Source of the DNA: a virus
Reading direction: 5' to 3' (one strand)
DNA length: 64,000 nt
IMG/VR virus record: IMGVR_UViG_3300001041_000002
Location: 37,420 to 101,419 of that record
How positions within the stretch are numbered: position 1 is the first letter of the stretch; the number at the start of each line of letters is the position of its first letter. The notes beneath the pieces are model-generated. The model was not told the DNA's origin, searched no databases, and saw nothing but the letters and a program-made list of their open reading frames with translations. This document shows, one piece after another, positions 1-64,000 of the stretch. A program made the position numbers and the translations under genes.

Positions 1-44
1 ACAGATAAAGACGAGTAAATCTTAATAATTAACAACTATAATCA

Positions 45-191
45 ATGGCACGAAAATTCCACAGTGTTGTCAGACTGTCAAACAGGACGGCAATAGAATT
101 CGATGTATTCGCTTCGAGTAAAATTGAAGCAAACAAAAGTATTGTAAGCCATTTCAATAATGGCAAGATTCAATCCATTAAAACCTATTAA
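45..191 (+). CDS. small basic hypothetical protein (48 aa)
   Basis: A 48-codon frame runs from an ATG in A-rich sequence to TAA. The product begins MARKFHSVVRLSNRTA and is basic and soluble, with no motif I recognise. It lies 2 nt before a small membrane-protein gene and looks like the first member of a short operon of tiny genes. The coding assignment rests on tight packing with its neighbours and lack of overlap; no function is proposed. Confidence 0.5.
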   Translation: MARKFHSVVRLSNRTAIEFDVFASSKIEANKSIVSHFNNGKIQSIKTY

Positions 192-193
192 TC

Positions 194-346
194 ATGACAA
201 GTAAATTAAAATTATCCGTCATAATAGGGTTATTTCTCTCTGTATGTAGTATAATTTCAATTTACCATGAGTCTTATGTGGCAGCTTTCGTGCTGTTAAT
301 TATTCTTGTAGTATCAGTCGACACAATTTACAGAAGAATCAAATGA
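194..346 (+). CDS. small membrane protein (50 aa, two TM segments)
   Basis: The 50-residue product has two hydrophobic stretches (about residues 6-22 and 29-42) separated by a short polar loop (HESY), and ends in a basic tail (RRIK). This fits a two-pass inner-membrane microprotein with both ends cytoplasmic. It overlaps the next gene by ATGA, which suggests translational coupling. Small holin-like or superinfection-type proteins look like this, but nothing specific supports either role. Confidence 0.55.
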   Translation: MTSKLKLSVIIGLFLSVCSIISIYHESYVAAFVLLIILVVSVDTIYRRIK

Positions 347-516
347 CCCTATTAATCATCGTTATCAGTTGGATTGCCTTGGGTTGTTTCAATGTGTTCA
401 AGCTCTATCAATCAGAGAAATGTGCTGACATAATTGAAACACTCTTTGCAATGCTATTAGCGCCTTTTTACACTATTTTAGCGTTTATAATTATCTTCAT
501 CATTAAAAAGTGGTAG
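343..516 (+). CDS. small membrane protein (57 aa)
   Basis: Translation starts inside the stop of the preceding gene (ATGA overlap). The protein has a hydrophobic N-terminus (residues 2-16), a polar middle with one Cys, and a second hydrophobic segment (about 38-54) ending in KKW. It is probably a partner of the preceding two-pass membrane protein. No family recognised. Confidence 0.55.
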   Translation: MTLLIIVISWIALGCFNVFKLYQSEKCADIIETLFAMLLAPFYTILAFIIIFIIKKW

Positions 517-552
517 TTTATAAGTATTAACAAAAGCAAATAAATAAACAAA

Positions 553-1023
553 ATGAAAGCAAAATTAAGTAATTATTATCGTAAGCCAGGTGGAACTATG
601 GTTTTCGTGTACATCGTTATTGGTACAGACGTTGAATTGGCAAATTTCAAAGCCGCTAAAGAAAAAGAAGTTACCGGCAGTGGTAAATCAGCTTATGTTG
701 AAAACGAGGCCCGACAACCACTATTCTTCAGTACTCGTCCATTAAGCACCAATCGTGCAGAGTTAATACCATTGACCATCACTACCACTGGTAGGGTTGT
801 TGCCGACGATTTAACCAAAGTGTTGACGCAAGAGGCCAAGCTTGATGATTATATCATGCAAGAAAAAGCCAAAATTATGGCTAAAGCCGCATTGTCCGGT
901 GGGTTGAACAACTTAACCGATCTTACTTCAACTCGTCCGGTTGCCACAGAGCAAGAGGTTGAAGAGGTATTAAACGGCGCAATTGACACTCCGGTTGAGG
1001 TTGCTGACAATGTGCCATCATAA
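553..1023 (+). CDS. hypothetical protein (156 aa)
   Basis: A 156-residue soluble protein. The N-terminus is basic and the centre is rich in beta-branched residues. The C-terminal third contains a helical run (LDDYIMQEKAKIMAKAALSGG) and then an acidic tail rich in Val and Glu. The ATG is preceded by A-rich sequence. This stretch is less AT-rich than most neighbouring small genes and uses GCC/GTT-type codons often, as well-expressed genes here seem to. I do not recognise the family. tRNA-Ile follows directly. Confidence 0.8.
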   Translation: MKAKLSNYYRKPGGTMVFVYIVIGTDVELANFKAAKEKEVTGSGKSAYVENEARQPLFFSTRPLSTNRAELIPLTITTTGRVVADDLTKVLTQEAKLDDYIMQEKAKIMAKAALSGGLNNLTDLTSTRPVATEQEVEEVLNGAIDTPVEVADNVPS

Positions 1024-1090
1024 GAAGTAAAATAATATGGGTGCCGCAAAGGATTAAATGGACAGCAAATCCAGCCCATATTATGATCAT

Positions 1091-1164
1091 TGCCAATTAA
1101 CTCAGTTGGTCAGAGTTCTAAGCTTATACCTTAGCGGTCACTGGTTCAAGTCCAGTATTGGCAA
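1091..1164 (+). tRNA. tRNA-Ile(UAU)
   Basis: A complete cloverleaf can be drawn. Acceptor stem TGCCAAT (1091-1097) pairs with ATTGGCA (1157-1163), followed by discriminator A1164. D stem ACTC/GAGT. Anticodon stem CTAAG/CTTAG encloses the loop CTTATAC, with anticodon TAT at 1125-1127. T stem ACTGG/CCAGT has loop TTCAAGT. CCA is not encoded. The anticodon would read AUA, a frequent codon in this AT-rich genome, so the tRNA plausibly supplements the host pool. Confidence 0.93.
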
Positions 1165-1192
1165 CAAATAATAACATTTTAAAACAATAACT

Positions 1193-1276
1193 ATGAATAC
1201 AGAATTAATTGCATTTTTAATAGGTGTTGTTATAGGCATATTTATAGCAATATTATGGATATCGGAAAAAAAATAA
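1193..1276 (+). CDS. single-pass membrane microprotein (27 aa)
   Basis: A 27-residue frame of the form MNTELIAFLIGVVIGIFIA..., i.e. one hydrophobic helix (residues 4-23) followed by EKK. It lies between tRNA-Ile and the next gene. The composition is typical of genuine phage membrane microproteins, but the short length limits confidence. Confidence 0.4.
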   Translation: MNTELIAFLIGVVIGIFIAILWISEKK

Positions 1277-1288
1277 CACTCCAGCGGC

Positions 1289-1546
1289 ATGAAAGACTAT
1301 GAAAAGAAAATTAATGATTTTTCATTTAGCTATGCATCATCATTTAAAGAAAATAATGATCAAAGATTAGTTAGAGATGCAGTAAGGGCTGGGGCCAAGT
1401 CAGAAGCAGCTAAAGAATTTCATCAGCAAGGTATGCATACTGAAGAAAATATGTATTTGAATATGCAATACTACATGGAATATTGTGAAAGAAATGGATA
1501 TACAACTCCAATGGATTGGATTAAAAATCATAAACATTTTAAATGA
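1289..1546 (+). CDS. hypothetical protein (85 aa)
   Basis: An 85-residue charged helical protein with no membrane segment, rich in Lys, Glu, Asn and aromatic residues (MQYYMEYCERNGY near residues 59-71). The stop overlaps the start of the following lipoprotein gene (AAATGA), indicating one transcript. No family recognised. Confidence 0.7.
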   Translation: MKDYEKKINDFSFSYASSFKENNDQRLVRDAVRAGAKSEAAKEFHQQGMHTEENMYLNMQYYMEYCERNGYTTPMDWIKNHKHFK

Positions 1547-1668
1547 AAAAACTCTTCACCATAATAATTATGACATTGATATTATCATCATGTGCTAGTT
1601 TTAATAAAGCGGCTAAATACCCTAAAGGCACACAAGAAAACACGGATTGGAGGATTAATAAGTTATGA
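1543..1668 (+). CDS. small lipoprotein (41 aa)
   Basis: The product begins MKKLFTIIIMTLILSSC: a basic N-terminus, a hydrophobic core and a lipobox LSSC with Cys17, followed by a 24-residue polar mature region. This is a classic bacterial lipoprotein signal as used in Bacteroidota. Mature size resembles Rz1-type spanin or entry-exclusion lipoproteins, but there is no adjacent Rz-like gene, so the role is open. Start and stop overlap both neighbours. Confidence 0.65.
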   Translation: MKKLFTIIIMTLILSSCASFNKAAKYPKGTQENTDWRINKL

Positions 1669-1778
1669 GTAAATTCAATCCATATTGCGGAGAAGAATAT
1701 GAATATCACTCAATATCAGATGATGAATGGTGAAGTTCGTATTTAGAATGGTGTGATGAAAATCTTAATGATGATTAA
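1665..1778 (+). pseudogene. small acidic ORF interrupted by an in-frame TGA
   Basis: The frame opens at 1665, overlapping the lipoprotein stop, and gives MSKFNPYCGEEYEYHSISDD followed by EW. A TGA at 1731-1733 interrupts it, and it then continues in the same frame as SSYLEWCDENLNDD to TAA at 1776-1778. Composition (acidic, aromatic, Cys) is the same on both sides, so this may be one 37-codon gene with a TGG-to-TGA change, or a 22-codon gene with a chance open extension. Confidence 0.3.
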
Positions 1779-1780
1779 CC

Positions 1781-1867
1781 ATGAAATCATATACTTGCGC
1801 TATATGTAAATGTACATATACGGGGATAGTTTGTCCTAATTGCGGATCAATAGTAACATCAGAATAA
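1781..1867 (+). CDS. zinc-ribbon microprotein (28 aa)
   Basis: The 28-residue frame has two cysteine knuckles, CAICKC (Cys6, Cys9) and CPNC (Cys18, Cys21), spaced as in a minimal zinc ribbon. It overlaps no neighbour and is followed 2 nt later by the next start. Zinc-ribbon microproteins often contact RNA, DNA or a partner protein; no specific target is visible. Confidence 0.5.
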   Translation: MKSYTCAICKCTYTGIVCPNCGSIVTSE

Positions 1868-1869
1868 TT

Positions 1870-2517
1870 ATGAATAGAAAACATAAAGTAATACTGCTTT
1901 CAGACAATAGAAATGCAAGATATAAAGACATTGTAACATCTCCTAGATACAAGAATAAAATACAGCTATTTGGGACATTTGAAAATAGTTATGAAAACGA
2001 ATGTAAAACTCAACATCTTTACATTATTTCTGATAAAGAAATTAAAGAAGGTAATTGGTTTGTTTCAAGCAAAACAATACATAAATGTACATACATTATT
2101 GAAGATACTAACGAAATAATGTGTAATATATGTGATGGAACTGGTTTTATTCAACTTGGAATAAAAACGAATAAATGTCATAAAATTATAGCCTCGACCA
2201 ACACCTCACTTAACCTTCCACAACTTTCTCAATCATTTATTACTAAATATATTGAAGAATATAACAAAAGTAATATTATTACCGAAGTTATGGTTGAATA
2301 TGATGAAGAACCAACTATTGATGGTGATTCTGACAAGTACGCCGAGTTACATATCAACTCTAAAGACAATACTATAATCATTAAAGATGCCAAGACTAAT
2401 TGGAGTAAAGACGAAATAATTGTTTTAATTAACAAGTTTGCAGAAAGATTTATGCCACACACAGACAAGGTGTTTGTTAAAGAAGCAATAAATAATTGGA
2501 TTAATAGAAATACATAA
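1870..2517 (+). CDS. conserved Bacteroidota phage protein (215 aa)
   Basis: I chose the ATG at 1870 because the in-frame extension upstream overlaps the zinc-ribbon gene. The central region reads KEGNWF, then a Cys/His-rich stretch (KCTYIIED, CNICDGTG, NKCHKIIAST), then LPQLSQSFITKYIEEYNKSN and ITEVMVEYDEEPTIDGDSDK. From memory, this LPQ-SFI-KY-EEYNK-N-ITEVMVEYEE signature recurs in uncharacterised proteins of Bacteroides phages and prophages. The second half then contains an unusual acidic/hydroxy stretch. Function unknown. Confidence 0.85.
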   Translation: MNRKHKVILLSDNRNARYKDIVTSPRYKNKIQLFGTFENSYENECKTQHLYIISDKEIKEGNWFVSSKTIHKCTYIIEDTNEIMCNICDGTGFIQLGIKTNKCHKIIASTNTSLNLPQLSQSFITKYIEEYNKSNIITEVMVEYDEEPTIDGDSDKYAELHINSKDNTIIIKDAKTNWSKDEIIVLINKFAERFMPHTDKVFVKEAINNWINRNT

Positions 2518-2520
2518 CAT

Positions 2521-2629
2521 AACTATCAGGAGCCTAGATTTTGAATTTTTACGGTTAGTTTTAGGTTTTTTAAGGTTTGTTCATAGATGTCAATAAGTAC
2601 TTCATGTGTTTTATTGGCTCCTGGTAGTT
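2521..2629 (+). ncRNA. long hairpin element with 14-bp closing stem
   Basis: Bases 2521-2534 (AACTATCAGGAGCC) pair with 2616-2629 (GGCTCCTGGTAGTT) to form 13 Watson-Crick pairs and one G-U. They enclose about 80 nt of U-rich sequence with no open frame. It starts 4 nt after the preceding stop codon. It could be an independent RNA, a 3' UTR element or a stalled-replication structure. The strand is assumed from the surrounding genes. Confidence 0.45.
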
Positions 2630-2640
2630 TTTAAAAACAT

Positions 2641-2814
2641 AAGACATAAATATCTGCATAAGACTCAAATGCGAGTTGAAAGGAGTTGCATAATGATTAG
2701 AATTGATCACTATTTGAGGCTGCAAATTTTATGCGCAGAATCCTGCTCTAAGTTGCAAATTAACAGGTTGGCTTAAGTAACCATCTAAAATTCTCGCTTA
2801 GATATTTATGTTTT
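2641..2814 (+). ncRNA. structured RNA candidate, family member A (shares motif with 3749-3868)
   Basis: The element is closed by a perfect 12-bp stem, 2644-2655 with 2800-2811. Immediately inside the 5' arm is a 4-bp hairpin GCAT (2656-2659)/ATGC (2669-2672) with the nine-base loop AAGACTCAA. Close to the 3' arm is GGTT (2767-2770)/AACC (2779-2782) with TTAAGT in its loop. The same two hairpins in the same order occur in the element at 3749-3868. No protein-coding frame is present. Confidence 0.55.
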
Positions 2815-2824
2815 TAATAATACA

Positions 2825-2925
2825 ACAACTAATACTACTTAGTCTGTTTTTATTGAAGCTATCAATCTAAACTTAAAGTACTGTCTGGTAACTCAGTGAT
2901 CCTGTATAGTCAGACTATTAGTTGT
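2825..2925 (+). ncRNA. structured RNA candidate with 15-bp bulged closing helix
   Basis: ACAACTAAT (2825-2833) pairs with ATTAGTTGT (2917-2925). After a seven-base 5' bulge, AGTCTG (2841-2846) pairs with CAGACT (2911-2916). An internal hairpin ATTGA-AGCTA-TCAAT is also visible near 2852-2866. This is the third nested long-range stem in a row in this gene-free stretch. It lacks the AGACTCAA loop of its neighbour, so it is probably a different RNA. Confidence 0.4.
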
Positions 2926-3216
2926 TTATAAGATAATAACAATAACACTGTTTACGTATGGTTCGATTCCACGGGGCTCAAAATAGTGAAATAGTAATAA
3001 AGTAACTATAAAAGGGCAGCGCAATAGCTAAGAGGATAGCTTATTGTTATTTTTAAAGATAATAACGCTCGAAATCACGAGTGTTTCTGTAATAAAGATA
3101 TAAACCGGTCAGCATCTAGTATGGATTTATCCAGAAGTTTCAATCCCGTCAGATATTGTATAAAAGCAGTTTTGGAGTGATTAAATGACTTAATTTAACA
3201 ATTAAAATAAAACATC
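2926..3216 (+). other. gene-free stretch with tRNA-like hairpins
   Basis: No credible coding frame. Three consecutive small hairpins occur. AGCT/AGCT (3026-3029/3038-3041) has a GG-containing eight-base loop. GTTATT/AATAAC (3046-3051/3061-3066) has a nine-base loop. GCTCG/CGAGT (3067-3071/3078-3082) has a six-base loop. The order and sizes recall D, anticodon and T arms, but only CAG/CTG pairs where an acceptor stem should be. A T-arm-like TGGTTCGATTCCA occurs near 2959-2971. These may be decayed or highly derived tRNAs. Confidence 0.3.
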
Positions 3217-3489
3217 ATGAGAGTAAATCAAGAATTAAGAATTCGTTGGAATCACAGTAGAAGTACTCGTGAAACAGTGTGTCAGATTTTAGATAACGAT
3301 GATAATGTCGTTGCAGCCGGTATTGCAAGAGCGTTCGTTAAAGACCCATTTTGTAAGGCCAAAGGCAGAAATGCTTCATTAACTAAAGCCTTAAAAGCTG
3401 AGAATGCTCATGGAGTAAAAAAGCTTAATAAAGAGGCCAGAACTCAGGTGTGGGCTGTTTGCCGTGAAAACCGTGTAAAACTATACTAA
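3217..3489 (+). CDS. hypothetical basic protein (90 aa)
   Basis: A 90-residue basic protein with an N-terminal beta-rich half (RIRWNHSRSTRETVCQILD...) and a C-terminal half rich in Lys, Arg and Ala. Strong positive charge and the GC-balanced codon use suggest an expressed nucleic-acid-associated protein, but no domain is recognised. Its TAA overlaps the ATG of the next gene (TAATG), so the two are probably co-translated. Confidence 0.75.
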   Translation: MRVNQELRIRWNHSRSTRETVCQILDNDDNVVAAGIARAFVKDPFCKAKGRNASLTKALKAENAHGVKKLNKEARTQVWAVCRENRVKLY

Positions 3490-3665
3490 TGTCACAGAGA
3501 ATTCAAAACATATTATCAGCTCCAGCCAAGGTGCCAGTAATGATAAAGAAAGGTCGCAAAATGGTTCAGTTGACTAAGACTACTAAGAGCGGTCAGGTTA
3601 AGAACGTGTGGGAAGATAACCCAGACAGTAAAATCGTTAAACAAGTTAAACATTGGAAAGTCTAA
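3489..3665 (+). CDS. small basic hypothetical protein (58 aa)
   Basis: A 58-codon gene that begins in the stop codon of the preceding gene (TAATG). The product (MSQRIQNILSAPAKVPV...) is rich in Lys, contains MIKKGRKMVQLTKTTKSG and ends in HWKV. Both genes are basic and could form a pair. A further 25-codon frame at 3668-3745 follows but is too short to call. Confidence 0.6.
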   Translation: MSQRIQNILSAPAKVPVMIKKGRKMVQLTKTTKSGQVKNVWEDNPDSKIVKQVKHWKV

Positions 3666-3748
3666 TCATGTACACAAAAGAAGAATTAACTAAAATTATA
3701 GATGCCAGGATCAGAGATGATCAGAGTATTTTATACACAGAATAATTA

Positions 3749-3868
3749 AATAAATATAGCAAGTAGGATTAGACTCAAATCCAATACACATCGCTGCACA
3801 ACAACACTGAAAAGTGGCGGATCGGTTGAGTAACCACCGTAAACCTATGTGTTCTTGCTATATTTATT
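3749..3868 (+). ncRNA. structured RNA candidate, family member B (kissing-loop architecture)
   Basis: A perfect 15-bp stem (3749-3763 with 3854-3868) closes the element. Inside it are hairpin P2, GGAT (3766-3769)/ATCC (3779-3782) with loop TAGACTCAA, and stem P3, ACACAT (3786-3791)/ATGTGT (3847-3852). Within P3 lies CGGTTGAGTAACCACCG. Loop bases ACTCAA (3773-3778) are the exact complement of TTGAGT (3826-3831), allowing a six-base loop-loop contact. The overall shape is a three-way junction with a tertiary contact; no open frame. Confidence 0.6.
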
Positions 3869-3887
3869 AATATAAAATAATTACAAT

Positions 3888-3977
3888 TGCCAGAGAGTTG
3901 GAATGGCTGAAGCCCGCTAGTACCGAAACGGGGCTGTAACAATAGAGCTAGCTTGAGAGATTGAGCTAGCTTGTTTT
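3888..3977 (+). ncRNA. possible small RNA ending in an intrinsic terminator
   Basis: About 90 nt with hairpin GCCA/TGGC (near 3890-3908), hairpin AGCCC/GGGCT (near 3911-3935) and the terminator described separately. No coding frame. It lies just downstream of the closing stem of the previous RNA element, so it may be a separate transcript or the 3' end of the same one. Confidence 0.35.
3945..3977 (+). terminator. intrinsic terminator (AGCTAGCT stem)
   Basis: AGCTAGCT (3946-3953) is repeated at 3964-3971. Being self-complementary, the two copies form an 8-bp stem with a ten-base loop, followed by TGTTTT. This is a plausible rho-independent terminator for the upstream RNA region. Confidence 0.55.
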
Positions 3978-4008
3978 AAAAACATTAGCAAATTATAAAA
4001 TAATAAAA

Positions 4009-4197
4009 ATGGGATCAAACAGTAACAGATCTTTCTCAAAAGAAGAGAAAATTGGATATTATGCCCAAAAAATTTCATCAACAAGAGATACATCAAGCTC
4101 ATCTTTTCAATTGTCTACTGGGGCTAAAATTCGTGGAGAAATGGGTGTTAAAAAAGGCAATGCATTCATAGCTGCAATAAAAAATGCAAGTAGATAA
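4009..4197 (+). CDS. hypothetical protein (62 aa)
   Basis: A 62-residue Ser/Lys-rich soluble protein (MGSNSNRSFSKEEKIGYYAQ...) with an ATG preceded by A-rich sequence (AAATAATAAAA). The C-terminal half alternates Gly, Lys and hydrophobic residues. No motif recognised. It follows the terminator at 3945 and is probably transcribed with the interrupted membrane-protein gene behind it. Confidence 0.6.
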   Translation: MGSNSNRSFSKEEKIGYYAQKISSTRDTSSSSFQLSTGAKIRGEMGVKKGNAFIAAIKNASR

Positions 4198-4229
4198 AAC
4201 AATCATTAACAAATTATAAAACAAAACAA

Positions 4230-4709
4230 ATGAAAAAACTAATTATTGGGTTATTATTTCTCACAATATCTTAAGTAGGATATACAGAGAATAAAGTGGA
4301 CGATGCAATTACCGCTGTAGATAACACTACAGAGATAGTGAATAAATCCACAAAAGAAGTGAATGCAACAGTTGTTTATTTCACAGAGAAGCTTGAAGAA
4401 CTCGCTAAGTCACTAAAAGTGCCAGCAGAACATGTTTATCAAATATTAGTTAAACAACAAATAGTGCAAGCATATACATCATTATTTGCTTTCTTTGGAT
4501 TATTATTATTTTGTTTAATTATAACCTATTTTTTTATAAAAGCCGATGGATTTGAAGATGATTCTTTTATAAATATTAGTGGATTTATATTAATATTAAT
4601 ATCAGGGATATTGGTATTAACTTGTGGAGCCAATTTTATTTTTAATGGATTTAGCGGTATTATCAACCCAGAATATGGTGCTATTAAAGAGATAATGTCG
4701 TTGTTTTAA
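4230..4709 (+). pseudogene. signal-peptide/two-TM membrane protein interrupted by an in-frame TAA
   Basis: An ATG at 4230 opens a signal-like sequence MKKLIIGLLFLTIS, then TAA at 4272-4274. The same frame continues without further stops as VGYTENKVDDAITAVDNTTE and on to 4709. The downstream part has a helical ectodomain-like region, two membrane segments (about residues 66-86 and 97-120 counted from the GTG at 4296) and a short tail. Either the gene has acquired a nonsense mutation after its leader, or translation restarts at GTG 4296 to give a 137-residue protein without a leader. Confidence 0.55.
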
Positions 4710-4718
4710 TAATAACAT

Positions 4719-4907
4719 AAAATACCCGATGAAGATAAACAATAGGGAAGATCGGTGAATTAACACCCATACGGCGGAGGATACGAACAAACGCAACCTA
4801 TAGTCATGCTAAGATGACGATGTTTATTGTAATACAGCCAAGGAGATAGTTAAAACTTCCCATTATTGTCAATTAAGCTGTTCCACTTAGAAATGGACGG
4901 GTATTTT
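4719..4907 (+). ncRNA. structured RNA candidate upstream of tRNA-Tyr
   Basis: A perfect 10-bp stem, AAAATACCCG (4719-4728) with CGGGTATTTT (4898-4907), encloses a second helix. That helix pairs CAATAGGGAAG (4740-4750) with CTTCCC (4856-4861) and TATTG (4864-4868), with a two-base bulge. Just inside is GATCGGTGAATTAACACC, similar to GATCGGTTGAGTAACCACC in the RNA at 3749-3868. No coding frame. It ends 8 nt before tRNA-Tyr, so the two may be processed from one transcript. Confidence 0.5.
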
Positions 4908-4915
4908 AAATAAAT

Positions 4916-4996
4916 GGATAGACTGGTAAGTGGGTGAAATCAGCAGACTGTAAATCTGTCGCTTCGGCTATGGGCGTTCAAATCGCTCTCTATCCA
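4916..4996 (+). tRNA. tRNA-Tyr(GUA)
   Basis: Acceptor stem GGATAGA (4916-4922) pairs with TCTATCC (4989-4995), followed by discriminator A4996. Anticodon stem GCAGA/TCTGT encloses the loop CTGTAAA with anticodon GTA. A long variable arm (class II, as expected for bacterial Tyr) and a T arm with loop TTCAAAT follow. CCA is not encoded. Confidence 0.92.
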
Positions 4997-5019
4997 CAAA
5001 TCAAATTTTATGTAATATA

Positions 5020-5436
5020 ATGATATTAAAAACGAAAAACCCAGCATATATGTGTTGGAAGATGATGAAAAATAGATGCTCTAATCCAAATGATCCAAAA
5101 TTTAAAAACCATGGAGGCAGAGGAATAACTGTATGTAAAGAGTGGGTTGAATCATTTGATAGATTTATCCAAGACATAGGAGAAAGACCCGAAGGATATA
5201 CTATAGACAGAATTGACAATAACTTAGGATATTGCAAGGAAAATTGTAAATGGTCATCATATACAGAACAAAACAATAATAAAAACAACAATATACGATT
5301 AACATATAACGGTGAATGTAAAACTGTTTCTGAGTGGGCAAAACACTTAAATATGAATGTACAAACACTATTTTGGAGGATAAATAATAATAAAACGGTC
5401 TCTGAAATATTATTTAATCATACCCAGAAACAATAA
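5020..5436 (+). CDS. HNH homing endonuclease-like protein (138 aa)
   Basis: The N-terminal 90 residues carry the phage HNH/AP2-type signature in order: W-MM-RCSNPND, NHGGRGITVCKEW, FIQDIGERPEGY, TIDRIDNNLGYCKENCKW. The TIDRIDN...Y..NC.W block is the usual metal/DNA-contact core of this family. The C-terminal part (TVSEWAKHLNMNVQTLFWRI) resembles a NUMOD/HTH DNA-recognition segment. It sits 24 nt after tRNA-Tyr as a free-standing mobile gene. It would cleave intronless or empty sites, but no intron is evident here. Confidence 0.85.
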   Translation: MILKTKNPAYMCWKMMKNRCSNPNDPKFKNHGGRGITVCKEWVESFDRFIQDIGERPEGYTIDRIDNNLGYCKENCKWSSYTEQNNNKNNNIRLTYNGECKTVSEWAKHLNMNVQTLFWRINNNKTVSEILFNHTQKQ

Positions 5437-5460
5437 TAATATTAAAATATACAATTTTTG

Positions 5461-5710
5461 TTGACGCTTATCGAAAGACCGAGTGAGACTCGATGGCAGT
5501 AATCGACTCCTCCACTTACGCACACCAATTGAACGCTAACCGGTCGCGTTAGAACCGTTCGATGGCAACTATTGAGTTGTAAAATAAGGGGGAGAAATAG
5601 TATTGATCAGCGGAATGATTAAATAAGAAGAGAAAATTGTAGCTCTCAAAGGGCAAAACTGTTGAACTTTACCGTGAAGTTGCTATTGCAGCTTAATTAG
5701 GTACGTTTCC
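5461..5710 (+). ncRNA. GC-richer structured leader/ncRNA candidate
   Basis: This gene-free stretch is visibly richer in G+C than its flanks. CGAGT-GAG-ACTCG forms a 5-bp triloop hairpin near 5480-5492. GAACG-CTAAC (5531-5540) pairs with GTTAG (5548-5552) and CGTTC (5556-5560) around the loop CGGTCGC with a three-base bulge. I find no open frame. With the terminator-like hairpin just downstream it could be a discrete ncRNA of about 270 nt or a regulatory leader for the gene at 5752. Confidence 0.45.
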
Positions 5711-5737
5711 TAGGGTGTACGAAAACACCCTAATCTT
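5711..5737 (+). terminator. intrinsic terminator-like hairpin
   Basis: AGGGTGT (5713-5719) pairs with ACACCCT (5725-5731), with loop ACGAA; TAATCTTTG follows. The U tract is weak. It separates the structured RNA region from the gene that starts at 5752. Confidence 0.5.
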
Positions 5738-5751
5738 TGAATTCATATATT

Positions 5752-6138
5752 ATGAAATATACAGAATCCGAAATCAGTCTGACTGTGCAAACAGAGGGCT
5801 GTCTTGCTTTACGAGGCAAGTACGAATCACACCCAAAACTTGATGATCAGGGTAATCCAGTGTTCTCAATTGAGCGTAATGCTAAAAATGAGATCGAAAG
5901 AAACCCAGTATTTCAAGTAAAAACAGTTCAATTACCCAAGTATCACAACTGTTCTATCGGAACCAAACTGAACAATCATTTTGTGCAGTGGGCTTTAAGC
6001 AATGAAAGTAAGCCGAAGACTTTGTCTGCCGGTTATTGGAATAAGATGTCTGATCGTCAGAGGCTACATTTTCACGTGACCAAATATGTGTCAGATTTGT
6101 ATGGTGATGCAAAATTCAATTACACAATCTTGGAATAA
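5752..6138 (+). CDS. hypothetical protein (128 aa)
   Basis: The start was set at the ATG at 5752, just after the terminator-like hairpin. The product contains a beta-rich N-terminus (TESEISLTVQTEGCLALRG), a basic centre and a helical C-terminus (SDRQRLHFHVTKYVSDLYGD). Codon use is balanced and similar to the 553-1023 gene. Not recognised; soluble; probably the first gene of the unit reaching to about 7.7 kb. Confidence 0.8.
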   Translation: MKYTESEISLTVQTEGCLALRGKYESHPKLDDQGNPVFSIERNAKNEIERNPVFQVKTVQLPKYHNCSIGTKLNNHFVQWALSNESKPKTLSAGYWNKMSDRQRLHFHVTKYVSDLYGDAKFNYTILE

Positions 6139-6139
6139 T

Positions 6140-6355
6140 ATGAATCGAATTTGGAAAACTAAGGTTGAAATTCAGGTTGATAAAATTGTTTATCCAATAA
6201 ACAGCCTTTTAATAGCAGAAGATGTTGAAGTTTTTTATTTATTACATAAAGATGATCAGCTCGAAGATGTAACTTATATTGATCTTCAGGATTTTTCTGA
6301 TGTAATGGATGAACTTGGTATTGACGGAATTGACTTAATCTATTCTAATGAATAA
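6140..6355 (+). CDS. hypothetical protein (71 aa)
   Basis: Set from the ATG at 6140, one base after the preceding stop; the longer frame upstream overlaps the previous gene. The product is acidic toward its C-terminus (DLQDFSDVMDELGIDGIDLI) with an N-terminal beta-rich part. No family recognised. It overlaps the following gene by 8 nt. Confidence 0.7.
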   Translation: MNRIWKTKVEIQVDKIVYPINSLLIAEDVEVFYLLHKDDQLEDVTYIDLQDFSDVMDELGIDGIDLIYSNE

Positions 6356-7016
6356 AAATTACACTCATGATTTTAGCTCGGCTTCGATTAAACACTTAAT
6401 TGAGGCTGAGTTTTATCAAAAAGCTGGGGAGATGCTTGGCAATGCTGCATCAACAGTCACAATAGTTACAGGGCCGGATTATCAAAGACATCTTGACAAT
6501 GTTAATAAATATATTAAATGTAATAAAACTCGTATTTGTGAGATTAATACTGATATATTTATACACATATATACAGGGTGTAAAGATAAACCTAAAGTAT
6601 CTGTTGTTAATAATTCAGTTGAGTTGTATGGCTCCAGATTCATTGATTGTGATCTAACATGCACTTCTGATCTAGCAGTAATTAGGAATACTTTGTTTAA
6701 ACAAATTGATGTCCAAGCTGGATTTTCATGTGTAAATAAGGCTTTTATATTAAGCATTGGACTCAGGGGTTCTGAAAAAATGAAATACACTGAAATATTT
6801 AATAATATAATTGGATTACTTGGTGCATCTATACAGTCGCCAACTCCGCTATCTCAAAAGCAAATCATTAAATGCGATTTTGCCAACACGAAAAGTCCTG
6901 TTTATCAAAATAGACTTAAATTTCAGATGCTTAAGGGTAGGATTAAAGAATATATTTGTTATTCTTATAATGCTGGAGGAGGCCCAATGTTAACATGTTT
7001 AATTATTTACAAATAA
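6348..7016 (+). CDS. hypothetical protein (222 aa)
   Basis: A 222-residue soluble protein. An N-terminal helical section (SIKHLIEAEFYQKAGEMLGN) leads into a beta-rich middle with several Cys (CNKTRICE, CKDKPK, CDLTCTSD) and a C-terminal basic segment. The scattered cysteines could bind metal, but no classic spacing is repeated. Not recognised. Overlaps the preceding gene and is followed 3 nt later by another small gene. Confidence 0.75.
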   Translation: MNKNYTHDFSSASIKHLIEAEFYQKAGEMLGNAASTVTIVTGPDYQRHLDNVNKYIKCNKTRICEINTDIFIHIYTGCKDKPKVSVVNNSVELYGSRFIDCDLTCTSDLAVIRNTLFKQIDVQAGFSCVNKAFILSIGLRGSEKMKYTEIFNNIIGLLGASIQSPTPLSQKQIIKCDFANTKSPVYQNRLKFQMLKGRIKEYICYSYNAGGGPMLTCLIIYK

Positions 7017-7019
7017 CAT

Positions 7020-7226
7020 ATGAGAACACGTAAATCACCAACAGTTATACAAGGACAGATAGTATGTGGTCAGAAAGTGATTAATTTCATTAATAAACCA
7101 CTACATATCGTTAGCCTTGAACTTATCAGAACAGTTATGCCAAATGTTGGTAAAGTTACTGTTCGCAAAGAAGAGGAAGTTATCTATCACACAAGGGCTA
7201 GAAGGCCACAATTAGCAACAGTATGA
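7020..7226 (+). CDS. hypothetical protein (68 aa)
   Basis: A 68-residue basic protein beginning MRTRKSPTVIQGQIVCGQKV, beta-rich, ending RARRPQLATV. Overlaps the next start by ATGA (7223-7226). No family recognised; possibly a small nucleic-acid-binding protein on charge alone. Confidence 0.65.
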   Translation: MRTRKSPTVIQGQIVCGQKVINFINKPLHIVSLELIRTVMPNVGKVTVRKEEEVIYHTRARRPQLATV

Positions 7227-7537
7227 TAATACAAGTGTGTGGTCATTTAATTGAAACCAAGTACATTTATACAATATCTGAAGTTTATTCTGATACTGGT
7301 TATAATGCTATTATGGTTTATTTTGATGTAAAATTTCTTAATGACAAATCAACGCAAATATCAGTAGAAAAAGAAACTAATAATGTATATTACTGCGAAG
7401 AATATCAACAAGAAAAAGCTTTGATGATCAAAGAAATGCAGAAGATTAGAGATTGGCTTATTTGTAAATGGAAAGCTAGTCAATTAGTAATACCTAAAAT
7501 TGAATTTAATGAAAGCCAAACTACTAAAGAAATGTAG
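7223..7537 (+). CDS. hypothetical protein (104 aa)
   Basis: A 104-residue protein coupled to its upstream neighbour by ATGA. The N-terminal half is beta-rich (HLIETKYIYTISEVYSD) and looks like a small barrel. The C-terminal half is a charged helix (QQEKALMIKEMQKIRDWLI). Unrecognised. Confidence 0.65.
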   Translation: MIIQVCGHLIETKYIYTISEVYSDTGYNAIMVYFDVKFLNDKSTQISVEKETNNVYYCEEYQQEKALMIKEMQKIRDWLICKWKASQLVIPKIEFNESQTTKEM

Positions 7538-7760
7538 GTCGGTTATAGTTGTAATCAACATCTATGATCGACCTATTGAGCCTAATGATAAGAAGATAAT
7601 GGTTGCGAGAAAGAATGGTAATAGTTGTGATAAATTCATTAACTCTTGGAGGGGAGTTTATTATACTCCAGAGACAGCTATCGTTAAACGACGTAAGGAA
7701 ATTCTTAATCTAGCTCATGAAATATCAAATAAATGGTGGTATAAATTATTAACAATATAA
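7500..7760 (+). CDS. hypothetical protein (86 aa)
   Basis: The frame opens at 7500 and overlaps the previous gene by 38 nt; the ATG at 7509 is an equally plausible start. The basic product contains DRPIEPNDKKIMVARKNG and WRGVYYTPETAIVKRRKEIL, ending in an aromatic tail. No family recognised. It ends one base into the start of the repeat-containing gene. Confidence 0.55.
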   Translation: MNLMKAKLLKKCRSVIVVINIYDRPIEPNDKKIMVARKNGNSCDKFINSWRGVYYTPETAIVKRRKEILNLAHEISNKWWYKLLTI

Positions 7761-8305
7761 TGAAAACAATTATAAACAACAAATTAATACGATCTTTTGG
7801 TTCATGTTATGACCCTAAATCAATTGGAATTCCGGATAGTGAATCATTATCAGTCAGAGAATGGATTGAAAAATATCGAAATAAAGTTAAATCAAAAAAT
7901 GACATTATTTGGCTAATCTGTAGAAATAATTTTCTATCAGATAGAGATTTAAGGTTATTTGCTGTATGGTGTGCCAGAGAATCTTTTAAGCTTCAATCTA
8001 ATGTCGATCCAAGAAGTATTAATGCAGTAAATGTTTCAGAACAGTTTGCAAACGGTAGTTCTACTAAAGAAGATTTACGGTCAGCAAAGTCAGCAGCAGA
8101 GTCAGCAGCAGAGTCAGCAGCATGGTCAGCAGCAGAGTCAGCAGCATGGTCAGCAGCAAAGTCAGCAGCAGAGTCAGCAGCATGGTCAGCAGCATGGTCA
8201 GCAGCAGAGTCAGCAGCAAAGTCAGCAGCAAAGTCAGCAGCAGAGTCAGCAGCAGAGTCAGCAAGGTTAGCTCAAATAGATAAACTTCTAACCTACTTTC
8301 TTTAA
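7760..8305 (+). CDS. Imm5-like/Ala-repeat phage protein with SAAx tandem repeats (181 aa)
   Basis: Residues 1-105 match a widespread phage/bacterial family as I remember it: SFGSCYDP, REWIEKY, IIWLICRN, LSDRDLRLFAVWCARESFKL, DPRSINAVNVSEQFANG, STKEDLR. Residues 111-166 are fourteen perfect four-residue repeats SAA(E/W/K), followed by a short tail (RLAQIDKLLTYFL). Relatives usually have looser Ala-rich helical repeats, and one branch has been labelled immunity-protein-like, but function is unknown. The repeat should form a continuous helix with a changing face. Confidence 0.75.
   Translation: MKTIINNKLIRSFGSCYDPKSIGIPDSESLSVREWIEKYRNKVKSKNDIIWLICRNNFLSDRDLRLFAVWCARESFKLQSNVDPRSINAVNVSEQFANGSSTKEDLRSAKSAAESAAESAAWSAAESAAWSAAKSAAESAAWSAAWSAAESAAKSAAKSAAESAAESARLAQIDKLLTYFL
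8090..8257 (+). repeat. 14 in-frame copies of a 12-nt tandem repeat
   Basis: The unit is TCAGCAGCA followed by GAG, TGG or AAG, repeated 14 times without a frame change; partial copies flank it on both sides. The first nine bases are invariant and only the fourth codon varies (Glu, Trp, Lys). A 12-nt unit means that slippage changes length without breaking the gene. Confidence 0.95.
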
Positions 8306-8529
8306 TGTACTTCACTAAAATAAAGAAAACCAAAGATCAACTTGAAGTGATGATAGGTATTCTAACTAAAGAATATGGTGCGGTTGATGATGATAAATTG
8401 TCAGAATTAATAGCTAAGTATTTTGAGGTAAATATAGAAGATGCTGAATCATCGCTTAAAGCCTATAGGGCATTAGCTGGAGAAGATTATGAACAACAAT
8501 CTAAGAAAATAGAATATGCAGGATTATAA
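8305..8529 (+). CDS. hypothetical protein (74 aa)
   Basis: A 74-residue, highly charged, helical protein (KDQLEVMIGILTKEYGAVDDDKLSELIAKYF in two segments). The start overlaps the preceding stop and the end overlaps the following gene by 14 nt. No family recognised. Confidence 0.65.
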   Translation: MYFTKIKKTKDQLEVMIGILTKEYGAVDDDKLSELIAKYFEVNIEDAESSLKAYRALAGEDYEQQSKKIEYAGL

Positions 8530-9421
8530 AATTGTAATACCAAGCGATATTATATCAAGGCAAGTTCAAGAAAAAGCTTTTACGCTTGGATATAAATGGG
8601 CTTCCGATGACAATATTATTAGATACACAGAGAGGAGATGGCTGGTTATTGGCAATGCTTGGGGTATTTATGCTCCAGACGAGTCGGTATTTAATAATGC
8701 TCCTGGAACATTAATATCATACCAAGATTTCCTTGCAATTGGAGAAGAAATAAACCTTAATAACAACAATATGCCAGATCAAAACGAAATTGAATTAAAA
8801 CTGATTAAACAGCCTAGAAGAGCTAAGAATTTAACAGTTGGTAACACCTATAAGGGAATTTTTGTTAATTCAGATGACAATCAGGTTGATTCTTATGACG
8901 ATGCAGAATATTTCCTTTGTACAAATAATAATGACAAAGAGGCTCGTTATGCCATTGAGCTTTTCGATAAACAAGATCTACCGGCACCAGTAATAACATA
9001 TGCAGAAGTAATTGGATCTCTTGAAGTTCAGGAAAATTGCGTTACAAGTGATATTATCAATGAAGATATTGTAAACCTTGGATGGGAGAACTTAAATCAG
9101 TGTAACAGTCCAATTTCATGCGGAATAGATGAGATAGATTGTCTTGAAGATTTATATGCAGACCTACAAGGCCAAATTGCCGCCAGTGAATTTCCATTTG
9201 CATTTGACCGTGAAACATTTGTAAAAGATTTGTTTAAGGCAATAGTAGAAAAAGCTATTGATGAATGTAGTGCGGCTTTTGTACTATTATCAACCAAAAC
9301 TTCAAGTAGAAATATCTGCAATTATGTCGATGAAATTACAGAATCTCGCGGTGGAGTATCTCGTAACAGAGTAAACCCAAATTCTCACAACGAAATTTGC
9401 TTGTGGGTAATTGATAAGTAA
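8516..9421 (+). CDS. hypothetical protein (301 aa)
   Basis: A 301-residue acidic protein. The N-terminus (YKIVIPSDIISRQVQEKAF, LGYKWA) looks like the small alpha/beta domain seen repeatedly in Bacteroidota phage hypotheticals, where LGY/F-W follows a helix. A middle beta-rich region (residues 100-170) and a helical C-terminal region (ETFVKDLFKAIVEKAIDECS) follow. The N-terminal domain resembles one I have seen in other phage proteins of unknown role; I cannot assign a function. Confidence 0.75.
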   Translation: MQDYKIVIPSDIISRQVQEKAFTLGYKWASDDNIIRYTERRWLVIGNAWGIYAPDESVFNNAPGTLISYQDFLAIGEEINLNNNNMPDQNEIELKLIKQPRRAKNLTVGNTYKGIFVNSDDNQVDSYDDAEYFLCTNNNDKEARYAIELFDKQDLPAPVITYAEVIGSLEVQENCVTSDIINEDIVNLGWENLNQCNSPISCGIDEIDCLEDLYADLQGQIAASEFPFAFDRETFVKDLFKAIVEKAIDECSAAFVLLSTKTSSRNICNYVDEITESRGGVSRNRVNPNSHNEICLWVIDK

Positions 9422-9422
9422 T

Positions 9423-9971
9423 ATGCAGATAATTATTGACTTAGATAAGCTCAATAAAAACAAAATATCCATCAATGAATATATAACACTACTATCAGTT
9501 TATTACAAGACTAAGGATATTCAAATTGACTATACAGATAGAAAATCTGACTACTTCACTCTTAGAGATAAGGGATTTCTTGAAATAAATGGTAGTAGTG
9601 TTATTTTAACACCTCAATCTATAACTCTATTAGAAGGCCGTGGACGTGATTATGTTCAATTAGCAATATCTATTAGAGAATTATTTCCTAAAGGCTCTAA
9701 AGCCGGTAAATACCCATGGAAAGGCACAATAAAGTCTATCGTCGAGAAGCTTAAAAAACTTGATAAATCGCATGGGTTAAACGACTTCTCTGACGAAGAA
9801 ATTATTAGTGCTGTTGATAAATATATCAATAGGTTTTCGTTAGCTGATATGGATAGGGGAATGCAGATAGCACCGTTTTTTATTGAAAAGGAAGGCAACA
9901 GTAGTCTTATGGCATGGTTGTCTATGGAAGAGCAGAGTTTTGAAACTAAAAGTATGGAGATAAAATTATGA
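9423..9971 (+). CDS. replisome-associated HTH protein (182 aa)
   Basis: Set at the ATG at 9423. Residues 20-75 look like a winged-helix region (SINEYITLLSVYY...LRDKGFLEI...SVILTPQSITLLEG). The C-terminal half (IRELFPKGSKAGKYPWKGTI, SIVEKLKKL, FSDEEIISAVDKYINRF, SLMAWLSMEE) matches, from memory, a protein frequently found just upstream of phage DnaB-type helicases in Bacteroides phages. A DnaD-like helicase-loading or initiation role is likely. Its position 0.9 kb before the helicase supports this. Confidence 0.65.
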   Translation: MQIIIDLDKLNKNKISINEYITLLSVYYKTKDIQIDYTDRKSDYFTLRDKGFLEINGSSVILTPQSITLLEGRGRDYVQLAISIRELFPKGSKAGKYPWKGTIKSIVEKLKKLDKSHGLNDFSDEEIISAVDKYINRFSLADMDRGMQIAPFFIEKEGNSSLMAWLSMEEQSFETKSMEIKL

Positions 9972-10108
9972 AGCCAAGATGGTATTTTGTCAAATCATCC
10001 ATATGGTCAGATTTACGAAATCCAACACAACAATTATTATACTTAACTTTTGAAGAATTAAATTCAAAAATTAAAAGTTGTAATATAATAATGTTAATTC
10101 CACTGTAA
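9968..10108 (+). CDS. small hypothetical protein (46 aa)
   Basis: Starts in the stop of the preceding gene (ATGA) and ends in the start of the next (TAATG). Product MKPRWYFVKSSIWSDLRNPT..., aromatic at the N-terminus. The strict start/stop overlaps on both sides support it as a real gene; no function visible. Confidence 0.5.
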   Translation: MKPRWYFVKSSIWSDLRNPTQQLLYLTFEELNSKIKSCNIIMLIPL

Positions 10109-10209
10109 TGATACAGTTTTTAGTTGCATTTGGAATAGTATTATGTGCTGCTTGTTTAGGAGTTGGATTGGGTTATCTGATTTGGATTACATTTTTCGAG
10201 GATGATTAA
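10108..10209 (+). CDS. single-pass membrane microprotein (33 aa)
   Basis: The 33-residue product is nearly all one hydrophobic helix (residues 3-29, Gly/Ala/Cys-rich) with an acidic C-terminus (FEDD). Overlaps both neighbours by a few bases in an operon-like run. Confidence 0.5.
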   Translation: MIQFLVAFGIVLCAACLGVGLGYLIWITFFEDD

Positions 10210-10411
10210 ACTAATCTTTGCAATACTAGCTATTACTGGATATATAACCAATATATCAGATCGTAAAACTTTATCCTACTTTATCTGGCTAGTATCAAAT
10301 TCAGGATGGGCTATATTGAGTTATTTAAATAATGAGTATGAACTAATGACTATGTTTATAGTCTATAATGCATTTTGCATATATGGAATTATCAGTGAAA
10401 GAAAAAAGTGA
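10202..10411 (+). CDS. three-helix membrane protein, PnuC/SemiSWEET-like (69 aa)
   Basis: Three hydrophobic segments are visible (about residues 2-17, 26-43 and 48-65). Between them lie YFIWLVSNSGWAILSYL and MFIVYNAFCIYGI. The order short helix, W-V-N-W helix, then YN-F-IYG helix resembles the half-transporter unit seen in small phage PnuC/SemiSWEET-like proteins, which can dimerise to form a vitamin or sugar channel. The assignment is by pattern only. Confidence 0.55.
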   Translation: MIKLIFAILAITGYITNISDRKTLSYFIWLVSNSGWAILSYLNNEYELMTMFIVYNAFCIYGIISERKK

Positions 10412-10859
10412 TATAGAGGGAGATACTATATATTTAAAAGAACAAAAGTCTCTATATAAAGATGTATCTGAATTATTATCAGATTATTCAAACAGAGAAC
10501 ATCCGTCAACTTACTGGAGATCAGACGACTCGTTGCAGTGTACTGAAGACAGAAATAGATCTTTTGATGATTTATTATTACTATGTAAAAATTACTTTCC
10601 AAATACAACAGTAAATGAAATTGTTAAATTTTATGTTAATGAATCAAAATCAGCTAAAAACGAAGACAAAATTGCATATTGTTCTTATTGTAGTGGGGTT
10701 CGGAAACCAGTAGTTCATCCTAAAAATGCAATTAAAAAAAACGTTAAGAACGTAAGTGCTATAAATGATTTCTTCTACTTTCCATCAATAAGATACGATA
10801 TTAAAGAAAATTCACAATTCTCTCCACAAGAACTAATTGATATGGTCGATGATGATTAA
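10383..10859 (+). CDS. hypothetical protein, paralogue of the 13236-13685 gene (158 aa)
   Basis: I used the ATG at 10383. The central segment CTEDRNRSFDDLLLLCKNYF aligns with CSDGKRRSFSDLKMLCNNYL in the gene at 13236-13685, and AYCSYCSGVRKPVV aligns with RYCSQVRKCVV there. The region therefore holds two copies of one protein family flanking the helicase. The conserved Cys residues (two in the first block, two or more in the second) may bind metal. Function unknown; context suggests replication. Confidence 0.7.
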   Translation: MELSVKEKSDIEGDTIYLKEQKSLYKDVSELLSDYSNREHPSTYWRSDDSLQCTEDRNRSFDDLLLLCKNYFPNTTVNEIVKFYVNESKSAKNEDKIAYCSYCSGVRKPVVHPKNAIKKNVKNVSAINDFFYFPSIRYDIKENSQFSPQELIDMVDDD

Positions 10860-11970
10860 TAGGGTAATAAAGCGGTTAGAAGAGAATAGAGAGCGCAGGT
10901 TAAATGGAGATATAATCGCTATACCTTGGAGTTTACCAAGATTATCTAGAGTATTACCTGGGATTATCCAAGGTCGCTTCAACTTAATATCGGCTAATGC
11001 AAAAGTTGGGAAAACTCAAATTACGGACTTTCTCTATGTATATCAGCCAATCGAGTGGTATATGAATAATCGCACTAAGGGTGTTAGTTTAAAGATACTC
11101 TATTTTTCCTTAGAAATGTCAAAAGAAGAGAAGATTATGGCTGTAATAAGCTATAAGTTATTTAAAGACCATGGTGTTATTATATCTCCAGAAAATTTAC
11201 AATCAATGTTTAATGGATATATTCTTGATGAAAAGATTTTACATATAATAAAATCAGCCACATTCCAAACTTGGCTTGCAGAATTTGAAAGTATTGTTAC
11301 ATACCATGATTCAACTAGGAATCCATTTGGTATTTACAACGCTGTAAAAACATATGCAGAGAATAATGGTCACTATGAGTATAAAGAAATGGATTGGCAA
11401 GATCCCACTACTGGAGTAGTTTCTAAAAAAAAAGTTATTGACTATTATGTGCCAAATGATCCAAATGAATACGTTATCATCATAGTTGATCATATATCAT
11501 TATTGGCCCCAGAGAAGGGCGAATCCTTGCGTGAGGCTATGGGTAGATTCAGTAGTGAATACTGTCTTAAAATGCGTGATAGATGGCGTTATATACCAAC
11601 TATAGTTCAACAGCAAGCTGCTGATTCTGAGAAGCAAGAGTTTACTAAATCTGGTGGAACTATTATTGATAAAATTAAACCTAGCGCTGATGGATTGGGA
11701 GACAACAAAGCTGTTGGTAGAGATGTAAACCTAATGCTTAGCTTATTTTGGCCTGCAAGATATAGTATTAAGGAGTATAATAATTGGGATTTATGTCGAA
11801 TTGGTCATAATCACCGAGAACTACTCATTAACCTTAATCGTAATGGTATTTCATCAGCATCTATTGATCTACTGTTCTTAGGCGCCTGTAATTATTTTGA
11901 AGAACTACCACGTGAGCCTGATGAAAAAACATATCAAAGAATACAATATTTGAACAATTTGACGGTATAG
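10849..11970 (+). CDS. DnaB-like replicative helicase/ATPase (373 aa)
   Basis: The start is the first ATG (10849), overlapping the previous gene. Motifs run in DnaB order: a degenerate Walker A ANAKVGKTQ (residues 49-57), YFSLEMSKEEK (motif H1a, typical of SF4), Walker B YVIIIVDHISLLAP, TIVQQQAAD (sensor Gln/motif H3) and a C-terminal NRNGIS loop. The protein lacks the usual DnaB N-terminal primase-binding domain, so it is the ATPase core only. It would unwind the phage fork as a hexamer with the primase at 15836. An HNH gene follows immediately. Confidence 0.85.
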   Translation: MMINRVIKRLEENRERRLNGDIIAIPWSLPRLSRVLPGIIQGRFNLISANAKVGKTQITDFLYVYQPIEWYMNNRTKGVSLKILYFSLEMSKEEKIMAVISYKLFKDHGVIISPENLQSMFNGYILDEKILHIIKSATFQTWLAEFESIVTYHDSTRNPFGIYNAVKTYAENNGHYEYKEMDWQDPTTGVVSKKKVIDYYVPNDPNEYVIIIVDHISLLAPEKGESLREAMGRFSSEYCLKMRDRWRYIPTIVQQQAADSEKQEFTKSGGTIIDKIKPSADGLGDNKAVGRDVNLMLSLFWPARYSIKEYNNWDLCRIGHNHRELLINLNRNGISSASIDLLFLGACNYFEELPREPDEKTYQRIQYLNNLTV

Positions 11971-12540
11971 ATGGAAGGAATAGAGTTAATAGAATTAGTG
12001 GACGATATAGAAGAAGAGTGGAGGGCTATTCCTGGATTTGAAATGTATTTAGTTAGTAATTATGGAAGAGTTTATACAAAACATCGCAATAAACTTCTTT
12101 CCCCTGCAGATAATGGTCGTGGATACAAAATGGTGTCAATTAGTAAAAATAACATAGCAAAGTTGCATTTAGTACATAGATTAGTTGCAATGTTATTTAT
12201 ACCAAATCCATTAAATCTTCCAGAAGTTAATCATAAAGAAGGATTAAAATATAAAAATAGAGTTTTTGATCTGGAGTGGATGACAAAATCCGAGAATATG
12301 CAGCACGCTGTAGATAATAAATTGCTTTTGCCACACTGGAAGGGAGTATTTGGTAAAAACCATCATAATAGCATAAAAGTGGATCAGTTTTCTAAATCTG
12401 GAGAATTAATTGCTACTTATGATTGTGGAAAAGAAGCAGAAAGAAAAACTGGTATTTTACAGTCTAATACAAGCTCATGTTGTACTGGCAAATTAAAGTC
12501 TGCTGGAGGATTTATATGGAAACATTCTGTAATTAAATAA
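11971..12540 (+). CDS. NUMOD4/HNH homing endonuclease (189 aa)
   Basis: The domain order is clear: NUMOD4 (EEEWRAIPGFEMYLVSNYGR, residues 15-35), an HNH core (LVHRLVAMLFIP, LPEVNHKEG, DLEWMT, NMQHAV) and a C-terminal NUMOD1 repeat (KVDQFSKSGELIATYDCGKE, TSSCCTGK). It begins on the base after the helicase stop. This is a free-standing homing endonuclease likely to cut helicase alleles or the intergenic site of related phages. No intron is visible around it. Confidence 0.9.
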   Translation: MEGIELIELVDDIEEEWRAIPGFEMYLVSNYGRVYTKHRNKLLSPADNGRGYKMVSISKNNIAKLHLVHRLVAMLFIPNPLNLPEVNHKEGLKYKNRVFDLEWMTKSENMQHAVDNKLLLPHWKGVFGKNHHNSIKVDQFSKSGELIATYDCGKEAERKTGILQSNTSSCCTGKLKSAGGFIWKHSVIK

Positions 12541-12555
12541 AAAAACGATAACTAT

Positions 12556-13230
12556 ATGAACGAATTAGTTGATTTAACAAAAATATTAAAAGTTGGGGAT
12601 AAAGTTTATTCTGTGATTTTCGGTAAAAATATTGAAATACTTAAGATATCTAAAAATGGATCTTATTGTATTGATTCAACAGAAGGATTATTTACTGAAT
12701 TTGGCCAATATAAACCATTAGGAGAATGCTTAATTTTCCCATCCAAAACACAGCGTGACTGGAAAAAATATATCAAAGATCTTGAGAATGAAAAGAGGAG
12801 ATCTGAATTATTAGATAAGGCAATAAAAGATTATCCTATTGGAACTAAAATTAATACAATTACGTTTGTAGGGAAGGCAGAGGTAACAGGAATACCCGAA
12901 TTTTCCTATTCTGATGATAACAGTATTATTGAGGTCAAGTGCATTGGTGGGGTAAATAGATATCTTTATCATAACGAAAAATGGGCTGAAATCATTAAAG
13001 AACCGATGTTTATAACGGAGGATAGAGTTGAAATCTACGATATAATGACATTTGTATTTTATATTGACGGAGGCAAGGCAAAAGCACAACGAGCTAAATT
13101 ATGTGTCGATGGAGGACTTTATTTTTCATCCGAATCTGCCGCTGAAGACTATGTTTCTAAAAACAAGAAATTATCACTTACCCCAGAACAAAAGGCGGAG
13201 ATAATTGAATTAATAAAATTACATCGTTAA
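12556..13230 (+). CDS. conserved phage protein with duplicated small domain (224 aa)
   Basis: The N-terminus (LKVGDKVYSVIFGKNIEILK) and GECLIFPSKTQRDWKKY belong to a pattern I recognise in many Bacteroidota phage hypotheticals, where a KVGD-KVY barrel is followed by LFPSK--RDW. The C-terminus (FITEDRVEIYDIMTFVFYID...LYFSSESAAEDYVSKN) aligns with a similar segment in the gene at 40492-41301, so a domain is shared by two distant genes. Function unknown. Intact and in operon with the paralogue after it. Confidence 0.75.
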   Translation: MNELVDLTKILKVGDKVYSVIFGKNIEILKISKNGSYCIDSTEGLFTEFGQYKPLGECLIFPSKTQRDWKKYIKDLENEKRRSELLDKAIKDYPIGTKINTITFVGKAEVTGIPEFSYSDDNSIIEVKCIGGVNRYLYHNEKWAEIIKEPMFITEDRVEIYDIMTFVFYIDGGKAKAQRAKLCVDGGLYFSSESAAEDYVSKNKKLSLTPEQKAEIIELIKLHR

Positions 13231-13235
13231 TCTAT

Positions 13236-13685
13236 ATGAAATTAAAGCATTCAAATAAAAAGATAGAAAACTCTAAATCATTAGTTGAATTTATTGAGAA
13301 TTATCTTAACGAAGGAAGCCCAGCTACTGTTGAGATAGAGTCTAAATTAGAATGTTCTGATGGTAAAAGACGTTCGTTCTCTGATCTAAAAATGTTGTGT
13401 AATAATTATTTACCAGAACTAAATGTTGAAATGGATGACATCATTAAGTGTCTTCCTGAGATAAAGGTTGAGAATGGAAAAATAATTGCAATAAGATATT
13501 GTAGTCAGGTTCGAAAATGTGTTGTAACGTTATTTCCGGTAAATCAATGGCATTGGGTTTATCTTGATGATTTTAATATAATACTTTGTGGTCTCAAATA
13601 TAACGAAAGAACAACAGATATAGGTTCAGATGGAATATCAGAGCAGTATATTATTGATTTATTGAGAGAAGAAAGAGTTAAATAG
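13236..13685 (+). CDS. hypothetical protein, paralogue of the 10383-10859 gene (149 aa)
   Basis: Shares with the gene at 10383 the blocks C-x3-RRSF-DL--LC-NY-P and YCS-VRK--V. It ends KWH/W-rich (QWHWVYLDDFN) before an acidic tail. The paired conservation of cysteines and basic residues suggests a small nucleic-acid or metal-binding module. Located between the helicase and the AAA ATPase gene. Confidence 0.7.
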   Translation: MKLKHSNKKIENSKSLVEFIENYLNEGSPATVEIESKLECSDGKRRSFSDLKMLCNNYLPELNVEMDDIIKCLPEIKVENGKIIAIRYCSQVRKCVVTLFPVNQWHWVYLDDFNIILCGLKYNERTTDIGSDGISEQYIIDLLREERVK

Positions 13686-13696
13686 TAACTAAATAT

Positions 13697-13712
13697 AGGA
13701 GGAAGATAAGTG
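13697..13712 (+). promoter_or_regulatory. strong Shine-Dalgarno and GTG start
   Basis: A perfect AGGAGG lies at 13697-13702, 7 nt before the GTG at 13710. Most genes here have A-rich, SD-less leaders, so this site stands out and decides the start of the next gene. Confidence 0.7.
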
Positions 13713-14486
13713 AGTGAAGAAAAGATTGTGTTACCTACAGAAATTAGAAAGGCTACTGCCATAAACCCATCAGTACAGATGATCTATTCCGTAATTAAAG
13801 CGGGAAAGACTACAATTTGTGCTCAACTGCCAAATGCATTGCTGGTCGAGATTGGCCCAGAAAAGGCTGATTTTGTTGATGCAATGACAATTAAAGCCAA
13901 GAGTCCAAAAGAATTCGAGGACATTTGTAATGCCATAATCGCACAGGGATGTCCGTATGAATATGTTGTATACGATAGTGTTACTATTTTAGACGACTGG
14001 TCAGAAATAGTGGGTACATTTGATTATATGGATAAAACCCAAGGCAAACGATTTAATCGTGATGCTGCTGGCACTAAATTTACGGTTAAAGATCCAAGGT
14101 TTGAGACAGTTCACTCTTTTCGCGAAGGATATCAATATTCTCGCAATAAGATGAATGACTGGTATAATTTAATGGCAAGAACTGCTAAGCATGTCATCCT
14201 ATTGGCTCATGTTAAGGATAAATACATTGAGACTAAGACTGGAGATTCAGTTGAGGCTTTGGACATAAATCTTACAGGAAAAGTCAAGGCCAATTATTGC
14301 ATTAGAGTTGATGCTGTTGGACATTTTTACCGTAAGGGTAACCAAGGATTCATTAAGTATGACAATGAAAATTCTGTTGTGTGTGGTGGTAGATGTGATC
14401 ATTTAACTGGAGATATCTTAATTTCAGAAAAGAATGAAGATAAATCTATCTCTACATATTGGGATAAGATCTATTTAAAAGAATAG
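13710..14486 (+). CDS. RecA/AAA_24-like nucleotide-binding protein (258 aa)
   Basis: Starts at GTG 13710 behind the AGGAGG. Residues about 20-42 hold a Walker A-like SVIKAGKTTIC and an acidic LVEIGPEKADFV; YVVYDSVTILDDW is the Walker B region; LLAHVKDKYIE is the sensor strand. This is the phage AAA_24 (Sak4-like) ATPase pattern, and such proteins act in recombination or annealing with an ssDNA-binding protein. The first Walker Gly is missing (position before VIKAGKT), as in some relatives. Next to a likely SSB, which supports a role at the fork. Confidence 0.75.
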   Translation: MSEEKIVLPTEIRKATAINPSVQMIYSVIKAGKTTICAQLPNALLVEIGPEKADFVDAMTIKAKSPKEFEDICNAIIAQGCPYEYVVYDSVTILDDWSEIVGTFDYMDKTQGKRFNRDAAGTKFTVKDPRFETVHSFREGYQYSRNKMNDWYNLMARTAKHVILLAHVKDKYIETKTGDSVEALDINLTGKVKANYCIRVDAVGHFYRKGNQGFIKYDNENSVVCGGRCDHLTGDILISEKNEDKSISTYWDKIYLKE

Positions 14487-14488
14487 TT

Positions 14489-14740
14489 ATGATATTTGGA
14501 CTAATAAAACCTAATGATTGGATTGTTGTTTATAAAAATGGAGGAGGATATACTACCGCTGAAACCAGAAAGTATAACGCTCCATCAAAAAAATGGTACT
14601 GCTATTTGAATTACTCAAAAAGTAGAAATAAATATAAAATAAGTCATTCTTTAGATTATAATTACGATTGGATAAATGCATCTAATCCGTATCAAGCTTG
14701 TATGGATAGAATGATTAAATTACAAAGGAAAAATAATTAG
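14489..14740 (+). CDS. hypothetical protein (83 aa)
   Basis: An 83-residue basic, Tyr/Asn/Lys-rich protein. N-terminus: WIVVYKNGGGYTTAETRKYN. It sits 2 nt after the ATPase and before the ssDNA-binding-like gene, so probably part of the replication unit, but no domain is recognised. Confidence 0.65.
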   Translation: MIFGLIKPNDWIVVYKNGGGYTTAETRKYNAPSKKWYCYLNYSKSRNKYKISHSLDYNYDWINASNPYQACMDRMIKLQRKNN

Positions 14741-14763
14741 TAATAATTTAAATTTAAATATAT

Positions 14764-15408
14764 ATGGGATTTTCAACTAGAGGTGTGGTAGCAAATGATG
14801 GTAATGGTGGTGGTAGTAAATACCTTACCTATGGTGTACAGAAAGCTGCTATTATTGGATATGAGCTCAAAGAAGCTAAGTCTGGTAAGCAGCAGGTGGT
14901 TTTGTTAATGGAGTCTCCAAAAGTTACTGATGCTGGTTTTGAACCAGATGAGTCAGCTAAACTTGGTGGTCGTGTAGGTCGTGTTCAGTTTACAATTTAT
15001 TTTGGGCCTGCTGATAAAGAGCAGAATGACACTTTCATTGAGAGAGTTGCCCTGATTGCCAAGAAACTTAATGTTTCAGAAAAAGTTGATGCCGTTGAGG
15101 CTTCTGATCTAAAAGAATACTTGGATAAATTAATTCCAGTTGTTCGTGGTAAGTTCGCATGGTGGGCTATTAATGCCGAAGAGTATCAGAAGACTGATTC
15201 TGACAAAGTTGGTTATAGTCTTGGGTTGCGCCGCTATGGCTTCGTGGCATCATTGGATGAGATGGAAGCCAATCCTAATCATATCAAACCGTTTGACAAG
15301 ACGAATAAATATGATTACAAAGCCTTGGCTATTCCAAGTAAAGATCCTGATGTAGATCCAATTACTGAAGCTTTCGGTAGTGGAGACGAACTTCCTTGGG
15401 ATGTATAA
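14764..15408 (+). CDS. putative ssDNA-binding protein (214 aa)
   Basis: The Gly-rich N-terminus (MGFSTRGVVANDGNGGGSKY) leads into beta-strand-rich sequence (AAIIGYELKEAKSGKQQVVLLMES, GRVQFTIYFGPAD), consistent with an OB-fold. The C-terminus ends in an acidic GSGDELPWDV, like the acidic tips through which SSBs recruit partners. Phage genomes often pair such a protein with an AAA_24 ATPase as here. High GC-balanced codon use suggests strong expression. The exact family is not certain; a terminator follows. Confidence 0.6.
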   Translation: MGFSTRGVVANDGNGGGSKYLTYGVQKAAIIGYELKEAKSGKQQVVLLMESPKVTDAGFEPDESAKLGGRVGRVQFTIYFGPADKEQNDTFIERVALIAKKLNVSEKVDAVEASDLKEYLDKLIPVVRGKFAWWAINAEEYQKTDSDKVGYSLGLRRYGFVASLDEMEANPNHIKPFDKTNKYDYKALAIPSKDPDVDPITEAFGSGDELPWDV

Positions 15409-15439
15409 TATTGTTGTTTTATAGTTGTTAAATTTGACT

Positions 15440-15465
15440 GGGCTGCCTACGGGTGGCCCTTTCTA
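15440..15465 (+). terminator. intrinsic terminator with UACG tetraloop
   Basis: GGGCTGCC (15440-15447) pairs with GGTGGCCC (15452-15459), including two G-U pairs, closed by the extra-stable UNCG-type loop TACG, and followed by TTTCTATT. It directly follows the abundant-looking SSB gene. Confidence 0.75.
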
Positions 15466-15481
15466 TTATCTTTATATAATA

Positions 15482-15667
15482 ATGAATTTCTATAATTACA
15501 AAATAGTTCTATGTAGAAAATTTAAAATTGGTGATTTAATTTGTCACAAACACAATTTAGATCGTGGGTTTGTATTCTTTTCAATAGCAACCGATTATGA
15601 TGTGGATAATTATTCTGGACGAAATGGTTATTATTACAGAATGACAAAAACTCAAATTAAAAAATAA
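15482..15667 (+). CDS. hypothetical protein (61 aa)
   Basis: Set at the ATG at 15482 because the in-frame extension would overlap the terminator. Product MNFYNYKIVLCRKFKIGDLI... is Tyr- and Lys-rich, with GFVFFSIATDYDVDNYSG in the middle. No family recognised; overlaps the next start by one base. Confidence 0.55.
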   Translation: MNFYNYKIVLCRKFKIGDLICHKHNLDRGFVFFSIATDYDVDNYSGRNGYYYRMTKTQIKK

Positions 15668-15834
15668 TGAGAGAACCTGGATATTACTTTGTAAAATGGT
15701 TCAAAGATGACGAATGGGAAATTGCATTTAATGATGGGCATAAAATATTTCCATGGTCAATGATTGGATCAGATGAGTCATTCAAAGAAGATGCTGTTAG
15801 GATAGTTGGAGATAAAATAGAAATACCAAAATAA
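15667..15834 (+). CDS. small conserved phage protein (55 aa)
   Basis: The 55-residue frame MREPGYYFVKWFKDDEWEIA...FPWSMIGSDESF belongs to a pattern I recognise: GYY-VK---W-IA followed by a W-IGSDE segment in short phage/prophage proteins. TAATG and TAATATG-type junctions join it to its neighbours. Function unknown. Confidence 0.6.
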   Translation: MREPGYYFVKWFKDDEWEIAFNDGHKIFPWSMIGSDESFKEDAVRIVGDKIEIPK

Positions 15835-15835
15835 T

Positions 15836-16861
15836 ATGTTTTCAACACGACTTATTCTTAACAAACAAAATCTTCTAGATAAAGTATCTACTTATCAAAT
15901 ATTTAGTACTTACGCTAGGAATTTTAAGCAGGTGGGTATAGCGTTCAAATCAGAGTTTAGAGATGAAAAGTCTCCTTCGTGCATGATAGAAATGATCGGT
16001 GGAGACCTTTTATACACAGATTTTGGGGAAGGCTCCTTCCGCGCAATAGAATTCGTCATGAGGAAGTTTGGTTATACGTTTAGAGATGCTATTAGGAAGA
16101 TAAACAGTGATTTTAATGTTGGACTAATTGACAACGGAGATTCAGTCATTACATCTTCAGAGGGATATATAGCTAATAGACTGTTTCAAAAGCAGGATTT
16201 TGTAGAAAAGTCAACAACCGAAATAGAAGTGAGATACGCTCCATATAGAGATGAAGATCTTGAATACTGGGGTCAGTTCGGTTGGACTGAAGAAATGCTT
16301 CAGAAGGCTTCTATTAGGCCAATAGACTTTTACTGGTTGACTATGGAACATAAGGATATTAATAGAATGCCATTTGCTGTACCACATGAATTGGCATATA
16401 CTTACGATTACTATCGTCACTCTGGTATTTACAGGAGGAAGTTATACTTCCCATTACGAGACGGCAAGCACAAGTGGATTTCTAACGTAGATAATACTGT
16501 AATACAAAACTGGGATTTACTTCCCAAAAATGGAGGAGATCTACTGTTTATAACTAGTAGCAAGAAGGATACTGGTGGATTCTTTAGAATATATAATCAA
16601 TGGAATGCTTGTGCACCAAATAATGAAGGTACGTTTATTCCGGAAAAAATATTTCTAACCAAAATTAAGCCACGATGGAAGAGAATTATTATTTGGTATG
16701 ACAATGATAATACTGGAATAATAAACTCGCTTAAATGGGCTAAAAAGCACCAAATTGAGGCCGTATGGAATCCATTAAGATGTCCTTATAAAGACCAGAG
16801 TGATTTAATCAAAGCTGATGGGCTTAGGGAATTTAATTATCAACTACAAAAACTAATATAA
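15836..16861 (+). CDS. DnaG-type primase (341 aa)
   Basis: The N-terminal half (residues 30-90) keeps the primase pattern FKSEFRDEKSPSCMIEMIGG...LYTDFGEGSFRAIEFVMRKFGY, but the zinc-binding cysteines are absent. The Toprim part is in the second half: DLLFITSSKKDT replaces the usual E-G--D strand as in many phage primases, and IIIWYDNDNTG supplies the D-D pair. It would lay down primers for the DnaB-like helicase at 10849. Length (341 aa) fits the phage short form without a helicase-binding C-terminal domain. Confidence 0.85.
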   Translation: MFSTRLILNKQNLLDKVSTYQIFSTYARNFKQVGIAFKSEFRDEKSPSCMIEMIGGDLLYTDFGEGSFRAIEFVMRKFGYTFRDAIRKINSDFNVGLIDNGDSVITSSEGYIANRLFQKQDFVEKSTTEIEVRYAPYRDEDLEYWGQFGWTEEMLQKASIRPIDFYWLTMEHKDINRMPFAVPHELAYTYDYYRHSGIYRRKLYFPLRDGKHKWISNVDNTVIQNWDLLPKNGGDLLFITSSKKDTGGFFRIYNQWNACAPNNEGTFIPEKIFLTKIKPRWKRIIIWYDNDNTGIINSLKWAKKHQIEAVWNPLRCPYKDQSDLIKADGLREFNYQLQKLI

Positions 16862-16873
16862 TAATTAATTATT

Positions 16874-17071
16874 ATGGCGGTAGAGGCTAAAAACTTATTG
16901 AGAATTGGTGATCTTTATTTTCGTGGAAAGGCTAAGAACTCATCAATGCTAATTGGGACATGGGATGATCCATATCAAGAGATAGTAAAACTATCTGATT
17001 TAAAAATACTAAGGAAATTTATTAACGATTTAATAATGGATATTGAATCCACAACAAAACAAACAAAATGA
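16874..17071 (+). CDS. hypothetical protein (65 aa)
   Basis: A 65-residue protein with a Gly-bounded beta hairpin (IGDLYFRGKAKNSSMLIGTWD) followed by a helix (DLKILRKFINDLIMDIES). Overlaps the next gene by ATGA. Not recognised; possibly a small barrel or SH3-like domain. Confidence 0.55.
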   Translation: MAVEAKNLLRIGDLYFRGKAKNSSMLIGTWDDPYQEIVKLSDLKILRKFINDLIMDIESTTKQTK

Positions 17072-17301
17072 AATCTAAAAAACTTTCTGATTTAAAAGTT
17101 GGAGATAATGTGTGGCATGGCGGAGATTCTGGTTTTTGCCACAGTAGCATTGAAACAATTGTTAAAATTGAAACTAAATTTGACGAAAACACTGGAGTTT
17201 CATACAATATTGGAACAATTAATTCTGGACAAAAATTCGACATGCGAACAGGAAGACCAAAAACAACTCCATGGGCATATTATATTAAAACATTAAATTA
17301 A
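17068..17301 (+). CDS. hypothetical protein (77 aa)
   Basis: A 77-residue beta-rich protein (LKVGDNVWHGGDSGFCHSSI, TIVKIETKFD) of the same LKVGD-type small-barrel style as the gene at 12556. It lies immediately before the amide-chemistry cassette. No function known. Confidence 0.55.
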   Translation: MKSKKLSDLKVGDNVWHGGDSGFCHSSIETIVKIETKFDENTGVSYNIGTINSGQKFDMRTGRPKTTPWAYYIKTLN

Positions 17302-17306
17302 TAACT

Positions 17307-18002
17307 ATGACAACTAAAAAAATAGGAATTTGTGCGTGGAAGACTGGAGAAAACTCTGTTGGAGTAACTCTATCTTACATATTATTCGCAGAACAGTTTG
17401 GTGAAGTAATAATGCTTATGCCAAATCATGAGTTTAGACCAGATCTAGATCTATTATTGCTCCCAGGTGGAGTTGATTGTGATCCTAGAACATATGGCGA
17501 AAAACCATCATTCATGACGCAAAAACCAGATATTCAAAAGGAATATTTCGATAGAGTGCATTTGCCTAAATACATTAATAATCAAACTCCTATTTACGGG
17601 ATTTGCCGCGGACAACAATCTGTGGCAATCGCCCTAGGAGGAAAACTAATTCAACATATGTATCATGAAACTAATAAACCTGATGATCCAAGTAAAGCTG
17701 TTCATAAAATAAGTATCGATACCACTAATTTCCCTAATTATAGGGATTTCTGTGATAATAATGTTGTTATGGAAGTTAACTCAAGACACCATCAGGCTGT
17801 TAGGGAAAAGTCATTACCAGATGATTTGGTTGTTATAGCTAGGCATAATAAAGATAATCATGTTGAAGCATTAGCTCACAGAACTCTTCCAATTGTTACA
17901 GTTCAGTTTCATTCTGAAGATCTCTATGAACCAGAGCCCTTTGACTTTGCCTATCGGACAATTATGCATTTGATAAATACTAGAACTTCAATATTAGGGT
18001 AA
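17307..18002 (+). CDS. class I glutamine amidotransferase/gamma-glutamyl hydrolase-like (PuuD type, 231 aa)
   Basis: The peptidase C26/PuuD fold is readable: LLLLPGGVDCDPRTYG (oxyanion strand), nucleophile elbow YGICRGQQ with Cys100, and the His-Glu pair in VQFHSED (His202, Glu204). PuuD-type enzymes cleave gamma-glutamyl amide bonds without a partner synthetase. In this cassette a role in cutting or editing a gamma-glutamyl-linked product is plausible. The catalytic triad looks complete. First of two such proteins in the cassette. Confidence 0.85.
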   Translation: MTTKKIGICAWKTGENSVGVTLSYILFAEQFGEVIMLMPNHEFRPDLDLLLLPGGVDCDPRTYGEKPSFMTQKPDIQKEYFDRVHLPKYINNQTPIYGICRGQQSVAIALGGKLIQHMYHETNKPDDPSKAVHKISIDTTNFPNYRDFCDNNVVMEVNSRHHQAVREKSLPDDLVVIARHNKDNHVEALAHRTLPIVTVQFHSEDLYEPEPFDFAYRTIMHLINTRTSILG

Positions 18003-18003
18003 T

Positions 18004-18696
18004 ATGGAATATTTAGCAGACTATGAATATGTTGTTAATGGTATTGTAAAAAAATGTAAATCAATATGTTTTAGTGAAATTTTTTATCGAAATAATAATA
18101 CAGACAAATTACCAATAGAGAGTCTCAAAATCAAAATGTATAGAAAATCATACACAGATCAACATAAATTAGAGTTTGATAAAGATGAGATTAAGTACGT
18201 TTTTGAGAGACTTAGCCATATAATAAATCCACCAACTATATCAGATAATTTACTAGAAGAAGATCCTGGGTTAACGTTAGATTTTGTATTTAACAAAAAC
18301 ACAGATGCTTACGTTAAGGTGGTGTGTACTATTTCTAGATATTTCTACGAAAGACAAAAGAATAGAAATAAAACATACGCAGGAATGATGAAGGATTCTA
18401 TTGAGTGTTCAAAATTAAATCCAGATGTACCTTTTATTGAAATACTTCAATTTATGCATTTCGATGTAGATAGTGGAGGCGGTCATTCTTTGGTTAATGT
18501 GTGTGACGATTGCTGTCTACAGATGATAACGTCTGATGAAACATTTAGGAAAAATATGTTTGACAAAAATGTCCTTAATGTTTACTCTACTTCATCTGGA
18601 TCAACAAGTAGTGTGTTTAATAATGGGAATTTAGTCAAAATAACAAATACCAACGAAGAGTATTTAAAAACAATTAACGAAATAACACGAATATGA
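18004..18696 (+). CDS. unknown protein between the two class I amidotransferases (230 aa)
   Basis: A 230-residue charged protein with helices in the first half. Its second half holds LQFMHFDVDSGGGHSLVNVC, then a Cys cluster (CDDCC) and a Ser/Thr/Asn-rich segment (STSSGSTSSVFNNG). I recognise no family. Its position between two gamma-glutamyl-hydrolase-like genes, overlapping the second by ATGA, suggests it belongs to the same pathway, perhaps as a substrate-binding or carrier factor. Confidence 0.7.
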   Translation: MEYLADYEYVVNGIVKKCKSICFSEIFYRNNNTDKLPIESLKIKMYRKSYTDQHKLEFDKDEIKYVFERLSHIINPPTISDNLLEEDPGLTLDFVFNKNTDAYVKVVCTISRYFYERQKNRNKTYAGMMKDSIECSKLNPDVPFIEILQFMHFDVDSGGGHSLVNVCDDCCLQMITSDETFRKNMFDKNVLNVYSTSSGSTSSVFNNGNLVKITNTNEEYLKTINEITRI

Positions 18697-19334
18697 AAAT
18701 ATTAGTAGTAGGCGGAGATGTGCATTATGCTTCATGGATAGATAGAGAAATTGAATTCTTAGATTCAAAGATTAAGAATGTGCAACAAGCCGACTTGGTA
18801 CTCCTAACAGGAGGCGCTGATTTTAGTCCTAAATATTATGGATGCACAGCAAATAAAAAAACACACTCAGATCCAACCAGAGATTCAGTAGAAATGGAGT
18901 TTTTTAGTGTAGCTAAGGGCTACGGTATACCGATGCTTGGGATTTGTAAAGGTGCTCAGGTTTTAACCGCCTTACAGCCTAATGGGTACTTAGTCCAACA
19001 TGTGAATGGGCACGCTGTTTTTTCTCCACATGAGATACAGTTTAATAATGGTAAAAAAATGCTAGCTACATCAACTCATCATCAGATGATGTATCCATGG
19101 AATACTAAAAATTATGAAATCATTGCGTGGGCTGCAACAAATTTATCGGATATTTATGAATTTTCAAGCGAAAAAGACAGCGTGCTTAGACTTCCTGATG
19201 GAATAGAGCCAGAGATAGTATATTACAATAATACCAGATGTCTAGCTATACAGCCACATCCTGAGAATATGTCCAAGAGTTCTCCATTAGTTAGGGAGCT
19301 TAATGAATTACTTAAAGAAAAGTTTAATCTATAA
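18693..19334 (+). CDS. second class I amidotransferase/gamma-glutamyl hydrolase-like protein (213 aa)
   Basis: The same fold as the 17307 gene but divergent. It has LVLLTGGADFSPKYYG, nucleophile elbow LGICKGAQ with Cys85, and AIQPHPE with His189 and Glu191. A shorter insertion between oxyanion strand and elbow than in its neighbour suggests different substrates. All three catalytic residues are present, so it is likely active. Starts inside the preceding stop (ATGA). Confidence 0.85.
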   Translation: MKILVVGGDVHYASWIDREIEFLDSKIKNVQQADLVLLTGGADFSPKYYGCTANKKTHSDPTRDSVEMEFFSVAKGYGIPMLGICKGAQVLTALQPNGYLVQHVNGHAVFSPHEIQFNNGKKMLATSTHHQMMYPWNTKNYEIIAWAATNLSDIYEFSSEKDSVLRLPDGIEPEIVYYNNTRCLAIQPHPENMSKSSPLVRELNELLKEKFNL

Positions 19335-19343
19335 AATACAACT

Positions 19344-19715
19344 ATGAGAAAGATAATTGTTTACGGTAGTCTTAGAAAAGGCCATGGTAACCACAGATAT
19401 TTGCTTAGTGACAGCCAGTTGTTATCTACTGAGGTAATTAATATACCATTCGCTATGATTTCGTTGGGCGGATTTCCTGGTTTGATTCCGTCGGAAGAAC
19501 ATCATGATATAACCGTAGAGGTGTATGAAGTGACAGATGAGGTTTACCGCAGCGTGGAATCACTGGAGGGCTATCCCCGCTTCTATCAAAAAGCTATAGT
19601 ACCAACATCTCTGGGAGACTATGAGATTTATGTATTGGAAGATCAGAGATATCAAACTGACGACATAATAGAACACGGCGATTGGAATAAACACTATACT
19701 CCTAGATATGCCTAA
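19344..19715 (+). CDS. gamma-glutamylcyclotransferase/AIG2-like protein (123 aa)
   Basis: N-terminal VYGSLRKGHGNHRYL is the substrate-binding loop of the GGCT fold; GGFPGLIPSEEH and SLEGYPRFYQKAIV supply the other conserved elements, with Glu in the LEGYP block. GGCT enzymes turn gamma-glutamyl groups into 5-oxoproline and a free amine. Its neighbours also act on gamma-glutamyl or amide bonds. Length (123 aa) is right for the single-domain family. Overlaps the next gene by 8 nt. Confidence 0.85.
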   Translation: MRKIIVYGSLRKGHGNHRYLLSDSQLLSTEVINIPFAMISLGGFPGLIPSEEHHDITVEVYEVTDEVYRSVESLEGYPRFYQKAIVPTSLGDYEIYVLEDQRYQTDDIIEHGDWNKHYTPRYA

Positions 19716-20079
19716 ATATAATGATATTTCTGTTAAGGCTAAACCTGGATTTGCTAGATTCACATATACAGTAAGAGTATCTAATAAGATAATTACTAAG
19801 TGGTTTTCTGAAAATAGTAGAGAAGGCGGGGAATATAAACTTAGAAAAGGTGAATTCCCAGAAGAAAGGTTAGCTAGTATATATTTATCATGCACTAAAA
19901 GCGATGGATTAAATTTTCTCGAAGAAGTTTGTTCTAAAACCAACATAAGACTTTTGGACATCAAGAGTATTATAAATAAAAGATATAGTGATGAACTCAA
20001 AAAGGTTAAAAATCAAGTTAATCGCATGAATACTATTTTTAAGAATAAAATAACACAACTTGAGAATGAGACTATTTAA
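19708..20079 (+). CDS. hypothetical protein with coiled-coil tail (123 aa)
   Basis: Residues 1-50 are beta-rich and basic; residues 80-123 are a heptad-like charged helix (INKRYSDELKKVKNQVNRMN, then NKITQLENE). It is coupled with the GGCT gene upstream and overlaps the ATP-grasp gene by 14 nt. It could be a scaffold or adaptor of the cassette; no family recognised. Confidence 0.6.
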   Translation: MPKYNDISVKAKPGFARFTYTVRVSNKIITKWFSENSREGGEYKLRKGEFPEERLASIYLSCTKSDGLNFLEEVCSKTNIRLLDIKSIINKRYSDELKKVKNQVNRMNTIFKNKITQLENETI

Positions 20080-20893
20080 GCCCCAGATTAGAACCAAAAA
20101 TTTCAGTGCTGATGATTTAAAAGCAAGAAATGCTGGTATTGGTGAATTTCCAATGAGAGCTATAGTTAGGTTTGGCAGTAGGACAACTACTGCTGAAGCC
20201 TATCCGAATGCTTACGGAGTCCGACCAATTATTGAAGTAAATACACCAGAGGCTTGTCATAATAGTGGGGATAAAATCCTCATGAAAGAATGTTTTGATA
20301 GAGCTGGAGTTAAGACTGCAAAATGGAAATTACTTATTTCAACAATAGGCAATATTGATGAATGGGATATCTATCCTGCAATAGTAAAGCACAAAAATTC
20401 ATGTAAGGGTAAGGGAATTTATCTTATTGAAAATAGAGAAGATTTGGTTGAGTTCAATAGGCTTAACAGACTTTCTGATTATATCATCGAGCAATATTTA
20501 CCTTATACTAAGGAGTATAGGCTGCATGTAACTAAAAATGGTTGTTTCTACACTTGCCGTAAAATGCTTAAATCTGATGCAGAAGAACGCTGGCATCGTC
20601 ATGACACTAATTCAGTTTGGATCATGGAAGAAAATCAAGCCTTTGATAAGCCGAAGAATTGGGATGATGTAGTCTCTGAATGTGTCAAGGCACTGAATGC
20701 AGTTGGATTGACAGTAGGTGCTTGTGATATTAAGATTCAGTCTGAGAAGGGTAAGCGTGCTGATTATGTTCCTGATTTTGTGATACTTGAGATCAACTCA
20801 GCACCCAGTTTTGGCACTGTAACATTAGAAAAATATCGTCAAGAATTACCTAAAATTATTAATGACAAAATAGCTAATTATGGGAAAGAGTAA
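20066..20893 (+). CDS. ATP-grasp ligase (275 aa)
   Basis: Set at the ATG at 20066. The protein has typical ATP-grasp features: an N-terminal domain (residues 20-70) including FGSRTTT; PAIVKHKNSCKGKGIYLI (nucleotide strand and flexible loop); YIIEQYLPYTKEYRLHV (hinge, then the ATP-binding Glu); and GACDIKIQSE with FVILEINSAPSFG (metal-binding E-N). ATP-grasp enzymes join a carboxylate to an amine through an acyl phosphate. It may provide one ligase activity of this cassette. Probable ligase of an amino acid or peptide carboxylate. Confidence 0.85.
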   Translation: MRLFKPQIRTKNFSADDLKARNAGIGEFPMRAIVRFGSRTTTAEAYPNAYGVRPIIEVNTPEACHNSGDKILMKECFDRAGVKTAKWKLLISTIGNIDEWDIYPAIVKHKNSCKGKGIYLIENREDLVEFNRLNRLSDYIIEQYLPYTKEYRLHVTKNGCFYTCRKMLKSDAEERWHRHDTNSVWIMEENQAFDKPKNWDDVVSECVKALNAVGLTVGACDIKIQSEKGKRADYVPDFVILEINSAPSFGTVTLEKYRQELPKIINDKIANYGKE

Positions 20894-22049
20894 TTTCACT
20901 ATATGGGAATTAATTAAAGATAAAAATCCAAAATACATGATTCAAGAGTGCATGATGCACATAGCAAATTGCACTTCAGATTTTAAAATAATCATACCAC
21001 ATGAATGGCTTAACGACAAATTAATAAAGGAAGATGTTTATAGGTGGCTAGAAATTGGCAATAAGACACTATTCCCAGCCAAAATAAGGGAAATAACAAT
21101 TTCAGAGAAAGACACGAAATTGTCTGTAGGAGCTTGTAGAATGAATGGAATTTACTATGGATTAAACGTTGAACCCAGAAAACTGAACCAAAGAGAAAAA
21201 TATAGATCTTCAGATGTTTTAAGTATGCCATTGGGGGCAATAAGATCTTTTAGTGTTTCAATAGAAGAACTAAAGAGTAGTTCTTATAGAAGCATAGGAT
21301 TTAATGTTTCATCTAACAGGCTAAAAGTTAGGTCTATTGGTGGATTAATAGACTTAAACAACTCAAGTGATACGTGGGGAGCACATGTCGATGATTTATG
21401 TGTGTATGGTACAGATGAATTACTTAAAGACTATGTACTTAGAACTTATGATGAACTATCGAACAGAGGGTGGAGGGCTCTTCCTGCATATGAAGTTACT
21501 ATTGACTGTAAAAATGTCATAAGTAAAACTCATAGGTTATCAATACTATCTTTCTACAGATATTTATATAGTAGCAGGTATCCAGATGTTGTATATAATG
21601 CATTAAGGTTGGTATCTATTGGTATCGATCCATGGGAGGCACTGTACGCATCATTAAGCAAAATCAATGGTAATTATTATAATTATTATTCACTACTTTC
21701 TGCTCCAGGATTCAAATCTATAGAAAAAGTTTCCAAAGATCTTAAAATATATGATTCAGTAAACAAATCTTTTTCAATAGATCGACATGATAAGCATTTG
21801 TATGTAGATTTAAGTGGATCGGAGGAGAATATTATTGAGAATGTTAATAATTTTGTTGAAAAGTCATTAACAGGAGCTAAAGCAGAAGATAAATTCAGGT
21901 TTATATGTATAAATGCATCCAAAACATTGACTAATAATAAAGTTTATACATCGGCGTGTTTATCATATGATAAGAAAAAAAATTTTTTGTGTGGTGATGA
22001 TTATAAATATAGATACTACTCATCAAGTAGATTTAAGCAAGTAAAATAA
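20880..22049 (+). CDS. unknown cassette protein (389 aa)
   Basis: A 389-residue protein overlapping the ATP-grasp stop. N-terminal helical region, a beta-rich central part (LNVEPRKLNQREKYRSSDVL; SIGFNVSSNRLKVRSIGGLI), and a WGAHVDDLCVYGTDEL segment. I recognise no family. Because it is sandwiched between an ATP-grasp and a COOH-NH2 ligase, it may be a substrate-handling subunit or the protein that is modified. Confidence 0.7.
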   Translation: MGKSNFTIWELIKDKNPKYMIQECMMHIANCTSDFKIIIPHEWLNDKLIKEDVYRWLEIGNKTLFPAKIREITISEKDTKLSVGACRMNGIYYGLNVEPRKLNQREKYRSSDVLSMPLGAIRSFSVSIEELKSSSYRSIGFNVSSNRLKVRSIGGLIDLNNSSDTWGAHVDDLCVYGTDELLKDYVLRTYDELSNRGWRALPAYEVTIDCKNVISKTHRLSILSFYRYLYSSRYPDVVYNALRLVSIGIDPWEALYASLSKINGNYYNYYSLLSAPGFKSIEKVSKDLKIYDSVNKSFSIDRHDKHLYVDLSGSEENIIENVNNFVEKSLTGAKAEDKFRFICINASKTLTNNKVYTSACLSYDKKKNFLCGDDYKYRYYSSSRFKQVK

Positions 22050-22064
22050 CAAAAGTTTAACAAA

Positions 22065-22913
22065 ATGAATTTAATTAACATAAACAACATTACGATTGGA
22101 TCTGATCCAGAGTTTTTTATTGTTACAAAAGATGGAGAAGCATATCCATCAACGGAGTTATTTAAGGGGACTAAAGAGAATCCTGAAGATCAAGGTGGCG
22201 GATATGCTTTACTTACTGATAATGTTCTTGTAGAAGGTAATATTCCACCAGCTAATAATGAGGCTGAATATGTTGAATATATGATTAATCTTCAGAATAT
22301 GATCAATAGTGTTCTAGAAATTCGTGGCATGAAACTATTCGCATCAGATTCAATGAAATATAAACCAAGATTTCTTGAGCATCCAGAAGCTAACGTTTTT
22401 GGCTGTAGTTCATACAAAAACGCTTGGGAGTACGGTTCATTTTCTGCTGAAAATATGAGTCATTTGCCTATTCGGGTAGCTGGTGATCACCAACATGTAG
22501 GATACCAATTACTTACAGATAAATACTCCAAGAAAGAAATGAATCGTTATATCGCAAGAGCTTTCGATTATTTCTGCGTATGGCCTTCAAGACAGCACTA
22601 TAATGATGACTTCAGGGCTAAGTATTACGGGCCATATGGGGTATACAGAGATTGTGACTACGGGCTCGAAGTTAGGGCTCTAGGTGGTCATTTTACGGCT
22701 CCTGAGCATCTGTCTTGGGTATATCAGCAAACTATTAAGGCCGTAGAATTTTGTTCTGTAGAGTCTAATTTGATGCTTTTAGAACGAGTTAATAATCCGA
22801 TAACTGAAGATATTGAGTCAACTGAACAATACTACAAAATACTAGGTATTGATTATAAAGAATTATTAATAACCGAAGAATTATGCAAGACGAGCTCATT
22901 GGTTTCGAAGTAG
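22065..22913 (+). CDS. phiEco32-type COOH-NH2 ligase type 2 (282 aa)
   Basis: The family's conserved blocks are present: IGSDPEFFIV near the start, then LTDNVLVEGNIPPANNEAEY, GCSSYKNAW, VAGDHQHVGYQLL, YYGPYGVYRD and YGLEVRALGGHF. These acidic and His residues form the divalent-metal/ATP site of the glutamine-synthetase-like fold that makes amide bonds. Published computational work (Aravind group) placed phage members of this family in amidoligase-amidotransferase gene neighbourhoods and predicted surface or peptide modification. Confidence 0.85.
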   Translation: MNLININNITIGSDPEFFIVTKDGEAYPSTELFKGTKENPEDQGGGYALLTDNVLVEGNIPPANNEAEYVEYMINLQNMINSVLEIRGMKLFASDSMKYKPRFLEHPEANVFGCSSYKNAWEYGSFSAENMSHLPIRVAGDHQHVGYQLLTDKYSKKEMNRYIARAFDYFCVWPSRQHYNDDFRAKYYGPYGVYRDCDYGLEVRALGGHFTAPEHLSWVYQQTIKAVEFCSVESNLMLLERVNNPITEDIESTEQYYKILGIDYKELLITEELCKTSSLVSK

Positions 22914-23353
22914 CTAAACTAGCTAAGGAAAAAGGATTTAATGAAGAATGTATTTCTGGATATAGAAAGAAAAAAGATTTAATGACTATTGATAGAAGTG
23001 AAGAATCTTATTTTGCTGGAGCATCAAGGAAATTTAAAAATTCTGAATTAGAATCTTATAATAAAGATTTTCACGATGACTGGGTTGTTATATATACAGC
23101 ACCAACGCAATCCCTTCTTCAGAAATGGCTCAGAGAAGTTCATAAAATTTATATTGAAATAAGAAATTACCAAGAATACAAAAAGGATAATTATGCTCAT
23201 ACCTTAAATTTTACATATGATTCAAATTACAATGATGATAGTGGAAATAAAATTGGGCAGATTATATCTAGAAAGTATTATGATTATTACGAGCTTGCTC
23301 TTGAAGCTGGACTTTTAGATGCACTAAAATTAATTAAAACTAAAGAATGTTAG
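22883..23353 (+). CDS. conserved phage protein (156 aa)
   Basis: The pattern FEVAKLAKEKGFNEECISGY near the start and APTQSLLQKWLREVHKIYI in the middle is one I recognise from many uncharacterised phage and prophage proteins. No enzymatic motif. It overlaps both neighbours (31 nt upstream), indicating tight coupling in the cassette. Confidence 0.75.
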   Translation: MQDELIGFEVAKLAKEKGFNEECISGYRKKKDLMTIDRSEESYFAGASRKFKNSELESYNKDFHDDWVVIYTAPTQSLLQKWLREVHKIYIEIRNYQEYKKDNYAHTLNFTYDSNYNDDSGNKIGQIISRKYYDYYELALEAGLLDALKLIKTKEC

Positions 23354-25320
23354 AATTATTCAATTCAATAATATTAATACTAATAATTCATACGGCTATA
23401 TATAGAACACTAGGATATAAAACACCTGGAATACTATTTTGTGGCCTTTTTGGATATATCGGAAAGCGTAATAATCATAATTTTAACTGGGATAAATTTA
23501 ATCATCTCGGCTTAGATAATGATGAGCGCGGCGGAGACTCCGTGGGAAGAGCTGTTGGAGATAATATTGTTAAGTTTGTAAATAACAATAAAGTTAAGAC
23601 AACATATCAAGAGTATGTTATAAATCATAAAAATGATGAGCCATCACACATAGCTATTGGACACACCAGAAAGGCTAGCGTTGGAGTTGTTAATGTTACT
23701 AATGCTCAACCCATAGTAATAGATCTTCCAAATAATCAAAAGTTTGTAATGGTTCATAATGGGACTATATATAACTGGGAGGATTTAGCTAAAAGTCATG
23801 GTGTAGAGAGCGAAGGTAAAACTGATAGCATGGTTCTCGCTGAGATAATAGTAAAAGATGGATATGATGTACTTAGAGAATACAATGGAGCTGCAGCTTT
23901 AATAATAAAAGACGATAGAGACGCAGATACATTAAAGGTGTTTAAGGGACAGTCAAAAAACTATTCGTCAAAACTTGAAGAAGAGAGACCATTGTTTTAT
24001 TATCAAGAGAACGAAACCAGTATGTATATTTCATCAAAAGAAGATGGACTATATTTTATTGGAGGACTTCCAGATAATATCGTTGACTTCAATTCAAATA
24101 TGCTATATACAATCTTTGAAGGACAAATAATCAATCAAGAAGAATACGATAGATCTGATTGTTCTTCATGTAGGATATGGCCTAAAACCAGTAACACGAA
24201 CTTCTACGGAACAAGATATAGCGCGTACGATGATTATGAAGATTTGAGAGGTCGTAACGAAGCCGTGCCATATACAAATAAGCCGAACATGAGGAAAGAT
24301 ACTATTCCGACATCAAGTGATGTTAGAAAGATCATTCAGGCTAAGCTTAGGTATTGGTTTTGTAAATCTGGAAGTAGCCCATACTATGCAAATGGTATAA
24401 TAACTCTCGATGAAGAAGGTCAGCTTTGGGGAAAAACCAGTAAATCTCTGGGTAAAGAATATTATTTTTACGCTGGGATAATGCTTAAAGACTCCAAATC
24501 ATATTATGAAGTAAAGGAGAAGTTTGGCAAGGCAAGGCACTTTATAGACAATGATGTTAATATCTCTGAAATGTGTAAGTATTCTGTATATCCAGTATGT
24601 ACGATTGACTCACAATTACCAGCATATGGGAATATTAAAAGTCACGAATACAAGCTTGGTATCAATGGACAAAAACCGTATTGGATAACATCTTTCTATA
24701 CTGGAACAATTGAACCATTATTTTCTTATAAACGATACCACGTGTATTCAGGGGATCTGGCTAGCACTTTTTTTAATAAAGATGCAAAGACACCAAACCA
24801 TTCAATAATTTCAACTCAAACACCGGCACTACAATCAGAGTTTAAGCCAATTGACATAAATTTAAAAGATGGTATTAGTTCTGATGTTTCAAGAGAACTA
24901 GCAGAAAAAGCAGTAAACAGTGCAATTGAAGTTGTAGGGTTTGCTGGGAATAACGATAAGTCCCCATTTAAAACTCCATACAAAAAAGCATTAGAGGAGA
25001 TCTATGAGGATATCGAAGATGCTGATTACGACTTGAAAAATGATTTCCCAGTAGAAGACGACGACACTATTGACGATGATGATATCGATGATTATGATGA
25101 TTGGGAATCATCAGATTATGTCAGTAAAGTAATCAGCCTTGGTATAGATCAAATATTAAAAAGTATCGATGAAGTAATTCAGGAGATCGAAATGCTTGGT
25201 GTTAGTGGAGAAAATGTTAGTAATGCGTTGTCTAACTTTTATAAACTTCAAGATCCATTTATGAATATAAAAGAATTTAAGAAAAAACCACTTATAATAT
25301 CTTACGATGATCAATTCTAA
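23347..25320 (+). CDS. class II glutamine amidotransferase with C-terminal extension (657 aa)
   Basis: A GAT-II (Ntn-type) glutaminase domain occupies about residues 32-220: FCGLFGYIGK, RGGDSVGRAV, IGHTRKASVG, FVMVHNGTIYNW and GKTDSMVLAEII. The catalytic Cys should be the N-terminal residue after Met removal, but here Cys32 follows a 31-residue, partly hydrophobic leader. The rest (residues 230-657) is an unrecognised region with an acidic linker (VEDDDTIDDDDIDDYDDWES). It could supply ammonia for amide bond synthesis by the adjacent ligases. Confidence 0.8.
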   Translation: MLELFNSIILILIIHTAIYRTLGYKTPGILFCGLFGYIGKRNNHNFNWDKFNHLGLDNDERGGDSVGRAVGDNIVKFVNNNKVKTTYQEYVINHKNDEPSHIAIGHTRKASVGVVNVTNAQPIVIDLPNNQKFVMVHNGTIYNWEDLAKSHGVESEGKTDSMVLAEIIVKDGYDVLREYNGAAALIIKDDRDADTLKVFKGQSKNYSSKLEEERPLFYYQENETSMYISSKEDGLYFIGGLPDNIVDFNSNMLYTIFEGQIINQEEYDRSDCSSCRIWPKTSNTNFYGTRYSAYDDYEDLRGRNEAVPYTNKPNMRKDTIPTSSDVRKIIQAKLRYWFCKSGSSPYYANGIITLDEEGQLWGKTSKSLGKEYYFYAGIMLKDSKSYYEVKEKFGKARHFIDNDVNISEMCKYSVYPVCTIDSQLPAYGNIKSHEYKLGINGQKPYWITSFYTGTIEPLFSYKRYHVYSGDLASTFFNKDAKTPNHSIISTQTPALQSEFKPIDINLKDGISSDVSRELAEKAVNSAIEVVGFAGNNDKSPFKTPYKKALEEIYEDIEDADYDLKNDFPVEDDDTIDDDDIDDYDDWESSDYVSKVISLGIDQILKSIDEVIQEIEMLGVSGENVSNALSNFYKLQDPFMNIKEFKKKPLIISYDDQF

Positions 25321-27816
25321 AGATTTTACTGTTACAAGTGTATCTGGAAAGCAACTTCCAAGAAACAGATGTAGATATATAAAAAAAGAATACTACGAAA
25401 TAAACGTAGATTGTTTTCTGATGCCAGATAATTGTTGGCACAGGGTCAATAATGGGAAGATAGCTTTTGATAATGAAATCAAACAGTATGTCATGATCGA
25501 AGGCTCTTCTTTAAGAGAGGGTATTATAGGCATTAAAGAAAATGGCGAATTTTTGTTTGGAATGTTTTCTAGTAATCCTGCTAAAAATACAGAAATAGAT
25601 AATATTCCATGTATTTCATATGAAATAGCAGAATCTTTAGGAGCGAAAGAAAGGATCGCCACCGGAACATTTTATACTGAAGAAAAAGCTAAAACTATCG
25701 CTGGATTTAATAATAGGGCCATTCTTAAAAAGTATTCCTTTCCACTAGATTATTCTGCTGGGCCAAGGATAAGAATGTTCTCGGAAGCATATAATCAACT
25801 CTATAAACCAAAAGATTACTATGGTTTAAAACCAGTTTTTGGTAAAGAGCTGGGTAATACTACTTTTGGTTAAAATAAAAAACACTGCAATATATTTTGT
25901 TTTCTGGGTTTAATATAGTATCTTTGATACTTATTAATTCATAAACCAGATTACATGACTTTAAAATTAAAAGAATTACGTGAATTTACCAATGATGTGT
26001 TATTAGATTTTAATGATGGACTTTTAAAAAAGGACATGGCAAAGAAACATAATACATCTATTGACATTATCTCAAAGTTAATAACAGAAAACGATCTGTC
26101 TTTTGCAAAAAGAAGGCAAATGGTCGACTGGAATCCATTCGAAAATCTGTCAGATCCTAATGTTATGTATTGGCTTGGAATATTGGCTTCAGATGGAGCT
26201 ATATTTGAAGATAGAGTTACTCTTCAGCTTGCAGAAGTTGATCGTGAGTTGGTAATAAAATACCATAAGTTCTTAAAAGAAAAGCCAACACTAAGACAAG
26301 TTGTCTGGAAGGTTGGTGGAAAAAATTTCAATGGATACATGGTTAGCTTTAGAAATAAAGATGTAGTCGAGTTTCTTGATAAGTTAGGAATAACTACAAG
26401 AAAGTCAAATACAATTAGCATGTCATTCCCAGTAAATTCCCATTTTCTTAGAGGACTAATAGATGGAGATGGAACTTTAGAGATTAGAAATATTGAAAAT
26501 AGATTGTTTTCTAGAATAAGATTTGCTACTGCATCTACAGAGATGGCATTAAGTGTAATGAAATTTTATTTGGATAATGATCTTTATTTGAGATATTATA
26601 AAGACTCCGGAGCTCATAGAAAAAGCGCAATTCACGAAATCGTTGTTTCAAGAAGCAGCGATGTTCTAAAGTTATTAGATATGTTGTATAACGACGCTGA
26701 TACTTATATGGAAAGAAAGTATCAAAAAGCCGTCCAAATCAGAAATGTATTGGATAATAACACCTTAAATTCAGGGAACCAGCGTTAGGAATCCTGAGCG
26801 AAATCTATCCACCAGTAATGGTAATTGAAGTAATGAACTGCTTCTGACAAGTAGATAGAGACGTGCAGAGACTATAATAGGTGCTCCCAAACAGGTAATG
26901 CTGTGGGAGAATGGATAGTCCGAGTGGAGAGAACCACTTGTTTGAAATTGAGACCCAGGACGGGTCAATAGCAGAAAGACACCTCATCAGAAACGGTCTA
27001 ATTCCATTGAGAGATGGAAGTCTTAAGCATGACAATATTGAACCATACGAATACACAACTATCCCTCTATCTGGAGAGAAAGGTTTGTACACTATGATTG
27101 ATGTAATGGATTTAATCAAAAAATACACTACGATTGGTGATAGGTGCGCTCTGCATGTCCACATTGGCGGATATAAACCATCAAAGGAATTTGTTGTAGC
27201 ACTACATCGTGTTGTACTGAAAATCCAAGATGAAATATATAGTATGTTCCCAACGAACTATCAATTTACGTCTGACAATGGATGGAAGCAGAAAGATTAC
27301 TGTGCCCCAATTAACGACTTGCGATTATTGAAAAGAAATTCTGTTGAAGAAAACTTCAATGTCATTTTTAATCACTATAGTGGTGGTTATAGTAAGTTTG
27401 TTAACTTTGGTTATTGTAATCATCCTAAAGATGAGGGTAACCGTGCGAAATGGAGCATCCAGGAAAGATATAAAATTGTCAACATAATCCCGTTGATTTG
27501 GGGAAACTCTGGTACTGTAGAATTTCGCGTTCATCCGCCCACACAGTCGCCACAGAAAGTTCTTAATTGGTTGTACATCTGTAATGCAATATTAGCTTAT
27601 GCTTATAAAAATTCAGAAAAAATAGCCAATTTTGCACCATTAACAGACTTAAATTTGCAAACTATCTTCTTTGATGTTTACTCATCATTGTTAGCATCAA
27701 AATTGCTATCGTATGTTGAGTGGCGTAAGGAGTATATGCAAAATATGGACGCTACTGGCAAGAAAGAGCTTGTTGAAGATTTAACTAAAGTAATTCCTTA
27801 CAGCGTTTTATCATGA
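25307..27816 (+). CDS. Amidoligase_2 protein, split by a group I intron (479 aa after splicing)
   Basis: Exon 1 is 25307-25870 (188 codons) and exon 2 is 26941-27816 (291 codons plus stop). Joining them restores TTFG + FEIETQDGSIAERHLI, i.e. the FG-E-E metal motif of Amidoligase_2. It is followed by LRDGSL, EYTTIPLSGEKG, CALHVHIGGYKPS and FNFGYCNHP-type blocks. Without splicing the product stops after FG (TAA 25871). The amidoligase would form amide or isopeptide bonds; the reading suggests an active enzyme. Nearby COOH-NH2 ligase and GAT-II fit the same chemistry. Confidence 0.85.
25896..25926 (+). promoter_or_regulatory. Bacteroidota-type promoter inside the intron
   Basis: A TTTG (25896-25899) and TATCTTTG (25919-25926, matching TAnnTTTG) are separated by 19 nt, the typical spacing of the Bacteroidota -33/-7 consensus. 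The endonuclease ATG is 29 nt downstream. It would let the homing gene be transcribed independently of the host gene. Confidence 0.55.
25955..26788 (+). CDS. LAGLIDADG homing endonuclease (277 aa)
   Basis: Two LAGLIDADG helices are visible: YWLGILASDGA (residues 72-82) and HFLRGLIDGDGT (163-174), as expected for a monomeric double-motif enzyme; each carries the catalytic acidic residue (Asp80, Asp172). The N-terminus (SIDIISKLITEN, residues 35-46) looks like an HTH region. It sits in the peripheral part of the group I intron, so it should cleave intronless amidoligase alleles and drive intron homing. Its stop codon TAG lies at the start of the ribozyme core. Confidence 0.92.
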   Translation: MTLKLKELREFTNDVLLDFNDGLLKKDMAKKHNTSIDIISKLITENDLSFAKRRQMVDWNPFENLSDPNVMYWLGILASDGAIFEDRVTLQLAEVDRELVIKYHKFLKEKPTLRQVVWKVGGKNFNGYMVSFRNKDVVEFLDKLGITTRKSNTISMSFPVNSHFLRGLIDGDGTLEIRNIENRLFSRIRFATASTEMALSVMKFYLDNDLYLRYYKDSGAHRKSAIHEIVVSRSSDVLKLLDMLYNDADTYMERKYQKAVQIRNVLDNNTLNSGNQR

Positions 27817-28049
27817 AAGAAGAACTGATAATTATTGCCAAACTATTGATGAAAGCAGCTTCTCGCCATAAGCGGGAGGTTGTTTCTCAATATATTCATT
27901 CACTGAATTCTGGAAATATTAATACTGCTAGAATTATTGCTGATGAACTTATGGACTTCTATATTGAAGAAGATACTGATACGAAAAAAATATTACTATC
28001 TTCAGAATTATATGATAAAACTATGGAATACTATGAACTTAACAGATAA
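27813..28049 (+). CDS. hypothetical helical protein (78 aa)
   Basis: A 78-residue helical protein (LLMKAASRHKREVVSQYIHSL; ARIIADELMDFYIEEDTD). Starts inside the amidoligase stop (ATGA), so it is likely co-translated with exon 2 of the amidoligase. No family recognised. Confidence 0.65.
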   Translation: MKEELIIIAKLLMKAASRHKREVVSQYIHSLNSGNINTARIIADELMDFYIEEDTDTKKILLSSELYDKTMEYYELNR

Positions 28050-28052
28050 TTT

Positions 28053-28418
28053 ATGAAATTAATACTATCAGATGCTCTAGATAGAAGAACTCGTAAAATT
28101 AAAATAGATGGTATTAATACTGGAGATGTGTATGTTACAAATAGCCCAGTAGGAAACTGCCAAACATTCAGTATTGCGTTAATATATAAATTATTTATAC
28201 TTACCAAGGAGCAATTTAAATTGTTACTATGTGAATTATATAAGGATATCGGCAGGAAACAATTACTTTCTGATGTTAGAGAATGTGATTCTCCTAAATT
28301 ATTAGAACTGTTTACTCCATTTTCAACAAACATAATTACTGCTCCATACATAAGCACAAATGGTAGCCATATGGTTATGCATTTAATACAATTAGACACA
28401 TCTAAATTTATGGAATGA
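28053..28418 (+). CDS. hypothetical protein (121 aa)
   Basis: A 121-residue protein. Conserved-looking blocks: GDVYVTNSPVGNCQTFSIA, then helices, then FSTNIITAPYISTNGSHMVM. I recall phage proteins with a P-GNCQ segment followed by a PY-STNGS--M end but cannot name the family. Overlaps the exonuclease gene by ATGA. Confidence 0.65.
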   Translation: MKLILSDALDRRTRKIKIDGINTGDVYVTNSPVGNCQTFSIALIYKLFILTKEQFKLLLCELYKDIGRKQLLSDVRECDSPKLLELFTPFSTNIITAPYISTNGSHMVMHLIQLDTSKFME

Positions 28419-29407
28419 CAGAAAGACTTAATATAACTGAGAGTGAATATAGGGGGCTAACTATGCCCTCTTATTCATTACTCAAGAAACTTGATGATAG
28501 CGGGCCTCGATCTATCAATCGTAAGTATAAATTTGATTCAGAGGCCATAGATTTTGGCAGTCTCCTTGATTGTAAATTATTGTGTCCAGAAGAGTTTAAT
28601 AATAAATTCTATTTTGATGCCACAGAGAAGCCAACAGAACAGTTGTTAAAACTAGCCGATCATGTTAGTAATTTACACGATAATTTTGGTCAAATCTTAG
28701 ACAAAGAGGATATCTCTAGAATTTCTGAAGAGTTGAATCTATTTGGAAGCATTAAAGATCCAGACAAACGCATTGCTAAGTTTGATACAGATTTATTCTG
28801 GAACTACCTAAAAGCTAAGAGCGATGCTGTTGGAAAAACAGTGTTTACTCCAGACACATTATCAGAATGCTCTGAGGCCGAGCAAATACTTAAAACTCAT
28901 CCTAAAACAGCACATATATTTAATCCAACTAAAGATGAGGAAGTTATTAATCAATTAATGATTATCTCTGAGGTTAATGGGATAAAAGTTAAAATCATGA
29001 TTGATAAGCTAATTATTCGTCATAAGAAAAAAACTATAACTGCATACGATCTCAAGGCCACTGAATTTAGGCAGGTTAACTTTCCGTATCATTTCAAGAA
29101 GATGAAATATTATCTTCAAGGAGGATTATATAAAGCAGTTATAATTAACTATATTAAAGATGTACTTCAATTAGGATATGAATTAGAAGACTTTAAATTC
29201 ATTGTTTACTCAAGGAGTGATAGATATCCATTTATTTGGAATATGGGCTACAAATGGCATTTAAAGGCCATGGATGGCTTTATTAATGAGTATGGAGATA
29301 AAGTCAAAGGAATAAATGAACTTCTTGATGATTATAAGTACTACATAGAGAATGATTACTATGAAATTGATCGGAATATTATTGAAAACGAATCTTTAGA
29401 ACTATAA
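28415..29407 (+). CDS. PD-(D/E)XK exonuclease, RecB/RecE-like (330 aa)
   Basis: N-terminal YRGLTMPSYSLLKKL resembles the start of exonuclease VIII/RecB-like phage nucleases. The active site reads MIDKL (Asp197) followed by YDLKAT (Asp212-x-Lys214), a D-x-K variant of the E-x-K motif, then YYLQGGLYKAVI, the Q-x3-Y motif of this family. It could process DNA ends for annealing together with the AAA_24 ATPase and SSB-like proteins. Length 330 fits a single-domain nuclease. Confidence 0.8.
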   Translation: MTERLNITESEYRGLTMPSYSLLKKLDDSGPRSINRKYKFDSEAIDFGSLLDCKLLCPEEFNNKFYFDATEKPTEQLLKLADHVSNLHDNFGQILDKEDISRISEELNLFGSIKDPDKRIAKFDTDLFWNYLKAKSDAVGKTVFTPDTLSECSEAEQILKTHPKTAHIFNPTKDEEVINQLMIISEVNGIKVKIMIDKLIIRHKKKTITAYDLKATEFRQVNFPYHFKKMKYYLQGGLYKAVIINYIKDVLQLGYELEDFKFIVYSRSDRYPFIWNMGYKWHLKAMDGFINEYGDKVKGINELLDDYKYYIENDYYEIDRNIIENESLEL

Positions 29408-29413
29408 TTTTAA

Positions 29414-30280
29414 ATGGAAGTTACTAAATCCATTCGCAAGTCAATGATTATTCGACCAAGTGGCAGGAGCACTGATTTTATTGCCCCATCATTTGGTCAT
29501 GGATGCCTTTTCTTCAATTGTGCATATTGTTACATGAAGCGTCATAAACCAGAAGGATTGGATGTTGCGACCAATATTAATGACATATTATCTGAAATAA
29601 ACAGTCATGCGTGGTTTGCATCCGTAGAAAAGCCTAATCAGACTCACGATAGATTTGTGAGCTACGACATTTCCTGTAACGAGGATTTTGCCGCACACTC
29701 TAAATTTTATGATGTAGAAAAGATTTTTAATTTCTTTAAAGATCATCCAATAGCTTTTGCATCTTTTGCAACTAAGAAGGTTAATAAATCTTTATTAAAG
29801 TTTAATCCAGATAAAAAAGTTAGGATTAGATTTAGCTTAATGCCATCTAAGTATTCTGATATACTAGAACCATACACTTCGGACATCTTAACTAGAGTGT
29901 CCGCTATAAATGATTTTTTAGAATCTGGATATGAAGTTCATGTTAATTTTAGTCCAGTTATCTATACTTTAGATTGGAAGGAAGAGTATGAAAGATTATT
30001 TTCTCTATTGAACTTAGTAGTTAAAGATGAATACAAAGAGCAAGTGAAGGCTGAGGTTATATTTTTAACACATAATCAAGATAGACATGAGTATAATTTA
30101 GCCAATAAAATTCCAGGTGAAGACTTATTGTGGCAGCCATTAATTCAAGAAGATAAGATTTCTCAATATGGTGGAAAGAATATCAGATATAAAAGAGATT
30201 TTAAAAGTCGATTTATAAATGAATTTACAGAACTACATGATAGGGTTATACCATGGAATAAAATAAGATACATTTTTTAG
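29414..30280 (+). CDS. SPL-like radical SAM protein (288 aa)
   Basis: The N-terminus has the spore-photoproduct-lyase-family layout: KSMIIRPSGRSTDFIAPSFG followed by HGCLFFNCAYCYMKRHKP. The cysteines are Cys31, Cys36 and Cys39, i.e. C-x4-C-x2-C, one residue longer than the usual SPL C-x3-C-x2-C. Further conserved parts: YDISCNEDF, FASFATKKVNK, RIRFSLMPSKYSDILEP, GYEVHVNFSPVIY and WEYERL-type region. Phage copies probably repair DNA or modify a nucleotide; the reaction is unknown. Confidence 0.75.
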   Translation: MEVTKSIRKSMIIRPSGRSTDFIAPSFGHGCLFFNCAYCYMKRHKPEGLDVATNINDILSEINSHAWFASVEKPNQTHDRFVSYDISCNEDFAAHSKFYDVEKIFNFFKDHPIAFASFATKKVNKSLLKFNPDKKVRIRFSLMPSKYSDILEPYTSDILTRVSAINDFLESGYEVHVNFSPVIYTLDWKEEYERLFSLLNLVVKDEYKEQVKAEVIFLTHNQDRHEYNLANKIPGEDLLWQPLIQEDKISQYGGKNIRYKRDFKSRFINEFTELHDRVIPWNKIRYIF

Positions 30281-30295
30281 ATAAAAATATAAAAT

Positions 30296-30709
30296 ATGAG
30301 TAAAACCAAATATGTGCTTGGATTTTTATTTTCCAATAACAAAAAAGAAGTTGTTCTAATCAAAAAGAATAGACCTCTTTGGCAAAAGGGATTATATAAT
30401 GGTGTAGGTGGCCACGTTGAAGATGGAGAAACTCCGCTAAAAGCCATGAAGAGAGAATTTAACGAGGAAACTGGAGTTAAAATAACTAAATGGACTAAAT
30501 TTGCCGTCCTACGAGGAATGGATTTTGAAGTTTTTTGTTATAAATCGTTTTCTGATAAATCAAAAGACGTTGAAACAAGAACAGATGAGCAAGTTTCCCT
30601 CAAATATACAGATAGAGTAAAACTATTGCCTGTGATATCGAATATACCATGGTTGATTGAAATATGTTTAGATCCAGATAGTTTTGTAACAACCATAAAA
30701 TATAAATAA
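30296..30709 (+). CDS. Nudix hydrolase (137 aa)
   Basis: The Nudix box is exact: G39-x5-E45-x7-REFNEETGV (residues 39-61), with the metal-binding Glu57 and Glu58. N-terminal YVLGFLFSNNKKEVVLIKKN and WQKGLYNGVGGHVEDGE are typical of the fold. It would hydrolyse a nucleoside-diphosphate-linked metabolite, possibly cleansing the nucleotide pool next to the ribonucleotide reductase. Confidence 0.9.
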   Translation: MSKTKYVLGFLFSNNKKEVVLIKKNRPLWQKGLYNGVGGHVEDGETPLKAMKREFNEETGVKITKWTKFAVLRGMDFEVFCYKSFSDKSKDVETRTDEQVSLKYTDRVKLLPVISNIPWLIEICLDPDSFVTTIKYK

Positions 30710-30752
30710 TATATGACACATATTAAGCCAGTAGAAGATTGGAGGTGGAGTG

Positions 30753-31280
30753 ATGCTTAATAAAAGTTATAGTTATTTGGTTCCTTTGCTTAACGAAAAG
30801 TGTTTTATAGATAGTGATTTTGTTATACTAATAAGCAATACTTTTGTGTATCATTACGACTATCCAGATGAAGAAATGATCACTATATGTTATGAAAATT
30901 CTGATACTGAGTTATTTCAACAATATCTAGAGATAATTAAAGAAAATGAATTATTTAAGGAAATAAAAGAATCTGAAGATAAGATATATATAACTCTATA
31001 CTTTCCAATAGAATTTATTAAAGAGTATCGATTATATAAACTTGGCAAATTCTCTAGATTTCCAGAATCATCAAAGAAAATAATTCTAAACTATATATTG
31101 GATATTCACAGTATTAATAGTGCTAATAAAGTACGAAGAGTTCTTTATCGAGATGAGAATTTAAGAAAAGAACTTGAACACAAGCTTGATCTTATTATAG
31201 ACGAAAAGCTTGAACTAAGTTCAAAACCCAATAGAGTAGATGAAACATTTATATTTATAGAAAATGAAGAGTGGAGATAA
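30753..31280 (+). CDS. hypothetical protein (175 aa)
   Basis: The ATG at 30753 follows GTG at 30750 and a GGAGGT 12 nt upstream. A 175-residue acidic protein (FVYHYDYPDEEMITICYENS; EIIKENELFKEIKESED), probably alpha/beta. No family recognised; overlaps the next gene by 17 nt. Confidence 0.65.
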   Translation: MLNKSYSYLVPLLNEKCFIDSDFVILISNTFVYHYDYPDEEMITICYENSDTELFQQYLEIIKENELFKEIKESEDKIYITLYFPIEFIKEYRLYKLGKFSRFPESSKKIILNYILDIHSINSANKVRRVLYRDENLRKELEHKLDLIIDEKLELSSKPNRVDETFIFIENEEWR

Positions 31281-31554
31281 AGTCGTTGTAACCAGACCGG
31301 ATGGGAGTATTCTTTTTGGAACAATTAGTAGAATGGATGTTGCTACGTTTCATGGTAAGAATTACCATATAATTAAAAGTAATACTACCGGAATAGAGAG
31401 TTATATAGATTCTGAAACTATTACACTAGAATCTGATACAAAATTAGTTATTCCAGATGGATATTTTGAAAAAGAAGAATTACTTGAGATAGTAAATCAA
31501 GAAAAATCAGCAGAAGAAATATTATTAGATCTTAAAGATCATTTAACGAATTAA
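31264..31554 (+). CDS. hypothetical protein (96 aa)
   Basis: A 96-residue protein with a beta-barrel-like first half (MKSGDKVVVTRPDGSILFGTI) and an acidic helical tail. Possibly a small SH3/OB-like fold. Located directly upstream of the ribonucleotide reductase. No function assigned. Confidence 0.6.
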   Translation: MKSGDKVVVTRPDGSILFGTISRMDVATFHGKNYHIIKSNTTGIESYIDSETITLESDTKLVIPDGYFEKEELLEIVNQEKSAEEILLDLKDHLTN

Positions 31555-31563
31555 AATATAAAT

Positions 31564-33438
31564 ATGAATAGTAGTGAGAAGGATTTGAGTAGAGAGATAT
31601 TGAGTGAAATTACTATTTTTAATAAATACGCGAAGTATCTTCCCGATAAAAAACGTAGGGAGAGCTGGAAGGAACTCGTAGACAGAAATAAAGAAATGCA
31701 CATTGAGAAGTTTCCGAAGTTGATTGGAGATATAGAGTGGGCATATCAATTTGTCTATGATAAAAAAATATTACCATCAATGCGTAGCCTTCAATTTGCA
31801 GGTAAGGCAGCAAAGATAAACCCAGCTAGACTATATAATTGTAGTTATATGGCTGTTAATGACCTGCGATCTTTTCAGGAGGCAATGTACTTACTTTTAA
31901 GCGGTTGTGGAGTTGGATATTCGGTACAAAAACACCATATAGCACAACTTCCAGATATTAGAAAACCTAATCCTAATAGACGCAGAAGATATGTCATTGC
32001 CGATAGTGTTGTTGGGTGGGCTGATGCTATAAAAGTATTAGTCAAATCATACTTCGGGATATCCAGCTCAACGATTGATTTTGATTACCGTGATATTAGA
32101 CCAAAGGGCGCTCTATTGGTGACATCTGGTGGAAGGGCTCCTGGAAGTAAGCCGCTCAGAGAATGTCTGACAAAAATCCAATGTTTATTAGACGATAAAA
32201 ATGACGGAGATAGATTGACTACGTTAGAGGCGCATACAATTATGTGTTATATCGCAGACGCAGTACTTAGCGGTGGAATTAGACGAGCAGCATTAATATC
32301 GTTATTTAGTATTGATGACACAGACATGCTGTCATGCAAAGCTGGTAATTGGTGGGAATTACATCCAGAGAGAGGACGTGCGAATAATACAGTAGTTATA
32401 GTGAGATCTAAAGTTAAAAAGGATGATTTCTCTAAGATTTGGAATTACATTAAAGCATCTGGTTCTGGTGAACCTGGAATTATGTGGACAAATAATCCAG
32501 AGATTGGGGCTAATCCATGCTTCGAGATATCATTAAAGAACATGCAATTTTGTAACTTAGTGGAAATCAACGCATCAGACATATCGTCGCAACAAGATTT
32601 AAATGACAGAACCAGAGCTGCAACTATAATTGGAACTCTGCAGGCATCATACACAGATTTTCATTATCTAAGGGATAACTGGAGAACCAATTGTGAAAAA
32701 GATTCCCTTCTTGGAGTCTCAATGACCGGAATAGCTTCAATGGAATTGTTTAAATATAATACAGAAGAAGCTGCAAACGTATCGGTTCAGACAAATGATG
32801 AATACTCAAGTATTATTGGAATCAATAAAGCTGCAAGGATAACTGCCGTTAAACCAGCAGGAACGACTAGCTTAGTATTAGGAACCTCTAGTGGAGTACA
32901 TGCTTGGCATGATAAATTTTATTGGAGACGAATGCGAATTAATAAGAATGAAAGTATTTATGAATATTTGCTTAAAACAAACCCATTTTTACTTGAAGAT
33001 GATTACTTTCATCCAAATACCACCGCTATAATTAAAGTGCCTCAAAAGGCTCCTAATGAGGCTATATTAAGAGATGAGCCTGCCTTATCATTGTTAAATA
33101 GAGTTAAGTATATTACCGAGAAATGGATCAACCCAGGATTCAGAAGTGGATACAATCAGCACAATGTTAGCTGTACTGTATCTATTAAAGATAATGAGTG
33201 GGATGAAGTTGCTGAATGGATGTGGAATAATCGAAAGATATATACAGGAATATCCGTTCTACCATATGATAATCATTCATACGTGCAGGCTCCATTTGAA
33301 TCATGTACCGAAGAGGAATATTTATCAGCTATGGAAAATCTCAAAAATATTGACTTAACTCAAGTTATTGAAGATTTCGATGGAACTAATCTTTCTGGGG
33401 AAGTAGCGTGCGGAAATTCTGGATGTGAAATAACTTAG
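31564..33438 (+). CDS. adenosylcobalamin-dependent ribonucleotide reductase, class II monomeric (624 aa)
   Basis: Class II RTPR-like sequence. N-terminal IFNKYAKYLPDKKRRESW, LPSMRSLQFAG and LYNCSYMAVNDLRSF (Cys93, one of the reducible pair), GCGVGYSVQ, then NPCFEISL with Cys319 as the radical thiol. A tail VACGNSGCEI (Cys616, Cys621) matches the redox relay. The absence of an NrdB-type subunit and the RTPR-type length suggest B12 dependence. It makes deoxyribonucleotides for the large phage genome. Gut Bacteroidota import cobalamin, consistent with the host. Confidence 0.9.
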   Translation: MNSSEKDLSREILSEITIFNKYAKYLPDKKRRESWKELVDRNKEMHIEKFPKLIGDIEWAYQFVYDKKILPSMRSLQFAGKAAKINPARLYNCSYMAVNDLRSFQEAMYLLLSGCGVGYSVQKHHIAQLPDIRKPNPNRRRRYVIADSVVGWADAIKVLVKSYFGISSSTIDFDYRDIRPKGALLVTSGGRAPGSKPLRECLTKIQCLLDDKNDGDRLTTLEAHTIMCYIADAVLSGGIRRAALISLFSIDDTDMLSCKAGNWWELHPERGRANNTVVIVRSKVKKDDFSKIWNYIKASGSGEPGIMWTNNPEIGANPCFEISLKNMQFCNLVEINASDISSQQDLNDRTRAATIIGTLQASYTDFHYLRDNWRTNCEKDSLLGVSMTGIASMELFKYNTEEAANVSVQTNDEYSSIIGINKAARITAVKPAGTTSLVLGTSSGVHAWHDKFYWRRMRINKNESIYEYLLKTNPFLLEDDYFHPNTTAIIKVPQKAPNEAILRDEPALSLLNRVKYITEKWINPGFRSGYNQHNVSCTVSIKDNEWDEVAEWMWNNRKIYTGISVLPYDNHSYVQAPFESCTEEEYLSAMENLKNIDLTQVIEDFDGTNLSGEVACGNSGCEIT

Positions 33439-33441
33439 CTT

Positions 33442-34194
33442 ATGGACGAACAAAATAATCCAAATAATAATTTTGCGTATTCTAGGTTTGATTTGGAACA
33501 ACTTGAGAGATCGATGGCTGATATATCTGGAAACCAAACACAAGCAAATAGTGCTTTAAGTTATTGGATAACTGAAGATTATGCAGACGGTAATTGTGCA
33601 ATAAAAATAAAAAGTAATAACGAAACTAATGAAATGAATTCAAATAATTTCAAATTAAATGTTGAATATACAAATAAGAGTTCAGCATATGGTCACTCTA
33701 GAACAATGAAAGCTTATAGAGTTGGCGACGATAGATCATCTGTATTTAGAGTTGATCAAATACCATTTCCAGAATGCTGTGGAATAACTATACTTAAAAA
33801 TATAGGCGTATCAGACAGAATTTCTAGAATTGAATTCAAAGAAGTGATTGGTCTTGTTATTGATCATTTAATGGATGAAGATCAATACAGTAAAATCATC
33901 ATTTACACTACAGATAATTCAACTTTAGCTAAACAGTTGGCTAGGTTTGACGGAGCATTAATGACTGGATCATTCAGAAATCGTCGTAGCGGAAATATTC
34001 TCGTTGGATTTGAAATTGATATCAATCCAAGCGACATGAATATTAACGAAGACGAACATGATGATGAATTTGATTTAGAGGAATTAGATGAAGAAGATAT
34101 TGATCAAGATGATCTTCATGAGGAAGAAGTTGAACAAGAAAATGCTCGGTCTATCTTTGATTTAATGTCCGCTAAAGATAAAGATTTTCTTTAG
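33442..34194 (+). CDS. hypothetical protein with acidic tail (250 aa)
   Basis: A 250-residue protein with a Ser/Asn-rich N-terminal region, FPECCGITILKNIGV in the centre, RFDGALMTGSFRNRRSGNIL, and a long acidic C-terminal segment (EDEHDDEFDLEELDEEDIDQ). The central part might be an alpha/beta enzyme-like domain, but I recognise nothing specific. It sits between ribonucleotide reductase and the DnaE-like OB protein, so DNA metabolism is likely. Confidence 0.7.
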   Translation: MDEQNNPNNNFAYSRFDLEQLERSMADISGNQTQANSALSYWITEDYADGNCAIKIKSNNETNEMNSNNFKLNVEYTNKSSAYGHSRTMKAYRVGDDRSSVFRVDQIPFPECCGITILKNIGVSDRISRIEFKEVIGLVIDHLMDEDQYSKIIIYTTDNSTLAKQLARFDGALMTGSFRNRRSGNILVGFEIDINPSDMNINEDEHDDEFDLEELDEEDIDQDDLHEEEVEQENARSIFDLMSAKDKDFL

Positions 34195-34203
34195 CATACT
34201 CTA

Positions 34204-34983
34204 ATGAACAATCAAATAAGAGATGTGCTTTCAAATAGAGTTACAATTGTTGAGAATATAGATAACTTAGTTAAATATGGTAATGATTTTAAGAAAAATC
34301 TACAACAATTGTCTCTATTTGGAAATTCTATTGAAGCAAAACCAAAGCTGTCAGAAATAAATAATATTAATTATTATGAGGCCGTAACCAAAGAGAAAAA
34401 TATTTTAGGAATATGTTTAACATACAATATCTTTGACAAATATTTTCTAATAAAAAAACGATTTTGCAATAATACAATAAGTTCATTGAATGAGATGACA
34501 GAAGACTGTCCATCTGGAATAATATTACTATCATCAATAAATGATATTGAATACAGAACATCTCTTGCTGGAAATAAATACGCTAAATTACAGTTACAAG
34601 ATTATGACAGCTCGTGTGGTGTGTACTTATGGGGATCTGCGTATCAAAAGAACATAAGCAAGATCTTTAAAGATAGAATTTATCTCATAGAACTTGGTTA
34701 TAATAAAGATAATGAAAGCGTTTTTATCATAAATATAAGGCCTGTTGATGATATAAACCCACAAGAATATATATCTACAATAATTCTAGGTATTGATAAA
34801 TCAAATACTGTTAAAACCAGAGAATATGTTTTCAAAAATATGTTTATGGGCACAACCGGAGATTATAACCTTATATTTAGATATTCAGAAGTAGATTATG
34901 CCGCTCCATACAAAATTATATTTAACGAAGAACATTATCTTTATTTAAAAGATTTAAACATTAATATAGAAATACAAAAATGA
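34204..34983 (+). CDS. orphan DnaE C-terminal/OB-fold module (259 aa)
   Basis: The start (FKKNLQQLSLFGNS...PKLSEINNINYYEAVTKEKNILGICL) mirrors the C-terminal region of bacterial DNA polymerase III alpha, where LFG and E--LGFYLSGHPLD-Y occur. The second half, LAGNKYAKLQLQDYDSSCGVYLW, resembles the OB-fold (tRNA_anti) strand pattern that follows in DnaE. No PHP or palm domain is present. It may bind ssDNA or a polymerase elsewhere in the genome. Confidence 0.55.
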   Translation: MNNQIRDVLSNRVTIVENIDNLVKYGNDFKKNLQQLSLFGNSIEAKPKLSEINNINYYEAVTKEKNILGICLTYNIFDKYFLIKKRFCNNTISSLNEMTEDCPSGIILLSSINDIEYRTSLAGNKYAKLQLQDYDSSCGVYLWGSAYQKNISKIFKDRIYLIELGYNKDNESVFIINIRPVDDINPQEYISTIILGIDKSNTVKTREYVFKNMFMGTTGDYNLIFRYSEVDYAAPYKIIFNEEHYLYLKDLNINIEIQK

Positions 34984-35264
34984 CAGATAAAAATACATCT
35001 TGGAAGATACAAAAGATTACTGAAAGTTTAAATAGTTTACTTCAGTATAAAAACTTAAACTATGGTGATTCAGCGCTAAATCCAATCAAGGTTTTTAGTA
35101 AGTCAGACGCAACGGATAGTATTACTATTAGGCTTGATGATAAAATCAGTAGAATACAGAATTCCAAGGAGTTACGTAAGAATGACGTCGCTGATATTTT
35201 TGGCTATATAGTATTATTATGTGCATCTAAAGATTGGATCTCATTTGAAGAATTTAAAGATTAA
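34980..35264 (+). CDS. Nmad1/DUF1599-like protein (94 aa)
   Basis: The sequence LQYKNLNYGDSALNPIKVFSK...SITIRLDDKISRIQN...ELRKNDVADIFGYIVLL closely follows the 'nucleotide modification associated domain 1' signature as I remember it (KN-NYGDSALNPLRIFSK, RIDDKLSRI, DVVDLIGYLVLL). The family occurs near DNA/nucleotide modification genes in phages. Overlaps the OB-module gene by ATGA. Confidence 0.75.
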   Translation: MTDKNTSWKIQKITESLNSLLQYKNLNYGDSALNPIKVFSKSDATDSITIRLDDKISRIQNSKELRKNDVADIFGYIVLLCASKDWISFEEFKD

Positions 35265-35269
35265 TAATT

Positions 35270-36124
35270 ATGAGCGAATTACAACAAGAAGGCAAGATAG
35301 TTGGAACCAATGTTAAGAATAATTCTATAGAAGAAGAGATTGATCAGTATCTTGGTGAATCTGGTAAAATACTTGAGGCTGCTTTTAGGCAAACCTCTGC
35401 ATCTAGTCAGTGGACATCAATTGTTCAATCAGCACCTATTCCATATTATATTCCAGACTCTAGATATAAAGTAGGAGTAGATCCTGGTGATCGTCCTAAA
35501 TCCACTAGAAATGATTACTTTGACATTCCAGTAATAAAACCAGGATCAGGACTTCGTGCTAGTATGGAGACGGTAAATGTTGACAACACAGGTAAATACA
35601 ATTGGTCTTCTGAGTACGAAAGAATGGCTGATTCAATAAAGAAAAAGTCGCCTAAATATATGTCACAACCTATTCCTAAATATAAAGATCAAATTAACAT
35701 TAAAGATGCATTATCATCATTTAGAGATCTTAATGAAAAAGATGTTAATAAATTTATATTAACGGGATCAGTAGCTTTATTTGTTCAAAATAAGATAACT
35801 AGAAATCGATTCAAAGATGTTGACATTATCTCCATGTCTGATTTTGAGATGGATGATGACATGGTTGTTTATCCGAGATTAAAATATGAGATTATAGATG
35901 GTGGTGGAGAAATGAGATCTATAGTATTTAATAATGTTTTATTCGACATATTCAGCTATAATCCAGAAAAAGAGATTGATGTTATTGAAGTTAAGTTTGG
36001 TAAAGAAACTTATTTATGTCAAGACTGGAAACAAATAATTATGGCAAAAATGAGGATGATAATTCCAAAGATGAAAGATCATGAAGAGATATTCAACAAT
36101 TGCATAGAGATTAATTTTAAATAA
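35270..36124 (+). CDS. nucleotidyltransferase-fold protein (284 aa)
   Basis: Around residues 165-190 the sequence FILTGSVALFVQNKITRNRF followed by KDVDIIS has the GS...DvD layout of a polymerase-beta-type (MNT) nucleotidyltransferase, with a third acidic residue possible in VLFDIFSY. The N-terminal 140 residues are low-complexity/disordered-like and unrecognised. A substrate such as a tRNA end, protein or small molecule cannot be named. Confidence 0.65.
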   Translation: MSELQQEGKIVGTNVKNNSIEEEIDQYLGESGKILEAAFRQTSASSQWTSIVQSAPIPYYIPDSRYKVGVDPGDRPKSTRNDYFDIPVIKPGSGLRASMETVNVDNTGKYNWSSEYERMADSIKKKSPKYMSQPIPKYKDQINIKDALSSFRDLNEKDVNKFILTGSVALFVQNKITRNRFKDVDIISMSDFEMDDDMVVYPRLKYEIIDGGGEMRSIVFNNVLFDIFSYNPEKEIDVIEVKFGKETYLCQDWKQIIMAKMRMIIPKMKDHEEIFNNCIEINFK

Positions 36125-36125
36125 T

Positions 36126-36611
36126 ATGAGAAGCAAGCTAAGAATACCTATATTTTTGAATCTTATTGATGGAATCTATACCGATGTATTTACACAGTCT
36201 TTTGGGTTTAATTATGATGATGAAACCATAGATCAATATGTAGACTCAATATATGAAAATTTATTTGAAATTACTGAATATTGGACGGAGAATCCAGACC
36301 TAAGATTTAGCCAAGTTTTAATTAATATTGGCATAATTCCGAATGTCCCTGGAGTATGGTACTATAAGGAAGAACATGAAATCCTTCAAGACCTAGGAGT
36401 ACAAACCAGAGAATTTCTTTTATGGGGTCAGAATTTTGATAAAGATATGAATAGGCTTCCAGAAACTATCTATAAGCCAGTGAAAGATCTAAGTACTGAT
36501 CATATAAAGGCAATACTAGATGGAGGATGGTGTCGTTCTGAACCGTATTTACAGTGTTTTAAAGATGAATTAATACTGAGAGAGGGCAATGAAGTTCCTG
36601 AAAATATTTAA
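36126..36611 (+). CDS. conserved phage protein (161 aa)
   Basis: The motif set RFSQVLINIGIIPN...WYYKEEHEILQDLGVQTRE and STDHIKAILDGG is known to me from many uncharacterised phage/prophage proteins (RFGQLLFNLGI, HIKAIL). No catalytic motif. Overlaps the next gene by 23 nt. Confidence 0.75.
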   Translation: MRSKLRIPIFLNLIDGIYTDVFTQSFGFNYDDETIDQYVDSIYENLFEITEYWTENPDLRFSQVLINIGIIPNVPGVWYYKEEHEILQDLGVQTREFLLWGQNFDKDMNRLPETIYKPVKDLSTDHIKAILDGGWCRSEPYLQCFKDELILREGNEVPENI

Positions 36612-37164
36612 AGAAATAAAGGGGGTGTTTGTGCCCCCTAAAAAGCGTTATTATATTGGCAAGATTGCTCATGGCACTCCATATTTTAATCCATGGAATT
36701 TTGTATCGACGATTATTGCATTCAGGAGATTAAAACTTAAAACTCCAGAACAATTGGCTGAATATAAAGCTAAATATCCACATGCAGGTACAAAAAACAA
36801 TAACTATTTATTTACAAATATGCCAATGGTTCACAGAGCCAAAGAGTGGACATTTCAGTTATTTGATAATTGGTATTGGGTACAAATTGGATGGCCTATA
36901 TATATTTATTGGCATAACTTAGGATGGAAAGATAAGTGGGGGTCGCCACGCTATGAATGGTCTCCAGCATTTTATATATTTTTCTTCAAGTGGCAATTCT
37001 GCATATGGTGGGGAGCTCCAGATAGAGAAAATGATAAGTATTACGAAATGATTTTATGGTACTTAAAATATTCTGAAAATGATATCATTAAAGCTGAGAA
37101 AACTTGGGGATGGGTTGATTACGAAACTAAGAAGTCAACGTGGAATAAAAAATATTTATTATGA
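36589..37164 (+). CDS. Trp-rich conserved phage protein (191 aa)
   Basis: Very rich in Trp and Tyr: NWYWVQIGWPIYIYWH, WKDKWGSPRYEWSPAFYIFF and KWQFCIWWGAPD, with WGWVDY at the end. I have seen this GWKDKWGSPR-EWSP block in crAss-like and other Bacteroides phages, unnamed. The aromatic clusters suggest a compact beta-sandwich or a membrane-peripheral protein; function unknown. Confidence 0.75.
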   Translation: MKFLKIFKEIKGVFVPPKKRYYIGKIAHGTPYFNPWNFVSTIIAFRRLKLKTPEQLAEYKAKYPHAGTKNNNYLFTNMPMVHRAKEWTFQLFDNWYWVQIGWPIYIYWHNLGWKDKWGSPRYEWSPAFYIFFFKWQFCIWWGAPDRENDKYYEMILWYLKYSENDIIKAEKTWGWVDYETKKSTWNKKYLL

Positions 37165-37415
37165 GTGAACTGGATCAATTTAAATTGAAATCCAAAACCT
37201 CAGTCGTTCAAATTAACGGCTTAGGTCAAGGAGGTTGGATGGGCTGCTTATGTCAAGTTGATGAAGTAAAACCATGGGGAGTTCAGGCTTGGGTAGAAAT
37301 TCCAATGCAGGGATCTGCATATATTAGACTACGATGGGAGCAATTTGATTACATTGGAGAAGCTAGAATGATAGGAGGAGATTATGAGGAGAAATTGGCA
37401 GAAAATAATTCATGA
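37161..37415 (+). CDS. hypothetical protein (84 aa)
   Basis: An 84-residue protein (LGQGGWMGCLCQVDEVKPWG) with a small-barrel style and a Trp-rich core similar in flavour to its neighbour. Starts inside the preceding stop (ATGA). Overlaps the following gene by 32 nt. Family unrecognised. Confidence 0.65.
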   Translation: MSELDQFKLKSKTSVVQINGLGQGGWMGCLCQVDEVKPWGVQAWVEIPMQGSAYIRLRWEQFDYIGEARMIGGDYEEKLAENNS

Positions 37416-37662
37416 CACATATAAAGAACTGTATTTGCACGCAGAACCATCGGCAGATTTTGATGAACTCGTGGCAAATGCAGTTCTTAATAATCGTGGA
37501 GAGAAAGTAATTAACTATCTGGATTATGAGATTTCAGCAAGTTTAATGGATTCCATTGTTAGTAGTTTTGAGAAAAGATATAAAATGTCAACTCACGATA
37601 TCAAAGGGTACAGATTTGCAATATATCTAGGATGTAGCCCCAAAACGAAAGTAAATGGATAA
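37384..37662 (+). CDS. conserved phage protein (92 aa)
   Basis: Central blocks DFDELVANAVLNNRGEKVIN and YLDYEISASLMDSIVSS with GCSPKTKV at the end resemble a small family present in many phages of Gram-negative hosts (DFDELV, DYEI, YLGCSPKTK). No biochemical role is known to me. Overlaps both neighbours. Confidence 0.7.
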   Translation: MRRNWQKIIHDTYKELYLHAEPSADFDELVANAVLNNRGEKVINYLDYEISASLMDSIVSSFEKRYKMSTHDIKGYRFAIYLGCSPKTKVNG

Positions 37663-37888
37663 ATTAATAAACGAACTTAAAGATGCTGTTATTTCATATT
37701 TAGAGAAGAAACCTCAAGGCGAACCTTACCTAATTTATAGAAATAACAGATATACTGCCCAAGATTGTATTGATTCTATTGCAAACAATGAAGAATTTGG
37801 ATTATCATTAATAAGAAATTCAATTTTACTTTCAATAGATAGATTTGATAGACTGAAAGATAATTTCCAAGATTTTACAAAACTCTAA
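37655..37888 (+). CDS. hypothetical protein (77 aa)
   Basis: A 77-residue helical protein (KLINELKDAVISYLEKKPQG; AQDCIDSIANNEEFGLSLIR). Overlaps the upstream gene by 8 nt and ends 41 nt before the next start, where a promoter-like site occurs. No family recognised. Confidence 0.65.
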   Translation: MDKLINELKDAVISYLEKKPQGEPYLIYRNNRYTAQDCIDSIANNEEFGLSLIRNSILLSIDRFDRLKDNFQDFTKL

Positions 37889-37898
37889 ATTAATTATC

Positions 37899-37906
37899 TA
37901 TCTTTG
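37899..37906 (+). promoter_or_regulatory. Bacteroidota -7 promoter element
   Basis: TATCTTTG (TAnnTTTG) lies 23 nt before the ATG at 37929 in a short gap between genes. The -33 TTTG is not clear (ATTTTACAAAA lies at about the right place), so the match is partial. Confidence 0.4.
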
Positions 37907-37928
37907 CATCATAATTAAATATATTATT

Positions 37929-38405
37929 ATGGGCGAAGGCAAAATAAAGAATGCATCCAAATGTTCTTATGATGGAGTTGATTTTAAAAGTAAGCTTGAG
38001 TTATTTTGTTACAAAAAACTTCAAGAAGCTGGTATCGAATTTATATATCAGCCACCTACTGTAGAATTAATTCCATCATTCGAACTAGATTTTAAGTGTT
38101 ACGAAGATATTGGCAGGATAGTTCGAGATGAGAACAAGAAGGTTAAATATTCAACAAAGAGATTTGACGTAACTAGTAAAATTAGAAATATATCATACAC
38201 ACCAGATTTTGCATGTTGCGATGGATTATACGTCATAGAAACGAAAGGCTACTCCAACGATGCCTTCCCGTTAAGATGGAAACTCTATAAGCAATATCTG
38301 ATGAATATTGGATTTAAGGGTATCTTAATGATGCCAGAGAATCAATCAGAAATACTTCAATGTGTAGAAATAATTAAAGAAAATCAATCTATTCAACACC
38401 CGTAA
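37929..38405 (+). CDS. PD-(D/E)XK endonuclease, DUF1064-like (158 aa)
   Basis: DGVDFKSKLELFCYKKLQEAG near the N-terminus gives the conserved Glu of the fold; ISYTPDFACCDGLYVIETKGY supplies the Asp and E-x-K of the active site; DAFPLRWKLYKQYL follows. This is the DUF1064/resolvase-like phage endonuclease pattern. It could resolve branched DNA during packaging or recombination. The site comprises Asp and E-x-K in the correct order, so it is probably active. Confidence 0.8.
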   Translation: MGEGKIKNASKCSYDGVDFKSKLELFCYKKLQEAGIEFIYQPPTVELIPSFELDFKCYEDIGRIVRDENKKVKYSTKRFDVTSKIRNISYTPDFACCDGLYVIETKGYSNDAFPLRWKLYKQYLMNIGFKGILMMPENQSEILQCVEIIKENQSIQHP

Positions 38406-38418
38406 AGTTCAGCTCTAG

Positions 38419-38626
38419 ATATCGTATAATACAAGCAAAAAAGGGTTTATAGTAGCACGATATATGAGAAACCCTGCGAATAGATTGTTTAAAAATAAAA
38501 GTAATCACTCCCCCTCTCGACACATAAAATTGAAGGGCGCTCAGAGTGGTTCGTATCTGTAATCAAGCCTTATATGGGCAAGATAAGACGATAAGGCAAA
38601 GACCGCTGATCACGGACACTGGCCTT
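38419..38626 (+). ncRNA. structured RNA with H-type pseudoknot and a switch-like hairpin pair
   Basis: ATATCGT (38419-38425) pairs with ACGATAT (38457-38463), while AGGGTTT (38442-38448), lying between them, pairs with AAACCCT (38469-38475); the interleaved order makes an H-type pseudoknot of two 7-bp stems. Next, AATCACTC (38503-38510) pairs with GAGTGGTT (38544-38551). Then ATAAGGC (38591-38597) can pair with GCCTTAT (38567-38573), or its AAGGC part with GCCTT (38622-38626), so two exclusive folds exist. No coding frame. Confidence 0.55.
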
Positions 38627-38641
38627 TAAAAATTTTAAATT

Positions 38642-38830
38642 ATGAGCGTAAATAATTCAAAACAAAAAGAACTAACAAAGTGTGAATTATTAAATATGGA
38701 TATTCATGAACTCATTGCAGTATATGATTTTCCATATTTTCAGATATTAAGAGTTTCAAATGGATGGATATATTCATACTGGAATCAAGTTAATCAAGAT
38801 TACACAAGAGACATATTTGTAAAAGAATAA
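38642..38830 (+). CDS. hypothetical protein (62 aa)
   Basis: A 62-residue aromatic protein (VYDFPYFQILRVSNGWIYSY). Its ATG is 15 nt downstream of the switch-like RNA, which may control it. The family is unrecognised. Confidence 0.65.
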   Translation: MSVNNSKQKELTKCELLNMDIHELIAVYDFPYFQILRVSNGWIYSYWNQVNQDYTRDIFVKE

Positions 38831-38833
38831 ATT

Positions 38834-39022
38834 ATGGAGAAATATTACTTAATAGAAAGAGCTTTTTCTAATGGATTTTGGGATGATGATAATGGTAGGT
38901 TCGTGCCGCAATCTTTTGCTACTAAATACGAGTCGAATAGTAACTTTAAAATCATCAATGCAATAATGAGTGTGACTAGATTTTATCCAGTCAATATAAC
39001 CGAGATATATAATAAAATTTAA
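38834..39022 (+). CDS. hypothetical protein (62 aa)
   Basis: A 62-residue protein rich in aromatic and Asn/Asp residues (LIERAFSNGFWDDDNGRFVP). 3 nt after the preceding stop, so same transcript. No family recognised. Confidence 0.6.
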   Translation: MEKYYLIERAFSNGFWDDDNGRFVPQSFATKYESNSNFKIINAIMSVTRFYPVNITEIYNKI

Positions 39023-39026
39023 AATT

Positions 39027-39194
39027 ATGAAATATTTAATAATCACAAAAAATAACAATCCATTTTATACTGAATGGTTTGACTATGAAAACCTTTATGT
39101 TCCCGAACTGATGGTATGTATTTTCAACATTAAATCAGGAAAACATACTTTTGATGGGCAAACGTGGATTAAAACAGTAGTAGATCACTTATGA
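39027..39194 (+). CDS. hypothetical protein (55 aa)
   Basis: A 55-codon gene (MKYLIITKNNNPFYTEWFDY...CIFNIKSGKHTFDGQTW), Tyr/Phe/Trp-rich. The gap to the preceding gene is 4 nt and it overlaps the following start (ATGA), which supports coding. No family recognised. Confidence 0.6.
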   Translation: MKYLIITKNNNPFYTEWFDYENLYVPELMVCIFNIKSGKHTFDGQTWIKTVVDHL

Positions 39195-39436
39195 AAGAAC
39201 CGATTGAATATCTAGGACACGTAAGTAGCTTTACAAATAGAGAAGAATTATACAATATTGGAAGACAGATGCAAACTGACGTAATGGACGAAATGACTGA
39301 TCTTGCCATAAATTTTGCAATGTATTGTTCGGGAAGAGCATGGGATATGATTGGATATAAATATGGAGCAAACACATATGATCTCTGGGAAGAATATATG
39401 GTTGAAATAAATAAAGACAAAAATCAATCAAAATGA
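39191..39436 (+). CDS. hypothetical protein (81 aa)
   Basis: An 81-residue helical protein (FTNREELYNIGRQMQTDVMD; NFAMYCSGRAWDMIGYKYGA). Overlaps both neighbours by ATGA. No family recognised. Confidence 0.6.
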   Translation: MKEPIEYLGHVSSFTNREELYNIGRQMQTDVMDEMTDLAINFAMYCSGRAWDMIGYKYGANTYDLWEEYMVEINKDKNQSK

Positions 39437-39633
39437 CAGAAATTAACGAATCTGAAATAACAGCTAAAGGTGAAGAATACGCTGAATCTAAATCAGTCCA
39501 TTTTAGGCCATTTTTAGGCTCATATATGAAGTCTATTTCAAATGCATATATTGATGGCTACATAGCTGGATTGTTGGCTCACGACCGCAAAATGACTGAA
39601 TTTTTAAATACTAACGAGATAATTAAAGAATGA
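39433..39633 (+). CDS. hypothetical protein (66 aa)
   Basis: A 66-residue protein (EEYAESKSVHFRPFLGSYMK, SNAYIDGYIAGLLAHDRKM). The Ala/Gly-rich YIDGYIAGL helix is reminiscent of short phage helical proteins. Ends 4 nt before the next start. No family recognised. Confidence 0.6.
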   Translation: MTEINESEITAKGEEYAESKSVHFRPFLGSYMKSISNAYIDGYIAGLLAHDRKMTEFLNTNEIIKE

Positions 39634-39637
39634 TAAA

Positions 39638-40072
39638 ATGAGTGGAAGAAATAAAATTGCAGTATATCAATATGACCGGAATGGTAAATTTATTGAAAAA
39701 TACGATAGCTTAGCTGTTGTTAGAGGAAAGTACTATGGAAATTATATAGGAAAGTTTCCAATATTTGGTAGAATAAAGGATTACCATTTATTGCCAGATG
39801 GCACGATTTTATTTAAAGAAAGGATATATAGAGATAATGTTATCACTATATTCAATAGAATTGAAAATCCATTAGTAGAAAACAATAACATTATTAATCC
39901 AATCGAAGTTTTAAATATGAATGGAGACATTGTTGCTACATTTAAGAATGAGAATACGTTATCAATTCTTACCGGCATTTCAAAGAAGCATATATGGGGA
40001 TTTTTAAATAGAAATGCTCATAAAAATATACCAAGAAATAAACTTAAAATAAGTCTTAGATATGCCGAGTAA
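39638..40072 (+). CDS. NUMOD1-repeat DNA-binding-like protein (144 aa)
   Basis: Two NUMOD1-style repeats are visible: VYQYDRNGKFIEKYDSLAVV (residues 9-28) and IEVLNMNGDIVATFKNENTL (about 88-107), each followed by a helix that could bind DNA. No HNH or GIY-YIG nuclease is present in the same frame. It may be a remnant or regulatory partner of homing genes. Confidence 0.6.
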   Translation: MSGRNKIAVYQYDRNGKFIEKYDSLAVVRGKYYGNYIGKFPIFGRIKDYHLLPDGTILFKERIYRDNVITIFNRIENPLVENNNIINPIEVLNMNGDIVATFKNENTLSILTGISKKHIWGFLNRNAHKNIPRNKLKISLRYAE

Positions 40073-40490
40073 TGTAAAAATTTCATTTGACTTTGATGGA
40101 ACGATTGGACATCAAAAATCTATTCAAGAATATGCTAGGCAATTAATTGACGATGGTCACGAGGTATGGATTGTGACACGACGTTATGCAAATCCAGACG
40201 ACTATGGACAATTATTTTGTCAAGCCTATGGAATTAAAGATATAGTCAAGGAGCATAAACAGTTATTTGACGTTGCTAAAGAATGCGGAATTACAATCGA
40301 TCACATCCACTTTATGAATATGGTTGACAAATATGAATTCTTTGCTCGAAATAAGGGCTTTTTATGGCATTTAGACGACGATCAGTTTGAAATTGATGAC
40401 ATTAATCAATATACAGAAACTATCGGTATATCGTGCTCTAATAGGTCAAATTGGAAGAGTAAATGTGAGCGACTAATTAAAAAGAAATAA
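40062..40490 (+). CDS. HAD-like phosphatase/nucleotidase (142 aa)
   Basis: ISFDFDGTI (residues 7-15) is HAD motif I with the nucleophile Asp and the D-x-D pair; WIVTRRY is motif II; a downstream FLWHLDDDQFEID supplies the acidic motif IV. Lys/Arg in the middle completes motif III candidates (VDKYEF). Size and motif order fit a compact C0/C1-cap-less phage HAD such as a 5'(3')-deoxyribonucleotidase or polynucleotide phosphatase. Overlaps the preceding gene by 11 nt. Confidence 0.8.
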   Translation: MPSNVKISFDFDGTIGHQKSIQEYARQLIDDGHEVWIVTRRYANPDDYGQLFCQAYGIKDIVKEHKQLFDVAKECGITIDHIHFMNMVDKYEFFARNKGFLWHLDDDQFEIDDINQYTETIGISCSNRSNWKSKCERLIKKK

Positions 40491-40491
40491 C

Positions 40492-41301
40492 ATGAGTGAT
40501 TATAAATGCAAAGCAAAATATCCTGGCGGGCCATGTGTTGGCTATATATCTAAACCACATGTTGCTCAAGATGACTGGCATTATTCCGATGGATTATGGT
40601 TTCATCCAGAAGAATTTCCTGAGTTTTGGGAGAAGGTAGTTGAGAAAGATTGGGAAGTTCAGTCTTTAAAATTCAAATTTAGCGATGAACAAGTATTATT
40701 TGCAACGATTCAGGGTAATGGGAAATACGCTATAGCTGCAAATAGATTTTATGGAATTGATTATACTGGAGGTTCAACGCTAAAGGCGTGTTTAGATTCA
40801 GGATGGGGCGTGGTTTCTGTTAAACGTCTATCTGATGGTCAAATTTTTACTGTCGGGGATAAAGTAGATAATGTGATTCGAAAAAATATTGAAATAACAA
40901 AATTAACGTTATCTGATGATGGAAAATATTTGCAAGTCTGGGGTAATTTTATTTTAGGAATGAATGGATGGAATCATTTAAATACAATAACTCATTCAAA
41001 GAAACCACTTCTAATTACTGAAGATGGAGTTGAGATATTTGAAGGAGATTTTTATTCATTTATATATGAAGATAAAGTTCAAACATCAATTGCAATGGCG
41101 AGCGCTAAATATGCAAAGATTGATGGATATTACTTTTCAACAATTGACGCTGCCTGTAAGTATTTAGAAGAAAATAAGCCTCAATATTCAAAGAAAGATT
41201 TATTAAGCTTTAGTGGGTATGCCAGAGGTATAAATGATTGCGAAACTGACAACTATTGTTATGATGCGTGGTCTAAATCATGTTATAATACAAAGAAATA
41301 A
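40492..41301 (+). CDS. hypothetical protein sharing a domain with the 12556 gene (269 aa)
   Basis: Residues 1-60 are Trp/Gly-rich (YPGGPCVGYISKPH, WFHPEEFPEFWEKV). Residues about 185-225 (LLITEDGVEIFEGDFYSFIY, YYFSTIDAACKYLEENK) align with the C-terminus of the gene at 12556-13230. This is evidence for a domain duplicated within the phage. No enzymatic motif; function unknown. Confidence 0.7.
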   Translation: MSDYKCKAKYPGGPCVGYISKPHVAQDDWHYSDGLWFHPEEFPEFWEKVVEKDWEVQSLKFKFSDEQVLFATIQGNGKYAIAANRFYGIDYTGGSTLKACLDSGWGVVSVKRLSDGQIFTVGDKVDNVIRKNIEITKLTLSDDGKYLQVWGNFILGMNGWNHLNTITHSKKPLLITEDGVEIFEGDFYSFIYEDKVQTSIAMASAKYAKIDGYYFSTIDAACKYLEENKPQYSKKDLLSFSGYARGINDCETDNYCYDAWSKSCYNTKK

Positions 41302-41303
41302 TC

Positions 41304-41510
41304 ATGGCAATGTTCGGAAGTTCATGGAATGATAATTCTGATGACAGGCCAATTGGGCCTATGTCTAGTTGGGTCAATGATGAAATTGAAAAAATTGAAG
41401 AAAAAGATGATAATATATCATTATTTTCTAAATGGAAAGAACCCAAATTAAAAATTAGATCTAAAAAAGACGCCTATAATATTAGTTTCTTTGATAGATG
41501 GAAAAAATAA
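41304..41510 (+). CDS. hypothetical protein (68 aa), last plus-strand gene
   Basis: A 68-residue protein with a duplicated motif: NISLFSKWKEPKLKIRSK and NISFFDRWKK, each an FxxWK-type segment. Acidic in the middle (EIEKIEEKDD). It ends the plus-strand arm, followed by the terminator at 41538. Confidence 0.65.
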   Translation: MAMFGSSWNDNSDDRPIGPMSSWVNDEIEKIEEKDDNISLFSKWKEPKLKIRSKKDAYNISFFDRWKK

Positions 41511-41537
41511 TTCGTTTTGTTTTGTTTTTGTTAAAAG

Positions 41538-41572
41538 AAAGCCCAGTCACCTACTATTAGGAGCTGGGCTTT
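41538..41572. terminator. bidirectional terminator between the convergent arms
   Basis: AAAGCCCAG (41538-41546) pairs with CTGGGCTTT (41564-41572), flanked by A on the left and T on the right, so both strands can terminate. An inner CCT/AGG pair extends it. It separates the plus-strand and minus-strand arms. Confidence 0.8.
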
Positions 41573-41614
41573 TAATTTAATTATTCTCTTCAATTTTTTT
41601 TAACAACATTGTAA

Positions 41615-44600
41615 CTACTTGTTCTGCAGCGTAAAGAATACTAATTTCGTTTCTGGACTTTGCCAATCAGTGATAGTTTTGACTAACGGGATCGTACCAA
41701 TAGATGCTTTATGAATGCGTGTATACCCTTCCCAGCGGCCTCTAGTTATCTCTTCTATAGCATATGACGGCTTAGTTGCCATTGACAATAAGTTCAGTAC
41801 ATTATTGAGCTGATTTATGCCTGCTGCGGGGGACTGAAGAATTTTAAGGGTCTCTCTTGGATCTATGAAGAATTTTAACTCAGTATTGAGCCTATTGGCT
41901 TGATATGCAGCCATTTGACCCTTCCAATCGTCCTCATCGTCTCCGCCAATCATTGGTAACACAAACTGTAAGAATAATGCAACTGATAGCATATACCCAG
42001 CCTCAGTGGCAGTCCTCATAATATTCTGCTTTTCACTATCGGTTAATTCATTCCAGTGTGCCGCCAATAAAAATTGTCCATGCTTTAGATCTTTAGCTAA
42101 TATTGATGCAAATCTACCGAATGTTCTGTAATATCCCTCAACATCAAATTGACCTTCATAATTATAATATTTCTTTCTAAAGCGTCTGTTAAAACCAGGT
42201 CTCATAAACTTTCTAAATATTAAAGCTTGTCTGAGTAGTCCGTATTGCTGTATTGCAAGAAGATCTTGATCATTGTAAATACCGTGTAGGGAATTATTAA
42301 TTGCATTTTGTTTGCGCTTAAATACCCTTAAATCAGCCTCTGTAAATGCAGTACCATCAGATTTCTTCAATCCAGATTTTAATACAAATTTATTACCAAC
42401 AGTATCAAAAGCATCTAGTAGGGTAATTGATTTTCCATCCTTATCGGTAAGTTTCATTTCATAAGCTAGGGCTAAAGATGTTCTATTCTGCATTTGATGT
42501 TCGCCACTTTTTGACATAAAATATAGCGCGCTTTGATGAAATAGTTTTGATATTAATGTTTTGCGATCCATATTCAGCTCCTTAGCATTTCTAGAGAAGT
42601 CTTGCATTACCTCCATCTTTTCCATCCACAAACTGAGCCAATCTTTAGGATTCCTAGAGCCTACATTTGCCATGTTTTGAGCCAAATGCGAGTAGTATTT
42701 TTTATCAGCCTCTAGTAATGATTTATTGCTAAAAAACTGCCCTGCAATCGCCTCTAATCGTATAGCAGCGTTACCTACTAATGGGTTCTGAATTCCTGCA
42801 TATATATTCAAAGCTAGATTTGTCAATGAAGTGTATCTCCCTAATAAGTCCAAGGCTTTCTCACTATTGATTTTATACCCAAGAATATCCCAATCCTTAC
42901 CTTCAACTCTAGTCTTGCCGTAAATATTCATTACAAAATAATCGTCAAGTCTAGCTTTTAAATTTGAAGCTTCTGGATCTTTCTTTATCTGCTTGGCTAT
43001 CTTTTTACCTAAGATATTAATACCTTCTTTAAGAATATTGCCTTTAGAATCAGTTTCTATCAATGATCTATTAGAGATAATATCTCTACCAAGCTCTAAC
43101 ATATCAACTATTTTACTCATCTTTTCATAATCAGTAGCCATAGTTGTAAATGCAGATAATGCCTCAGCAAAATCTGTGGATAAATCCTTCATGTCATTAA
43201 GCTTACCAGTGAAATATATTGGAAGGAAGTTAACTGGTCTTCCATTCTCATCAGTAACTTTAAATCTATCTCCAAGCTCATCTTCGTCCTCTACGTTCTG
43301 AAATTGCTCTCTAATCGTTTCTTTGGCGTTTCTAACCAATTCTGAGACGTTTTGAGAGGCTTTTAGCTTTTCAATGAAGTCTTTCCTAAGCTGCGGACTA
43401 AGTCTCCCTAATCGCCTATTTTCAGGCAATTTCGAGTCTAGGTCATCCTTTAGTTGCATAGAGTACTCATAAAACTCTTTCTTAGCTGGATTTGACATTA
43501 TATCAGAGTACTGTTTATTACGATATTTCTCAGCAGGTGCAGATAGGTCGCCTTTATAGTAAACAGCTCCAGTGAATTCATCTACGCTCGTATTTTCAGC
43601 ATACCATTCATCATATAATTTTTCTGACAAATTAGCTTTTCGCGTTGCCATTATTGCTGGGGCATTTGGATTATCCTGAGAGTTGTTTTTATACCAATTA
43701 TTCATCAGTTTACCATATTGATCTCTCAATACATCGTCACTAAATATTTCATCAAGAAGCTCTCTGTTACTATCTGGGAATGATCTATTCTTATTAGACG
43801 TTTTAATTCTTTTTATCGTATCATCAATAGCTTTATCTTTAGCATCAGCCCAATCACCATAATTCCATTCATAGACATTGTTTCCAGAAAACGTACCGTC
43901 AGATTTTCTTTCATATATCCAATTAGTATCTTTAATGCCAGACTCTTCAAGTTTCATCCTAGCGGATATAAGATCTTTCATAATTTCATACGATTCGTCC
44001 CTCGCTTCTTGCTTGGCATCTTTAACGACCACATCAATAATCTGAAGCATCGGTTCGCCTGAATTGGCCAATGAGTCAATCCATCTTTGAAAAAATGTAA
44101 TATCCTCACCACCTTCTTCAAGTAGTTTCTGTAAGTCTTCAATCGGGCCATTGCCAATGAATGGAGTTATAAACTTCTGATAGATAGGTCTAGCCATCTT
44201 AAAATACTCATCTTCTAGAAGTTCGGCTTTATCAATAGTCTCAGTTAATATTTGTGATATAACTTTAACTTCCTGATTTTCTGCATCTTCGATAAGCATC
44301 TTAGTCATCTCAAGTTTAATCTCTTTCATCATTGGTAGATACGAATTGGTAAATCCCTTCATATCCCTCAATGTAGATGCTAATGATAACAATCCTTCAT
44401 TGCCAACTAACGACAAATTTTCTATTGATTTTTCAAGAGCAACGATTCTTTTGTTTACAGCCTTGAATCTATCTCTAGCTGATTCCGCAACATTAAGCGC
44501 ACCAACAAGATAATTCTTATCATCTAAATCCTCTACCAGTTTTTGTAACGATTCTTCTTCCCTTAGTGCAAGCTTTTTGAGGTCTTTTCTTTTGTAAACA

Positions 44601-45763
44601 TTGATGCGCTTAGCTATTGCTTCCTTAGATTTCTCTAATTTATCTTTGAGATTATTTAATGATTTATCTGATATCTGAAACATCGTTAACTCCCTAGTTA
44701 GATTTTTTCTATCTAATCCAGATAATCGACCTTTCAGAAATTGATCAGCAGTTATTCCGTAGGCATTAGAAACGTCTTTATTAAATCTCTGCTTGGTTAT
44801 CTTATTGAATAGAGTCTTGGTGTATTTCCATAGACGTTGCATTAAGTTTAACTGTTCGGCTGGTATAGCTGAATTCTGTTCGTTAAATTTAGATACTAAA
44901 GCCTGAGATAACAGTTTCCCAGCGGCTTCTCTAACTAACGAATCTTTATTGCCAGAATACAACTCACTATATACAGATAATTCATCACCGAGAATCTCTT
45001 TGTAATAATCATTAGCCTCAACTAAAGCTAACAGCCGCTTAGCTAAAGGTGAATCTCCTAGTAACTCTATAATAAAATGTGAAGTCTCTTCTGGTAATGT
45101 TAGTAGATTAGATTCATCTTCGTTGATGTAAATTATGCCATTAATAATATCAGATACGCCAACTGGATCAACATTATATTTATCTTTGAACTTTTCGATT
45201 GATTCAATAGTAATACCAAGCTCAGTTAATTGCTGAATTAATTTATCGTTAAGATCCTTATTAACTTCTTCGATTGGCTTCTCTGATGGTAGCTGGAATA
45301 ACATATCATTTTTTGGAGATATATAGATATGGTATTTGCCAAAGTTATCTTGTTTTAATGAGAAATTATACTTAGCGTGTTCATTATTAAAGTCTACCCA
45401 ATCAAAGATTTCATTGCCTTTGAGATCATCTTTAGTAAAAGTCTTAATTTTACCATTCTCGTCAATAAGATTATAATGTTTATATAACTCTTCATTGCCT
45501 GATAAGGATATTACAGATTTATCTTTAAACAATCTTGGATATGGTATTGACTTATCTAATCTTTTCTTTGCTTTAGGTACAACATCTCCCCACAGAGCCT
45601 CTTCTTGAGCGATCTCTTTGGATAAATTACCACGACCTTCGTAGAATCTATCTGGCACATATCCATCGAAATGAACCCATAAAGCTGTAGCCTCGTTGTC
45701 CCCAACTACATTAGCTAGGTCAACAAAGGCTTTAAGTTTTTTGTTCGGGCAAGTTATTGCCAT
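41615..45763 (-). CDS. large virion-type protein with zincin-like segment (1,382 aa)
   Basis: A 1,382-residue helical protein downstream of the polymerase polyprotein, in the position of the crAss-like capsid cargo/RNAP-associated proteins. Residues 224-232 read PEETSHFII: an E-x-x-H (Glu226, His229) in a context that resembles the HEAFH zincin of the neighbouring polyprotein, but with Glu225 where the first His should be. Long coiled regions follow (MEKIEL... and EKIRKR-type runs) and a hydrophobic segment lies near the C-terminus (AGYMLSVALFLQFVLPMIGG). It is probably packaged in the virion and ejected. I cannot name an enzymatic role. Confidence 0.8.
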   Translation of the reverse strand: MAITCPNKKLKAFVDLANVVGDNEATALWVHFDGYVPDRFYEGRGNLSKEIAQEEALWGDVVPKAKKRLDKSIPYPRLFKDKSVISLSGNEELYKHYNLIDENGKIKTFTKDDLKGNEIFDWVDFNNEHAKYNFSLKQDNFGKYHIYISPKNDMLFQLPSEKPIEEVNKDLNDKLIQQLTELGITIESIEKFKDKYNVDPVGVSDIINGIIYINEDESNLLTLPEETSHFIIELLGDSPLAKRLLALVEANDYYKEILGDELSVYSELYSGNKDSLVREAAGKLLSQALVSKFNEQNSAIPAEQLNLMQRLWKYTKTLFNKITKQRFNKDVSNAYGITADQFLKGRLSGLDRKNLTRELTMFQISDKSLNNLKDKLEKSKEAIAKRINVYKRKDLKKLALREEESLQKLVEDLDDKNYLVGALNVAESARDRFKAVNKRIVALEKSIENLSLVGNEGLLSLASTLRDMKGFTNSYLPMMKEIKLEMTKMLIEDAENQEVKVISQILTETIDKAELLEDEYFKMARPIYQKFITPFIGNGPIEDLQKLLEEGGEDITFFQRWIDSLANSGEPMLQIIDVVVKDAKQEARDESYEIMKDLISARMKLEESGIKDTNWIYERKSDGTFSGNNVYEWNYGDWADAKDKAIDDTIKRIKTSNKNRSFPDSNRELLDEIFSDDVLRDQYGKLMNNWYKNNSQDNPNAPAIMATRKANLSEKLYDEWYAENTSVDEFTGAVYYKGDLSAPAEKYRNKQYSDIMSNPAKKEFYEYSMQLKDDLDSKLPENRRLGRLSPQLRKDFIEKLKASQNVSELVRNAKETIREQFQNVEDEDELGDRFKVTDENGRPVNFLPIYFTGKLNDMKDLSTDFAEALSAFTTMATDYEKMSKIVDMLELGRDIISNRSLIETDSKGNILKEGINILGKKIAKQIKKDPEASNLKARLDDYFVMNIYGKTRVEGKDWDILGYKINSEKALDLLGRYTSLTNLALNIYAGIQNPLVGNAAIRLEAIAGQFFSNKSLLEADKKYYSHLAQNMANVGSRNPKDWLSLWMEKMEVMQDFSRNAKELNMDRKTLISKLFHQSALYFMSKSGEHQMQNRTSLALAYEMKLTDKDGKSITLLDAFDTVGNKFVLKSGLKKSDGTAFTEADLRVFKRKQNAINNSLHGIYNDQDLLAIQQYGLLRQALIFRKFMRPGFNRRFRKKYYNYEGQFDVEGYYRTFGRFASILAKDLKHGQFLLAAHWNELTDSEKQNIMRTATEAGYMLSVALFLQFVLPMIGGDDEDDWKGQMAAYQANRLNTELKFFIDPRETLKILQSPAAGINQLNNVLNLLSMATKPSYAIEEITRGRWEGYTRIHKASIGTIPLVKTITDWQSPETKLVFFTLQNK

Positions 45764-45765
45764 AT

Positions 45766-46257
45766 TTAGTTATAGTTTTCGCCTACATAGTGATCAAAGA
45801 AAAGATCGCAAGTAGATAGTTTGTATGAGCTTATTAAGTCATAAGATTTTTTCAATTCTTCGATTTGTTCGGTGCAGTATTTTTGTCCTAAGCTAAATAA
45901 GGTCATTTCCCCGCGCTTTAAGGCACCCTGAGCTAAAGACTGACATTCATTAGTTACTAATATTTCGTGGTCTCTAGTGGCCTCTAATACGTCTAAACAA
46001 GATGAATACTCAGCTTCTGGAGATTGCAACACCTTCAAGCATGGTTTTAAGTTATATGACAACAAGAAATCCTTGGCAAATTTAGCATGAGACATCTCTT
46101 CGGCACTATGCTTAGAATATAGTTTTGCTAGATTGACGTAGCCTTTATCTTCAAACCATAAAGACATGTCTTCGTATAATCTGCTTGAAAATTCCTCAGA
46201 TTGAATTCTCTTTTCAAGATCTGAGATTGCCTCCTTACTTAGTAATTGTTTTTCCAT
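45766..46257 (-). CDS. ferritin with complete ferroxidase centre (163 aa)
   Basis: A four-helix ferritin sequence: EEFSSRLYEDMSLWFEDKGY, LAKLYSKHSAEEMSHAKFAK, LEATRDHEILVTNE, KYCTEQIEELKKSYD. The ferroxidase residues of E. coli FtnA (Glu17, Glu50, His53, Glu94, Gln127, Glu130) all recur at +4: Glu21, Glu54, His57, Glu98, Gln131, Glu134. So it should oxidise and store iron. It lies between two giant virion genes with gaps of 2 and 6 nt. It may be packaged, or it may protect the host during infection. Confidence 0.9.
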   Translation of the reverse strand: MEKQLLSKEAISDLEKRIQSEEFSSRLYEDMSLWFEDKGYVNLAKLYSKHSAEEMSHAKFAKDFLLSYNLKPCLKVLQSPEAEYSSCLDVLEATRDHEILVTNECQSLAQGALKRGEMTLFSLGQKYCTEQIEELKKSYDLISSYKLSTCDLFFDHYVGENYN

Positions 46258-46263
46258 AATTTA

Positions 46264-49200
46264 TTATCTATTACAAAATTTTCTATATAATTCACCTAAT
46301 TCTTCAATATTCTTATTATTAATATCAGTAACTGTTACTTCTAAATATTCACCTAGAGTGTCATCGTTGTTCAATTCGTTAATCAACTTGGATCTAAGTG
46401 ACGCTTCTATTCCTGTATATGCCTCTAAAGCTGGTTTTGTTTCAGCCCAATTATATTTATTTATCAAATAATCCAAAGCAGTTGCATGTGATGGTTCGCC
46501 AAGTTCCTTATAGTAAAGTATTGGTTTGCCTTTTAGCTTACCAGACTTCAGTTGTTCGCGAATCCACTGAGCACGAATGTCTTTTGAATTAATAACCCAA
46601 TCAGTAAATTTTTCAACAGCTTCTCTAACGGTTTCAGTCTTAATTAACCCATAAGCCTTTCCTTCTGGGTCGTGACTAAATGGATTGCCAAAATGTTCAT
46701 TAGAGCTAGGTATCCTAGTTGCAACTATATTACCATTAGTTATAGCAGATTTCGCTCCTTTTAAATCTCCCCAAGTCTTAATAACTACATTTTCAGATTT
46801 AGTTCTACTCCCAAGCTTATTATATATCTCAGAAGACTCACTAACAACTATTGGTTCTTTAACTTTAGCAACTTCTTCAGTCTCGTCAGCTTCTACATCT
46901 TTAATATTAGCCTGATCTAAAATTGACGCTCTAGTGAACTTGCCTTTAAATGGAATATTACCTTGAATAACACTATCTAAAAACATCTCATTCTTTTCAT
47001 ACTCTAGAGCTGCGTTAGGAATACCAAGTTTGCTAGTCAAAACATAAGTAGCTTGATTCCATGCTCTAGACATATTCTGATATAAATAGATTTGACCTTT
47101 CTCTCTAAATGATACGAATGGACTGAATAACTTTTTCTTACCATTCTCGGTAGTACCCACAATAAAGTCTTTGCGCAGTTTTTTATCTTTAGCATTGACT
47201 TGGAATATTGATGGAACTCCATTTATATAAGTTATCTGTCCAGTGATATTGCCGAATCCATCAGAATCAACTGCTGGCACCAAACTTAAATCATCGCTAT
47301 TATTTCTAAAGAACTGATCAATAAATTCATCAAATGCATTCTCATTCTCAGCTTCTTCAATCGTCTTAATCAAATAATCATTGAAAGATTGACCATCGCT
47401 ATCTACTAGATTTGAATAGAAATCTACTGGGATTAAATGACTGAATGAATTTGGTGTCAACTGAAATCCTGCTGTATAGAATGCATACTTAACAAGATCT
47501 TTTGCAAAGCTACTAAATTCTTTATCAACAGCCAAATCTGAGTCTTCCATTAATGACATCCAGTGTTCTTTAATCTGCTGTTTGTCAAGCTCAGTAAGGC
47601 TTCCAGTGTTTTTAAACTGAATTCTCTCTGGTAGATAAGATTTCTTTTCGTCCTTCTTGAACACTAATTTGTTGACAAAGAAGTTCTCTTCGTACTTTTT
47701 AGGATATTTAGTTTTGAATGCACGAACTTTCTTTGACATATTATTAATGATCTCAGTCTTATCTGAACCATCAAAGAATTCAAATCCAGTTGCAGTAAAT
47801 CCAAGTAGTTCATAATTAATCTGCTCTATCTGTTTAACAGTAAGAGTATTGGCTTTTATTGATTTAGTAATACGTTCTTTTACGTGTGAGAACGCAGGTG
47901 AAAACCATGGGAAATATTTAGATAATAGTTCTGTTGGCTTAGAAACCCCATACTCCATGAAGGCATTCTCCATTGGATAGACCATTCCAGTAAGCAATTC
48001 TTCCTGACCAATCAACTCTGGATTATCCAAAACATCTTTACGCAATTGAATAAGCTTTTCGTTCTCAGATAATGTTGGGCCAGCACCTTTAGTGTCAGCT
48101 CTGGTAGCTCTAACTAAATCAGCCAAAGCTGTAGCCTGCTTTTTAATCATCAAAAATGTATTATATACAGCCAATTGATTATCGGAGATTATATCACCTT
48201 TAGCTATCTCAGCGTACAACTCTTCTGAAGTAAATTTAAATTCCTTACCAGCCTCGGTCTGAACCTTAGCTTCTGATAATGAGAATTTGTTACTCAATTC
48301 AGACATTACTTTGGATTCAGCTTGTTTATCTGCACCTAAATTAAAATACAGTCTACTAAACTCTTTGAGTACTGGCTGTGATAAAAATCCAACAACAGTA
48401 TCCAATGGATATCCAAGTCTAGTTAATAAAGCTGCGATATCAGCAGTATATGTGTTTACATTAATAAATGAACTCAATGGGTTCTTAGCATTATCCACAA
48501 CTGCAGCCAGCCATTCAGCTACATTTCTAGATATGTAATCACCATTAGCATTTTTAATTTCGTGTAATGATGCTAGCGGTTTCCCATCAAGATTAACTGA
48601 ATTAGCTAAACTTACGTTAGTGAACTGCATAATAGCGTGGTTAGTATTGTGATTAGCGAATATACCAATCAACTGCTTACCTGTCATATTACGTTTAAAT
48701 AATTCAGTCTGCGTACTTGGCAATGCTATTGATAACATTTCATCAGCTTTCCCTTCGAGTCCGAGAACCCTCTTTGCAAGCGATTCTAGCGTTGGAAATC
48801 CACCAGGCTTAATTATCTTACTAAATGTATCTTCGTGCGTTAAAATGGCTCTAATAATGTCTATTTTAGCATTATTACGCGCTTGCTTCGACTGGCTGGA
48901 TATATCTCCATTGTATTCGTACTCAACTTTACGTATATCCTTGCCATCCATGGAAGTCTCCCATTCTGGCATCATGATATACATCTTATCAATATCGAAG
49001 TCACTACCAGAGATTGTTGTGATTTCCATTGGCAACATTACGGCTCCACCAGCACTTGCAGGTAAAAATCCAGTTACTATTAATGGTAGCATCGAATATT
49101 TATCCTCAGTAGGAATCCTATAACCAATCATCTCACGTAGATTCTGTGGAACTTTATTGATATCTAATTGTCCATTAGAGTCCAACAGTGGCTCAAAATA

Positions 49201-52200
49201 CTTCTTAGACCACCAGGGCAATTTAACCTCAGCGCCTACAAGTCTTTTGCCGTCCATAATCAGATTAAGCTCATCACTAAATCCAAATGCACTAACCTGA
49301 ACAAAAGCACCACCCTTGATTTTCTGCTTAGTAACATTATTTTTAAATACAGAGTTAAGTAAACTTTCATTAGACTTAGCGTGATATGGATGATATAATG
49401 GTAAATTAAATTGTTCTTCTAACTGACCATTCTCTCTATTAAGTCTCTTCTTAATCTCAATAGCGATCTCTCTTTCTTCACCAAGATCTCTATCTAAAAT
49501 CTCACCAAGAAGTAGATCGTGTATGCTAGATATGTTATCAAATCTATCAACTACTGATTCATAATCTTGCTTTAAGTCTTCAGAGATGATATCCTGATAT
49601 AAAGATACTAATTGATCTTTAGTAAATTCGTGACCATTAATATTAAATACTGCATCTGCAGAGATGTCTGATAAAATCAACTTTCTAATCTGACTACCAA
49701 ACAAACTCCTTGAATCAATATGATGTTCTGGAGTTTCTTGCTGTAATCCATAGTCTTCATTATTAAGTTCATGGATAGATGTCTGCTCAATATTTTCAAG
49801 ACTCTGGGCTCCAAATTCCCCAGCCTTAACAGCAGAGTTGAAGTTAGCAGATGAAATGTTATTGTTAATCATGTAATCATACAGTTTAGTCAACTCTTTA
49901 GATTGCTTAACTAACTGTGGTAACAACAAGTACTCTGAGTTTTTATTTTGTGTTGGAATAATTAAATTACCAACTTTTGTATGTCCAAAATAGAATGGTT
50001 TAATTGGTTGCATTACTAATTGCAAATCCTTACCAGAAGCTGTTCCATTGAATAATCGTGGATAAACTTCTTGTAAATCTGCATCCCAACGACCAAGACC
50101 AATCATAATATCTCTATATCTAGGAAGTGTTATATATGCTTGAGCATCTGTAACATTGATCTTACTAGAACTGTTATAACCATAAGCTCCAGCAATATCC
50201 CCAGCCTGATCAACTGGCATACCACTCTCAACCAAAGTGTCAAAGATTGTTTCAGCATGTTCTGATGGAATCTCTAAATCCTTAATATAAATACTATTAT
50301 ATAATGGGCTAATCTCTAATACAGATTTACCTTCAATTTCAGCTTGCTCTTGAGTTAATTCAAATACAGCATGAATATCCATAGTTGTCTTAGGAGATAC
50401 ATTTTGTTTATTCCTCTTCTGATAGTCAACTGTTCTACTGTAAATAGACTGAGCTGATTTATCTGGCTTGTAGAACGCTGGATCACCAGAGAACAAAGCC
50501 ATCATCTGAGTATTAGCTAAGAAGCTATTAAAAAAGTAGTCCTTATGGAATGCTTCAGTATTACCCCAACGTTTATCAATTCTATCATCATAATGAGATA
50601 TGCCTTTAGCATCCTTACCAAATACTTCTAATTTAGTAAGCCTATCATAATCTAATTTAGCTTCATTGTCCAACCAATCACTGATAGCTTTCTTTATTGC
50701 AACTTCATTACCAGAACCTACAGCCTTACGCGCATTACCAGAGTTTAAGAACGATAAAAATAAAAATCTTCTAGACTTATCAGTGTCATAATGTTTAGTT
50801 TCTTTAAGTTCATCTGGAATAGCTAATCCCTGCTTAGTCAATTCTTCTCTAGCGGCCTGACGAGCTTTAATTTGCTCTATACGGGCATTCTCTTGCTTGT
50901 AGACCTCAAATAATTTATCGACAGTCTCTTTGGTTGAATATCGTCTAAACTTAATAAATGGCATCTTAGGAGCATCTGAGACTACTGGAAATTTATAATA
51001 AACGTAATCTTTGGCTCCATTGTTAAAATACATATTAATAGCAGTATTCTCAAAATCTTTCTCAGACATAGATGTATAGCGAACGCCTTTCTCAGTGCGA
51101 TCATATTTAATTGCATCTATCTCTATATATTCAAAATTATTACGACTATCATTCTCCATCAGCTCTTTCAGCCATGGTGAATTCCTATAGAATGGAGTGT
51201 CCTGATAATATTTGATTTTATCAATAGCATTTTTCCCAGAGAATTGTGCTATTGCTCTAGATAAAAATGTAGGTACTTGATGTGCATATACTGTGTTATT
51301 TTCAGCATTTTTGAATGAAGATTCCATTAACTCAAATCTAAACTTAGATATGGTTTTAGACATTGCATCAATAGCCTCTGATTCTAAGCTAGTTGCACCA
51401 AATGGATTAACTCCAGTGGTTAACTTGCTGATAATATTATCTACATGAGCTTTAAATTCGTTAACCTTTGACTTACCTGATTTAACATATCCAGAAGTAG
51501 ATGTGACGCCTTTATTGAGCATCTCCATATCTTCAACTGTGATAGTAATACCAATGTAGTTAAGAATTCTAGATAGATCGCTCATATCTTTAGAATCATA
51601 TCTATCTTTAGCTTTTAGTCTAGAGTTTAAACTAAACCACGCTGACTTAACTTTATCAAGGTTTTCTGAAACATATTGACCATCTTTGTCTATTGTTTTG
51701 TTAAACATCGGGTCGGTAGAATTATCCTTCCATTCATCAATGAGGATATTTTTCACACCCATACGATTAGCAGACATAACTCTATACTCAGTATTTTTAG
51801 TCTCACGATCTTTAGACTGTATAACTATCTTATAATCAACGTGTGATCTATTAAAGTTAACAAACATCTTAGTCTTAAATAGATTATCTATCTGTACTTT
51901 CTCAAGTAAAGGTTTTAAGAACGGTCTAGTTACAACCATTTCAGACAACCTTTCAATCATCTCTTCTGAGTCAACTATGTTAGCTAATTCGCGCTGGATA
52001 TCAGCATATATCGTATTAAAATCTTGGTAAATTGTAAAGCCGAGGTCATCAGATATATTATCGCCTTTAGAGTCAACTTTAGGTATGTAACTAAGTTCCT
52101 TACGTACTTCATTTGATAATGATTCCTTTCCAGATAATTGTTCTGTCTTAATCTGCCATCCTTCATTTTGTGATTCTTCCTCAAAAAAGTCCATCAAAGG

Positions 52201-55200
52201 TTCCCCTTCGGCTGAATCAACAGATGACGATATTTCTTTAGTGTTAATTTTAATCCTAAGGCCTTCAGTTCTCGCAAACTGTAACAATGCTTTTCTACCT
52301 AGCGACTCAAACACAACCTTCCCGTCAGAGTCCATTTTAATGAATTTATTAAGCATTATAGCGACGTTCTTTTTTTGCTCATCAGTTACACTAGAATTGG
52401 CCTTAAAGTTGCTTAAAATGACTGCACGTGCGCTTAAAGCAAGCATATCTATACCTTTGTAGTCTACGCCAGTTTTACCCTTAGCGGTCATTCTAGAGAG
52501 AACTTGTCTTCTAGTTAAATTATTATATTCTGGATTATTGGCTATATATGAATCCAATGCCATACGCATGAAATCCACTAATGCAACAGTGCGGCGTTCT
52601 TCTTCGTATGGAGTTTTAAAATTTTTATCTCTATAACGAGTGACTTTAAAGTTATCTACGCTTCTGCTGAATGGACTAGTTTTATACATGCTATGTTGAG
52701 CACGATAGAAAACGTCATTAATAGTTACGTCATTAGTTAACTTTGATTTGATTAACTGATATAGATGATGGAAGAACTCTTTAATTTTTGATCCAAGAGT
52801 TTTAGTAGTAGATTCTTCTGTCTGGACATACTCCATAAATTCATCTGCAATTCTTTCTTCAATTGCAATGCCTTTAGTTATATCCATCTTGTATTTCTTA
52901 GCACCTTCAGCTAGTAATCTATCTTGTTGCTTAGGTGTTAAATATAGATGAAATACAACGTGAAATGCCTCGTGATAGACAGTTCCAGTCTGTGCTGCAC
53001 CGCTAATATAGGCAATAGCATTCTTAAACATACCCCAAGCTTGGATTCCACCATTCCTAGATACGTTAATCAAACCGTCTCTAAATGTATCTACATCTAT
53101 AAGATTGACTGGAAATCTATCATTAAACCATTGAGTCTCTTTGAGTTCATCCCACTTTTGATATAATTCTTTATTAGATACTTTAGCTTTATCAACTAAT
53201 CTAAACATAGTTCCAAGAGGATTGTCAAAATCTTCTAAGTCATCTATATTGTCACCAACTGTTGGTTCTTCTGATGCTATAGTTTCTATCTTTGGTTCGA
53301 CTGTAACAACGGGCTCAGTGCTCATAATATCACCAACAATATCGTCAGCTTCTTTTGGTAGAACTGTTACTGAAGTTTTCTCTACAGCGGCATTATAGTC
53401 TAATGAGAACTCAAAGTTAGCATTAGCTATGTTTTTGACTCGATTTAAATCAGTTTTTAGTCTACCTTCCTTAGATATACTTTCATTATAGTTACCTCTG
53501 TTTATTTCAGAAGAAGCAATCTGAACAATCTTATCTTTAAGTAAAGCATCAATCTGTTCCTTAGTATAGGTGTTAACCTTACCACCTTTTAGATATACTT
53601 CAAAAGAGTCAGTCTTGGCTATATAGTTATAGTCAAAGAATACAATCTTTCTCAACTGCTCTCTATTGGCAGCCCAGTTGTCTTTATTTGAATCTAACAG
53701 CAGTGCCTTAGCTTGTGATAATAACTTTGGAAATGAAGTTAATTTCTGAGTAAAGCATCTAGCTGGAATAATCCTACCGTTAGCTCCTCTAGTTAATATA
53801 AATACACCACCATCATTCTTGCCATCTACAACGATTCCAGAATACTCAGGACTAACATTCTTGCCTGCATTTATAGTGACAACGCCATTTATACTCCTTG
53901 CAATACCAAAGATTAATGGTTGTCCACTAACTACTTCATGCGGAGCGTTCTTGGCTTTAGATATCAATAATCTACCAGCATATTTTTTAGTGACCTTAGT
54001 CTTAATGCCAGAATTGTACATCCCAGTTTTCTGACCAGAAGCCTTCATATTCTGCCAAACTTGGTCTCTCAGGGATTTCAGTTTAAGTCCAGCCTCGCTA
54101 CCATCATTGGTGTTATATATAGGAATAGCATTGACAATATGTTCTTTACCATCTTTATCTCTCTGAGCAATTAAGATCTGAGATTTATTAATAAAATCCT
54201 CGCCTTTAAGCGATTTATGATATTCAGTTTTTTTGGTACTAACAGTATCATCTAGATTAATAACAAAGTATATCTCTGAACCTAACAACAACGACTCCGG
54301 ACTATTAACATAACTCCAATCTATAGGCATTGTCTTAGCTACAAAGTCTTTCTCTGGCACCCCATTGACTCTCTTAATGTTGCCGCCAGTCATCGTGTAT
54401 TCTCTTATAACAGCCCTATTCTGAGCTGGAGTCTGAGCTACCTTCTCATCAGGATGAACAAATCCAATGTCAGAGCTCTTAGAGTCTGTTGCGTAGAATT
54501 CAGATATCATATCATCTAGAGAATCGTCAGAATATTCAGCGACTGGCTTTTCTGAGTGATCAATAACAGTTGAATCTTCTACAGTCTCATCAGCGTTCCT
54601 CCCAATGTTTTCAAAGAATCGCATTACTGAATCATACAGCTTAGCATGAGTAGCGCTAGTTTTGGCTAGATTACTCAACATTCTAAGGTTCTTTGTAAAC
54701 TCTTCAGCGTTAGGCGATAATATTAATGCAGCCAATTCACTATCAGTAGTTGGATCTAATGCAGCATTATATTCTGCGAGAACGTGACCTTCAATTTGAT
54801 CCATCTCTTTAATGAAAAGATTTGGTTTACCTATATAACGTAAGTCAGGTTTATCTGATGCATCAACAGCTTCTTCAGTAGCCTTTTTTGATACAATTTT
54901 ATCTACATCTTCAATATCTTCTTCTGGGACAGCCTCAGCTATATCGCTAATATCTTCAACGGTAGAAGCCTGCTCAGTAGATTCTTTAGCTGAATCTTTC
55001 TGTGCTTTGGCTCTAGTCTCTTTGATTTTAGTGTCAGACTCTTCAATGTGAGGAATTTCTTCGTATGCTTCAAGCTTCTTTTTAACGACCTCATTTTGAA
55101 CAGTGTGAATCTCAAGTAATTTATTATATTTGTCAGAGATATTATCGTCCAATGACGTTTTGAGCAATATGCCTAAGTCATCGCCAGGATTATTGGCTGT

Positions 55201-57066
55201 ATATGTTTCGTTAAGTGCATTAAATTTACTTTGAAGTACATCTATTTTTAGATCTGTATTTTTAATTACCTTGGTTTTGAGCTCTGAGTTTTTCTTAAAT
55301 GATGGAATCTTACTAAGATTAGACTTTAGATTTTTAAATCCTTCGATCTGATCTTGTAATTTCTTCATACTAAGAAGTTCTGGTGTCAACTCATTCCCTT
55401 CTGTAATCTTGTTGTAAAGTCCAGTTATAGATTTATCAATAGAACCAATTAACTTAGCGTTATTCTTAGCAACTAACTTAGTCTTTAGAAAATCTAACTT
55501 AGCTTCATCTTTACCATTAAATCTTTTATCAACATCTAACTTAGCTTTCTCAGCTTTTATAAAGGCAATATCTTTCTGCATTGACTTGACTGTTTGAGTA
55601 GCCTCATCTTTAGTCATGCCAATCTCAGCCCAATCTTTATCTTCTAAAGTACCGGTCAATACATCTATATCTTGGCTTAATTTATCTAGGCTATTACGTC
55701 TTAGGTGCTTTGATATTAAGTCTACTTTTGCATCGTCAGAAAGCTTTGTAAATGCCTCAATATTGCCTGTACGAGAAGCTTTGTTCTTCCATAAGTCTAT
55801 ATCTATATATGCATCCATGGCATTCTTAGCTAAAGGTGCTGCAGCAGCGAATACTCCTCCACCTAATGCGCCCCAGAATACAGATTGCTTCATCTCATTA
55901 CTATCAAGATATTCTCCAAACCTTTCAGAGAATCCTGGGCCAAACATATCGACTCCAGCTTTTATAGAACCATAAGCCTCTGATTGCGATCCAGATTGGA
56001 AAAATTCCTCTCCAGCCTCAGAGCCCATCTGCAGCCCAATTTCTAAAGTTTTGCTACCAGATTTTTCACCTATAGCACCGAGACCTCTAAATATTGGCAT
56101 GTATTGTAGTACATCAACTACAGCTAGAGCGCCGTTAGCTTTAAACACTTTATTGGCACCATCAACAGCCATCTTATTTGCTTCTGCGTCGATCTGAGCT
56201 TTGTATTTATCTAAAATGCGCTGTTCTTCAACTTTACGCTGCTCTGGACTGTATGGACTAAAACCATATTCATTTGGAGGCATAACCATTGGAAGATTAT
56301 TGATTTCTTCCATAGCTTTGCTCTCATATTTTTTCATAAGATCAGTTTTGTTCTGATCAGTATATTGTTTTAAATATTGCTGAGCTTCCATAGTGGATTC
56401 AGCAGCCCTACTTGCGAGACCGGCATTGATAGCTTCGGTTAGCTGCAATGTTTTAGCACCCATACCAACCATCTTACCAGCAATATTGATACCCCTAGCA
56501 ATTCCAAGTGCAGGAAACATTAGGGATAAACTTGTGGCTATATTTTTAACCCCACCGGCTAATGCTGTTCTATCTAAAAGAGTACCTTCCTGTGCAGCGT
56601 GTGTTTGATACACTGGAATGTATTTTTCGTCAATAGATTCTTTTGCGTCTCTAAATAGTTTAGAAAACCAGTTGTCGAATTCTCCTTCATTCCCAGCAAT
56701 AGAACTAGCTAAACCTGGAAAGTCAAGCAAGTATCCAGATGACTCTAAAGTACCTAGGATCATTTCATTAACAGACTGACCTAGGGCCTTGCCAATTAAT
56801 TCAAGCCCAGTCTGAGCGTTTGCCCTAGCTTCTGGAATATCATATAAATCACCAGCATTCAATCTTTCATCAATACCCTTAACTCCGCCAAATGGCTGAA
56901 ATAGCGTGCCAACATTTTCAACAACTGGCGTTTCGGATACATTTCTTATTCTAAAATCATCAAAACTAAATGGTGATTTCTTTTTATTTAAATTATAATA
57001 AGATGGAGTTCCGGTTTGTGGATTTATTTCCTCACCGTCGCTATATTGAAAATTAGATTTTGCCAT
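46264..57066 (-). CDS. giant virion RNA polymerase polyprotein (3,600 aa)
   Basis: The motif GSDFDIDKMY at residues about 2687-2696 (DFDID at complement 48988-49002, residues 2689-2693) is the catalytic metal motif of crAss-like virion RNA polymerase, whose fold is related to RNA-dependent RNA polymerases. A separate zincin-like HEAFH (residues 1365-1369) with VVFHLYL lies upstream. A DUF4326-like domain (IATRIPSSNEHFGNPF, KPILYYKEL) occupies the last ~120 residues. The N-terminal ~450 residues are hydrophobic and helical. The protein is likely to be packaged, cleaved or unfolded on ejection, and to transcribe early genes. Confidence 0.9.
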   Translation of the reverse strand: MAKSNFQYSDGEEINPQTGTPSYYNLNKKKSPFSFDDFRIRNVSETPVVENVGTLFQPFGGVKGIDERLNAGDLYDIPEARANAQTGLELIGKALGQSVNEMILGTLESSGYLLDFPGLASSIAGNEGEFDNWFSKLFRDAKESIDEKYIPVYQTHAAQEGTLLDRTALAGGVKNIATSLSLMFPALGIARGINIAGKMVGMGAKTLQLTEAINAGLASRAAESTMEAQQYLKQYTDQNKTDLMKKYESKAMEEINNLPMVMPPNEYGFSPYSPEQRKVEEQRILDKYKAQIDAEANKMAVDGANKVFKANGALAVVDVLQYMPIFRGLGAIGEKSGSKTLEIGLQMGSEAGEEFFQSGSQSEAYGSIKAGVDMFGPGFSERFGEYLDSNEMKQSVFWGALGGGVFAAAAPLAKNAMDAYIDIDLWKNKASRTGNIEAFTKLSDDAKVDLISKHLRRNSLDKLSQDIDVLTGTLEDKDWAEIGMTKDEATQTVKSMQKDIAFIKAEKAKLDVDKRFNGKDEAKLDFLKTKLVAKNNAKLIGSIDKSITGLYNKITEGNELTPELLSMKKLQDQIEGFKNLKSNLSKIPSFKKNSELKTKVIKNTDLKIDVLQSKFNALNETYTANNPGDDLGILLKTSLDDNISDKYNKLLEIHTVQNEVVKKKLEAYEEIPHIEESDTKIKETRAKAQKDSAKESTEQASTVEDISDIAEAVPEEDIEDVDKIVSKKATEEAVDASDKPDLRYIGKPNLFIKEMDQIEGHVLAEYNAALDPTTDSELAALILSPNAEEFTKNLRMLSNLAKTSATHAKLYDSVMRFFENIGRNADETVEDSTVIDHSEKPVAEYSDDSLDDMISEFYATDSKSSDIGFVHPDEKVAQTPAQNRAVIREYTMTGGNIKRVNGVPEKDFVAKTMPIDWSYVNSPESLLLGSEIYFVINLDDTVSTKKTEYHKSLKGEDFINKSQILIAQRDKDGKEHIVNAIPIYNTNDGSEAGLKLKSLRDQVWQNMKASGQKTGMYNSGIKTKVTKKYAGRLLISKAKNAPHEVVSGQPLIFGIARSINGVVTINAGKNVSPEYSGIVVDGKNDGGVFILTRGANGRIIPARCFTQKLTSFPKLLSQAKALLLDSNKDNWAANREQLRKIVFFDYNYIAKTDSFEVYLKGGKVNTYTKEQIDALLKDKIVQIASSEINRGNYNESISKEGRLKTDLNRVKNIANANFEFSLDYNAAVEKTSVTVLPKEADDIVGDIMSTEPVVTVEPKIETIASEEPTVGDNIDDLEDFDNPLGTMFRLVDKAKVSNKELYQKWDELKETQWFNDRFPVNLIDVDTFRDGLINVSRNGGIQAWGMFKNAIAYISGAAQTGTVYHEAFHVVFHLYLTPKQQDRLLAEGAKKYKMDITKGIAIEERIADEFMEYVQTEESTTKTLGSKIKEFFHHLYQLIKSKLTNDVTINDVFYRAQHSMYKTSPFSRSVDNFKVTRYRDKNFKTPYEEERRTVALVDFMRMALDSYIANNPEYNNLTRRQVLSRMTAKGKTGVDYKGIDMLALSARAVILSNFKANSSVTDEQKKNVAIMLNKFIKMDSDGKVVFESLGRKALLQFARTEGLRIKINTKEISSSVDSAEGEPLMDFFEEESQNEGWQIKTEQLSGKESLSNEVRKELSYIPKVDSKGDNISDDLGFTIYQDFNTIYADIQRELANIVDSEEMIERLSEMVVTRPFLKPLLEKVQIDNLFKTKMFVNFNRSHVDYKIVIQSKDRETKNTEYRVMSANRMGVKNILIDEWKDNSTDPMFNKTIDKDGQYVSENLDKVKSAWFSLNSRLKAKDRYDSKDMSDLSRILNYIGITITVEDMEMLNKGVTSTSGYVKSGKSKVNEFKAHVDNIISKLTTGVNPFGATSLESEAIDAMSKTISKFRFELMESSFKNAENNTVYAHQVPTFLSRAIAQFSGKNAIDKIKYYQDTPFYRNSPWLKELMENDSRNNFEYIEIDAIKYDRTEKGVRYTSMSEKDFENTAINMYFNNGAKDYVYYKFPVVSDAPKMPFIKFRRYSTKETVDKLFEVYKQENARIEQIKARQAAREELTKQGLAIPDELKETKHYDTDKSRRFLFLSFLNSGNARKAVGSGNEVAIKKAISDWLDNEAKLDYDRLTKLEVFGKDAKGISHYDDRIDKRWGNTEAFHKDYFFNSFLANTQMMALFSGDPAFYKPDKSAQSIYSRTVDYQKRNKQNVSPKTTMDIHAVFELTQEQAEIEGKSVLEISPLYNSIYIKDLEIPSEHAETIFDTLVESGMPVDQAGDIAGAYGYNSSSKINVTDAQAYITLPRYRDIMIGLGRWDADLQEVYPRLFNGTASGKDLQLVMQPIKPFYFGHTKVGNLIIPTQNKNSEYLLLPQLVKQSKELTKLYDYMINNNISSANFNSAVKAGEFGAQSLENIEQTSIHELNNEDYGLQQETPEHHIDSRSLFGSQIRKLILSDISADAVFNINGHEFTKDQLVSLYQDIISEDLKQDYESVVDRFDNISSIHDLLLGEILDRDLGEEREIAIEIKKRLNRENGQLEEQFNLPLYHPYHAKSNESLLNSVFKNNVTKQKIKGGAFVQVSAFGFSDELNLIMDGKRLVGAEVKLPWWSKKYFEPLLDSNGQLDINKVPQNLREMIGYRIPTEDKYSMLPLIVTGFLPASAGGAVMLPMEITTISGSDFDIDKMYIMMPEWETSMDGKDIRKVEYEYNGDISSQSKQARNNAKIDIIRAILTHEDTFSKIIKPGGFPTLESLAKRVLGLEGKADEMLSIALPSTQTELFKRNMTGKQLIGIFANHNTNHAIMQFTNVSLANSVNLDGKPLASLHEIKNANGDYISRNVAEWLAAVVDNAKNPLSSFINVNTYTADIAALLTRLGYPLDTVVGFLSQPVLKEFSRLYFNLGADKQAESKVMSELSNKFSLSEAKVQTEAGKEFKFTSEELYAEIAKGDIISDNQLAVYNTFLMIKKQATALADLVRATRADTKGAGPTLSENEKLIQLRKDVLDNPELIGQEELLTGMVYPMENAFMEYGVSKPTELLSKYFPWFSPAFSHVKERITKSIKANTLTVKQIEQINYELLGFTATGFEFFDGSDKTEIINNMSKKVRAFKTKYPKKYEENFFVNKLVFKKDEKKSYLPERIQFKNTGSLTELDKQQIKEHWMSLMEDSDLAVDKEFSSFAKDLVKYAFYTAGFQLTPNSFSHLIPVDFYSNLVDSDGQSFNDYLIKTIEEAENENAFDEFIDQFFRNNSDDLSLVPAVDSDGFGNITGQITYINGVPSIFQVNAKDKKLRKDFIVGTTENGKKKLFSPFVSFREKGQIYLYQNMSRAWNQATYVLTSKLGIPNAALEYEKNEMFLDSVIQGNIPFKGKFTRASILDQANIKDVEADETEEVAKVKEPIVVSESSEIYNKLGSRTKSENVVIKTWGDLKGAKSAITNGNIVATRIPSSNEHFGNPFSHDPEGKAYGLIKTETVREAVEKFTDWVINSKDIRAQWIREQLKSGKLKGKPILYYKELGEPSHATALDYLINKYNWAETKPALEAYTGIEASLRSKLINELNNDDTLGEYLEVTVTDINNKNIEELGELYRKFCNR

Positions 57067-57074
57067 AATTATTT

Positions 57075-58901
57075 TTAAAATTGTACGCTTTTGAATCCAG
57101 AAAATATTCCCTTTGTTATAAATTGCATTGCATCGCTAGGAGTCATTTTGACTGCTGAATTTATATCTGGTATTGGCATTCCATATTCATCTCTACCTAT
57201 TATATCGTAGACAACAATTTTTCTGTCTGCAATATCGTATTTATTACTAGGATTAGTCAACACATCTATAGCTTTATTCATATTTGGAATTTCTATTGGG
57301 TCAAAGCTATCGTTCTCTCCAAGCTGAGGGTCATTTATTTGCTTTAATAATGGAGTTAATACCTCATTCTTAAGTTTCAAAGTATTAACATCAAGCGCAT
57401 TATCATTTAGGGTGTATTTTTCACCCTTTGGGCCGGTCAATTGAATTTCTCCAGTTCTAGATACTGATGGAATAGATTCTTTCCATGCAGACTCTTTGTC
57501 CCATAATTTAGAAAAGTCTTCTTTTGTTTTGATATCACCATCTTTATCTATTGAAATTTTCTTTTCCTTACTTGGAAATACATAGTCATTAATAATAGCC
57601 TCAGTCATCGTTTTATTTCCAAAAGATTTTGGATCTGCAACGATATGCACTTGCTGAGAAACTGTAGCTGCATTGTTTTTTTCGTAATAAATAGCTTTTG
57701 CAACAGCATCTTCCTCAGACAAAGCATTGCCAGTGACTGGATCTATCTCGTTAAACAAACCACCATATTTAGATTTATATTTAGAAATAGTTTTGGCTCT
57801 ATTATCATTCCAGTCTTTAAGTCTTTTATTATATGACTTAGTTGCATCTTGTATGCCTTGCTCTAAATAGCCAGCAGCTCTTGGATCTTTTATGGTCTTT
57901 TTAATTTCATTAATCCTTGTTATTCCAGCATTTACATCATCTAAATTTGGTTTAGGTGTTGACATTATTTCAACATCCTTATCGGCCTCTTTTTGTAGTT
58001 TTTTATTAACTTCTAAATCTTGAGTTATTGGAAGTGGTCTTTCTGATGGCTGGCTTTTATTCTCACCAAATCCACCATAATTAGTGTTTAATAATGGCGC
58101 CTCCTTTTTATAAGATGTTTTTGCAGTACCAATCTGATCCACAACTTCATCTATATACGATGGATCAAACTTAGATATCTTAGCAAATAAACCACGATCA
58201 GTTTTTTCATTACCATACTCAGCCTTTAGGTATTGTTTTATTGCTTCAACCTGATCTGAATTTTTAGTTATAGATCCATTTCTAGAGAAATCCTTGGTAA
58301 TATAATATGAAGATCCATCTGGATTAACAATTCTCTCTATACTCGCATTACCGCCAACAATAGGAGTCTCGGTTGATCCAAGGTTAGACATTAATTTAGT
58401 CGCATCTTCGCCAATATCGTAATATCCAGAAGTCCTACCTGCAGTAAATTCATTCTTAAATTTACCTTCAGGATCATAACCACCTTGATAAGCAGAGAAG
58501 AATTGTTCTTTCTGTCTATTGATGTCATCGCCAGGCCTACCCTCTTGAATCATTCTCTTACGAGTTTCATCCCATTGAGACATAGCGTCGCTATACTGTT
58601 TTTTATAGTGACGAATCTTATCGTCTCCAATATATCGTTGACGAAGACCCAAAACCTTACTTTTAAGATCCTGAGAAAATCCATTCCTTGCTATTTCATT
58701 ACTAACATCTTCTATGTCGGTATTATACTTCTGCAGTAACGGCTCTAATCCGGGAGCATCTTGTTTTAAGTAATCAAACTTCATTGCTTCAGATAATTCC
58801 ATCTGTTTAGCAATAGCATCATCATGCTGCTGTCTCATTAGAGCTGGAGCATATGACATCTCGCTAAGTGAAAGCTTATTGAATTGTGGTATATATGGCA
58901 T
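57075..58901 (-). CDS. crAss-like structural protein, probable cargo/ejection type (608 aa)
   Basis: A 608-residue, charged, largely helical protein of the N-terminal form MPYIPQFNKLSLSEMSYAPA, LMRQQHDDAIAKQMELSE and DAPGLEPLLQKYN. It contains repeated Lys/Asp-rich runs and no membrane segment. Its position directly upstream of the polymerase in the same transcription unit and 31 nt after the structural gene at 58933 fits a virion component of crAss-like phages. Exact role is not visible. Confidence 0.7.
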   Translation of the reverse strand: MPYIPQFNKLSLSEMSYAPALMRQQHDDAIAKQMELSEAMKFDYLKQDAPGLEPLLQKYNTDIEDVSNEIARNGFSQDLKSKVLGLRQRYIGDDKIRHYKKQYSDAMSQWDETRKRMIQEGRPGDDINRQKEQFFSAYQGGYDPEGKFKNEFTAGRTSGYYDIGEDATKLMSNLGSTETPIVGGNASIERIVNPDGSSYYITKDFSRNGSITKNSDQVEAIKQYLKAEYGNEKTDRGLFAKISKFDPSYIDEVVDQIGTAKTSYKKEAPLLNTNYGGFGENKSQPSERPLPITQDLEVNKKLQKEADKDVEIMSTPKPNLDDVNAGITRINEIKKTIKDPRAAGYLEQGIQDATKSYNKRLKDWNDNRAKTISKYKSKYGGLFNEIDPVTGNALSEEDAVAKAIYYEKNNAATVSQQVHIVADPKSFGNKTMTEAIINDYVFPSKEKKISIDKDGDIKTKEDFSKLWDKESAWKESIPSVSRTGEIQLTGPKGEKYTLNDNALDVNTLKLKNEVLTPLLKQINDPQLGENDSFDPIEIPNMNKAIDVLTNPSNKYDIADRKIVVYDIIGRDEYGMPIPDINSAVKMTPSDAMQFITKGIFSGFKSVQF

Positions 58902-58932
58902 TTTAGTATATTAATATTTGCAACAAAGTTAA

Positions 58933-60627
58933 TTATTTTTTATGATTTTTCAACCTAAGCCGTCCGCCTTGAGATTTTTTCAATGGAGCAACATAATTCC
59001 CATAATCATCATATCCATATAGTTTTGGCATGATCTCACGAAGTCTTTCTTCATAGCCAATATCTCCAATACCCTCTGCAGCTTTTCCAAGATAAGACAT
59101 GCGATCTTCATACGCTTTTATCCTAGCTGAATTAGAAGCATTTGTATTATACAAGTTAGCTTGATTCATCATCTGAGCATTTTGAGAAGCAACATTTCCC
59201 TCAGTAGTTAAATTAATTTGATCGGCAGCCATTTTAGAGGCATTATTAACCGCATTAGCGTCCGCATAAGATTTTCCTATACCTGACATATAATCTTTAT
59301 TTAAACCGCTTAAATTAGCTCTAAGTACGCTTCCTGAGCCCCCAGATGCTTCTGATAATCCAGATATACCTGTTTGATATGCAGCATCAACTGCATTACG
59401 CATTTGCATCTCATCAATCTGTGCTGGAGTTAATTTCCCTTGCTGTCCTATCAATGATGGATTATACTTCTCTGGACTTGGAGATTTCCCAAATAATCCA
59501 GTTGCAGCTAATGCATCAAAAGCTATTGGAGCATAACGAAGATTCTTTGAATCCTTTAGCGCACTTAGGTCTCCGGTGAATCCAAGTCTTGTTTTTGGAT
59601 TAAGATTCATAGCAGATATGTCAGATATCTTTTTATTTAATTTAGTCATTTCTAATCCAGACGTTAACACAGGACTTCTATCTAGCGACTTAAAATCTAT
59701 TGAATTTATATTCTCTATTGGATTCAAGTATCTATCAAGAATTCTAGGGTCTTCTAAATTTAGAAATCCAGTATCTTGACTTAGTCCATCGTATAATCTT
59801 CCACCACCAGCCATCATATTAGATTGTTCAATCTCTCTAGTTTTATCATTAGCAGATATTAATTGCTTCATATAGTCCCTGTGAGTGTTCTTACTTATGG
59901 GATCGTTCGGACGTTCTTTGATTAACTTAGATAGTTTTTTAGATGCATCTGCAAATGTTTTACCTTCCATGGATTTTGGGAGATTATGTTCTTCGACCAT
60001 GTTTTTATCTAAAAGCAATCTATCTGAAAAGATATAATCCTGCCATTTAGTTTCTCCTTGTTCGACTAGATTAGGCTCTCCGTCTTCGCCAATACCCTGT
60101 CTTACTCCGTTATATGGGTTTAATTCGTGACTAGATCCAGCGTCGAATTCAGTAAGGCCTCCGCCATTCTCATACAGAGAGTTCATATTCGGAGACACAC
60201 CCATTGGTACGATTATTTTTCCACCATTTGCTTTTATACCTAACATATTATTTCTTTCTGATATTGATGAATTAAATTGTTTTGTGTCTTCTTCTCTATT
60301 TGTCATTTGTTTTGCAAATATACTATTAGCTATAACTCCAGCTGGGCCAAGTAAAGATGTTGCGGATAATGCTTTCTTCCCAAAGTTGGTTTGGTCATCA
60401 CCTAAAACTGTTTTTAAGTTTCCTAAATTTCCCATGGCGTATTTCATTCCACCACTTACAATTGCCCCTGGATTACCTGTTAAAACACCAGCTCCAAGTT
60501 CTGCTGCACCACCAACAACTTGCATATTGTTATTGTTTGCATTACCAGTATTTCCACCCATAAAGAACAGATTATCTCTAGTTATAATATCGTCAAGTTC
60601 GTGCTTTGATTTAATTTTCTTTGCCAT
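58933..60627 (-). CDS. crAss-like structural protein with ANGG/NLVEQGE module (564 aa)
   Basis: Residues ~130-200 carry ANGGKIIVPMG, NGGGLTEFDAGSSHELNPYNG and GEPNLVEQGETKWQDYIFSD. The NGG...H--NP-GV--G-D--G-PNLVEEGE---DYVFS-R block is a signature I associate with crAss-like virion proteins. The N-terminus is Gly/Ala-rich and hydrophobic (VVGGAAELGAGVLTGNPGAI), and the C-terminus ends in basic residues. Probably a portal-vertex or ejection component. The start overlaps the preceding gene's stop by one base. Confidence 0.8.
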   Translation of the reverse strand: MAKKIKSKHELDDIITRDNLFFMGGNTGNANNNNMQVVGGAAELGAGVLTGNPGAIVSGGMKYAMGNLGNLKTVLGDDQTNFGKKALSATSLLGPAGVIANSIFAKQMTNREEDTKQFNSSISERNNMLGIKANGGKIIVPMGVSPNMNSLYENGGGLTEFDAGSSHELNPYNGVRQGIGEDGEPNLVEQGETKWQDYIFSDRLLLDKNMVEEHNLPKSMEGKTFADASKKLSKLIKERPNDPISKNTHRDYMKQLISANDKTREIEQSNMMAGGGRLYDGLSQDTGFLNLEDPRILDRYLNPIENINSIDFKSLDRSPVLTSGLEMTKLNKKISDISAMNLNPKTRLGFTGDLSALKDSKNLRYAPIAFDALAATGLFGKSPSPEKYNPSLIGQQGKLTPAQIDEMQMRNAVDAAYQTGISGLSEASGGSGSVLRANLSGLNKDYMSGIGKSYADANAVNNASKMAADQINLTTEGNVASQNAQMMNQANLYNTNASNSARIKAYEDRMSYLGKAAEGIGDIGYEERLREIMPKLYGYDDYGNYVAPLKKSQGGRLRLKNHKK

Positions 60628-63600
60628 TATATTTTTATTATAGAATCATATCCAATTATCATGTCGTGTAAAACCAGTCTTTCACCCAGTGAATTATCAA
60701 AACCAAGTTTCATATACATCCACTGACCCCTCATTCTCTGTAATACGTTCGCACTATTTCTGGGTATGAAGAAATTCCAATCTCTGAACTTTCTTTTAAT
60801 ATTGCTCCCAACAACTAAATCTACTTCTCCAGTCGATTGATATTCATTCCAGCAGTTTATTGTATCTATAGTTCTAGTACTGACATCACTACTTCCTGTA
60901 TATACCTCAGACTTAAATTCTCCATTATTAAAGACACAATCAGCGTCTGGCTCTGGAGCAACCAGTAATGTTATATAACTTGGGTAGATTGTTCCATAAT
61001 AAGAACCATATTCACCATCGCCATGCTTCCATAGATTCAGTCCATCATTGCTGGAAAATAATCCATTATGTGTATATATATATCTTTTAGGTTTAAATGA
61101 ATACTGCGACGTAAATGTTTCTGATTGCTCATTGAAAGCTATAGTTAACCCAGTTATGGATTCGCTTATATTTGGTATTGTAAAATATGCATCATTAGTA
61201 ATCTGATCAAAACACCCAGTAACCAAATTGCTACCAGTATAAGTCAATCCATCAAGCTTTCTAGTCATTAAACTATGAAGTCCAAATCTATCGCTTAACC
61301 CAATAAGTTGATCTCCTGATATTCTATTAATAGATTTATTTGAAACGTCTATGTAATACACAGAACTCTGAGATTTAAAAACTGATTGCTGATTAGTACA
61401 GCCAGAGTTAGTATTTATATATTTATAATTATATAATACAGAGCCCCTACCAAGCTCTATAGCTGTTCCATTAGTGGCCACTGTTTGAACTCTAGGCTCA
61501 ATCTCAAGTGTAGATACCGCTTGTTCCTGAAGACAATAAACAATGTCATTGTTTTGAATAACCTTTGTTATCGCTCCATATTTGCCATCTAAATAGAGCT
61601 CTTCGTTTAGCAGTAGATCTGTCCAGCTATCAACAATCTCTCCATTAACCTTTACTTTAGTAGCATTAATTCTATTGTTGAAAATCTTACGCTCTTGAAA
61701 TGTAAATGGTGTTGCTGTTGTTCTATTGAATATTGGTTGCTGTGAATATACTCTATTATAATTATGATACTCGTCGAACGTTGGCATAAAAACTGAATCC
61801 CAACTAGACGAAGCATCTGATCTATTATTTATATCAATAGAAGTTTCAACTGGAAACTCTACAATTTCAGTCATATCATAATACTTAGAATTTTGAACAG
61901 ACACACTACTACCAAGTATTCTAGCAAACCTGAACTGTCCTACAAAAGTATCACCAGCGTTATCTATCTGCTCCGACGTTACACCAATCAAATTATATTT
62001 ACCTATCCTAAGATAACTATTACGACTCCTGGATTCATAAGTGTTGCCACCATATTGATTTGTAAGAGTTCTTATTAATTCAAATATCCCATTAGAATTT
62101 GACGGTAGTGATGCAGCCGTTAATATATCCTCATATTTATTCTGATCAGAAAAAACGAAAGTAATATTTTTATTTGCAATACTATTGACGGATATAATAC
62201 CATCGTCACCTCCATCATTATTTGAACTTTTGTCGTTCTTATCGGTTAGAATTGTTCCAAGTAAATTTGTAAATCCATATTTAGAATCATTGTTGTATCT
62301 AAGACCAGACTGTCCCTCTCCAACTAAAATTGGCGACCCAAGTACATCATATAATAAGTTTGATACAAATTTACCAAATCTGTATTTTCTATAATATTGA
62401 TATTTATTTTTTAAATTATGATCTCCAGTTCCACCGATCCTAGCGTATTGATTGAAGGCACTAAATCTACTACCACTGTCTTTCCATAGTGATAACAATG
62501 AATTTCTCTTAAGCTCTGCTTCAATAAAAGACGTATCTGTATTATATTGTTTAGCCCACTCTGAGCTATCATATATGGTGTTTACTCCGGAATGATTAAA
62601 CTTTATTTTAAGTCCTTCAGATAAACTTATATCAGTAAAAATAACCTCAGGAGAATATAACTGTAATAATCTAGTCTCCTCAAAAGACAGGTGCCTCTCT
62701 GTTCCAGAGGCATACACTCTATATATTTCTTGCCTAGGATCATCTATCTCTCCACTAGATGATTCTTCTCCAATGCACACCCCATGTTTTGTCTCGTAGA
62801 TAAATGGAGCAACTGAGTCTGCTGGTTTGCGCTTCCATAACTCATATAATTTTGTGTTATTTCTAATGAATGGAGATGAAATTTTAAGTATATCTAAGTC
62901 AGCATATGTAGTCCCATTAACCATGTTGGCTTCTGCTACATCATCGTACTTCTGAAATACCATTGAACTAACTATACCCTGACATAAAATAGTTTTATCG
63001 GCATCCGTTCTTTCAACTCTAAGAACTCTCCAACCAACAACACCAAGAGCTTCTAATACCGATGTGTTTCTAATAGTAACCTTTAAGGTATTATAACTAC
63101 TATTTACGTTCCCTTGTGGAATTTTAATATCTGCAATCCACTTTGGCTCTGTTGTTTGACCTCTCTTGTTGTAAAATTCTATACCAAATCTATATATCTC
63201 ATTTGATTTTAATAGATTCCTTGGATTTTCAACTGATTGTTGAATTATCTGTATTGTGATATTTGTTCCAGATGCTCCAATAGCAGGTGAATTCTTTATA
63301 TAATTATATGTAGAATAATCAGTATTTATTGCATCATGATCACTCGGAACTATTTCATTCCCAACAGATAAACGGATGCTGTCTGTTCCAGTATCCCAAA
63401 TTATATCTTCATTAGATAAACCATTGTTATTTATGTGTGAAGTTCCGCTATATATTGGAAATCTATAGGCCCTAGTGTCATAATCTTCGGTTGATACATC
63501 AAAGTATAACTCCTTGATATTACCGAGAATTAACCTATTATATTTAGAAGTAATTGTGCCTGGAATAAATGCCGTTCCACCAAGAAATGTAAATTGATCT

Positions 63601-64000
63601 GGACTTACTGACCGAATTACTCTGCCGTCGTCAGAAAAATTAAAAACAGTATTTCCACCAATAGTTTCTTCTGCTATAACATTTATTGATGGCTGTTCAT
63701 TGTATGACGTATATTTTATAGCGTATAGTCTGATGATATCATATTTTGTATCAACGGAATCTATTGTTACGTTTAATATTTTACCAACATACTCATTAAC
63801 CTTACCACCACTATTAGATTTATTTAATGGATAAAGTTCACTTACTGGGCTTATTGATGATTGAGAACCGTTCTGTTTTATTAGATTGTAGGCATATTGA
63901 ATCATCCCGGCAGTGTGAATGCCACCATAGTCAATTGAACTCACGTATGGCGATGAGAACGACACCTCTGGAACAGCATCAAATAAGGTAGCGTCTTGAT
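60627..64000 (-). CDS. stabilisation/muzzle-type tail-hub protein, 5' end beyond the window
   Basis: Read in full to the window edge: an in-frame extension upstream of the GTG at 63965 gives QDATLFDAVPEV before SFSSPYVSSID, with no stop, so the gene is partial at its 5' end. The recognisable beginning (GGIHTAGMIQYAYNLIKQNGSQSSISPVSELYPLN in pieces) matches the crAss-like 'stabilisation protein' pattern, which I associate with the muzzle-like tail-hub component. At least 1,124 residues; rich in beta strands and low in Cys. A phage tail assembly role is likely. Confidence 0.75.
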   Translation of the reverse strand, partial: QDATLFDAVPEVSFSSPYVSSIDYGGIHTAGMIQYAYNLIKQNGSQSSISPVSELYPLNKSNSGGKVNEYVGKILNVTIDSVDTKYDIIRLYAIKYTSYNEQPSINVIAEETIGGNTVFNFSDDGRVIRSVSPDQFTFLGGTAFIPGTITSKYNRLILGNIKELYFDVSTEDYDTRAYRFPIYSGTSHINNNGLSNEDIIWDTGTDSIRLSVGNEIVPSDHDAINTDYSTYNYIKNSPAIGASGTNITIQIIQQSVENPRNLLKSNEIYRFGIEFYNKRGQTTEPKWIADIKIPQGNVNSSYNTLKVTIRNTSVLEALGVVGWRVLRVERTDADKTILCQGIVSSMVFQKYDDVAEANMVNGTTYADLDILKISSPFIRNNTKLYELWKRKPADSVAPFIYETKHGVCIGEESSSGEIDDPRQEIYRVYASGTERHLSFEETRLLQLYSPEVIFTDISLSEGLKIKFNHSGVNTIYDSSEWAKQYNTDTSFIEAELKRNSLLSLWKDSGSRFSAFNQYARIGGTGDHNLKNKYQYYRKYRFGKFVSNLLYDVLGSPILVGEGQSGLRYNNDSKYGFTNLLGTILTDKNDKSSNNDGGDDGIISVNSIANKNITFVFSDQNKYEDILTAASLPSNSNGIFELIRTLTNQYGGNTYESRSRNSYLRIGKYNLIGVTSEQIDNAGDTFVGQFRFARILGSSVSVQNSKYYDMTEIVEFPVETSIDINNRSDASSSWDSVFMPTFDEYHNYNRVYSQQPIFNRTTATPFTFQERKIFNNRINATKVKVNGEIVDSWTDLLLNEELYLDGKYGAITKVIQNNDIVYCLQEQAVSTLEIEPRVQTVATNGTAIELGRGSVLYNYKYINTNSGCTNQQSVFKSQSSVYYIDVSNKSINRISGDQLIGLSDRFGLHSLMTRKLDGLTYTGSNLVTGCFDQITNDAYFTIPNISESITGLTIAFNEQSETFTSQYSFKPKRYIYTHNGLFSSNDGLNLWKHGDGEYGSYYGTIYPSYITLLVAPEPDADCVFNNGEFKSEVYTGSSDVSTRTIDTINCWNEYQSTGEVDLVVGSNIKRKFRDWNFFIPRNSANVLQRMRGQWMYMKLGFDNSLGERLVLHDMIIGYDSIIKI

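Follow-up and report, generated by a model that had tools for sequence, protein, structure and literature searches.

A conserved cassette of predicted amide-bond enzymes in crAss-like phages, with a probable group I intron in its amidoligase gene

The window analysed here, a stretch of 64,000 nucleotides (bases 37,420–101,419 of a 101,419-base virus record), carries at 17307–27816, all on the + strand, seven enzymes for which the class of chemistry, namely the making, feeding and cutting of amide bonds, is well founded. It is very likely, judging from the anatomy of the cassette and its occurrence in relatives, that these genes form a conserved unit (Table 1). We give a probability of about 0.5 to the reading that the enzymes act in one shared gamma-glutamyl or isopeptide-type pathway. 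The crAss-like setting first proposed for this DNA agrees with its nearest annotated relatives: in annotated phages, the nearest relatives of its ATP-grasp, COOH-NH2 ligase, glutaminase (GATII) and amidoligase proteins are those of Cellulophaga phage phi14:2 and of gut phage cr108_1 (Steigviridae, Asinivirinae). A large late-region ORF of the window matches Bacteroides crAss-like phages. Elsewhere, the window holds, on the minus strand of its late region, an ORF of 3,600 residues (46264–57066), and a spore-photoproduct-lyase-family radical SAM protein (29414–30280; TIGR03886, 318 bits, under the cut-off of 437.6).

Table 1. Features of the cassette in the window, and the leader-associated inserts of three related contigs
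Feature	Position	Strand	Basis or remark
C26a, Peptidase_C26/class-I amidotransferase-like	17307–18002	+	PF07722; relatives in same cassette place in L009–L011
U-family protein ('unknown' 1), probably a divergent member of the cr108_1 gp029/gp030 family	18004–18696	+	profile and hhalign
C26b, Peptidase_C26/class-I amidotransferase-like	18693–19334	+	PF07722, phrog_7218; start overlaps 18004 stop
GGCT/AIG2-like gamma-glutamyl cyclotransferase-fold protein	19344–19715	+	PF06094; YtfP 1xhs match
Small ORF	19708–20079	+	no relatives found in Pfam, PHROG or cassette relatives
ATP-grasp (RimK-like) ligase	20060–20893	+	phrog_2599
'Unknown' 2, follows ATP-grasp	20880–22049	+	relatives in same place in L009–L012
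phiEco32-type COOH-NH2 ligase (GS-like)	22065–22913	+	phrog_3815
Class-II glutamine amidotransferase (GATase_6; GATII)	23347–25320	+	GATase_6 match; adjacent Amidoligase_2
Hydrophobic leader, 31 codons, before GATII catalytic Cys codon (23440–23442)	23347–23439	+	leaders in homologues
Amidoligase_2 exon 1, 188 codons, ends ...NTTFG	25307–25870	+	aligns to N-terminal part of relatives
Insert splitting Amidoligase_2, probable group I intron	25871–26940	+	boundaries from protein alignment; Rfam Intron_gpI
LAGLIDADG homing-endonuclease ORF within insert	25955–26788	+	PF14528, 35.5 bits
Amidoligase_2 exon 2, starts FEIET...	26941–27816	+	PF12224; ORF 26911 minus 10 intron-encoded residues
ATGTGT remnant / HNH-type endonuclease gene / leader	L080 6561–7256; L047 12347–13019; L107 6771–7437

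Each of the seven proteins fell, by Pfam and PHROG, into the family named for it in the original prediction, the Pfam match being marginal for the ATP-grasp protein. The two C26 proteins scored 104.5 bits (C26a, E 9e-30) and 59.6 bits (C26b) against PF07722 (cut-off 20.5), and C26b matched phrog_7218 with 122.7 bits. By inspection, both contain a GxCxG nucleophile motif and an HxE motif (GICRG/FHSE and GICKG/PHPE), consistent with the Cys-His-Glu triads that had been claimed. The GGCT-fold protein reached 67.5 bits against PF06094 (GGACT, cut-off 22.8) and matched the solved YtfP 1xhs by sequence (E 4.6e-8); the glutaminase reached 56.3 bits against GATase_6 (cut-off 27). For the ATP-grasp protein, phrog_2599 (RimK-like) gave 114.4 bits and Pfam TTL 20.8 bits versus a cut-off of 20.1; the protein keeps the conserved ExN motif, is 51% identical to cr108_1 gp028 and 44% to phi14:2 g038, and does not reach TIGR00768, the RimK alpha-L-glutamate ligase (33.7 versus 143.4 bits).

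The assignment of ORF 22065 to the COOH-NH2 ligases by HMM held with PHROG (phrog_3815, COOH.NH2 ligase, 140.5 bits) but not with Pfam, since PF14395 missed the window protein; this profile was matched by six of seven aligned members, with E-values up to 0.1 and 6.4e-14 at best. Alignment of its relatives revealed conserved GxDxEF, HxHxG and ExR columns, and in the alignments the expected ligase residues are kept across relatives at 22–54% identity. No cassette protein reached the cut-off of a curated NCBIfam equivalog, the best scores being far below, so that the specific reaction cannot be named.

Conservation of the cassette was examined by scanning viral contigs with alignments, which gave 138 relatives for the ATP-grasp protein and 64 for the amidoligase; after deduplication, 63 contigs had enough flanking sequence. 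Viral-contig scans with one protein at a time (20880, 18004 or 22065) returned no relatives, and alignment queries were needed. In all 63 distinct contigs, ATP-grasp, COOH-NH2 ligase, GATII and Amidoligase_2 were found together on one strand, with GATII within 80 bases of Amidoligase_2. The predicted linkage thus holds, and scattering of the genes in all relatives was not seen. C26 was also nearby in 58 contigs, GGCT in 50, primase in 49 and uracil-DNA glycosylase (UDG) in 31. The commonest order was primase-GGCT-ATPgrasp-(C26a)-C26b-COOHNH2-GATII-Amidoligase_2-UDG, with some variation, and the cassette usually sits between primase and UDG. What was a loosely described neighbourhood becomes, for crAss-like phages, a defined module that hardly varies. 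Looser versions were found in a Leptolyngbya phage and in Pa11-like, phiEco32-like and LUZ24 phages. A scan of genome contigs with the ATP-grasp alignment gave weak, partial matches only, and hence did not point to a close bacterial source. One lineage, whose cassette is rearranged (L057, L062, L063, L066, L067, L038), has a second short GATII-like ORF right behind the amidoligase.

The amidoligase gene of the window is split. ORF 26911–27816 matches Amidoligase_2 (PF12224) from profile position 72 onward only, and its homology to phi14:2 g041, cr108_1 gp034 and the Lbo-JY46 protein sets in precisely with residue 11. What comes before in these three proteins aligns to ORF 25307–25873. When 25307–25870 and 26941–27816 are joined, the product reads ...NTTFG/FEIET..., where the relatives have FGLEFET. 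The family originally given to ORF 26911 was thus right, but this ORF is the 3' exon only, its residues 1–10 being intron, and the first exon lies upstream. The case for a split gene is made by alignment with the uninterrupted genes of relatives; splicing leaves the Pfam score practically unchanged (39.8 bits for ORF 26911, 40.1 spliced, cut-off 22).

The insert is 1,070 bases long, with a group-I-like core and a LAGLIDADG ORF. Against Rfam Intron_gpI (RF00028) it scored 42.2 bits (E 4.8e-9), under the gathering score of 50. Its core (26755–26945) folds with a z-score of -3.07; P7- and P9-like pairings were found, the P9-like hairpin adjoining exon 2, and several equal candidates were obtained for P1/IGS. 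The ligated exons correspond to the uninterrupted homologue. The insert is therefore a probable self-splicing group I intron, and we infer that the amidoligase transcript is spliced. Contig L088 is 100% identical to the window over 5,121 bases, insert included.

Inspection of the related contigs revealed further interruptions of cassette genes. The amidoligase is interrupted at its KWNxxxR region in four contigs (L034, L078, L122, L060), C26b at the GVCRG nucleophile in two (L013, L020), C26a just upstream of the nucleophile motif in one (L082), and the COOH-NH2 ligase at LRxxG/HIHIGY in two (L078, L074). The amidoligase insert of L078 scored 45.3 bits with the Rfam group I model. Among the ORFs tested, those in the inserts of L034, L122, L013 and L082 and in the L078 amidoligase gave matches to HNH endonuclease families of phages; LAGLIDADG_3 is carried by the COOH-NH2 ligase insert of L078. 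Judged from these contigs, the cassette is a homing hotspot, in which introns and endonucleases repeatedly invade at the catalytic codons of the enzymes. Strongly constrained sequences would be expected to take up inserts at such codons, which speaks for the shared pathway favoured below. Another homing endonuclease ORF, of the NUMOD4/HNH kind, lies at 11971–12540, a few kilobases before the cassette begins.

The catalytic Cys of class-II glutaminases is N-terminal. In the window GATII, 31 codons stand ahead of the catalytic Cys, with no start codon directly before it, and the junction of leader and Cys reads MLELFNSIILILIIHTAIYRTLGYKTPGILF/CGLFG. Besides the window, such a leader was found in 36 of 81 distinct GATII homologues from the fetched loci, the other 45 having no membrane-like segment; none was found in the other cassette proteins. 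The leaders are 22–37 residues long, with a membrane-like stretch (mean Kyte-Doolittle 2.4) followed by basic residues, and have Leu at -2 in 31 of 36 cases. Changes between related leaders numbered 98 at third codon positions versus 65 and 40 at the others; third positions vary most, which is what a translated leader would lead one to expect. An ancestral leader with a single loss was rejected, as the trait needs 21 changes on the GATII tree. A lipoprotein signal was rejected as the main reading, given that basic residues separate the hydrophobic stretch from the Cys and that Tyr, Phe or Asn occurs at -1.

Contigs L073 and L080 are 94–97% identical around GATII, and L080 has after ATGTGTGGAATAAT an insert holding an endonuclease gene followed by the leader, with 11 bases common to both ends. 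L047 and L107 are organized likewise (Table 1), and for 33 leader-bearing GATII genes no endonuclease gene of this kind lies upstream. It is probable that the leader travels with the endonuclease gene. Freeing the catalytic Cys1 of a leader-bearing GATII should need processing. We tentatively propose, as a possibility short of even odds, that a homing-endonuclease element at the GATII start/Cys1 codon brings a new start codon and a membrane-like leader with [TVI]-L-[SGANY]-Cys at its end, that the precursor is cleaved or cleaves itself, and that the window GATII has lost the endonuclease gene. Under homing, DNA of a Met-Cys-type GATII such as that of L073 may be cut by the L080 endonuclease at ATGTGTGG. 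If true, selfish elements would have, next to introns and inteins, a third means of occupying a critical codon. The clustering of inserts on catalytic codons, together with the GATII leader, raises the question of how selfish elements keep the host enzyme working.

The two interleaved unknowns, 18004 and 20880, are present as described, but their count was incomplete, ORFs being found also at 19708 and 22883. Their standing as best candidates for novelty was not upheld: 18004 fits a family located in the cassette, and relatives of 20880 occupy the slot that it has here. The family in question, called here U, is one fast-evolving family that includes cr108_1 gp029 and gp030, its ORF lying after ATP-grasp or by C26b in many contigs. 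Against the U profile, 18004 scored 19.3 bits (E 2.3e-4 over about 5,900 ORFs), the best of 500 shuffles being 10.6, and hhalign gave 92% (P 5e-7); leaving the fused members out of the profile lowered the match to 16.6 bits (E 0.0013). Two residues that never vary in 22 U-family rows, Cys22 and Arg112, are both present in 18004, which probably belongs to the family. Relatives of 20880 lie right behind ATP-grasp in L009–L012 (phmmer 1e-37); its link to the U family is weak (hhalign 18%, P 0.001), and it perhaps belongs there. A tblastn search of 50,697 phage records with both proteins gave no matches. The AF2 model of 18004 was fair (pLDDT 69) and a PDB fold search with it found no match below E 0.38; that of 20880 was unusable (pLDDT 44).

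In two contigs (L023 11617–13125; L031 7356–8891), a C26 domain is naturally fused to a U-family domain, which suggests that the U family partners the C26 amidase. ORF 22883 was rejected as a cassette partner, as it is of a dispersed multicopy family; this small protein (22883–23353) has several copies in crAss-like phages, and its family is also found in cr108_1 and Lbo-JY46.

In the shared pathway that we favour, an amide-bond module would be co-inherited as one unit, on a single strand, in the part of crAss-like phage genomes given to replication. Its three ATP-dependent ligases, one ATP-grasp and two GS-like, would join carboxylates to amines; the class-II glutaminase and the C26 class-I proteins would supply ammonia or remove gamma-glutamyl groups; GGCT would cleave gamma-glutamyl amides; and the U-family protein would probably be a substrate-binding or acceptor subunit of the C26 amidase. 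Most likely, a small molecule or a peptide of the host would receive a gamma-glutamyl or isopeptide-type modification, which the module would build and trim in the early phase of infection. What was observed are the gene families, their order and co-conservation, the catalytic motifs and the C26-U fusions, and from these we infer reaction direction, substrate, timing and benefit. The C26, GGCT and GAT folds include members with other activities, which counts against this explanation.

A rather unlikely alternative is that a protein of the host or of the phage, for instance a ribosomal or replication protein, is the target of RimK/TTL-like peptide tagging or polyglutamylation by the cassette. 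The RimK-like ATP-grasp and the location between primase and UDG would fit, as would the prediction, in PMC4431377, that related phage R2K ATP-grasp enzymes modify host proteins. However, no conserved acceptor gene was identified, and the presence of two GS-like ligases together with hydrolases speaks for a small-molecule path of several steps and not for one tag. Modification of cell-envelope peptides or lipid-linked precursors, leading to altered receptors or a superinfection block, is considered unlikely. Iyer et al. 2009, as cited in PMC10580990, proposed that the phiEco32 module modifies the cell wall and prevents superinfection, which matches the earlier statement that related amidoligase neighbourhoods are predicted to modify cell surfaces. 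The membrane-like N-terminal segment of the window glutaminase and weak D-Ala-D-Ala-ligase-like NCBIfam scores of the ATP-grasp point the same way. Yet this segment is absent from more than half of the GATII homologues (45/81) and from all other cassette proteins, the genes sit among replication genes, and no cassette protein matched a known anti-phage defence family among the PADLOC profiles, or a known superinfection family.

Synthesis of a modified nucleotide or a DNA hypermodification, as the neighbouring primase, exonuclease, RNR and UDG genes might suggest, is very unlikely, because a scan of proteins from part of the genome showed no DNA-modification enzyme, and phages whose replication modules differ carry the cassette too. 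That the genes are ordinary metabolic morons without a shared pathway, clustered by chance or recombination, is hardly credible: gene order does vary somewhat among contigs, but the four core genes share one strand in every contig and their catalytic residues are conserved at roughly 30–50% identity.

The shared pathway has counterparts in the gamma-glutamyl-amide shuttles, of the PuuA/PuuD type or in aniline glutamylation and butirosin protection. As in these, a GS-like or ATP-grasp ligase is paired with a C26-type hydrolase or GGCT; unlike them, the cassette proteins reach no equivalog cut-off. Phage amidoligase neighbourhoods of the phiEco32 and LUZ24 type were reportedly described by Iyer et al. 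in 2009. By its gene content the cassette belongs to this known class of phage modules: both bring together an ATP-grasp protein, a COOH-NH2 ligase, Amidoligase_2, a class-II glutaminase, a class-I amidotransferase and GGCT, and genes for ATP-grasp, GS-like ligases and class-II glutaminase are contiguous here. PMC10580990, PMC3890496 and PMC6209634 lead to these neighbourhoods; the papers found are annotation, and no published experiment on the target of the module was found among them. The crAss-like version differs in being compact, with a nearly fixed order, often two C26 genes and the U family (C26-fused in two contigs), in the long N-terminal region of its amidoligase, and in being hit by introns and homing endonucleases.

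The cassettes of Cellulophaga phage phi14:2 (g037–g041) and of cr108_1 (gp028–gp034) share with the window the core genes, their order and the place between primase and UDG, but their amidoligase genes are uninterrupted. phi14:2 has no C26 and U genes in this stretch, whereas cr108_1 has no GGCT in the cassette and its GATII starts directly at Met-Cys. Since phi14:2 is a carrier cultured on Cellulophaga baltica, the substrate of the module is testable. For the inserts, the nearest likeness is with nrdA/mobE of phage Aeh1, as described in PMC2988022, where an endonuclease gene has likewise entered an enzyme gene at a critical place and the enzyme has to stay functional. In contrast to Aeh1, the GATII insert occupies the start/Cys1 codon, and behind it come a new start codon and a hydrophobic leader.
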